The translations under genes and the position numbers were made by a program. 29,061 nucleotides of DNA from positions 1-29,061 of IMG/VR virus record IMGVR_UViG_3300032011_000082, one strand, 5' to 3'. Origin of the DNA: a virus. This document shows positions 1-29,061 of the stretch, piece by piece; positions within the stretch are counted from its first letter, which is position 1; each line of letters starts with the position of its first letter. The notes under the pieces were generated by a model. It was not told where the DNA came from and made no database searches. It saw nothing but the letters and a program-made list of their open reading frames with translations.

Positions 1-3000
1 TACAACGCTACTTGCTCCTGTCGCTACTGTGGGGTCTTCAAGTTTATTTGCGCCACTTCGGTAATTAGCACCTAAGATGAATGTGTTATCGCTTCTATTT
101 GAATAATAACCATAGAAGGCGTTCGTGCCATTAGATAGACGAATCCATCCGTTAACAGGTAATGTTGCGGGCATATTGGATGTAAGAGTTACTAAACCAT
201 TCGTATCATCATAAGAGTCGAGTGGGTCGCTACCCGGTAAAACCCCTCTATTTAACTCGACCCAAGCGTATCGGTCTTGTCTTTGAGCATCTTGGAATGA
301 TGGTAAAAAAGACCCACCGATGGCTTTGAGATTAGCGGGTCCCGGCCATGTATTGATAGCCGCCGCTACAATAGCACCTAACTCTTCGCTGTTTTGACAG
401 CGAGTAGCGTCTATTACAAATGTATCAAGTGGCGGCGTAGTATCTGCGTTGGTATCATACCCTGTTGCTACTGCCGCACCTACACGGAACATTGTTGCAT
501 TAAGCCCTGTTGTTAATGTAGTGGAGTGCCATGTCGCTGTTTGAGATGCGGCTACCGTTGCGCTTGTTGTAGGGTGTGGAGGATTCTTGCGTATTGTGTT
601 ATCAAACCAAGAACCGCCCGGTGAATATCCTCCGTCAAGTTGGAAAATCATGAAGTTTAATTTTTCGGGAGCGTAAGTCAAGGGTGAAGGGTAGCGGCGT
701 ATTGCTTTGTAGTGAGAAAACGGATGGGCTGTTTTAGGTCCTGCTGAATTGACAGAAGTTGGACTCCCAAAATGATTACTTATGTTGCGAGAATGCGCGG
801 CAGATGTTTGATTGTAATTGCTGTTGGCGAATCCAAGTGGAGTTTCCCAATGCCTAAACGCTTTACCGGGGTATATGTTATTTGCACCATAAGCGTCAGT
901 AGGTGGTAATAGTTGATTAGCCGCGCTATCAAGAGTCCCATTGTGTAATTCATTAGGTAATAAATGACCTGTATCTGTATGAGCCGTGAAAGTTACACTT
1001 GTGGAACCATTTAGAACTGCATAGTGTTTAGCCGCAACAGTCCATTTACCCGAAGGTTCAATTGATGTATTCATTGCTTGGGATTCACCTTTCCAATGTT
1101 TAGGTGCGGCTTGCCCCGGACCAAATATAACATACGCTACGCTGTTATCGCTATCCGCGTATCGCGCGTATGGATGTGCAAATCGAAGTATAATTGGTGA
1201 AGGTTTTACAACTTTAACATTTGTATAAGTTGCACCTACACCTGTATGATTGTTAGCATTACCATCCATATCAGTCGCAAGAATAGCATCTTGATTAGCA
1301 AATGGAGGAACTGTCGTTCCATGCATTTGGTCGCATAATGGAGTTCCGGGGAACATAGCAAACATAGCGGCGGAATCAAGAAGCGCATATGACCCCATCT
1401 TCTCTCCTATGTCTTGCATACCCGCGCATCCCGTTGGGCCGCTTGCATATGGATGCTCGTTATGGGAAGTGTAATCAACACGCGCTCCGTCATTCACATC
1501 CATCGTTACACCGCTAAATCCTCCACCGAAATATAATGGCACACTATGGTCCACGCTATCTTGAGCGCCACGGAAATATGTTATAGGCTCACCAAGCGTA
1601 TTACCCGATAATCTCAAACCGCTAAATTGAGCATGGTCGTCAGTTATGAACTCTTGACTATATATTGTCATATCAGTTGATTTAATACCTTTCGGGTGTT
1701 TCCCCTGTAAGGGTTCAGTCCAATTCTCGGAACCATCTTCTGTCTTCATCAAAAAGCAATCGGGAACAGGATAAACCAATATAGATTCATCAACATAATA
1801 TAGTCTCTTTGGTTCAACCCAAGAAAGGTCGTCCGAGCCACCAAAGGTGTCTGTTGCGGCAGTAGTTGTTGTATAATTATCACTTGTTACCGCACCATAT
1901 CGTTTAGTCCAAGCATATTCACGCCCTAATGGACCTGCACGATAAGTTTGACCGACCCATCCATTTTTACATCTTATTCTTTGTCGTGGTATAACTGTTT
2001 CATCATCTATGAATGTTCTTGCATACCCTGTTATTTCTTGTATTACAATGCGCGCATTGTTAGTTCTTGATACCGTTAAGTTTGCATTGTTTCCGCCACC
2101 CGATACTATGAGTGTTTCACCATTAGCATAATAATTTGCACCCCAATGCATAATTTCAGCAACGCTTGTTATTCCACCGTCGCCATCAGTATTAACTTGA
2201 ACTTGAGCGAGCGAACCACTACCACCCGCCAATGAGTATGTTACGCTTGAATCATACCCTGTTCCTGTTGAAACTTCATTGATTCTTACTTCACCATTAG
2301 TGCCTCCGCTAATAGTTAGAGTCTGTCCTGCGCTATACCCATTACCTGCTGATACGGGCGTTTCATCTAATGATTCAATTACTCCATCTCTAATGATAAC
2401 GGCTGTTATTTTGAAATTGCTACCACTACCACCTGTGAATGATATAACATCGCTTGAAGCATGACCCGAACCTGTATTTGTTATACGATAAGCCGTAATA
2501 TCTCCGCTACCACCTCCACCAACTGACCCTACAATTAATGCCGCCTCTATACCGCTACCTGTTGTTGCGGATTGGGTAAGCGTTTCACCTACCACATACC
2601 CTGTTCCCGCGTTATTTATTGTATTCGACCCTAATGCACCATTTTTGATAGCAGTTATTTTAACAACAGCACCGCTACCGCTACCTCCTGTCGTAGCATG
2701 ATTTCCAACTGTGTAACCGTAACCTTGAGTCAACTCAAGCAAACCTGCTGGTTTTGAACCAATTAAATTAACTGAACCAAACACTGATAGTTCGTAATTA
2801 TAAACCCATGCATTATTTCCTACTGCGTATGAATGTCCTATATTTCTTACTTCATCTATACCTACAAATGGATTGTTACCCGGACCGCCAAAAGTTGTTG
2901 TTCCGCTACTACCTCGTTTAGCCATAGTTACTCCTGCGGCTGTCCCACTACCGCTTATGTTTTCAAGCCCATATTCAACTTCGGTGATATATCCTGTTCC

Positions 3001-6000
3001 TGCGCTCCATGCCGCGTAAAGCGATGTTGCGACTAATCCACCGGATAAAGGAGGCGCTATCCCGAACGGTAAATTATCTAAAGCCGGTGTGATATGGTCG
3101 CCTACAAATCGCGTATATTTTTCACCGCGCAAATGCTTTCTCCATTCGGTTATATCAACGGGATTATTATTGCTATCAATCAAAACAGGTGTAGCGGTAT
3201 TAGCATTATGTCCGTAGTATTTAGTGTTGATTTGTAATACTGTTTTAGGTAAATATCCTGCATCAAACATCATACCTGCATTTCTTTCTGTTTGTGTTAA
3301 ACCTCCCATATGCGCGTTTGTTGCAGACCCAACGATGCTTGCGACCGGCGCAGTTTGTGAACTTGATGCTTGAATGCCATAATCGGAGACTAAATCAACG
3401 CTGAATAAATGGTTGAGTGGAGTAACCTTTTTCTTTGAATTAAACGCTTTAATTTTAATAGCAGTTTCGGCGTTATCACCAAGCCATTCACTATATTTTC
3501 GACCATCCGGTGCATACATATCACTACAATCAAAATCTTCTCCGTCTTCGTTGTTAGGGTCAATTGTGAATGCATGAGCGACAGCCGCCGCTAATAGTTC
3601 ATCAGTAACAATTGTTGTTTGATTGAGATGAGGACTGATAATAACAGGCGCAGTTCCGTTTGATGAACTTGTAGGACCTCTCATGGCATTCGTGTTGAAA
3701 TGATTTACTTTCATATCATCAACACCAACACCTGTTAAACCAAAGAAACCATGTTCGCCATTATACGCATTATGGGTTCTGCCCGAATAATGTAATACTC
3801 GACCTACCTGTGCCGCCGACCCCGTATAATTTGTTGGACCCTGCGGAATAGCCAACCACAACAACCCGCTATCGGGGAAGCCTAACCATCCGAGAACATC
3901 AGCATCCGCACCTTCGGGTAAGTTATGCCAAATACCTGTATTTTGATTTCCGACACCCGATGCTGATTTGAAATAAATAGATTTAGGATGAGCGAATCCT
4001 GTTATTGATAATGATAATCCGGTAACTGTAACTTGCGCGTTTGTTCCTGTTAAACCAAGAATATCACCTACTGCATACCCGCTACCTACGGCGGTTACTG
4101 CTGATATACCGCTAACAGCCCCTCCGCCCCCAACAGTAACAGTGATTGATGCACCACTACCTTGATTTGCGCCGGAGATATTAAACAAGGTGAATGTTCC
4201 TGCCGTAACACCACTACCTGTTGTTGATACTGATAATTGACTTGTTGCGGCAATAGTGCTTGTGTTTTCAATGGTGTTATCACCAATACTCACGGCATAC
4301 CCGCTATTATGAGTTCTAATCCCACGCCACTTATTACCTCTCCATGAGTTCGCGCTATCTGCTGTTGAAGAAACTTGGCTTTCGACCGGAGTTCCCGAAC
4401 CTGCAACTCCCCACATGTTACTACCGATAGTGAATCCACCTTGCGCTACATCACGGTCGTCAATATAAATTACAATTTCTTCATCTATGGTTGATGGTAA
4501 TTTTGTATTTTTATGAGTGAATGATTCTCCGCAAGTCCTATACACCATACGAATGATGTGATTTTTTCCACGATGGTCTGTTATTTTGAATCCATACAAA
4601 GGCTCTTTTCCTATCGCATCATCTCGGCTTTCATCCGTAGGAACATAAGAATCATAAACGCTATATTTCGCATCCCCTGTTCCAACATGTTTTCCGTATA
4701 TTGTTTGAAATCTTGAAGTTGAATCACCATCTGCACCAAAGCCCCATTCTCCCGCATCGGGTGCGAATCCCGGCACACCCGAAGCAACAAGTCCGCCAAA
4801 ATTGATTCTGCCAACTGCGCGTGTTCCTGTCTGCAACCCTTCACGAACTGTCATTTTTGAATTGCCGTCTTCAAATGATTCCATATTAATGGTGTTAGAG
4901 TTTCGACCCGTTGTGCTTTCTGTGTTAGGTGTGCTACCTGTGTAATCATGAGTTGGTGCGACAGTGTTTGTATTGTATTGAACATCATAACCAAGATTTT
5001 GAGAATTGGTTACATCTCCTAATTCTTCATCAAGAGATGCATATTCGCGCAAAGTGGTTATTGGCGCAAAGGGTTTTCCGTTTTTATCAATAGGCATTGG
5101 TGCAGGATGCATATTCTCTCCTGCTATATCGGGTGCGGCGCAGTAGTAATTACGGAAACGACCACCATGACCTACTAAGTATTGAGGTCTGTATTCCGAT
5201 TGACCCTTGCTGTTATCCAACCATACGCAAAAGTTGCGTCCACTTGCACCCGGAACTGTGCTGTGAATCACAATACTATACCCTTCATTACCGTCAATAT
5301 CTTCAACCACTCGACCTATATGAGCGCGCATATAACCCATATGTGAACCGCGATTGTAAGAAGTGAATGCGCTATCATCCCAAAATGGTGAAGGGTCGTG
5401 AGTTCCACCTGTGGTGGCAAAGTCAGCATGATGGTGCGCAGAAGTTGGGTCGCTTGGTTCGTATGTGCTTTCCCCACTTGCTGATACTGCGCGACGATTA
5501 ATATCGAATCTTTCACCTTCGGCGGAGTATTGGTCGGATGGTCGTCTTTGACTACTTCTCCCGTTGATTGCTCCTGCTTGATTGATAAGACGCACTATTT
5601 CTTTAGCGGCGGCTTCTATATCTGTTACACCATCTTTGATACCAACTTCACCAAAATCAATAGTTAGTCGTCTTGCAAAGTCCATCGCATACCAATGAGG
5701 TAAATGTTGTAGCGCAGGTTCATAGTGTAAAGTAAGGTCTAAATTGCTACCACGCTTACCTTTCATGCATAAAAAGGCAGGTATTACGCGTGTTCCATCC
5801 GGTGTATCAAAGAATGTTGAATGGAAATCATAAGCGTCAGCCGCGCTACTTCTTATTTTTGCTGATTCGGTCTTTAACATATTTTCAGCATGTCTTGTAT
5901 TTGCCGCGCTAACAGAAATTGAACTTGGCTCAACTCGGTCATGTTCGGCTGATGTAATATCCGATGTTTTCACTACATGCTGTGTTTGGCGAGCAGGTCT

Positions 6001-9000
6001 TGAGAAATTACCTAAAGTGGATGTTTTATAACCATCATCCATAAGATACCATGATGCGTGAGCATAAGCACCTTCTATGAATACGGAATTGCCATGTTCG
6101 GCATGTATTGGATAACTAACGCTGTTGATTGTTTCTGTGTAAGTAGCAGAATTAGAAGTGAGTCTATTTTTATCTTGAGTAGCGAACCCTGCCGCTACAT
6201 CTAACCCGTTTATGATAGGTGTTTTTGCGCTTGTTTGGACTTGCATATGTAAATCATGGAATGCGATAAACTCACGGTCATGCGCTACATCATAGAGTAA
6301 TACCCGCGCATGTTGTTCTGTGCTAAGATAAGGGTCGAGATACGCCACAATTGGAGGATTGTTGGTATGTCCGAGTTCAGTCCAATTAAGAGAAATTGTT
6401 TTATTGACATGTTGAACAAAGTTGCGCGCAGTTTCAATACATGTATTACCAATTAAGAAGTTCTCAAGAGGTAATGTATCTCGCGCTTCGATACCTAAAT
6501 TACCCTTACCTCCATTGAACTCATTCCATACTTCATATTCATTGAGAACGCCGCGTGATTTCGCAAATAATCCTTCAATAGCATGCGGGTTAGTATAATG
6601 CATATTCATCCAAACAGTATCACCATATCGCAATCCTCCCGGCGCGTATGGATGATTCCATGTTTTATTGACTGTGCCATCTGCAAGTTTGTAAGGAGCG
6701 ACTGTGAGTGATTCTATGGATTTAACGACCCACACATCGCCCGGACTTGTTGAACCGCTTGATGTTAGAATACTAATTTGATTAACATTGGCTGATGAGT
6801 CATAAGTAATGGTCCCTGTTACACCTGTAAGTTCATTTACAGCCTTGTAATGATAATTGGTGGGTAATTCACCTTTAGGTAAATCACCTTTGAAAGTTAC
6901 ATTATAAGGATTAGCACCACTAACATTTGATAAAACAGTCAATTTAGAACATCCGCTTTCAATTCGCGCAATGTGAGGATTAGAAAGTGGTCCTGCCTTG
7001 AACTCAACAGCACTCACATATTGACGCAACCCATAGTCGATATTACCTCCTTGAGTTTGCACATTTGCGCGGTCATAATAAAACGGACGACGATACTCTT
7101 GAGCCGAAGTTATAGTGTCGTGTGTTGTATCGGTATCGAGGGGTTTGAAAATCTTGTATGGTTGTTGACCGATTGTTAAAACTGAACCCTTTCGTATTGA
7201 GACGAAGAAGTTCGCACTGAAATTACCTTCTGTTAATAATAATCTAATTCTTTTATTAGTTCTATCTTCATACGGCGCTACATTACGCATAGCATAGTAG
7301 CACCATTCTCCATTATCGAGAATTATTTTTCTCATCCAATTTTCATAATTGCTACCACCATTCCGAACATTTCCACCTGCGCCTTCATCACTATCCGGTA
7401 TTCTTTCTATCCCTTCTGTAATGTTGAGTATCACGCTATATTTGCTCGCATCAACAGCACCCATCGAACCTGCAATAGCGCGAGTTGGTTCGTTATTATA
7501 CCATCTCTTGTAGTAAGACCCGAATACTGTTTTATCAATAGCAGGTGAACTTCTTGAACGACGACCGACAGGGCTTGGACTCCAAGTGTGTGCTGTCATT
7601 GTAGCATCAAGATGTATTTTCATACTATTGTCGGGTCCGGGGAATATATCTTCTTCTCTATTTTCAAAAAATTGATTAGGGAATAATGCTATTTCTGTGA
7701 GTGCGCGTGTTGAAGCATATTGTGTTCCTAACTGATAGTCGTGAGAAATTGTTCCTAACGATTGAAATAATCTATCATTGACTGTTGTTCCATCTTCACA
7801 TACACTTTGGCTGTCGAATAACGGGTCAAGAATCAATTGAGTCCCGACTCTTAATACATTCTCTGTAACGAAGTTTGCAAATGAATCATGCTCATTACCA
7901 TTAGCATGAACAAAACTACCCGATGATAACAAACCCGTAGCGGTATTAAATGTGAATGCTGTTCCTGTTCTTGAAATATATTCAGCATTAGCACCATTCA
8001 GCATATACACCCTACCCGTTGGAGGGAAACAAAATGTTCCCCAAGATGCAAGATTTGCTGAATTGTTGTTTAGAGGTTGAACTGTAACTGTTCCGGCTGT
8101 CGTATCGACAGCAATTACTTCAACTGTGCAATCCCTACGCGTGTTCCAACCTACGCGTGAAAGAGGTGAAGGGTCCCACGATGGCTTTGTATTAATAGCA
8201 CCTTGTCCTGCACCACCAAGAGTAACTGATACAACAGGCGCTCCCGGTTGTATCTCTTTAACGATGTGGGAATCGGGAGAGCCGTCGCCTGTGAATGTTA
8301 CTGATTGGTCGGAAATATCATCCATTAAACCGCGCGCTCGTAAAATGAGTTCTCTTGAGCCTTTATTATCTGCAACTTGAAATGAATTGATTCTGCCTTG
8401 ACCTTGAATATATTCAATCGTAGCAAAAGTATGGTCTGCTGAATTATCTTTAGTGCCTACAACTCTCGATAGTTGCATAGTTCTGTTTTTGCGCGAAGGT
8501 TGAACTATGACATGGTGATAACTGCCTTCGATGTAATTGTCAATAATATCAAACATTTCAAATGCCGCGCCTTGTTGAGAAGCGTATTGTTCTGTAACTT
8601 GATGAGAAATAGTTGTGCCTCCTGTTGGTGGGGCGTTTTCGGGTTTTGAAATAGGACTAAGAATCAATTTATTATACACAGAAGAGTGTTTTATTTCTTC
8701 ATTTGAACCATCAATAGCGAGAGGAATGGTATTTGGTAAATCTGTTGCAAGAGTAGGAGTGTAGTTTGAAGGTATTCGAGATTCATTCAAACTGTATTCT
8801 TTTTGAGAACCTCCTGTATTATCACCAACTAATCTATGAGCAATCATAATAGTTGAAGATTCGCCAACTGCTTCGGATGTTAATGTTACAATTCCTCCTG
8901 CCGCGTGTATAAGAGGGTTAGAAGCATTAGCGATATGATGAGCAACGGTGTTACCATTTAGAATTGTATTCGCGCTTGGGACTGTCTTCTCCACTAACAA

Positions 9001-10863
9001 ACAAGGATTACTTACGCCCATTTTGTTTCCAATCAAATCTATGGCTTTGTAGTGTATTTCAACATACGGACAAGATGTGATTGTTGATACTTGCATAATT
9101 GCAACGCGCGAAACATCTTCGGGTATCATATGAAGTGTATGAGCAGGGTCGCCCGCTTCAACATCGTTAAATCCATGACCCTTCAATAAAAATGGTCTAA
9201 TGTCGTCAACACCTATTCCGATAACTCCGTCTTGGGTGCTATCAATTGAAGTCATACCATTACGCACAACATCTGTTACCGTAGCGCTTGTTGTTACTGA
9301 ATGTATAGCACCATAAAGGGCTGTGTTAGTCAATGATATTTTTGAATTGATAGGTAATTGGTCTTTAATTCCTAAATTAGCGGCAGGGAAATGAACTCTA
9401 ATGTTATCAGCAAGACCGTCAATGGTGCGTATAATAGTGTGTTCCGATGAAGGTGGTAACATTCTTAGATAATGATGTCCTTCGCTATAATTGTAAAAAT
9501 GACGACCGTTATGACCTCTTTTTAATTTATCATCAATAGTCCAATTAGCCGAAGAAACCGTAAATGGATTTCCACTTTCATTTACAGAACACTGTCGAGA
9601 ATAGATGAAACCATGAAAATCATTCCCGCTTTCATCAATCACCATTGCACCTGTTCTATCAATTGCTTGACTCGCCATACCTGCCATTTGATGCGGTTTT
9701 CCTGTTTGGCTATCAATTAATAAATCGGAACGAATAAGAACCATTGTGCTATCATGTGCTAAATGTTTTGTTGAATCGTAAGCAGTTCTTGCATGTAGCA
9801 CACCTCGCGCACCATATGTTGCATCAGTATCAAAATCAAGATGAATACTGTTAACGATAATAGTTCCTGCGGCGTTAAGGCTAACTAAACGCACCCTTTC
9901 GGGCGGTTTGCTATTTGGTAAGCGACTCATAACATCTGTCCCTGTTGGATTAATCAAAAGATTCCAAGCGCAATGAGCGATGCTAACTACTTGCTTACCG
10001 CCCGGATGTCCGGTGTTTATAGCGCGATAATTACCAAGAGATTCGGGAGTGTAAGTTCCTGTAAATATATCATCCTTTCCGCTTATCAATCGGTAAAGAG
10101 TTTGCACTTGTGTAGCGTCAAGAGTAATAGTAGTTGAGTTCGCGCTAAGAGCGCTTTTGATATGAAATATCTCCGAATCAACTTCAATAGGTTCTTCAAA
10201 TCTCCATATACCTATCGTTCCCGATTCTTTAGTAACAGGTAAAGGTCGTAAATCGGCTGTCGGAACACCCTTTTTCCAATGAATGCTTTCGATATAACCT
10301 CTATATTCACCACCTTTACCACCGATGTAAAAGTCTTGAGTATTGATGCCGATAGAGTATTTTTTATTCAATTTTTCATATGCTATAAGTTCACCATTGA
10401 TGTATAACTTTAATTGATTTTCACTAAATGCTCCGATAATATGGTATATTTCACGCTGTTCTGTATTCAAACCTACATTATTAGATATGAAAGAATCTGC
10501 ATTTGTGGGATAATTGTGTGCGCTTTTGACTGAAAATGATACTCCTTCTTGAGTATGAATTGTAAAAATAGCGGGCGCGGGCGCTCCAACACTACCCATT
10601 CTTAATTCAAACACTTCATCCTTACTTGCTATAATACCACCACAATCGGGAGAAATCCATGCTTCTAAAGAGAACTTACCAAGTGATTGCATTGAAGTTT
10701 TCATTTGTCTATGATTGCTCCCATCTTGAAGGACATGAGAAGATGTGCGCGCACCATCTGTTAGTTTGTGTCCTGTATGGATAAATCCACCTTGAGGGCA
10801 TACAACGCTATCATTAACTCCGTTGAAAAACAACGCGCTACTTGATGCACCAAATACTGCCAT
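1..10863 (-). CDS. Giant tail tip / fibre protein with N-terminal LamG-like domain (3' end outside window)
   Basis: The frame runs from ATG at 10863 to base 1 (3621 codons) with no in-frame stop that I could find, and continues past the left edge. It starts one base after the distal tail-like gene. Residues about 55-225 look like a LamG/concanavalin-type jelly roll: LGKFSLEAWI, then LKLYINGELI, then FYIGGKGGEYRGYIESIHW, then GIWRFEE. This fold commonly binds carbohydrates or proteins. Glycine-rich GxGY repeats occupy about residues 2191-2282 and 2706-2940. The remainder is rich in Ser, Thr, Gly, Asn and aromatic residues, with no signal peptide or membrane segment seen. Its position after tape measure and distal tail genes is that of the tail hub, tip or fibre. 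That it is a virion surface and host-recognition protein is inference; I recognise no enzymatic domain. Confidence 0.85.
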   Translation of the reverse strand, partial: MAVFGASSSALFFNGVNDSVVCPQGGFIHTGHKLTDGARTSSHVLQDGSNHRQMKTSMQSLGKFSLEAWISPDCGGIIASKDEVFELRMGSVGAPAPAIFTIHTQEGVSFSVKSAHNYPTNADSFISNNVGLNTEQREIYHIIGAFSENQLKLYINGELIAYEKLNKKYSIGINTQDFYIGGKGGEYRGYIESIHWKKGVPTADLRPLPVTKESGTIGIWRFEEPIEVDSEIFHIKSALSANSTTITLDATQVQTLYRLISGKDDIFTGTYTPESLGNYRAINTGHPGGKQVVSIAHCAWNLLINPTGTDVMSRLPNSKPPERVRLVSLNAAGTIIVNSIHLDFDTDATYGARGVLHARTAYDSTKHLAHDSTMVLIRSDLLIDSQTGKPHQMAGMASQAIDRTGAMVIDESGNDFHGFIYSRQCSVNESGNPFTVSSANWTIDDKLKRGHNGRHFYNYSEGHHYLRMLPPSSEHTIIRTIDGLADNIRVHFPAANLGIKDQLPINSKISLTNTALYGAIHSVTTSATVTDVVRNGMTSIDSTQDGVIGIGVDDIRPFLLKGHGFNDVEAGDPAHTLHMIPEDVSRVAIMQVSTITSCPYVEIHYKAIDLIGNKMGVSNPCLLVEKTVPSANTILNGNTVAHHIANASNPLIHAAGGIVTLTSEAVGESSTIMIAHRLVGDNTGGSQKEYSLNESRIPSNYTPTLATDLPNTIPLAIDGSNEEIKHSSVYNKLILSPISKPENAPPTGGTTISHQVTEQYASQQGAAFEMFDIIDNYIEGSYHHVIVQPSRKNRTMQLSRVVGTKDNSADHTFATIEYIQGQGRINSFQVADNKGSRELILRARGLMDDISDQSVTFTGDGSPDSHIVKEIQPGAPVVSVTLGGAGQGAINTKPSWDPSPLSRVGWNTRRDCTVEVIAVDTTAGTVTVQPLNNNSANLASWGTFCFPPTGRVYMLNGANAEYISRTGTAFTFNTATGLLSSGSFVHANGNEHDSFANFVTENVLRVGTQLILDPLFDSQSVCEDGTTVNDRLFQSLGTISHDYQLGTQYASTRALTEIALFPNQFFENREEDIFPGPDNSMKIHLDATMTAHTWSPSPVGRRSRSSPAIDKTVFGSYYKRWYNNEPTRAIAGSMGAVDASKYSVILNITEGIERIPDSDEGAGGNVRNGGSNYENWMRKIILDNGEWCYYAMRNVAPYEDRTNKRIRLLLTEGNFSANFFVSIRKGSVLTIGQQPYKIFKPLDTDTTHDTITSAQEYRRPFYYDRANVQTQGGNIDYGLRQYVSAVEFKAGPLSNPHIARIESGCSKLTVLSNVSGANPYNVTFKGDLPKGELPTNYHYKAVNELTGVTGTITYDSSANVNQISILTSSGSTSPGDVWVVKSIESLTVAPYKLADGTVNKTWNHPYAPGGLRYGDTVWMNMHYTNPHAIEGLFAKSRGVLNEYEVWNEFNGGKGNLGIEARDTLPLENFLIGNTCIETARNFVQHVNKTISLNWTELGHTNNPPIVAYLDPYLSTEQHARVLLYDVAHDREFIAFHDLHMQVQTSAKTPIINGLDVAAGFATQDKNRLTSNSATYTETINSVSYPIHAEHGNSVFIEGAYAHASWYLMDDGYKTSTLGNFSRPARQTQHVVKTSDITSAEHDRVEPSSISVSAANTRHAENMLKTESAKIRSSAADAYDFHSTFFDTPDGTRVIPAFLCMKGKRGSNLDLTLHYEPALQHLPHWYAMDFARRLTIDFGEVGIKDGVTDIEAAAKEIVRLINQAGAINGRSSQRRPSDQYSAEGERFDINRRAVSASGESTYEPSDPTSAHHHADFATTGGTHDPSPFWDDSAFTSYNRGSHMGYMRAHIGRVVEDIDGNEGYSIVIHSTVPGASGRNFCVWLDNSKGQSEYRPQYLVGHGGRFRNYYCAAPDIAGENMHPAPMPIDKNGKPFAPITTLREYASLDEELGDVTNSQNLGYDVQYNTNTVAPTHDYTGSTPNTESTTGRNSNTINMESFEDGNSKMTVREGLQTGTRAVGRINFGGLVASGVPGFAPDAGEWGFGADGDSTSRFQTIYGKHVGTGDAKYSVYDSYVPTDESRDDAIGKEPLYGFKITDHRGKNHIIRMVYRTCGESFTHKNTKLPSTIDEEIVIYIDDRDVAQGGFTIGSNMWGVAGSGTPVESQVSSTADSANSWRGNKWRGIRTHNSGYAVSIGDNTIENTSTIAATSQLSVSTTGSGVTAGTFTLFNISGANQGSGASITVTVGGGGAVSGISAVTAVGSGYAVGDILGLTGTNAQVTVTGLSLSITGFAHPKSIYFKSASGVGNQNTGIWHNLPEGADADVLGWLGFPDSGLLWLAIPQGPTNYTGSAAQVGRVLHYSGRTHNAYNGEHGFFGLTGVGVDDMKVNHFNTNAMRGPTSSSNGTAPVIISPHLNQTTIVTDELLAAAVAHAFTIDPNNEDGEDFDCSDMYAPDGRKYSEWLGDNAETAIKIKAFNSKKKVTPLNHLFSVDLVSDYGIQASSSQTAPVASIVGSATNAHMGGLTQTERNAGMMFDAGYLPKTVLQINTKYYGHNANTATPVLIDSNNNPVDITEWRKHLRGEKYTRFVGDHITPALDNLPFGIAPPLSGGLVATSLYAAWSAGTGYITEVEYGLENISGSGTAAGVTMAKRGSSGTTTFGGPGNNPFVGIDEVRNIGHSYAVGNNAWVYNYELSVFGSVNLIGSKPAGLLELTQGYGYTVGNHATTGGSGSGAVVKITAIKNGALGSNTINNAGTGYVVGETLTQSATTGSGIEAALIVGSVGGGGSGDITAYRITNTGSGHASSDVISFTGGSGSNFKITAVIIRDGVIESLDETPVSAGNGYSAGQTLTISGGTNGEVRINEVSTGTGYDSSVTYSLAGGSGSLAQVQVNTDGDGGITSVAEIMHWGANYYANGETLIVSGGGNNANLTVSRTNNARIVIQEITGYARTFIDDETVIPRQRIRCKNGWVGQTYRAGPLGREYAWTKRYGAVTSDNYTTTTAATDTFGGSDDLSWVEPKRLYYVDESILVYPVPDCFLMKTEDGSENWTEPLQGKHPKGIKSTDMTIYSQEFITDDHAQFSGLRLSGNTLGEPITYFRGAQDSVDHSVPLYFGGGFSGVTMDVNDGARVDYTSHNEHPYASGPTGCAGMQDIGEKMGSYALLDSAAMFAMFPGTPLCDQMHGTTVPPFANQDAILATDMDGNANNHTGVGATYTNVKVVKPSPIILRFAHPYARYADSDNSVAYVIFGPGQAAPKHWKGESQAMNTSIEPSGKWTVAAKHYAVLNGSTSVTFTAHTDTGHLLPNELHNGTLDSAANQLLPPTDAYGANNIYPGKAFRHWETPLGFANSNYNQTSAAHSRNISNHFGSPTSVNSAGPKTAHPFSHYKAIRRYPSPLTYAPEKLNFMIFQLDGGYSPGGSWFDNTIRKNPPHPTTSATVAASQTATWHSTTLTTGLNATMFRVGAAVATGYDTNADTTPPLDTFVIDATRCQNSEELGAIVAAAINTWPGPANLKAIGGSFLPSFQDAQRQDRYAWVELNRGVLPGSDPLDSYDDTNGLVTLTSNMPATLPVNGWIRLSNGTNAFYGYYSNRSDNTFILGANYRSGANKLEDPTVATGASSVV
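2045..2745 (-). repeat. Glycine-rich GxGY repeat block in the giant tail protein
   Basis: Around residues 2706-2940 of the giant protein, units of roughly 40-50 residues recur, each with a GxGY-type turn (GYGYTVG, GTGYVVG, GNGYSAG, GTGYDSS), a short strand, a TGGSGSG-like loop and then a V-x-I-x-[ND]-G segment. This looks like a repetitive beta structure such as a fibre shaft or a string of small beta domains. The DNA has diverged, so these are protein-level repeats. Confidence 0.75.
4020..4290 (-). repeat. Second GxGY repeat block in the giant tail protein
   Basis: About residues 2191-2282 contain one to two units of the same type (GSGVTAGTF, then a serine/glycine loop, then GSGYAVGDILGLTG). 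The block lies about 420 residues N-terminal to the main repeat array of the same protein. Confidence 0.65.
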
Positions 10864-10864
10864 A

Positions 10865-12064
10865 TCAAAGCCCCACAATCATATCAATCGGTTGGAATGT
10901 AACACTACCTTCGTATATGTTATTTCCTGCGTCATATCCAAAGTTCATTCCTACAACAGTTCCGCGTATTCCTGTGAACTTATCGGTAACATTGAAATCA
11001 GTTCCGAACTCATTGTAATTTCCAATACTGCCTTGCTCTTCAATAGAACGCGCACCTGTAACAATTAACAAGTTGCGCGTAACATAACCATCGTTAGAAG
11101 TTGTATTGGATTTTTTTTGAACAAGAGAATTATAAGGGATTTGAATACCAACAATATAATCTCCCGACCTATCTGCAATTGAAAAAGAAGTATCAAGACC
11201 ATGCTCATCGCTTTCGTTATCCATCCCAACATCAATAAGATTACCCGACATACCGGCAAGATTCGCATTACCTATCGCCGCGATAAGGTCTTGGAGTTTA
11301 TCACCCGCGCTTTTACAGTTATGCAATGTGCCTCCACCAAACAATTCAAACTTTGGTTTAGTAAGAGTTCCTTTATCACTCCAAAAATCAGGTGTAGCGT
11401 TATTACCATCCGGTCCTAATTCAACTGATGTGATTGTTAATTTTGAACTACCCGTTGACGCAATAGAACCTGCACCTGCTGATATTGTTAGCGCATCTAA
11501 GATAGTATCACTTGTTGAACCTGTGCTTGTTAATTGAACATTAAATGAATCGTCTTGTGTAAAAGCGGCAACTACTCTCGCCGCAAGTTGTGCGCCTGTT
11601 GTTACAGACTGAATACCTACTGTCAGTATAGGCGACCCTGTGGCGTATGTATGGCTTGTTGTGTCTTTGTCAAACTTAATTGTGATAGGAGCGCGCAACC
11701 TGCTTTTGTTAGTGTATGCTGTTGCGAGTTCAAATGTTTTATCGTCTAAATCCTCTTTGGTTATAGAGCCACCATTACCCACCATAAAGTAGTCATTACC
11801 ACCACCGGATGTGTCAGCACTTAGACCGAAATCAATAGTGCAGAATGCGGCATCTTGTTGAAACGATGTTGCCGAGCAATCATCATCTCGCAATATACAG
11901 TCGATTTGAATATCAGTTTGAACTGCGTTTATGTCAATAGCCAATCGTTCTGCGAGAATCGGAATGGGTATTACCGGAATTGAACGAGATACGCTTAGCG
12001 TGTATGAAACAGCATCAAGTTCAATCACTTGGTCGTCTTGCCTAATCAATCTAATTCTTGACAT
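10865..12064 (-). CDS. Distal tail (Dit)-like protein
   Basis: 399 aa, ATG start overlapping the tape measure stop by one base (TAATG). The N-terminus (MSRIRLIRQDD, then RSIPVIPIPILAERL, then NAVQTDIQIDCIL) is a beta-rich start of the kind that forms a ring at the tail tube end. A long Thr/Ser/Gly-rich middle (about residues 65-290) and a beta C-terminus (FTGIRGTVVGMNFGYD, EGSVTFQPIDMI) follow. A gene directly after the tape measure normally encodes the distal tail or baseplate protein that joins the tube to the tip. The call rests on position and beta character rather than a diagnostic motif. It is longer than a minimal Dit, so the middle may be an inserted carbohydrate-binding or decorating domain. 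The giant tail gene follows after one base. Confidence 0.6.
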   Translation of the reverse strand: MSRIRLIRQDDQVIELDAVSYTLSVSRSIPVIPIPILAERLAIDINAVQTDIQIDCILRDDDCSATSFQQDAAFCTIDFGLSADTSGGGNDYFMVGNGGSITKEDLDDKTFELATAYTNKSRLRAPITIKFDKDTTSHTYATGSPILTVGIQSVTTGAQLAARVVAAFTQDDSFNVQLTSTGSTSDTILDALTISAGAGSIASTGSSKLTITSVELGPDGNNATPDFWSDKGTLTKPKFELFGGGTLHNCKSAGDKLQDLIAAIGNANLAGMSGNLIDVGMDNESDEHGLDTSFSIADRSGDYIVGIQIPYNSLVQKKSNTTSNDGYVTRNLLIVTGARSIEEQGSIGNYNEFGTDFNVTDKFTGIRGTVVGMNFGYDAGNNIYEGSVTFQPIDMIVGL

Positions 12065-13824
12065 TACAATGCACCTCTCCTGTTACCATACCCTCGTCCG
12101 CCACGGTTCATTTCTTCACGGATAGCCTCACCAATTTCGCGAGCAAGAGCGCGCTTATCGGTTCTATCTGTGATACCGCTTGCATTGATATTAATTGTTA
12201 TTGGGCCTCTATTACCGCCGCCTAATCCAATCCCTTGAGGGTTATTCTTCTTGGTTAGGGGTATGACAGCCTCCGGTCCATCTTCACCAATCATTGCAAT
12301 CGTTGGATTATTCACTATACCACCTTTCGCGAGTTTCGGTATTCTTGGCAATCCAAACTTCTTACCACCAATCTTCGGAACCCATTTAGGTATCTTGATT
12401 GTCATTTTCTTAGCGAACCAATTGTAAGCCTTTATCACTTTATTAATTATCCCTTTAATGGTATCTGCCGCTACTCTCTTGAACATTGCAGGTATTCCCA
12501 TAACCCATGCAACAATACCTCTCCATCCTTTCTTTCTTGCTTTTTGAAATGAAGTCCATAATTTTGAAACAAAGTTCCAAATAAATACGAATGGGAATGT
12601 AATGATACCGATAATTGCTCCCCCTACTAAGATAATTACACCAATTACTACTTCAACAGCAATGATTACTGTGAGTATAATACCTGCTATAAATGCGACA
12701 ATCCATTCTCCCGCCCAAATCAAACCGTCTAAAATCCATGTTCCTGCGATACATAAGAACGCCCAAATCTCATCCCAATACTTGATAACCATAACAACCA
12801 CAAATATCACAAGCGCTATGATAGCAAGCGGAACTATACCAAAACCGAAAATAATTGCAAGACCGCAAGCAATAGCGACGGCACTTATCGCCGTAACAAC
12901 CCATGCCATCCATCCATTGATTTTACCTGTTAAAACCATCCAAATACCAACAATACCACCAACGACAAGACCAACTGCTAACAGTGCTAAACCTAACGCT
13001 CCCATGAATGTGCTACTTAATGCGGAGATAGTTAGCGCAGTTCCACCTAACCACAATTTCATAAGAATGAATACACCGACAAGAACCATTCCCGCCACCG
13101 CCGCCGCCGCTAATGCGGCTTCTGCGCTTCCTGTGTGTTTCTTAACAAGTTGGTATGTGCCTACTACGAGTAATAATCCGGCGGCGAGAAGGGCGGCAGG
13201 TGCGCCGAATAAGAACCAAACAGGCAATGCTAACACCAACGCGGCAGTAACAAGATTTAACGCACCCAAAAAGCCACCCTCACCTTCACCTGTGAAGGCT
13301 AAAACCAACCCTTGCATCGCTTGGTCGAGAAAAGGTATGCCATCCGTATAATCAAGCAAAGGAGATTCAGCGCCTTGAAACGCGAGTGAAACTGCCGCGA
13401 TAGCAAATCCAACAAGTAAGAATATCGAAAGAATACCAAATATATTCATTGTCAATCTTCGCCATAGCGACGCTTGTTCCTCGACCATCTTGTTCATATA
13501 TTTTCCATAAGCAGTAGCGCCTACTACTGACACCATCCACTTGGTTAACCCTGTTGCGTTTTTCTCCACTTCTGCTCTTTGCTCATCTGTTAACTGTGTT
13601 GATTGCGTTTGTAATTTGTTAAAGAGTCTAACTTGCTTACCCATCCCCATAAGAGATTTTCCAAACTGAACAATAGGGTTCTTCTTGAATGCTGATTGTA
13701 ATTTACCTTGTTGTTTCTCCAACACACCTGCTGTTTTACCATAAGCGTTTCCAACAACACCCAACTCTTGTAGCGCTGTTTTCAAATCAGCGAAGTCTTT
13801 GGATAGTTGTTGAACATCAGTCAT
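12064..13824 (-). CDS. Tail tape measure protein
   Basis: 586 aa, ATG preceded by AAGGAG. Residues 1-120 are helical and charged. About residues 127-420 hold a long series of hydrophobic segments (for example IFGILSIFLLVGFAIAAVS, LAIIALVIFVVVMVI, AVEVVIGVIILVGGAIIGI). A basic, Trp-rich region follows. Residues 498-523 carry the C-terminal signature of many tape measure proteins (LAKGGIVNNPTIAMIG, then EDGPEAVIPL). Such proteins set tail length during assembly and are ejected into the host envelope with the DNA. At the usual 1.5 angstrom per residue this length predicts a tail near 88 nm. The tail assembly chaperones lie directly upstream and the distal tail gene directly downstream, as expected. 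The protein would act inside the tail tube and the hydrophobic part may insert in the host membrane. Confidence 0.92.
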   Translation of the reverse strand: MTDVQQLSKDFADLKTALQELGVVGNAYGKTAGVLEKQQGKLQSAFKKNPIVQFGKSLMGMGKQVRLFNKLQTQSTQLTDEQRAEVEKNATGLTKWMVSVVGATAYGKYMNKMVEEQASLWRRLTMNIFGILSIFLLVGFAIAAVSLAFQGAESPLLDYTDGIPFLDQAMQGLVLAFTGEGEGGFLGALNLVTAALVLALPVWFLFGAPAALLAAGLLLVVGTYQLVKKHTGSAEAALAAAAVAGMVLVGVFILMKLWLGGTALTISALSSTFMGALGLALLAVGLVVGGIVGIWMVLTGKINGWMAWVVTAISAVAIACGLAIIFGFGIVPLAIIALVIFVVVMVIKYWDEIWAFLCIAGTWILDGLIWAGEWIVAFIAGIILTVIIAVEVVIGVIILVGGAIIGIITFPFVFIWNFVSKLWTSFQKARKKGWRGIVAWVMGIPAMFKRVAADTIKGIINKVIKAYNWFAKKMTIKIPKWVPKIGGKKFGLPRIPKLAKGGIVNNPTIAMIGEDGPEAVIPLTKKNNPQGIGLGGGNRGPITININASGITDRTDKRALAREIGEAIREEMNRGGRGYGNRRGAL

Positions 13825-13836
13825 TTATCTCACTCC

Positions 13837-14100
13837 TTAATCGCTGAATGGCATGGGTGTTCCCGCGTCTGTTCCTGCTACGCTCATTTTGCCCTTAGAG
13901 TCATTGGTCATTTTCTCCATTTCTTCTGCTTTAATCTTTTCAGCCGCCGCCGCGAATGCGAGAGATTCTTCAAACTCATGTATCGACATATCCCATACAT
14001 CGCCTAAGCGTATTCCGTAATGTTTCGCTACAAAATACGCGTAAGAGTTCATATGTATCTCTAAGTCAAGGTCTTCAATTTTATGGGCGGGGGTTTTCAT
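13837..14100 (-). CDS. Tail assembly chaperone, downstream (GT-type) part
   Basis: 87 codons from ATG 14100 (MKTPAHKIEDLDLEIHM, then IRLGDVWDMSIHEFEESLAF). The helical N-terminus followed by a charged, low-complexity end is typical of the second reading frame of siphovirus tail assembly chaperones just before the tape measure gene. There is no convincing Shine-Dalgarno sequence before ATG 14100. The frame is open upstream to tandem TAA codons at the CCCTTTG heptamer (14139-14145). It is therefore probably made mainly as a -1 frameshift fusion with the preceding gene, giving a 223-aa product: 123 aa, then 13 linking residues, then these 87. In lambda the equivalent gpGT recruits tail tube subunits to the tape measure and is absent from the virion. 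Confidence 0.8.
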   Translation of the reverse strand: MKTPAHKIEDLDLEIHMNSYAYFVAKHYGIRLGDVWDMSIHEFEESLAFAAAAEKIKAEEMEKMTNDSKGKMSVAGTDAGTPMPFSD

Positions 14101-14117
14101 GAAAGAATAAACTGTGT

Positions 14118-14507
14118 TTATTCGTTCTCCCCATCGCTCAAAGGGTTATTAATCAAATCCTGTGGTTGCGGTAATAGCGCGGTAATCTGTTGAGCAACAT
14201 ACGGTTGCAATTGCATCATTTGTGTTGGTGTCAAGCGAGGTTCAGTCTTTTCAATACACTCCGCGAACATATGTTTCCAATAAGCGGCAAGGTCAATGTC
14301 AACTCCGCCTTGTGCGGTGATGTTCAAAAAGGTCTTGATGGCATTTTGCATTTGCATAAAGGACAATTCGCGCACCCACACCTTCAATCCAATATCGGGA
14401 TTGTCGGGGTCTGCACTTATCATATGTTCTTTCGCTGTCGTATTTACCAATAGGCTTACTGCGCTGTCAACCAACTGTGTCGGTTTCTTCTGTTTCGTCG
14501 GATTCAT
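14118..14507 (-). CDS. Tail assembly chaperone, upstream (G-type) part
   Basis: 129 aa, ATG preceded by AGGAAGTG. Mostly helical: KVWVRELSFMQMQNAIKTFL and LAAYWKHMFAECIEKTEPRL, ending PQPQDLINNPLSDGENE. Length, predicted helical content and position (after the tube gene, directly before the tape measure) match the G-type chaperone, which coats the tape measure during tail assembly. The start overlaps the SAP-domain gene by 41 nt, which is long for this compact block. An ATG at 14423 is the alternative, but it would cut into the fold and lacks the better ribosome site. The slippery heptamer near the 3' end directs a share of ribosomes into the next frame. Confidence 0.8.
   Translation of the reverse strand: MNPTKQKKPTQLVDSAVSLLVNTTAKEHMISADPDNPDIGLKVWVRELSFMQMQNAIKTFLNITAQGGVDIDLAAYWKHMFAECIEKTEPRLTPTQMMQLQPYVAQQITALLPQPQDLINNPLSDGENE
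14139..14145 (-). promoter_or_regulatory. Probable -1 ribosomal frameshift site (CCCTTTG)
   Basis: Read on the minus strand in the frame of the upstream chaperone, the codons are AAC CCT TTG. C CCT TTG therefore fits the X XXY YYZ slippery rule. In the -1 frame the two preceding codons are TAA TAA, and the frame is open from CCC TTT onward into the downstream chaperone frame. So the heptamer lies just where a -1 slip becomes productive. I see no obvious downstream hairpin. Confidence 0.7.
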
Positions 14508-14919
14508 TACTTACACTTCCTGTTTCATCGCTTGATACTGCCTCTTGCGAGGGGGTATCTTCGGCCACTTCAACAGCCTCTTGCGAGGGGGCATCCGCGT
14601 CCAATAGACGGGCAACTAATTCCGCCTTCTTTCCTTTCACCGCTAATTGTTTAGCGCGACAAAGAGCGCGCAATTCTTCAACGGTTAGGGAATTGTAATC
14701 TGTTGGACCCTCTTCTTCAAGAGGTGTTGTTTCTTCAACCACTTCTTCTTCAAGAGGTGGTTCTTCGGGAAATGGATTGCCGTCTGTCTTAGCGGCTTCG
14801 GGATTGAATACTTCTTCTTCGATGATTTCTTCTTCAAGAGGTTCTGCAATATATGCGTTTTTTTCAACAGCAACCCATCTTCGGGTTCGCGCTCCGCCTA
14901 AGTGCATACTCTCTCGCAT
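14467..14919 (-). CDS. Acidic SAP-domain protein
   Basis: 150 aa, ATG two bases after the stop of the preceding gene. Residues 76-108 form a SAP-like helix-turn-helix (NSLTVEELRALC, then QLAVKGKKAELVARLLD), a motif family usually linked to DNA or RNA binding. The rest is strongly acidic and low in complexity. PLEEE recurs at about residues 27, 55 and 66, and TPSQEAV/APSQEAV near 110 and 122, so internal duplication is visible in the DNA too. No enzyme domain or membrane segment is seen. It sits between the tail tube and the chaperones, where many siphoviruses have no gene. It could be a tail accessory protein or an assembly factor. The function is unknown. Confidence 0.75.
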   Translation of the reverse strand: MRESMHLGGARTRRWVAVEKNAYIAEPLEEEIIEEEVFNPEAAKTDGNPFPEEPPLEEEVVEETTPLEEEGPTDYNSLTVEELRALCRAKQLAVKGKKAELVARLLDADAPSQEAVEVAEDTPSQEAVSSDETGSVSNESDETEETDTVG

Positions 14920-14921
14920 GA

Positions 14922-15317
14922 TTACCGCCCCTCGTTCAACTCTTTCAACTTATCCATACTCAAACCGAGAGGATTTGGATTATTTTGAGGAACAGGAGGT
15001 GCGCTACCGTCTGCAAGGTTCTCCGCATTTGGGTTGAGTTCTCGTATGCGTTCCGGTGAATCCATGATGTTCGCGATTTCAACAGGTGATTCCGCGTCTT
15101 TCTCATTTGAATACAAGCGTTCCATCAATCGCTTACGCGCTTCTGCATTCTTGCGCTCGATAGCCTCTATTTTTTGTCGTTGTTCATCAAGATAAGGGTT
15201 AGCCTCATCTTTGGTAGTTGAACGCTGTGGTATATTTAGACCTTGATTTTGCAAATCTTCGGGTGTATCATAAGGCGAGGCTTTGAGAACAGACCAAGAC
15301 GCGTTAAGAGGATTCAA
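14922..15317 (-). CDS. Accessory protein with N-terminal NASW motif
   Basis: 131 aa, TTG start whose last two bases lie within the TGA stop of the preceding gene (TTGA). The first 11 residues (MNPLNASWSVL) are identical to those of the preceding gene, and the DNA is identical over 28 bp, which fixes TTG as the start because the sister copy has ATG at the same place. The rest is charged and helical (KIEAIERKNAEARKRLMERL, likely coiled coil, residues about 48-70) with a Pro/Asn-rich C-terminal half. No known domain. It probably belongs with its neighbours to a set of proteins that share a docking peptide. Confidence 0.75.
   Translation of the reverse strand: MNPLNASWSVLKASPYDTPEDLQNQGLNIPQRSTTKDEANPYLDEQRQKIEAIERKNAEARKRLMERLYSNEKDAESPVEIANIMDSPERIRELNPNAENLADGSAPPVPQNNPNPLGLSMDKLKELNEGR
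15289..15316. repeat. 28-bp direct repeat, copy 1
   Basis: Identical over 28 bases to 16125-16152. It encodes the N-terminal motif of the 131-aa gene (NPLNASWSVL), with the first base of the start codon differing just outside the repeat (TTG here, ATG in the other copy). Exact identity, including synonymous positions, indicates a recent local duplication or gene conversion. Confidence 0.9.
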
Positions 15318-16153
15318 TTATGCACAACCCCTGTTTTAATGATAGACCATGCATGATTCATTGCCATAGGATAGCCTGTTGCAACAAGGTTTTGGGTTTC
15401 TTGTGGTTTTGTCAAATCAGCAACAGGAACATTTTTGTTTCGCCTACCTTCTTTATCGTGAGTAACTGTCCCTAATCGTTGTCTGTGAGATGAGGGTCTT
15501 TTAACATGTCTTCGATTCATTCTGCTATTCTTAAGAGCGCGCGCCTCTTTTTCATTTTGAGGCATTCGGTCAAATTGGTCTAAGTCGCCTTGCATTTGCT
15601 CTAAATTAAATCTTGGATTATCGCTACCAATAGGACCTAATATCTTATCCGCGTGTTCTTCTCCTTTCGAGCCACGGTAACTCCCGCCCGCCGCCCGTCG
15701 TCCCGTTCGTCCATGTTTAGTGTTGAGTGCCGCCGTAACCTTTTCTGCGTTTGCTGAATTATATCTTCTCCCTTCGCTATCGTAATCCATATCATACGCT
15801 TCATCTTCCATCTGTCGGCCTGTTTTGGGGCTGATACCCATATTTTGCATATTTGGCTCGCGGTTAATAGGTGCTTTTGGTCTTGGCATAAGTGTTATTT
15901 TACGCCCCGGTAGCGCTCCTTGTGCGTTGCCACCCATAGGGTGTTCTTGATTAGGAACTTGTGTAGTCGCGGTGTTTGATTTAGCACCCGATAAACCGGG
16001 ATAAGCCCTGCCGTCCGGCTGATAACCCGCCCTTTGAGCATACGATACCGCCGCAGGGTGAGGTTTGATTTCCGTCATACCGCTACCATATTCAGTATGC
16101 GTAGTTGCTACATTCTCTTTCAATACAGACCAAGACGCGTTAAGAGGATTCAT
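15314..16153 (-). CDS. Accessory protein with NASW-type motif at both ends
   Basis: 279 aa from ATG 16153. The frame stays open further upstream, but that part is only a shadow of the GAPAP repeat of the neighbouring gene (repeating HLHRA). The start chosen sits four bases after the neighbour's stop. The N-terminus (MNPLNASWSVLKEN) and C-terminus (MAMNHAWSIIK, Trp about residue 269) carry the same short motif. The middle is basic and polar, rich in Arg, Gly, Asn and Gln (GRTGRRAAGGSYRGSKGEEH, NSRMNRRHVKRPSSHRQR), probably disordered and able to bind nucleic acid or acidic partners. It follows the tail tube cluster and precedes the 131-aa gene. No family recognised. Confidence 0.75.
   Translation of the reverse strand: MNPLNASWSVLKENVATTHTEYGSGMTEIKPHPAAVSYAQRAGYQPDGRAYPGLSGAKSNTATTQVPNQEHPMGGNAQGALPGRKITLMPRPKAPINREPNMQNMGISPKTGRQMEDEAYDMDYDSEGRRYNSANAEKVTAALNTKHGRTGRRAAGGSYRGSKGEEHADKILGPIGSDNPRFNLEQMQGDLDQFDRMPQNEKEARALKNSRMNRRHVKRPSSHRQRLGTVTHDKEGRRNKNVPVADLTKPQETQNLVATGYPMAMNHAWSIIKTGVVHN
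15347..15364. repeat. 18-bp repeat encoding the AMNHAW segment, copy 1
   Basis: Matches 16338-16355 at 17 of 18 positions. It encodes the C-terminal AMNHAW segment of the 279-aa gene, while the other copy encodes AMNRAW near the start of the 74-aa gene. Confidence 0.75.
16125..16152. repeat. 28-bp direct repeat, copy 2
   Basis: Exact copy of 15289-15316, here encoding the N-terminus of the 279-aa accessory protein just after its ATG. Confidence 0.9.
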
Positions 16154-16157
16154 TGTA

Positions 16158-16382
16158 TCACTTTCCGCAAACTTTGCAAGGTTGTCCTGCCGCCGGTGCA
16201 GGTGCGCCCGGTGCAGGTGCGCCCGGTGCAGGTGCGCCCGGTGCAGGTGCGCCCGGTGCAGGTGCGCCTCCTGCCGGAGCAGGTGGTTGTTGAGGTTGTT
16301 GACCCGGAACAGGTGGTGCATTCTTTACTATCATGCCCCATGCACGATTCATTGCGTTATTCACTTTTGCTTTCTTTATCAT
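16158..16382 (-). CDS. Small GAPAP-repeat protein with CxxC tail
   Basis: 74 aa, ATG start five bases after the tail tube gene's stop codon. Order of parts: a basic N-terminus with the NRAW motif (AMNRAWGMIVKN, residues 10-21), a Pro/Gln linker, a run of GAPAP pentads from five exact 15-bp repeats, then CKVCGK at the very end. The Pro/Ala rod would be extended and flexible, and the CxxC pair could hold half of a zinc site shared between subunits or form a disulfide. All three minus-strand frames are open through the repeat because 15 is divisible by three, but only this frame has a sensible start, neighbour spacing and motif. Function unknown; a structural linker is one possibility. Confidence 0.7.
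   Translation of the reverse strand: MIKKAKVNNAMNRAWGMIVKNAPPVPGQQPQQPPAPAGGAPAPGAPAPGAPAPGAPAPGAPAPAAGQPCKVCGK
16193..16267. repeat. Five tandem 15-bp repeats (GAPAP)
   Basis: Five perfect copies of CCGGTGCAGGTGCGC on the plus strand, encoding Gly-Ala-Pro-Ala-Pro on the minus strand. Copy number can change without shifting the frame. The block is more GC-rich than its surroundings. Confidence 0.95.
16338..16355. repeat. 18-bp repeat encoding the AMNRAW segment, copy 2
   Basis: Matches 15347-15364 with one mismatch; it encodes AMNRAW in the 74-aa protein. Confidence 0.75.
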
Positions 16383-16386
16383 AATA

Positions 16387-18834
16387 TCACAATCCTAAAA
16401 ATGCATCGTGTGAAATAACGCGAACATGCTTCGGCATGATTGTCATTTCACTCTTGATTACACCCTTATCTTCGGGGATAGGCATAGGTGCTTCACTGAT
16501 GATATAATCATCAACAACGATGATTACTTGTTCTCGGTTGCTACCTGCACCTGCCTTTGTAAGAGTGAGTGTAATTGGTTCTGTATATCCATGACTACGG
16601 TTAGTTCTGTATTCATGCCATAGTAGCGGGTCGGAAACAATGATTGTCATTTTCATTTCGTATTCAACTTGCTTCTCGATTGTCAAGTTTGGATTGCGCG
16701 AACCGCCAAATGGAACTTGCTCAAGTGATTGTCCGAGAGAGTTTCTTTCTTCTTTATATGCAGACCCACGAACTGTTAGAATGTTTTCGATGTTGTTGTT
16801 TCCTGTAAGTGAGAAGTTTGTGATTTGCGCGAGATTGATACCGAAAGCACTAATTTGCCCGTTGTAAAAGAAGTAAGGTTTCTCGGTGTTTGGTGCAATA
16901 CCCGCTTTCTTTCGTTCCGCTTTGCCGTTAGCGATGTTCTCAAACATTCGATGAGTGCTGTATCTATCACCTTTGTTGGCAGGTGTGTCATCTTCAAGAC
17001 GACCTGTATCTGTGTAGCAGTATAGCGCATCAAAGTTAACTGATAGTTTAACTTCTGCATCCGCGTCTGCGGCAAGTGAAAAATCCTTTACTTTACAACC
17101 TCTCCAAATACGAGTTAGTTGTTTGTTGTCGGATGCTGAACCCGGCGGTGCTTCGCTACCTGTCGCGCTTGCATTGTAAGAGCCTGTATTGCGTGTTCGC
17201 ATACTTGTCTCAAGAGTAAAAGAAGGAACAGTAGCGCCTTGATAAATTAAACGAGACATACGGTGTTGGATTTCTCCATAAGAAGCCGTAGTGGTGTTGA
17301 AGTTAGGCGAACCACCTGTGTTATCATCTTCATAAGCACAAACCTTCTGTGTCATGTTTGCAATAGCGTGGTCGAAGGTAAATGGTTCATCAACATAGAT
17401 TCGCTTACCAACAGTATCATGATAAAGAACACGGCGAATCTCATTGCGTTCTGCGTTTTCCATGTCTGTGCCGAGTCCATCATTACCCCACTTCTTAGAA
17501 CCTGCGGCTACTGCTCGGTCTGTTGGGAACTCAACTGCTGTTCCATCAACGATAAGTAAGTATTCTCCCGCGATAGGTCCGCTTGTCATTGTTCCTGTAT
17601 ATCCAAAGTAAGTATCACCTGCGGCGATAGGTAGTTCAGTATATCCTCCCCCCGGTGTCGCTTTAACAGTTGATGGAACATCAACAACCTGCGCGCCGAG
17701 GGCATAGTATAACCAACGAGCGCTGTTCATCATCATTTCGATAGCGCCACCTTCATTCTTCATGCTTTGAGGTTCTTGAATGACAACATCACGACCAAGA
17801 CCAATAACATGGCTTCGACGGATTTCGACCTTTGTTTCCGGTAGTGATACCGTAGCGGCAAGTCCAACAAATTGGTCTGTAAGAACGGACTCATCGGATA
17901 ATTTCGCTGATGCGTTGTAAGTCATTCCTGTGTCCATTGTTGGTGTTCCGATTGTGTCAATGAGTATTTCGTCATTAGCACCCGATGCGCCATTTTCTTT
18001 CATCTTTGGAGTAACTGTGATTACATTTGCGCTATTGGCTACAATGGTGTATGTGTTACCTGTTGTAGCATAATCGTCAGCATCATAATTTGCGCTTGAG
18101 CCTCTTACGCGAAGTGTCGAACCAACAAGCATTCCCGCAGGATATTTGAGATTTTGATTTGCATCAAACATTCCTGCTTTTGCTTGGGTGAAAGTAATAT
18201 CTGTGCAATCGCTATTTGCACTATTGGTTGTTTTTGTCATTAACAAACCACCTGCTGTAAGAGTTGCTACGGTTGCCGTTCCGCCTGTTCCTGTTCCAAG
18301 AGTTAAAACATCGCCTACATTATATCCTGCACCACCGGCAGGAGCCGATGCTGTGAGAGCAGTAATAACACCGTTAGAAATAGTGGTTACTACAAACTTC
18401 AATCCACTACCGCTACCACCTGTCATTGTAATAACTTCATTCGCGGCATATCCACTACCACCTGCGGTCATAGTGTATGTTACAACAGCACCACCCGCTA
18501 CGGTATTGATTGTAGCAGTAAATCCTGTTCCGACACCACTTGATGATGCTTGTGTTACATTATCACTCCCTGCATAAGTTGCTCCTGCATCATCAACTGC
18601 TGATGTTATAACAACACCGTTTGCTATTGAGGCGATAGCAACTGTTGCGTTACCATCACCTGCGCCGCCGGTTGTAGCGACGGTCGCTACTGAATAACCC
18701 GAACCTGCACTTGTGGGGGAAGTGGTTAGCGTCGCTACTGCACCTGCTCCAAACGCACCATGCTTAAGCGCTACTCCGCATTCATGTCCGAATGTTACTT
18801 CTGCTAAATCACCTTTATACACTGTCGATACCAT
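16387..18834 (-). CDS. Major tail tube protein with inserted GxGY repeats
   Basis: 815 aa, ATG preceded by AGAGGA. The N-terminus (MVSTVYKGDLAEVTFGHE), the segment VSLPETKVEIRRSHVIGLGR followed by ARWLYYALG, and the C-terminal half (ITNFSLTGNNNIENILTVRG, TMTIMPKH-like strands ending EMTIMPKHVRVISHDAFLGL) read as a beta-barrel tube protein with a central elaboration. About residues 29-205 are an insertion of glycine-rich repeats (GSGYSVA, GSGYAAN, GAGYNVG), separating the first strand from the core. The gene follows the tail terminator and precedes the chaperone/tape measure group, the normal place of the tube gene. It is much longer than usual tube subunits, so the extra parts would decorate the outside of the tail. 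Its identity as tube rather than another tail structural protein is inferred. Confidence 0.7.
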   Translation of the reverse strand: MVSTVYKGDLAEVTFGHECGVALKHGAFGAGAVATLTTSPTSAGSGYSVATVATTGGAGDGNATVAIASIANGVVITSAVDDAGATYAGSDNVTQASSSGVGTGFTATINTVAGGAVVTYTMTAGGSGYAANEVITMTGGSGSGLKFVVTTISNGVITALTASAPAGGAGYNVGDVLTLGTGTGGTATVATLTAGGLLMTKTTNSANSDCTDITFTQAKAGMFDANQNLKYPAGMLVGSTLRVRGSSANYDADDYATTGNTYTIVANSANVITVTPKMKENGASGANDEILIDTIGTPTMDTGMTYNASAKLSDESVLTDQFVGLAATVSLPETKVEIRRSHVIGLGRDVVIQEPQSMKNEGGAIEMMMNSARWLYYALGAQVVDVPSTVKATPGGGYTELPIAAGDTYFGYTGTMTSGPIAGEYLLIVDGTAVEFPTDRAVAAGSKKWGNDGLGTDMENAERNEIRRVLYHDTVGKRIYVDEPFTFDHAIANMTQKVCAYEDDNTGGSPNFNTTTASYGEIQHRMSRLIYQGATVPSFTLETSMRTRNTGSYNASATGSEAPPGSASDNKQLTRIWRGCKVKDFSLAADADAEVKLSVNFDALYCYTDTGRLEDDTPANKGDRYSTHRMFENIANGKAERKKAGIAPNTEKPYFFYNGQISAFGINLAQITNFSLTGNNNIENILTVRGSAYKEERNSLGQSLEQVPFGGSRNPNLTIEKQVEYEMKMTIIVSDPLLWHEYRTNRSHGYTEPITLTLTKAGAGSNREQVIIVVDDYIISEAPMPIPEDKGVIKSEMTIMPKHVRVISHDAFLGL
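18220..18750 (-). repeat. GxGY repeat insertion in the tail tube protein
   Basis: Residues about 29-205 contain three to four units with the pattern GxGY, short strand, [TG]GGxGSG, V-x-x-I-x-NGV[IV]T. They match in kind the repeats of the giant tail protein encoded at 2045-2745 and 4020-4290. Confidence 0.75.
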
Positions 18835-18851
18835 TTTTATTCCTCTTTTTA

Positions 18852-19289
18852 TTATGCTATTAATTCGCTGAAAATTACTATCTCAACTTGGAAAGTCATG
18901 CGGTGTAACCGCTTCGTTCGGTCCGAAAGGTCAGTTCGTGTTTTATAGAGTAATCGGTCAAAATTAGCCCCATCGCCTTTTCTATTCGCGTGGACGATAC
19001 GCCGAACCTCGTCTTCCATCTTAGAGAGTTGCGCGCGACCTTCCATTGTGCGCACATCCACTGTAACATTGATACGCGTATGCACGAAGTCATAAAATAC
19101 TTCGGGCTGTTCCTCGTTATGTGCTGTTTCGTATAGCACGATTGCGTCGGAACGCGATAAATCAAGACGCTTACCGCCCGGTTCAACGGTGGTAATGTCT
19201 TGGATGGTTGGTTTCCTTTGCGATGTATTACCGCGATTCCAACCATCGTTGAATAGTTTTTTGATGAGTTCAATAGATTCAAGCCCCAT
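18852..19289 (-). CDS. Tail terminator-like protein
   Basis: 145 aa, ATG overlapping the upstream stop by one base (TAATG) and preceded by GGGAGGG. The layout fits small tail terminator/completion proteins: an N-terminal helix (ESIELIKKLFNDGW), a strand with DAIVLYE, a strand INVTVDVRT, a long helix SKMEDEVRRIVHANRK and a final strand MTFQVEIVIFSEL. This protein caps the finished tail tube and docks it on the head. The position between adaptor and tube genes agrees. I rely on secondary structure pattern and context, since the family is very divergent in sequence. Confidence 0.6.
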   Translation of the reverse strand: MGLESIELIKKLFNDGWNRGNTSQRKPTIQDITTVEPGGKRLDLSRSDAIVLYETAHNEEQPEVFYDFVHTRINVTVDVRTMEGRAQLSKMEDEVRRIVHANRKGDGANFDRLLYKTRTDLSDRTKRLHRMTFQVEIVIFSELIA

Positions 19290-19555
19290 TAGAAATCCCT
19301 CCCAATAGGACTTTCATTAGCCGCTTGCTTCATCGCTGATTGAATAATTGCCTCGTAGTCGGGGTGTTTTGAGTCCATTTTAGAACCATTTTTCTTTAAT
19401 ATGTTGCCTTCTCTATCAACTTCATAACCCATAGCATCTGCCGACGCTATAAGAAAAATACGCCCTTCTTTACCGTATATTGAGTTCTTGCGAACTTCTT
19501 TTAGAGGAACTGCTAATTTCCTAAGAATATCGTCTTTATCCCATAACTCACTCAA
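19289..19555 (-). CDS. Small neck-region protein, function unknown
   Basis: 88 aa starting at TTG 19555, eight bases inside the end of the adaptor gene. TTG is supported by a perfect GGAGGTGAT five bases upstream and by an in-frame TGA just before it. The protein is charged, with an N-terminal helix (SELWDKDDILRKLAVPLKEV) and a segment GRIFLIASADAMGYEVDREG that looks like two short strands. Genes between adaptor and tail terminator often encode head-closure or neck proteins, and that is the best guess. I recognise no family. Confidence 0.7.
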   Translation of the reverse strand: MSELWDKDDILRKLAVPLKEVRKNSIYGKEGRIFLIASADAMGYEVDREGNILKKNGSKMDSKHPDYEAIIQSAMKQAANESPIGRDF

Positions 19556-21137
19556 GCGTCATCACCTCCACATATCGCGGTAGCGTTTCCGCTACTTGAG
19601 CCTTTAGGAGTTGGTATTTTGAACCCAAGTCCACATTCTGTGTTCCTTCGGGTAATAACACGCTTCGGTCGTCCGATAAAATCAAATCCATCGCTACAAG
19701 TTTAGTGCATATATCTTCGATTGCTTTTTCCACATAGCGCTCTCCATATACATATGAAACCTTAACAGCGTTCCATGAGAAATAGGGGTATGTGTTATTG
19801 AAGTAAATTATACCTAAGTCGTAATCAGCCCACCAATCCCGCAAACGCGCTTCATCACCTGTTGTTCCTCCAACATAATCAATACTGAATCGAGTTTGAT
19901 TTACAGAAGCACCACCTGTTGCCGCCGCGCTTATATCTCCTGTAAGGTCAGCAACACCTGTTAGTTGATTACCTGTTTTACCTGTGTAATATCCAATGGC
20001 TGAACCAATTTTAATAAGACCATATTCAGCAAAAGAATCCGCAGTAACAAGTGTAATTGTATTTGATGTGGATGATGCTACCTCTCCTAAGAAAGAATTA
20101 GCGCCTGTGATACTGATACCGTCTTCATCTGTTATAGCGATAGTAGCGGTTTCTCCTGCATCACCACGACGCATAGAAGTGATTTTGACTTGACCTCCAC
20201 CATAGTCTGCGTTTGCAGACGACATAAACTCATGATGAACATTCGCTACAACTGAACCATCATCGGCTTCTGCGTCTTCAAGACTGAATGAAGGAGAAAA
20301 CAAAGTTGCGCTTTTACCGCGTCTCAAATCTTTATTGATAAGGTCGGACAATTGTTGCGCGGTTGTAACATTATCAAATTGAGCATTAAACTTTGATTTG
20401 GTAGTTCCTGCTGTGAGAGTAGCGATGCCACCACCACCCGGACATAGATACACTTTGTCTGTATCTGCTGTGAGTTTAGTAAAGTCAAGGACTTTCAAGC
20501 GCACTTCTGCGCAAGCAATCTCGCGATATTCATGTCCTTGCCATACTTCAAGTCGAAGTATTTGCTGAACATTACGGAAATAGAGTGGAACTGAACCAAC
20601 ATAATCTGTATAATATCGTCGTCGGTATGGTTTGTATGTATCGAAATTAACATATTCTGCTGTTTGTAGCATAGGTCGCCATGAGTTATTTGTAAGGTTG
20701 TCAATCTTGTCTTGAGTTCGTTGAATTAATGTTTCGACTTGTTTCTTTGTTATTCCTTTACGCTTGCCGTTTGTAAATGATTGTAGCGGTTGAATATACG
20801 CTTCATCTGCTGTGTCGTAATCACCCGTTGTTCCACCAACCCATGTTATGACGACATTGCTACCATCGCGCGTAATTGATGTTATAGTAACTTCTTCTCC
20901 CATTTCAACATCACTCGCGATTTCAATTTTATCACCAACTTCAAAGCCGGTATGTCTGTAATCGCTCGCTGTAATAGTAGCAGTTGTAGCGCCTGTATTA
21001 GAATCACTCGCGAGATAAACAGGGTCGGGTAGCGGTATCTGTAAAATGTCCGCTACTTTCTGTGCTGATGTATAGTATAAGCGCGTAGGGTCAAGTGGTC
21101 TTGATGCTCGCTCTCCTGTTTGAAAAACGGTTGGCAT
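19548..21137 (-). CDS. Head-tail adaptor (connector) protein with beta insertions
   Basis: 529 aa. The usual small connector fold can be followed in pieces: an N-terminal arm (LYYTSAQKVADILQIPLPDP), a helix pair (ITKKQVETLIQRTQDKIDNL, then TNNSWRP), a strand segment VPLYFRNVQQILRLEVWQG, DYDLGIIYFNN, then VKVSYVYGERYVEKAIEDIC with C-terminal helices. These are characteristic steps of the adaptor ring that sits under the portal. Two beta-rich stretches are inserted, at about residues 44-118 and 225-430, which more than doubles the normal length. The start is ATG 21137, three bases after the preceding stop. The next gene overlaps the end by eight bases. Confidence 0.7.
   Translation of the reverse strand: MPTVFQTGERASRPLDPTRLYYTSAQKVADILQIPLPDPVYLASDSNTGATTATITASDYRHTGFEVGDKIEIASDVEMGEEVTITSITRDGSNVVITWVGGTTGDYDTADEAYIQPLQSFTNGKRKGITKKQVETLIQRTQDKIDNLTNNSWRPMLQTAEYVNFDTYKPYRRRYYTDYVGSVPLYFRNVQQILRLEVWQGHEYREIACAEVRLKVLDFTKLTADTDKVYLCPGGGGIATLTAGTTKSKFNAQFDNVTTAQQLSDLINKDLRRGKSATLFSPSFSLEDAEADDGSVVANVHHEFMSSANADYGGGQVKITSMRRGDAGETATIAITDEDGISITGANSFLGEVASSTSNTITLVTADSFAEYGLIKIGSAIGYYTGKTGNQLTGVADLTGDISAAATGGASVNQTRFSIDYVGGTTGDEARLRDWWADYDLGIIYFNNTYPYFSWNAVKVSYVYGERYVEKAIEDICTKLVAMDLILSDDRSVLLPEGTQNVDLGSKYQLLKAQVAETLPRYVEVMTLE
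19561..19569 (-). promoter_or_regulatory. Perfect Shine-Dalgarno for a TTG start
   Basis: Minus-strand GGAGGTGAT, five bases before TTG 19555. It is complementary to the conserved 3' end of prokaryotic 16S rRNA, lies inside the end of the adaptor gene and decides the start of the 88-aa gene. Confidence 0.85.
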
Positions 21138-21139
21138 TA

Positions 21140-21364
21140 TTATTGCCCCCTTCTTGCTTGCTCTTCTGCTATTTGCGCTTCTAATCTATCCACTTCTGCT
21201 TTTTTTTCCGTTACAAGTCTTCTTAATTCTTCAAAGTGTGGTGCGTATTCTTGCTCAATGCGTTGGTTATCTTGTTGCTTTTGTTGTTCTCGACGCGCTT
21301 GCTCTTCTGCAAGCATTCTGCCAATTTCAGCAGGGTCGTTTTTGAGAAGAAGAATACTAAACAT
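21140..21364 (-). CDS. Small coiled-coil protein
   Basis: 74 aa from ATG 21364, whose A is shared with the TGA of the upstream gene. A TTG three bases upstream is less likely because it abuts the AAGGTGAT ribosome site. After a short hydrophobic start (MFSILLLKNDPAEI) nearly the whole chain is a charged helix (AEEQARREQQKQQDNQ, then LRRLVTEKKAEVDRLEAQIA) with heptad character; AEEQARR occurs twice. It would form a coiled coil. Role unknown; the adaptor gene follows. Confidence 0.75.
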   Translation of the reverse strand: MFSILLLKNDPAEIGRMLAEEQARREQQKQQDNQRIEQEYAPHFEELRRLVTEKKAEVDRLEAQIAEEQARRGQ

Positions 21365-21639
21365 CAAATCACCTTCTCCACTTTACCAAGATTATATTCC
21401 ATTGGTTTGCTACAAGCCCCGCATCTTTCAAGATAGCAGAAATGCAACATACCGCAATGACGACAGCGCGTTCCTGCACCTATGTTGAGAACATCGCGTA
21501 TATTACGAGAACGAATGTTTTGCTTTTTGACAACGCCTTTCAGTCTGTCGCGCTCATCGGTTTTCACCATGTCGCCTTCGTCTTGTTTCCAACCTTGCTT
21601 AGCCATTCTGTGAATGTCTTGTGGTGTCAATCCCGCCAT
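21364..21639 (-). CDS. Small zinc-ribbon protein
   Basis: 91 aa, ATG preceded by GGTGAT. The N-terminal half is helical and basic (LTPQDIHRMAKQGWKQ, DRLKGVVKKQNIRSRNIRDV). The C-terminal half has CRHC (Cys59, Cys62), a further Cys68, and CGAC (Cys73, Cys76), which is the pattern of a small zinc ribbon. Such ribbons in viral genes bind nucleic acid or protein, or stabilise small structural proteins. It sits in the compact block between capsid and adaptor genes. Its function is not known. Confidence 0.75.
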   Translation of the reverse strand: MAGLTPQDIHRMAKQGWKQDEGDMVKTDERDRLKGVVKKQNIRSRNIRDVLNIGAGTRCRHCGMLHFCYLERCGACSKPMEYNLGKVEKVI

Positions 21640-21649
21640 GCTATCACCG

Positions 21650-21817
21650 TCATAATCGGACGGCTACAACATAGATGTTTCCTTGACACGCGTAAGCAGT
21701 TATTGCACTTATCACCGGACCATCATCCTTCAACACCTTAGCAATACCACCTGCAACGGTGTCAACCGTTTGGCAAGCCTCATTAGGCGTGAACTCATAA
21801 ACTGTAACCGTAGGCAA
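21650..21817 (-). CDS. Very small protein (55 aa, TTG start)
   Basis: TTG at 21817 follows AAGGTGAT with a five-base spacer and opens a 55-codon frame ending in TGA: LPTVTVYEFTPNEACQTVDT, then AGGIAKVLKDDGPVISAI, then ITAYACQGNIYVVAVRL. It exactly fills the space between the beta-rich 92-aa gene and the zinc-ribbon gene, which would otherwise be the only sizeable gap in this block. Predicted alternation of strand, helix and strands suggests a small folded protein. Family unknown. It lacks an ATG and is easily missed. Confidence 0.6.
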   Translation of the reverse strand: MPTVTVYEFTPNEACQTVDTVAGGIAKVLKDDGPVISAITAYACQGNIYVVAVRL

Positions 21818-21828
21818 GGTGAATCACC

Positions 21829-22107
21829 TTATCGACGGCCAATTACAGTCCATTTACCCGTATTACTTGCAACACAATCAATGGTTAGAGTAGTAGCCGT
21901 AGTAATCAAACCGAATGCTCCGTCAACACCACCACCTGTAATATCGCCAAATGTATCACCGTTGACTTGAGCGCTTAAAATCTCGCTTAAGTGTGCTGAT
22001 AAATCAATCGAGCCTGTTGCTACGCTTGCCGCGTTAAATGTTCCGCTAAGAAGAACTAAATCTCCTATACTGTGTGGTCTGTTATCAATTGTTGAACTAA
22101 ATGCCAT
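21829..22107 (-). CDS. Small beta-rich protein, possible capsid decoration
   Basis: 92 aa, ATG overlapping the preceding stop by one base, with AGGAGATG upstream. Beta-strand segments (GDLVLLSGTFNAASVATGS, ITTATTLTIDCVASNTGKW ending TVIGRR) resemble small trimeric beta proteins that many phages encode close to the capsid gene, whose C-terminus often reads G-x-W-x-x-x-G. Whether it decorates the capsid, forms a spike base or is something else cannot be told from sequence alone. Confidence 0.65.
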   Translation of the reverse strand: MAFSSTIDNRPHSIGDLVLLSGTFNAASVATGSIDLSAHLSEILSAQVNGDTFGDITGGGVDGAFGLITTATTLTIDCVASNTGKWTVIGRR

Positions 22108-22493
22108 TATTCTTCATCTCCTGTTGTGTTATCCATATCGCCTTCGCTCATAGAGTCTTCGGTTTCTTCGGGTGGGTTAAGGTGTGTTTCGACTTTAGCG
22201 AGCAATTTTGCTTTGGTATTTAGAGAAGAGTATTCAACCTCGTTCTCATCCATCCAAGTCATTATATCGCCTTTCGTCCATTTCATGTCGGGAATACCGT
22301 CATTACCTTCGTCTTCTTTAGCGACAGGTGATGCGAAAAGCACACCGTCAACCAAGAACTCTCCCACAAGCATTTTCGCATGATGGTTAACCCATTCTTG
22401 CGTTTTACTTTCTGCTTTACCCCAAGTCCAAAATCCTAAACGACCCATATTACGACCCGCTTTATGCGGACCTTTGTAAATTACAGTCGGCAT
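22107..22493 (-). CDS. HeH-domain protein near the capsid gene
   Basis: 128 aa from ATG 22493 (MPTVIYKGPHKAGRNMGRLG). The frame is open upstream, but an earlier start would overlap the neighbouring gene and lacks a better ribosome site. The N-terminal 55 residues form a small mixed domain with Trp and Gly. Residues 71-105 (KWTKGDIMTWMDENEVEY, then NTKAKLLAKVETHL) match the HeH/LEM-like helix-extended-helix pattern, which is often DNA-binding. The C-terminal 25 residues are acidic. This domain plan is common in small genes located between capsid and connector genes, but its role is not established. Confidence 0.7.
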   Translation of the reverse strand: MPTVIYKGPHKAGRNMGRLGFWTWGKAESKTQEWVNHHAKMLVGEFLVDGVLFASPVAKEDEGNDGIPDMKWTKGDIMTWMDENEVEYSSLNTKAKLLAKVETHLNPPEETEDSMSEGDMDNTTGDEE

Positions 22494-22504
22494 TGGAATC
22501 AGCC

Positions 22505-22888
22505 TCAAGCAACAATCATCCATGCTGTAACATTAGTTCCGGGTGCGCCAACCACTGTGAATTGTGCGACACCTGCTGTAATGTTCTTCAAATCAACACC
22601 TGCGTTTGCTACACTTGTAGCGCCCACAAGAACTGCGACGATTTTACTTGCACCGCCGGTCAATGTTACTGTTTCATCATTAGCAAGAACGGTTGTGAAC
22701 TTGCCACAAACCAATTTCAATCCTAATGTGTTAGTCCCATCAGTCTGTCTTGCCGCGAATGATGTTAAAGCACCCGGATAAGATGTTAACCATGCTTCAT
22801 CATCTGCTGGTGTTCCTGCGTATAGGTCTAAACTAAAACTTTCAGTAAATACTGCGCTTCCACTTGTTGTATATGTTATATCTGCCAT
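22505..22888 (-). CDS. Beta-rich protein after the capsid gene, possible decoration protein
   Basis: 127 aa, ATG preceded by AAGGAG. Thr, Val, Ala and Gly are abundant, charges are few, and strands such as GLKLVCGKFTTVLANDETVT and GASKIVAVLVGA dominate; it ends in GTNVTAWMIVA. A neutral, beta-only protein directly downstream of the major capsid gene is the usual profile of a head decoration protein. The call is contextual; there is no signature motif. Confidence 0.65.
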   Translation of the reverse strand: MADITYTTSGSAVFTESFSLDLYAGTPADDEAWLTSYPGALTSFAARQTDGTNTLGLKLVCGKFTTVLANDETVTLTGGASKIVAVLVGATSVANAGVDLKNITAGVAQFTVVGAPGTNVTAWMIVA

Positions 22889-22903
22889 TCTTCATCATCT
22901 CCT

Positions 22904-24061
22904 TCATTGTAGGTCGCGAATTGAACCGCTTGCACCAAAGAAACTACCCCATAGTTCACCCATAGTTCGGTAAAGTCCTTCTTGGCCGAGCCTGTTAATC
23001 GCGAATGGGTCGCCGGTTTCGATACCGGATTCAAAGTATTGTGTTGGAATTGCAGTTTGGAACCACAAGTAATCCGTGTCAAGGTAATAGATACGAGACA
23101 GTGTGTTTGCACCTTCATCCGGCATATCCTTTGTTGGGATAATTGGAACGCCATTGTAAGTCGCTACAATAAATCCTGCTTCAATACCCGGAACACCCTT
23201 CACACCGGAGTATGTAGGGGTGATTCTCTTAGAATCCATGAACCTTTGTTGAGATTGCAATAGTTGTTGAGCGCGCATAAGCGTATCATATCCTGTTAGC
23301 ATAACCTTTGGATTACCACCGCGAGTCCAAATCTGTTGGAATAATCCATCAAGTTGGTTTAGTGATAGGTTACGATTAGTCGCACTTGTTGAAGCATCGC
23401 CACCAACATCGACTTCTGCGCTATGGAAATCCTTGCTACCGTCGCGAGTAATTGAATACATATCGTGGTCGGTTAGAACATTGACTGAACCTTGTGTAGT
23501 GGTTTGCACAGCAGGGTCGGATGTTAGACGGTCAAGGGATTCAAAGTTGTTACCCGCAGGGGTGCTAACATCAACAAGAAGCATCTTGTTAACCATTTCA
23601 GCGTGATGCTTACCCATTTCTTCTTTGAGAACTTGGCGAACATCTCCAAGACCATCATCCTTGTCGGACAAGAACATGCTCACTTCGGATAAGTCAAAAG
23701 TGTGCGCAATAGTCTTTGGTTTAGCCGCTACATGCAGGAACTCCGGTCTTTTGGTTTCCGGTAGTGTTCCGTTTTCTGCAATACCGCCGGTAACTCCGCT
23801 TTCAGCGCGCTCGGTTAGAATACGCCATCCGCTTCTTTCCCACGGCTTCTTAGGAAGAATTGAAAACGCGTTAAACTCTTGGTTTAACTGCGACCAAACC
23901 TTTCGACCATATACTGCTTGATAGGTTCCCGCAGTAGTTGACATCATAGGACTGTCTGCTTTCAAAATGTCTCCGCTTGAGTAAGTGTAGCCTGTTTGAG
24001 CCGCACCACCATAGTAGTATCTTTCCATGTCTTGAACTGTTCTTACATAATTTCGTGCCAT
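22904..24061 (-). CDS. Major capsid protein (HK97 fold)
   Basis: 385 aa from ATG 24061 (MARNYVRTVQDMERYYYGG), which has GAGGGGAGAG upstream and lies five bases after the protease stop. The longer frame reaching 24115 overlaps the protease end and is not needed. Features of the HK97-fold capsid subunit include an N-arm (VWSQLNQEFNAFSILPKKPW), a long spine-helix region (VRQVLKEEMGKHHAEMVNKM), and an A-domain-like end (SRIYYLDTDYLWFQTAIPTQ, then GLYRTMGELWGSF). It directly follows the protease-scaffold gene, as in HK97-type modules. It would form the icosahedral shell. No separate delta domain is seen, so the scaffold function probably lies in the protease C-terminus. Confidence 0.85.
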   Translation of the reverse strand: MARNYVRTVQDMERYYYGGAAQTGYTYSSGDILKADSPMMSTTAGTYQAVYGRKVWSQLNQEFNAFSILPKKPWERSGWRILTERAESGVTGGIAENGTLPETKRPEFLHVAAKPKTIAHTFDLSEVSMFLSDKDDGLGDVRQVLKEEMGKHHAEMVNKMLLVDVSTPAGNNFESLDRLTSDPAVQTTTQGSVNVLTDHDMYSITRDGSKDFHSAEVDVGGDASTSATNRNLSLNQLDGLFQQIWTRGGNPKVMLTGYDTLMRAQQLLQSQQRFMDSKRITPTYSGVKGVPGIEAGFIVATYNGVPIIPTKDMPDEGANTLSRIYYLDTDYLWFQTAIPTQYFESGIETGDPFAINRLGQEGLYRTMGELWGSFFGASGSIRDLQ

Positions 24062-24066
24062 ATTAT

Positions 24067-25494
24067 TCACTCTCCCCTCAATGCTTTGTTGGCTATGCGG
24101 TGAACATCGTCCCACGACATATTAGCCATTTCCGTAGTATCGGGAATTGTAACTGATGTGGACGAAACACTCTTAGTGAGTGTTTCTCCACTACCGGATG
24201 AAACGCGGCTGATGCGGTCATCAAGTGCAACAACAGCCTTTTGTAATTCAAGAAGAGGTTTGCGGGAGTCAAACTTTGCTCGCGCTTTCTCATTCTTTGC
24301 AATTCGCTGTTCTTTAGATAGGCGGTCTGCGAAGTAATCTCCGAGAGAGCCTTTGAATTGTTGTTCGACTGATGCCGCCTTATACACTTCGTAAGCGGCT
24401 TCAATATCGGATTGAGAAACATTTTCGGGCATGATAAAATCTGCCTTAATTACATTCTTATTACCGCTTGGAGCGCTACCCCAATTTTGCTTAGGTCGCT
24501 TTGAGGACTCGCCTTCACCTGCTCCTTCAAGAGAACCTTGTCCTCTATGGTCGTAGCCGGATTGTCCGGGTCCATATCCTTTATTCACGCTATCGAAATG
24601 TGCGCGAGCATCTGCAATATCATGTCCGTTGGACTTTGCAGTTCGCTCAAGCCAATTAAGATAGTCCATTGTTATCATATCATCTGCTTTATTTGTCATG
24701 TCATCACCATACATCATGTCTTCATCCTCGTCATCTTCATCTTCATCATCGTCTCCGAGTCCGAGGTCGAGTTTTGGTTTGTCCTTTTTAGGAGGGAAAG
24801 GCGCGTCGTCTCCGCCATCATCATCCATTGAAGGTGCATCATCACCCATTGGAAAACCTTTGTCGGAGTCTTCATCGTCTTTCTTCTTTTTATCATCGTC
24901 TTCTTCATCATCCAATTTCTTGGAGAGTCTTTCTAATACGCTTTGCAGTTCGCTCATTGGGTCAGTCATAGTATCACCTGTGTCTTCCTTGAGGATGCGA
25001 AATTGTGCTTCGGGGTTAATTCCCTTCTCACAAATCGTTACCTCATGGAGTTCCATACGACGAATCTCACGGTAATCACCGCGAGTAGCGTCGCTTTTGT
25101 TGACGCGCTCAAAGGCTTGACCGCCTATTGAGAACGACCGAAGGTTGCCCTTTCGGATTTCGGATGCAACTTCGCGAGCCTTTTCGATGTCGCCGCGTAG
25201 TTGAATAACAACAAACATGCCGGTATCATCCACTTCGGATTTCCAAACACGACCGTTGCTATCTGTGTAAGAAGGGATTACCGTTCCTACTTGAATGTTA
25301 GAGTGTGCAAGTTGCACATTGCGGAATGCTTCTGCTTTCATGAATCCGCCAAATGCGTCTTTCAAAGCGCTACGAGTAATAAGGTCGCCTTGCTTGTCAA
25401 CCATCTCGACAGAAGCATAGCCCGCTACAACCAAATCATCACCGAATCCCTTGAGAACAAGGGGTGAAGTGGGTGAAGGTGCGAGAATTGCCAT
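24067..25494 (-). CDS. Prohead protease fused to acidic scaffold-like domain
   Basis: 475 aa from ATG 25494 (MAILAPSPTSPLVLKG); a TTG four codons earlier is possible. Residues about 15-170 match HK97-type prohead proteases (S78/U35): VDKQGD (32-37), the catalytic candidates His64 in QLAHS, Ser122 in SFSIGG, and Glu151 in ELHEVTI. Residues about 185-270 are extremely acidic (long Asp/Glu runs with Lys patches). The C-terminal part is charged and helical (EAAYEVYKAASVEQQFKG, KAVVALDDRISRVSS). In this family the protease matures the procapsid and is itself removed. A C-terminal extension of this kind often acts as the internal scaffold, which is inferred here from length and place before the capsid gene. 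Confidence 0.88.
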   Translation of the reverse strand: MAILAPSPTSPLVLKGFGDDLVVAGYASVEMVDKQGDLITRSALKDAFGGFMKAEAFRNVQLAHSNIQVGTVIPSYTDSNGRVWKSEVDDTGMFVVIQLRGDIEKAREVASEIRKGNLRSFSIGGQAFERVNKSDATRGDYREIRRMELHEVTICEKGINPEAQFRILKEDTGDTMTDPMSELQSVLERLSKKLDDEEDDDKKKKDDEDSDKGFPMGDDAPSMDDDGGDDAPFPPKKDKPKLDLGLGDDDEDEDDEDEDMMYGDDMTNKADDMITMDYLNWLERTAKSNGHDIADARAHFDSVNKGYGPGQSGYDHRGQGSLEGAGEGESSKRPKQNWGSAPSGNKNVIKADFIMPENVSQSDIEAAYEVYKAASVEQQFKGSLGDYFADRLSKEQRIAKNEKARAKFDSRKPLLELQKAVVALDDRISRVSSGSGETLTKSVSSTSVTIPDTTEMANMSWDDVHRIANKALRGE

Positions 25495-25520
25495 CGACCC
25501 GTTCAAGCGCTACAAGTATA

Positions 25521-28500
25521 TCAAACGCGCGGTTTAGTTATGGTGATATTCCCTTTGTTATCTGTGGTGGCTTCTTCGCCCGCAGTAGTGCGAATAACTT
25601 TTGATTTTTTATCAGTTGTAGCGCGCTTCTCTTTGTATTCGCGTGATGCAGGGTCAAAATCCGGTAGCGTGTCATCATTGATGTTTTCAGTTGGTCCTCG
25701 CGGGGATTCAACATCTGCACCTGCATAATCTATACCAAGACCCTCAACTCCTGTATGAGTAATCTTTTCTTTTGATATACGCTCTAACATTAATTCAGTC
25801 ATTTCAAGACCGCGTTTGATAATCTCTTCTTCTTCGGGCAGTATATGTTTGCGCTTCTTAGTATGACCTGCCGGAACTTCGGGTTTAACTTCTCGATTCT
25901 CTTTGTCTTTCTTAAGAAGTATAGTCGCTATTGGACTCCAATAAGGTCGCATATCTTCGGATAATTTGATGAAGTAATCTTCTCCATGACCCCATAGAGT
26001 CTTTTGAGGTTCAAGCATCCATCCACCTTCTTCTTCATCGACTTTGTAAATGACTTCATCATCAAGTGATGGGAATAGAATATGAATAGCGCCTTTATTC
26101 AATCTAACTTTATGAGGTATTTTAGAATCATTTGTCATCATACATAATGTTTCGACGCTATCTGCGGCTTGAGGATGTGCATCTCGGTCAACTCTTGCCG
26201 AGCGTATTTTGTAAGTTGGGTTTTCATCCCCTTGTGATGTTACACCTGTGCAGAAGACAGAAATATATTCCCCTTTATCATATCCTCTCGGCCCTTTAGC
26301 GCTACCAACATCCATGTAATGTTCTCCATTTAATTCAACCGAGCGCGCACCATAATGTTCGGGATGCATAATTGGACCAACACCAATTCTATAATTCATA
26401 CCTTTACGGTCAAGAATAATAACATCAACTTTCTTTTCTTTACTCAAAAGAATCCACTTAGGGTGTCGTATTTCACCCCTCATGTATGTAGCAGAAGCAT
26501 CTCTTAAGAGAATATCGCTTGGTGATTCTTCGCGTAATAAGTGAATTGCTTCTTCTAATCCCTCATCATCCGCGCGTTTTGTATTATATGGTTCGGGCAT
26601 TTTGATGTGTTCCGATGATTCAAAGTGTGCGCGTAAATGTCTTACTCGGTCTTTTGCGGGCATGTTATGCGTCTTCTCATCTGCGGCTTCAAGTAAATCA
26701 ATAAAATAGAGCATGTCTTCATTAATTACTGCGTGAACTACGAAGTCCTTATCATTCACTTTACCCATCTCATCATCTATATCATCGGTTAACTCGACCA
26801 ACTTCATGTCTGCATTATATGCTTTGACGCGCTTACCTTTCTTTTGAAGTATAATTGGTTCTCCTTGAGGAATATGCGACGCTATCCAATCGCCGCTAAA
26901 CCCGCGTAAGTGTTTCAAATCGCTATAATCAAAGATTCTATGCATTGATTTTACAGGAACGGGGCGACCATCTTTTTTGAAAAATAATGTATCATCTGTA
27001 AGAGAATCAAGTATTTCGCCATCCGACAGTAGCATTTGTTGACCCGACCCCATACCGGAAAAGACAGGAAAGTTACTATTAACGCTTTGCCCCGGAATGC
27101 CGGATGGTTGCATAGCGACAGGTGGGAATTGCGTATTATCTGCTGATGTATCATATGGTGGTAATTCGGGGTGGAAATCTCTAAGCGCGTAAGGGTCCAT
27201 ACTCCCTCTCATCTTCAATTCTCCTTGATGATAATCACCTTTATCATCGTGCAGAATGAGTCGATTTTGATTTATTGCATGTGTTGCTATTCTATGTGAT
27301 GGGCGAATAATATGACCTAATTTTCTATTTGCTAACGAGCATGTGTGAATAGCCGGTAATTGAACTTCATTAATACCTAAACCACCTGTCCCAACAGGTT
27401 CGGATTGTGTGTTGATTTTCCCCGCCGCGTTTTTTATTCCTTTAACATCACCTTTCAAACGCTCAATGAAGTTACCCATTCTATCTGTAAGATTTGAAAA
27501 TCCTTTATCACTCCCCTTACCCATTTTAGGTAACGGTGCTGTTTCGCGAGGAACCGCTTCGATAGCATTAGCGCTACCTTTAGAATGTCGGAGTAATGTA
27601 TGATACACTCCATTAAGCGCTTTTATTTCAGCATACATTGAATAATCCGGCTTAGTTCCCTCACCTTTTCTTCTTATTCCTGCACCACCACTCATTAAAG
27701 GAGTATCTTCGTCCAATCCTGCTTCATGATGATGCCCTCCTTTAGACGCTTTGTAATCATACACAGAACCGTAAAAATCACCATCATCGCGGCTTGTGCC
27801 GCGACCTTGACCGAAACCAACTAAAGATTGCGGAGGCATTATCCTCATTAGATTTTCACCACCTACTTCATTTTCTTTCCCTTCATCATCTTTGATTGTT
27901 CTTTTAGCGCTATGAGGTATATATCGAGCATGTAATACATCTGCAAAGTCTTGAGTTGTAGCGCCTTGTGGTAAGACTTTATTAATTTCATCAAAGATTT
28001 TATTAACCAATTCATTTTTTTCATGAGGTGGGTAATGCACTGAATCCAATTCACCATTAACATATTTTTGAAGCATATTCATGACTGATTTATCTTCACC
28101 TAATTCGATATTACGCTTGATATTACCTGCTTGGTAAGTTTGCCTCATGATTGGACTTGTAACATCTTTTGTTATTCTTTTAATTTCATCTTCGATAGCG
28201 TTATCGCTCATCCCCTTATCTTTGAAATGAGCCTGTAATATCTCCATTACAGGTTTTCCTGTTTCGCGCGAACAGTTAACTTTAGCATTTTGAATCCAAT
28301 TCTTTCTTTGTTCGGGATTAAGTGTTCGCATCCATGTTTCACATAAATGCGCGAGCATCTTTGTATCAGCCCACGCTTGATTAGCAAGTTTTGGTGTGTG
28401 AGTTTGAAACAATTCGGGGTTAGCCCATTTCAGTATAGGTTTCATAATTTGACTTGCCGCTACTGATTGCTCATGCATCATTTGTGCATCTTCTAAGTAT

Positions 28501-29061
28501 TTTTTACGAATCTCATGTTCTGTTATAGGAGGTAATTCTCCAACTTCATCAATAACATATTGTTTCTGTTGAGTTGCTAACATTTCAAAATTAACAGCGT
28601 TAACCGTTGAACCATCTCTATATGCTTCTCGCGCTAAATCGCGATATTTTTCTAAAGCGTCTTGATAATGCGATTGCGGGTCATAGGCGATGATGTATTG
28701 CTTTCCGTCCCCGTAATAACCTGTGAAGTTTGAATCTTGTTTAATACTGCGCTTCAACTTGTTTCTTTCACTTGGTCCTAATTCGCTAAACATCGAACCA
28801 TTGGACTCTTGATGAAATGATTTGCCGGTATCATCCGGTGCTGTTAATTGATGAACTAATTCTCTTCGGTCTGTGATATTATCTCTTAAAGTTGTAGGTA
28901 ATCGCAAAATGCCACCATCTTCATATTTTTTAATAGCCTCTTCATACTCGTCTTTATCATAGACCGCTATTTTCGCATCAAAATCCCCACCAAGCATTTC
29001 ATTTTGATATAGCGTTCCCGCGCCTTCACCCCTACCTAATGGGTCGCGATGCTTGCTTGTA
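25521..29061 (-). CDS. Very large head-region protein with degenerate DNA ligase-like module (5' end outside window)
   Basis: 1179 codons are visible. The frame is open past the ATG at 28997 to the right edge and encodes plausible protein there (RDPLGRGEGAGTLYQNEM), so 28997 is internal. Numbering from that ATG, residues 1-670 are helical and charged and I do not recognise them. Residues about 680-950 follow ATP-dependent DNA ligases: LRGFSGDWIASH at motif I, YFIDLLEA and DRVRHLR after motif III, ILLRDASATYMRGEIRHPKW at IV-V, VGPIMHPE and PTYKIRSARVDRDAHP in the OB fold. The motif I lysine position is Gly699 and the III and IV acids also appear lost, so catalysis is unlikely. The gene lies where the portal or minor head genes usually are, directly upstream of the protease. 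Function is unknown; an internal or DNA-end-binding head protein is possible. Confidence 0.75.
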   Translation of the reverse strand, partial: TSKHRDPLGRGEGAGTLYQNEMLGGDFDAKIAVYDKDEYEEAIKKYEDGGILRLPTTLRDNITDRRELVHQLTAPDDTGKSFHQESNGSMFSELGPSERNKLKRSIKQDSNFTGYYGDGKQYIIAYDPQSHYQDALEKYRDLAREAYRDGSTVNAVNFEMLATQQKQYVIDEVGELPPITEHEIRKKYLEDAQMMHEQSVAASQIMKPILKWANPELFQTHTPKLANQAWADTKMLAHLCETWMRTLNPEQRKNWIQNAKVNCSRETGKPVMEILQAHFKDKGMSDNAIEDEIKRITKDVTSPIMRQTYQAGNIKRNIELGEDKSVMNMLQKYVNGELDSVHYPPHEKNELVNKIFDEINKVLPQGATTQDFADVLHARYIPHSAKRTIKDDEGKENEVGGENLMRIMPPQSLVGFGQGRGTSRDDGDFYGSVYDYKASKGGHHHEAGLDEDTPLMSGGAGIRRKGEGTKPDYSMYAEIKALNGVYHTLLRHSKGSANAIEAVPRETAPLPKMGKGSDKGFSNLTDRMGNFIERLKGDVKGIKNAAGKINTQSEPVGTGGLGINEVQLPAIHTCSLANRKLGHIIRPSHRIATHAINQNRLILHDDKGDYHQGELKMRGSMDPYALRDFHPELPPYDTSADNTQFPPVAMQPSGIPGQSVNSNFPVFSGMGSGQQMLLSDGEILDSLTDDTLFFKKDGRPVPVKSMHRIFDYSDLKHLRGFSGDWIASHIPQGEPIILQKKGKRVKAYNADMKLVELTDDIDDEMGKVNDKDFVVHAVINEDMLYFIDLLEAADEKTHNMPAKDRVRHLRAHFESSEHIKMPEPYNTKRADDEGLEEAIHLLREESPSDILLRDASATYMRGEIRHPKWILLSKEKKVDVIILDRKGMNYRIGVGPIMHPEHYGARSVELNGEHYMDVGSAKGPRGYDKGEYISVFCTGVTSQGDENPTYKIRSARVDRDAHPQAADSVETLCMMTNDSKIPHKVRLNKGAIHILFPSLDDEVIYKVDEEEGGWMLEPQKTLWGHGEDYFIKLSEDMRPYWSPIATILLKKDKENREVKPEVPAGHTKKRKHILPEEEEIIKRGLEMTELMLERISKEKITHTGVEGLGIDYAGADVESPRGPTENINDDTLPDFDPASREYKEKRATTDKKSKVIRTTAGEEATTDNKGNITITKPRV

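Follow-up and report, generated by a model that had tools for sequence, protein, structure and literature searches.

How is a tail chaperone frame translated when it overlaps the end of the gene before it in another reading frame and has no visible ribosome site of its own? The question is raised by a 29,061-nucleotide stretch of viral DNA (IMG/VR record IMGVR_UViG_3300032011_000082, positions 1 to 29,061; hereafter, the window). Many phages obtain a pair of tail-assembly helper proteins from a single start by a −1 slip, and an initial annotation of the window proposed that the heptamer CCCTTTG joins its two chaperone frames in this way. It described frameshifting in this gene pair as well known, which is fair; it has also been predicted in haloarchaeal viruses. 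Judged from the sequence and that of its relatives, CCCTTTG is very likely a programmed −1 ribosomal frameshift site in the tail chaperone operon of a tailed virus that is marine and probably archaeal.

Anatomy of the site

The upstream frame, which resembles lambda G, lies on the minus strand at 14118–14507, encodes 129 aa, and ends with TAA at 14120–14118. It decodes the heptamer (14145 to 14139, minus strand) as AAC CCT TTG, so that C CCT TTG stands in the X XXY YYZ phase that had been annotated. The −1 frame is shut immediately 5′ of the heptamer by tandem TAA TAA (14151–14146, minus strand), also as described earlier, and then stays open for 102 codons until its stop at 13839–13837. This T-like frame (13837–14145, minus strand) would be entered by a slip, and we recomputed the length of the predicted product as 223 aa, the value given originally. 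The 0-frame stop of G comes 25 nt past the heptamer start. The earliest start codon in the −1 frame is an ATG 45 nt past the heptamer start, and no Shine-Dalgarno-like motif was found upstream of it, in keeping with the earlier remark that the downstream gene has no visible ribosome site.

CCCTTTG is the sole in-frame X XXY YYZ heptamer within the G gene. Such heptamers occupy 10 of 5256 codon positions in the 12 other genes of the window. At this rate, the closed interval that runs from the −1 stop to the 0-frame stop, eight codon positions long, would hold 0.015 by chance. None of 535 stretches of −1 frame inside those 12 genes reaches 100 codons.

Proteins and gene neighborhood

The order of genes in the window is tail tube, three further genes, G, T, and tape measure. 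The tape measure gene (12064–13824, minus strand) lies directly 3′ of T, has GGAG ahead of its ATG, and was recognized by PHROG matches (best E 5.5e-7). The tail tube gene (16387–18834, minus strand) lies upstream of G and was recognized by PF18906 (E 1.2e-9) and by a tblastn match to the HHTV-2 tail tube (E 2e-6). At 815 aa, compared with 643–644 aa in two relatives, the tail tube protein has extra length. Directly upstream of G, and overlapping it, is a gene for a SAP-domain protein (14467–14919, minus strand; PF02037, E 2.2e-12), which places a putative nucleic-acid-binding domain among the tail genes. At the far end of the window, positions 1–10878 (minus strand) form an open frame, 3626 aa or longer, that runs off the end of the record and probably encodes a large virion surface protein.

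In PHROG, G matched named chaperone families weakly, with a best E of 0.01 in the window and 0.001 across 22 relatives. When the G profile was run against five stretches of archaeal virus DNA (614 frames), the annotated chaperones of HVTV-1 and HHTV-2 ranked first and second (E 0.0018 and 0.016). Of the BFVD matches to a structural model of G (pLDDT 73.8), rank 2 is the HHTV-2 tail assembly chaperone (E 3.5e-6), and ranks 4 and 5 are tail assembly chaperones of Bacillus phages. A Foldseek search of the whole PDB with the same model gave no match at E ≤0.001; a second look at the PDB returned 3klu, YqbN, with a Z of 6.3 that is below the level safe on its own. YqbN is a chaperone of a defective phage. 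On the evidence of the predicted model, the upstream protein G has a tail-assembly-chaperone fold. T is modeled as a helical protein (pLDDT 78.5). In searches against protein families, the first T member matched no named family and a few others matched unnamed families alone; among archaeal virus frames, the best match to T was the T frame of HVTV-1 (E 0.81).

Conservation among relatives

To gather relatives, alignments of G, of the tail tube, and of T were run against viral contigs, and many of the loci so found overlapped. Both G and T were present at 49 of the 53 loci L078–L130, neither profile matching at L096, L122, L128, and L130, and at all 83 of the loci L135–L217. Dropping identical copies of the region left 28 distinct sequences, the window included, to which 14 more were added; the resulting set of 42 thus consists of the window and 41 viral-contig sequences, several of them near-identical. 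From the first 28 we drew 22 representatives that differ from one another by more than 5% and have a median pairwise nucleotide identity of 70%. Searches of phages by megablast with the structural region of the window, and by tblastn with G, gave no match. Genome contigs scanned with G yielded no relative and hence no provirus or host link.

In all 42 distinct sequences, the T frame is −1 relative to G and overlaps its end, and an in-frame X XXY YYZ heptamer stands at the site (CCCTTTA in 21, CCCTTTG in 17, and GGGTTTT in four). The last group (L213, L214, L215, and L217) has had its letters replaced while the rule is kept. An alignment of relatives had been proposed to show whether the heptamer, its frame, and the upstream −1 stops are conserved. 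The first two are, as the heptamer varies solely to other X XXY YYZ heptamers; a −1 stop adjoins the heptamer in eight of the 42, the window among them.

Confinement of the shift and coding constraint

In each sequence, the change of frame is bounded by the last −1 stop upstream and by the 0-frame stop. The upstream bound reaches offset 0 in those eight sequences, and the 0-frame stop comes down to offset 7 in four (L162, L166, L169, and L171). Therefore, if the site is homologous throughout, the shift is confined to the seven bases of the heptamer. In the latter four, the 0-frame stop lies directly behind the heptamer (CCCTTTGTAG/TGA/TAA), so that slipping there would compete with termination; a short GGCC-type hairpin lies a few bases past this stop-adjacent site.

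The codons of the heptamer are also unusually static. Its proline codon is CCT in 22/22 representatives, with no synonymous change on the tree, compared with 9, 8, 11, and 5 synonymous changes at four other conserved proline columns. The leucine codon is TTA in 16 and TTG in 6, which requires one change, compared with 4 to 14 at other leucine columns. The codon preceding the proline specifies five different amino acids (N, G, T, D, and S), with a third base of C in all 22. These parsimony counts rest on one tree made from the same genes, with the overlap left out. Just past the 0-frame stop, pN/pS is 0.465 in the −1 frame compared with 1.1 and 1.4 in the other two, and the −1 frame has no stops compared with 9 and 12. 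In eight representatives picked for a late first start, pN/pS over T columns 9–32 is 0.327. T is under protein-level constraint ahead of any start codon.

These observations bear on other ways of accounting for the locus. T could have an independent start, used through re-initiation or through internal initiation once G has ended, and the heptamer would then be incidental. An ATG or TTG does lie 45 nt past the heptamer start, close to the G stop, in the window and in several relatives, and coupled re-initiation over short gaps is generally possible, which counts in favor of such a start. However, the earliest ATG, GTG, or TTG in the −1 frame is at least 90 nt past the heptamer in 10 of the 42 sequences, and the constraint on T begins ahead of those starts. 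The frozen heptamer codons likewise argue against an incidental heptamer. The initial annotation held that separate ribosome sites in relatives with a synonymously changed heptamer would speak against a frameshift, but a Shine-Dalgarno-like motif stands near an early −1 start in just 4/42, at inconsistent starts. We consider an independent start for T very unlikely.

Slightly less likely still is that the heptamer is conserved through dual coding, the real shift taking place elsewhere in the overlap or by transcriptional slippage. Selection on Pro-Phe in the −1 frame, combined with Pro-Leu in the 0 frame, would yield CCCTTTR, and synonymous change is low not only at the heptamer but also at one further glycine column of the overlap. 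Nevertheless, the interval permitted across relatives is the heptamer alone, the GGGTTTT sequences depart from CCCTTTR yet obey X XXY YYZ, and transcriptional slippage is countered by the absence of a long homopolymer. Moreover, Pro-Phe need not be selected in the −1 frame, since tandem slippage would not decode CCC TTT. That the sequences are metagenomic contigs might suggest a truly continuous gene broken by faulty assembly or sequencing, but the −1 relation recurs in every one of the 42 distinct sequences, which come from many assemblies; because relatives share it, this explanation is refuted and we give it a negligible probability. Programmed slippage at the heptamer is the reading that we carry forward.

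Predicted RNA structure behind the site

A two-part hairpin is predicted 6 nt behind the heptamer of the window (14090–14132, minus strand). Its outer part pairs 14132–14129 with 14093–14090 and its inner part 14126–14116 with 14112–14102; the predicted energy is −15 kcal/mol (z −3.65), and the 5′ arm contains the 0-frame stop. Over the 22 representatives, the 60 nt that immediately follow the site fold better than shuffles, with a mean z of −2.72, compared with −0.33 and −0.08 in two control intervals. Over all 42 sequences, the mean for the same 60 nt is −2.4, and 17 other intervals at 30-nt steps range from −1.56 to 0.2. Predicted RNA stability is therefore highest immediately behind the site across the 42 sequences.

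Values of z ≤ −2 behind the site were obtained for 16/22 representatives and 3/14 added sequences, and folding predicts no stable stem for the most distant groups (L095, L172, L175, L176, L178, L204, L212–L215, and L217). The heptamer is thus universal within the set of 42 and the hairpin is not. RNAalifold consensus folding of 22 and of 16 sequences did not return such a hairpin, pairing CCC with GGG instead, and we therefore counted clade-specific stems. In seven members of the window's clade, 97.1% of cells are paired, compared with 30–57% when the stem is slid. In a second group of 16 sequences, a different two-part stem has 76% of cells paired, compared with 32–51% when slid. As the stems were picked by eye and helix scan on the same alignments as were counted, both sets of counts lean toward the chosen stems. 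Pair changes in the window's clade were not above those in shuffles (279/500). In the second group, the covariation score was above all 500 shuffles, mainly through one pair, an excess that kinship alone can mimic. Reading the sequences also suggested an upstream Shine-Dalgarno-like stimulator (AGGA in CCACAGGA...); it is not conserved, since other relatives show CCTCAAGA at that place.

Proposed mechanism

In the tandem-slip model of −1 frameshifting, the P- and A-site tRNAs both move back onto the −1 codons, here from CCT to CCC for Pro and from TTG to TTT for Leu. The former re-pairs well with a G34 tRNA, and the latter leaves a wobble mismatch, as in the TTTTTTG heptamer of the phage P2 E/E′ tail frameshift and the TTTTTTA heptamer of HIV-1 gag-pol. 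Both of these resemble the present site in having an A-site Leu codon, TTG or TTA, that slips onto TTT, and both differ from it in the first triplet, which is T there and C here. Under this model, the majority of ribosomes would read ...AAC CCT TTG... and go on to the stop, producing the 129-aa G-like chaperone. A minority would slip one base back, the tRNAs for Pro and Leu coming to rest on CCC TTT, and would produce the 223-aa G-T fusion; in the window, the slipped product would read ...Asn-Pro-Leu-Glu-Arg-Trp.... Slipping is probably made more frequent by the hairpin, which starts 6 nt past the heptamer. By analogy with gpG and gpGT of lambda, from which these roles are taken over (excerpt of PMC5009743), G would serve as a coat on the tape measure protein, with recruitment of the tail tube subunit falling to the T part.

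Placement of the virus and its host

All 11 phage records that match the major capsid protein gene of the window (22904–24115, minus strand) are archaeal viruses, as are all 11 that match the portal of one relative, G008. The protease finds its best matches in haloarchaeal viruses, with Vibrio, Aeromonas, and Roseobacter phages also matching, and the tail tube finds its best match in HHTV-2, with cyanophages also matching. A Cpn60/TCP1 chaperonin is present in 11/19 relatives' records. That of G008 is of the thermosome type, with scores against the thermosome models that fall short of their curated cut-off, and its 49 genome-contig matches are all archaeal by record title. PolB was found in 9/19 of these records and PCNA, sought in the same 19, in none. 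In two of the nine (G019:C1:27584–28504 and G020:C1:1186–2106), the PolB match has eight in-frame stops, which may reflect a broken gene, an insert, or an alignment artefact; the seven other records are unbroken.

Because capsid and portal match archaeal viruses alone and relatives carry chaperonin and PolB, the host appears very likely to be an archaeon. Judged from such matches, the virus is probably an archaeal rather than a bacterial tailed virus, a feature that was hidden from the initial annotation. A narrower assignment, to a host among the Poseidoniales and a virus that is a magrovirus or a near relative, is reasonably well favored by resemblance to what excerpts of PMC10160649 and PMC12999244 describe. 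The capsid protein shares 32–33% identity over 89% with those of HVTV-1 and the HCTV viruses, and phages gave no nucleotide match; the close protein kinship expected of a member of Druskaviridae is not seen.

Comparison with known systems

The locus resembles lambda G/GT in having a pair of chaperone frames ahead of the tape measure gene, with T in −1, a heptamer near the end of G, and no start of its own for T (in part after an excerpt of PMC5009743). As first annotated, its heptamer differs from GGGAAAG of lambda, and none of the 42 site heptamers is GGGAAAG; they are CCCTTTR, or GGGTTTT in one group. Also unlike lambda are the predicted hairpin behind the site in the window's clade and the probable archaeal host.

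In haloarchaeal tailed viruses, the chaperone pair likewise lies upstream of the tape measure gene, directly so in HVTV-1 as here, and the chaperones of HVTV-1 and HCTV-1 are annotated as joined genes, like the G-T proposed here. We read the heptamers as GGGAAAG in HVTV-1 and GGGAAAC in HCTV-1. Excerpts of published work give GGGAAAC, AAAAAAC, and GGGAAAG for HCTV-1, HCTV-2, and HCTV-5 (PMC5009743), and GGGAAAT for Hardycor1 (PMC7911831). Unlike those in the lineage of the window, none of these is CCCTTTR. HHTV-2 has two chaperone genes annotated apart (L132:3610–4553), and the first contains no in-frame X XXY YYZ heptamer, although it is the best named fold match to G; HHTV-2 may shift frame at a different site or not at all.

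In archaea, −1 frameshifting is rarely documented, one cellular case and a few haloarchaeal viruses being noted in a review (PMC8211752). The cellular case, fucA1 of Saccharolobus solfataricus, is given there as the sole reported −1 frameshift in an archaeal cellular gene, and it shares with the present site a slippery heptamer and a putative stem-loop (PMC8211752). It differs in being a cellular enzyme gene and in having been studied experimentally. We found no report in the open-licence literature of frameshifting in magroviruses or Poseidoniales viruses, or of CCCUUUR in tail chaperone genes. In one magrovirus article (PMC8651126), "frameshift" occurs in the reference list only. In the same literature, CCCUUUG and frameshifting come up together in a paper on a West Nile virus ORF, and CCCUUUA and frameshifting in one on Giardiavirus. 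Both the host group and the heptamer broaden the known range of this type of frameshift.

On balance, we lean toward regarding the site as a lineage-wide, undescribed archaeal −1 signal, in which the ribosomes of abundant marine archaea would decode CCCTTTR, followed a few bases on, in most of the lineage, by a stop-containing hairpin, with a stop-adjacent and a GGGTTTT sublineage. If so, these two sublineages would constitute a natural mutagenesis series for archaeal ribosomes. The comparison adds 42 distinct sequences with two kinds of heptamer, a clade-dependent hairpin, a stop-adjacent variant, and confinement to seven bases, and it supplies concrete constructs for studying slippage by archaeal ribosomes. 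It also corrects gene calls in these viruses, in which T would otherwise be annotated from a late start.

Follow-up and report, generated by a model that had tools for sequence, protein, structure and literature searches.

The head module

The window, which is the whole stretch of DNA analysed here, is a virus record of 29,061 bases. Its minus strand carries the following genes of a head module:

22904-24115, minus strand: HK97-type major capsid protein (phrog_24667, 2.8e-52)
24067-25506, minus strand: prohead protease, with an acidic linker and a putatively scaffold-like C-terminal helical region (PF04586, 2.9e-9)
25521-28997, minus strand: 3' part of the giant head-module gene, an ORF of 1158 codons that is open upstream at the window edge

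The giant gene is whole in contig L001, which is identical to the window over the gene, and its product there has 2079 amino acids. Across the family, this product is mostly about 1,800 to 2,350 amino acids long. Upstream of the giant gene in L001 are three small genes and a gene for a 616-aa protein, which is taken as the portal on account of its position and size. The family has a Caudoviricetes head module in which portal, S78 protease and HK97-type major capsid protein follow a fixed order. Specifically, the protease is directly downstream of the giant gene in all 258 testable loci (median gap of 15 nt), the major capsid protein is downstream in 207 of 207, and the portal is upstream in 213 of 215, these counts being drawn from redundant loci (about 100 distinct at 95% identity) and so not representing independent events. 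The sequence-only reading had described a dead ligase fold inside a giant structural-module gene next to the prohead protease, and that layout is general in the family. At locus L101, the ligase-like domain has an ORF of its own, solely through one in-frame stop that is probably a sequence error. On gene order alone, the giant protein is likely to be located in the virion.

The N-terminal 1,400 to 1,500 or so amino acids of the giant protein gave nothing convincing in searches of Pfam, PHROGs and PDB profiles with 32 relatives. Specifically, no MuF, ART, protease or similar effector domain was found in this part by profile search of the same number of relatives. At the other end, a tail of the form KEKIT.TGV.GLG...ESPRGPT.N...TLPDFDP (25521-25910, minus strand) closes the protein in nearly all relatives and may be a docking or cleavage segment.

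Other features of the structural genes may be mentioned here. The C-terminus of the protease (24067-25506, minus strand) is MSWDDVHRIANKALRGE. In the interval between the portal and the giant gene, a gene of about 115 amino acids (L004, 2500-2847; L002, 2540-2890) ends in MSW[DE]DIH.MANTA, which resembles this protease end, and the like ends possibly represent a common head-targeting or scaffold-binding signal. The tail tube protein of the window (16387-18834, minus strand; 815 aa) matches PF18906 over residues 324-790 with only about 235 profile positions, so the domain seems to be broken up by additional sequence. Beside the tail genes, a giant ORF of at least 3,626 amino acids (1-10878, minus strand) runs off the window end and has no Pfam match.

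A ligase fold at the C-terminus of the giant protein

Residues 663-938 of the window ORF (26184-27011, minus strand) have the nucleotidyltransferase (NTase) and OB folds of archaeal and eukaryotic ATP-dependent DNA ligases. The C-terminal part of the protein is divided as follows:

26442-26951, minus strand: ligase nucleotidyltransferase (adenylation) domain, catalytically dead, with approximate boundaries (PF01068, PDB profile, AlphaFold2 with Foldseek and VIA)
26184-26441, minus strand: OB-fold domain of the ligase unit (VIA alignment to 2cfm)
25911-26183, minus strand: third small conserved alpha/beta domain (AlphaFold2 model residues 277-367), scarcely within the VIA matches
25521-25910, minus strand: C-terminal tail with conserved KEKIT.TGV.GLG and ESPRGPT segments (family conservation)

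As a single query, the window protein had no ligase match by phmmer against PDB or by hmmscan against Pfam and PHROGs. Because single-sequence searches missed the likeness, a family profile was needed. Scans of IMG/VR matched 42, 76, 383 and 404 relatives, with at most 80 per scan taken further. More than 380 relatives are present in this collection. The A5 alignment and profile were made from 99 non-redundant domains. PF01068 matches 78 of these 99 (E<=0.01, best 2.4e-8), and several NCBIfam models of ATP-dependent ligases also match members of A5, including TIGR00574 at 4e-9. When the A5 profile was compared with PDB, the archaeal DNA ligase 4eq5 came out on top with an E-value of 9.9e-7.

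The predicted structure provides further evidence. Built on the A5 alignment, an AlphaFold model of the sequence in the window has a mean pLDDT of 88.2; a model on a shallow alignment reached a pLDDT of 59 and was left out of use. The best Foldseek match of the model is again 4eq5, the ligase of Thermococcus sibiricus (E 9.6e-14). In VIA-align, residues 5-303 of the model superpose on residues 180-561 of the Pyrococcus furiosus ligase 2cfm with a Z of 21.0 and an rmsd of 4.9 over 279 residues, and Z values against DNA ligases range from 17 to 21. The match to 2cfm covers the NTase and OB domains as one unit, the OB domain being directly C-terminal to the NTase. Thus, the ligase-like order of segments first noticed in this ORF is real, and structure prediction gave the ligase domains rather than an unrelated fold. 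The extent of 26100-26960 in the sequence-only reading is to be corrected: the NTase proper starts at about 26951, the OB domain ends at about 26184, and a third domain lies beyond it.

Compared with ATP-dependent DNA ligases (2cfm, 4eq5; PF01068, TIGR00574), the viral unit has the same order of NTase and OB domains. In contrast, no ligase DNA-binding domain was detected, and the viral domain forms the C-terminal end of a head-module protein of about 2,000 amino acids. The VIA matches start beyond the helical DNA-binding domain (2cfm residue 180), and the upstream part, compared by profiles alone, is without a profile match. Among viral structures, the top match of the model is BFVD entry A0A516LT18 (827 aa; Foldseek 4.9e-25, 19% identity), far above annotated ligases. 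In INPHARED phages, tblastn found no relatives, whether the query was the family consensus, a divergent member or the protein of the window, and a scan of genome contigs likewise found none.

Several observations point to the family being Magrovirales, tailed viruses of the marine group II archaea (Poseidoniales), which are abundant in the ocean. The longest relatives are 90-109 kb, and Cpn60_TCP1, the group II chaperonin model, matches in 8 of 14 related records, although this model also matches bacterial chaperonins and is not decisive alone. In addition, the ligase of a published group A magrovirus adjoins the protease.

The active site

The register of the motifs was taken from the profile alignment to 4eq5, where motif I of the ligase, EIKYDGARV, stands against S-x-W-P-E-G-E-R-V in the family. 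In the window, the positions are as follows:

26886-26903, minus strand: GFSGDW, conserved segment just upstream of motif I
26856-26879, minus strand: SHIPQGEP, motif I equivalent, with Ile at the Lys position
26724-26741, minus strand: VVHAVI, motif III equivalent, with Val for the metal-binding Glu
26691-26705, minus strand: FIDLL, motif IIIa, its Asp kept in 167 of 174 relatives
26499-26516, minus strand: DILLRD, motif IV equivalent, in which the Asp after the Lys position is invariant
26439-26489, minus strand: TYMRGEIRHPKW and motif V equivalent WILLSK, with GE.RHPKW invariant in 99 of 99

Active-site residues were counted in 174 unique relatives. In motif I (KxDGxR in ligases), every one of them has another residue (W, M, Y, I, F or L) in place of the Lys that accepts AMP, the nucleotide-binding Lys of the sequence-only reading. 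This register is secure because the motif I Gly is invariant (174/174) and the Arg is kept in 141. The reading had replaced the Lys with Gly: the loss itself holds throughout, but the residue in the window is Ile, and motif I had been set about 10 residues off. GFSGDW was considered as the dead motif I and rejected, since the profile alignment puts the motif at SHIPQGEP. A search for a conserved motif I Lys elsewhere found none, a Lys one residue upstream being present in only 30 of 99 sequences.

The metal-binding acids, suspected from the outset to be missing, are lost in motif III and not conserved in motif IV. At the Glu position of motif III, each of the 174 relatives has I, V or F, and the Glu position of motif IV is variable (D, E, K, G or other), with the Lys of this motif changed to Arg in 172. 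In motif V, the first Lys position holds L, M, V or I in 174 of 174 and the second R, S, K, Q or T. On inspection of the alignment, the family as a whole has not conserved the basic signature of motif VI. What is retained from ATP-dependent DNA ligases is the motif IIIa Asp, the motif I Gly, STY..G and the W before motif V. Unlike those enzymes, the viral domain lacks the catalytic Lys, the metal-binding Glu and the first Lys of motif V. Judged by these residues, the ligase-like domain is catalytically dead, its active site being lost in all 174 unique relatives.

Published annotations imply instead an active, if divergent, ATP-dependent ligase of the viral replisome, and such an enzyme is listed for magroviruses (PMC10768690, PMC12999244; as a DNA ligase in PMC10160649). 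An active ligase is nevertheless highly improbable, given that the motif I Lys, the motif III Glu and the first motif V Lys are absent from every relative and that the gene sits in the structural cluster and not in the replication cluster.

Conservation of the domain

Among 60 diverse full-length proteins, the ligase-like domain is the best-conserved stretch of the giant gene, with column conservation of about 0.4-0.75 compared with about 0.2 upstream. Closely related pairs are under purifying selection to match. Estimates of dN/dS for both regions could be had from six pairs: in five of them, the value is 0.05-0.06 in the domain and 0.13-0.20 in the remainder of the gene, and in the sixth (L009/L007) it is 0.13 and 0.16. 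Because its conservation is the strongest within the gene, the domain must have a job. Loss of catalysis would also fit a functionless relic of a gene fusion. However, a relic is refuted by the conservation of the domain, with the low dN/dS of most close pairs. The domain also occurs in each of the 16 tested records of 90-109 kb, which were picked for having it, and almost no credence is left for a relic. A domain that is dead yet tightly constrained is exapted.

The strongest constraint falls on the segments before motif I and around motifs IV and V, which flank the former nucleotide pocket. This placement, read from the alignment, suggests that a ligand or partner site is preserved there. 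Such a site might be a sensor of nucleotides or nucleic-acid caps, with a nucleotide-like ligand occupying the empty pocket. A precedent for a non-catalytic NTase fold that binds a nucleotide cap is the cap-binding domain of snurportin, a protein related to capping enzymes but itself without catalysis. The m3G-cap-binding domain of snurportin-1 (PF21974) has a weak but significant profile match to 11 of the 99 members (best 2.4e-6), and in both, an NTase-type fold without catalysis has been turned to binding. In contrast to the viral protein, snurportin-1 is a eukaryotic nuclear import factor without a virion context. The concentration of conservation around former motifs I, IV and V would suit a sensor, but common ancestry of the NTase fold could by itself explain the match to PF21974, and the charged pocket residues of ligases have largely become hydrophobic. 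Overall, a sensor of this kind is rather improbable.

Possible roles in the head

With catalysis gone, binding is the sole option remaining for the fold, and the question becomes what is bound. The sequence-only reading had proposed a part of the packaging or ejection machinery that binds DNA ends or nicks. On this view, the ligase core would still clasp duplex ends at the portal but no longer seal them. The giant gene does neighbour the portal, the OB domain is kept and aligns with the NTase as one unit on 2cfm, and the motif I Arg (in 141 of the 174) persists along with the invariant basic RHPKW loop. On the other hand, the best aligned ranges do not take in the helical DNA-binding domain, motif VI has not kept its basic residues across the family, and the domain is acidic, with a mean net charge of about -15. 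Because of this charge and because no ligase DNA-binding domain was detected, clamping of DNA ends is possible but not favoured, and it is regarded as unlikely.

In the main rival explanation, the giant protein is a host-modifying protein that travels in the head and enters the cell together with the DNA. The dead ligase would then bind a host factor, such as one at sites of replication or repair, or shield the incoming DNA. In other tailed viruses, large multidomain proteins whose genes lie with those of the virion are believed to be carried in the head and injected (PMC5512222), and the Dar proteins of phage P1 are packaged and injected (PMC12810830). A further parallel comes from HVTV-1 (Druskaviridae), a cultured haloarchaeal virus of a family described as close to magroviruses. 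Its interval between portal and protease encodes gp114, a MuF minor head protein, and gp115 (L217, 20623-24564), which combines a zeta-toxin kinase (PF06414, 3.3e-20) with an ADP-ribosyltransferase (PF03496, 1.4e-8). Like the magrovirus giant gene, this interval thus encodes a large multidomain product with enzyme-derived domains at the same place, and the presence of the kinase and ADP-ribosyltransferase domains there is in keeping with ejection. The occupants of this interval in HVTV-1 count equally in favour of a head-associated giant protein in magroviruses. The ligase-like domain itself has no match in HVTV-1. Both domains of gp115 are of kinds known in proteins injected with phage DNA.

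Against ejection, conservation in the protein is highest, not lowest, in the dead-ligase part, in contrast to typical arms-race domains, and profile searches found no effector domain in the N-terminal part. Moreover, published work describes few polyvalent proteins from archaea, where they are said to be rare (PMC5512222). Ejection is rated a minority possibility. The likeness to P1 DarA/Hdf and other head-internal proteins is an analogy of location only, namely in the head, and no sequence relation is claimed. DarA is cleaved by the prohead protease of P1 (PMC12810830).

The preferred explanation is a head-associated protein that holds a conserved partner, and it seems likely that the dead-ligase unit is an exapted, non-catalytic binding module of this giant protein. 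A complete catalytic core of an ATP-dependent DNA ligase, comprising NTase and OB domains without a detectable ligase DNA-binding domain, would have been captured by a giant late gene in the magrovirus ancestor. All catalytic residues would then have been lost while the fold was retained for binding. The giant protein would most likely be associated with the head, either internally or close to the portal, and would be assembled with the neighbouring prohead protease and possibly cut by it. Its C-terminal dead-ligase unit probably holds a partner at the conserved region of the former nucleotide pocket. Candidates for this partner are the packaged DNA, a protein of the head or portal, and a ligand resembling a nucleotide. 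Evolution is fast in the N-terminal 1,400 or so residues, whose role is probably lineage-specific.

The published magrovirus ligase

In the surface ocean, magroviruses reportedly rank among the most abundant viruses. Their ICTV profiles place an ATP-dependent DNA ligase among the replication proteins and conclude that there is little reliance on the host. The A5 domain occurs once per record in each of the 16 records of 90-109 kb, which were picked since a scan had shown the domain there. In these 16 records, no other ligase was found with PF01068 or TIGR00574, nor was an NAD-dependent ligase (PF01653) or RNA ligase (PF09414). Because the domain is the sole ligase-like sequence detected in these apparently near-complete genomes, the "ligase" of the published magrovirus replisome probably corresponds to the dead domain and not to an enzyme, if not throughout the Magrovirales then in most of the order. 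The sequence-only reading knew of no described case of such a layout, and none was found in the literature; likewise, no published account was found of the domain as inactive or as a virion part.

Overall, the balance tilts slightly towards a DNA ligase core having become an essential, non-catalytic part of the head or genome-delivery apparatus before the known magroviruses diverged, with the ligase credited to their replisome being non-existent. If the published ligase is the dead domain, magroviruses must borrow the ligase of their host. If true, this would clearly exemplify how a replication enzyme can be reused, stripped of catalysis, in a protein of the virion module.
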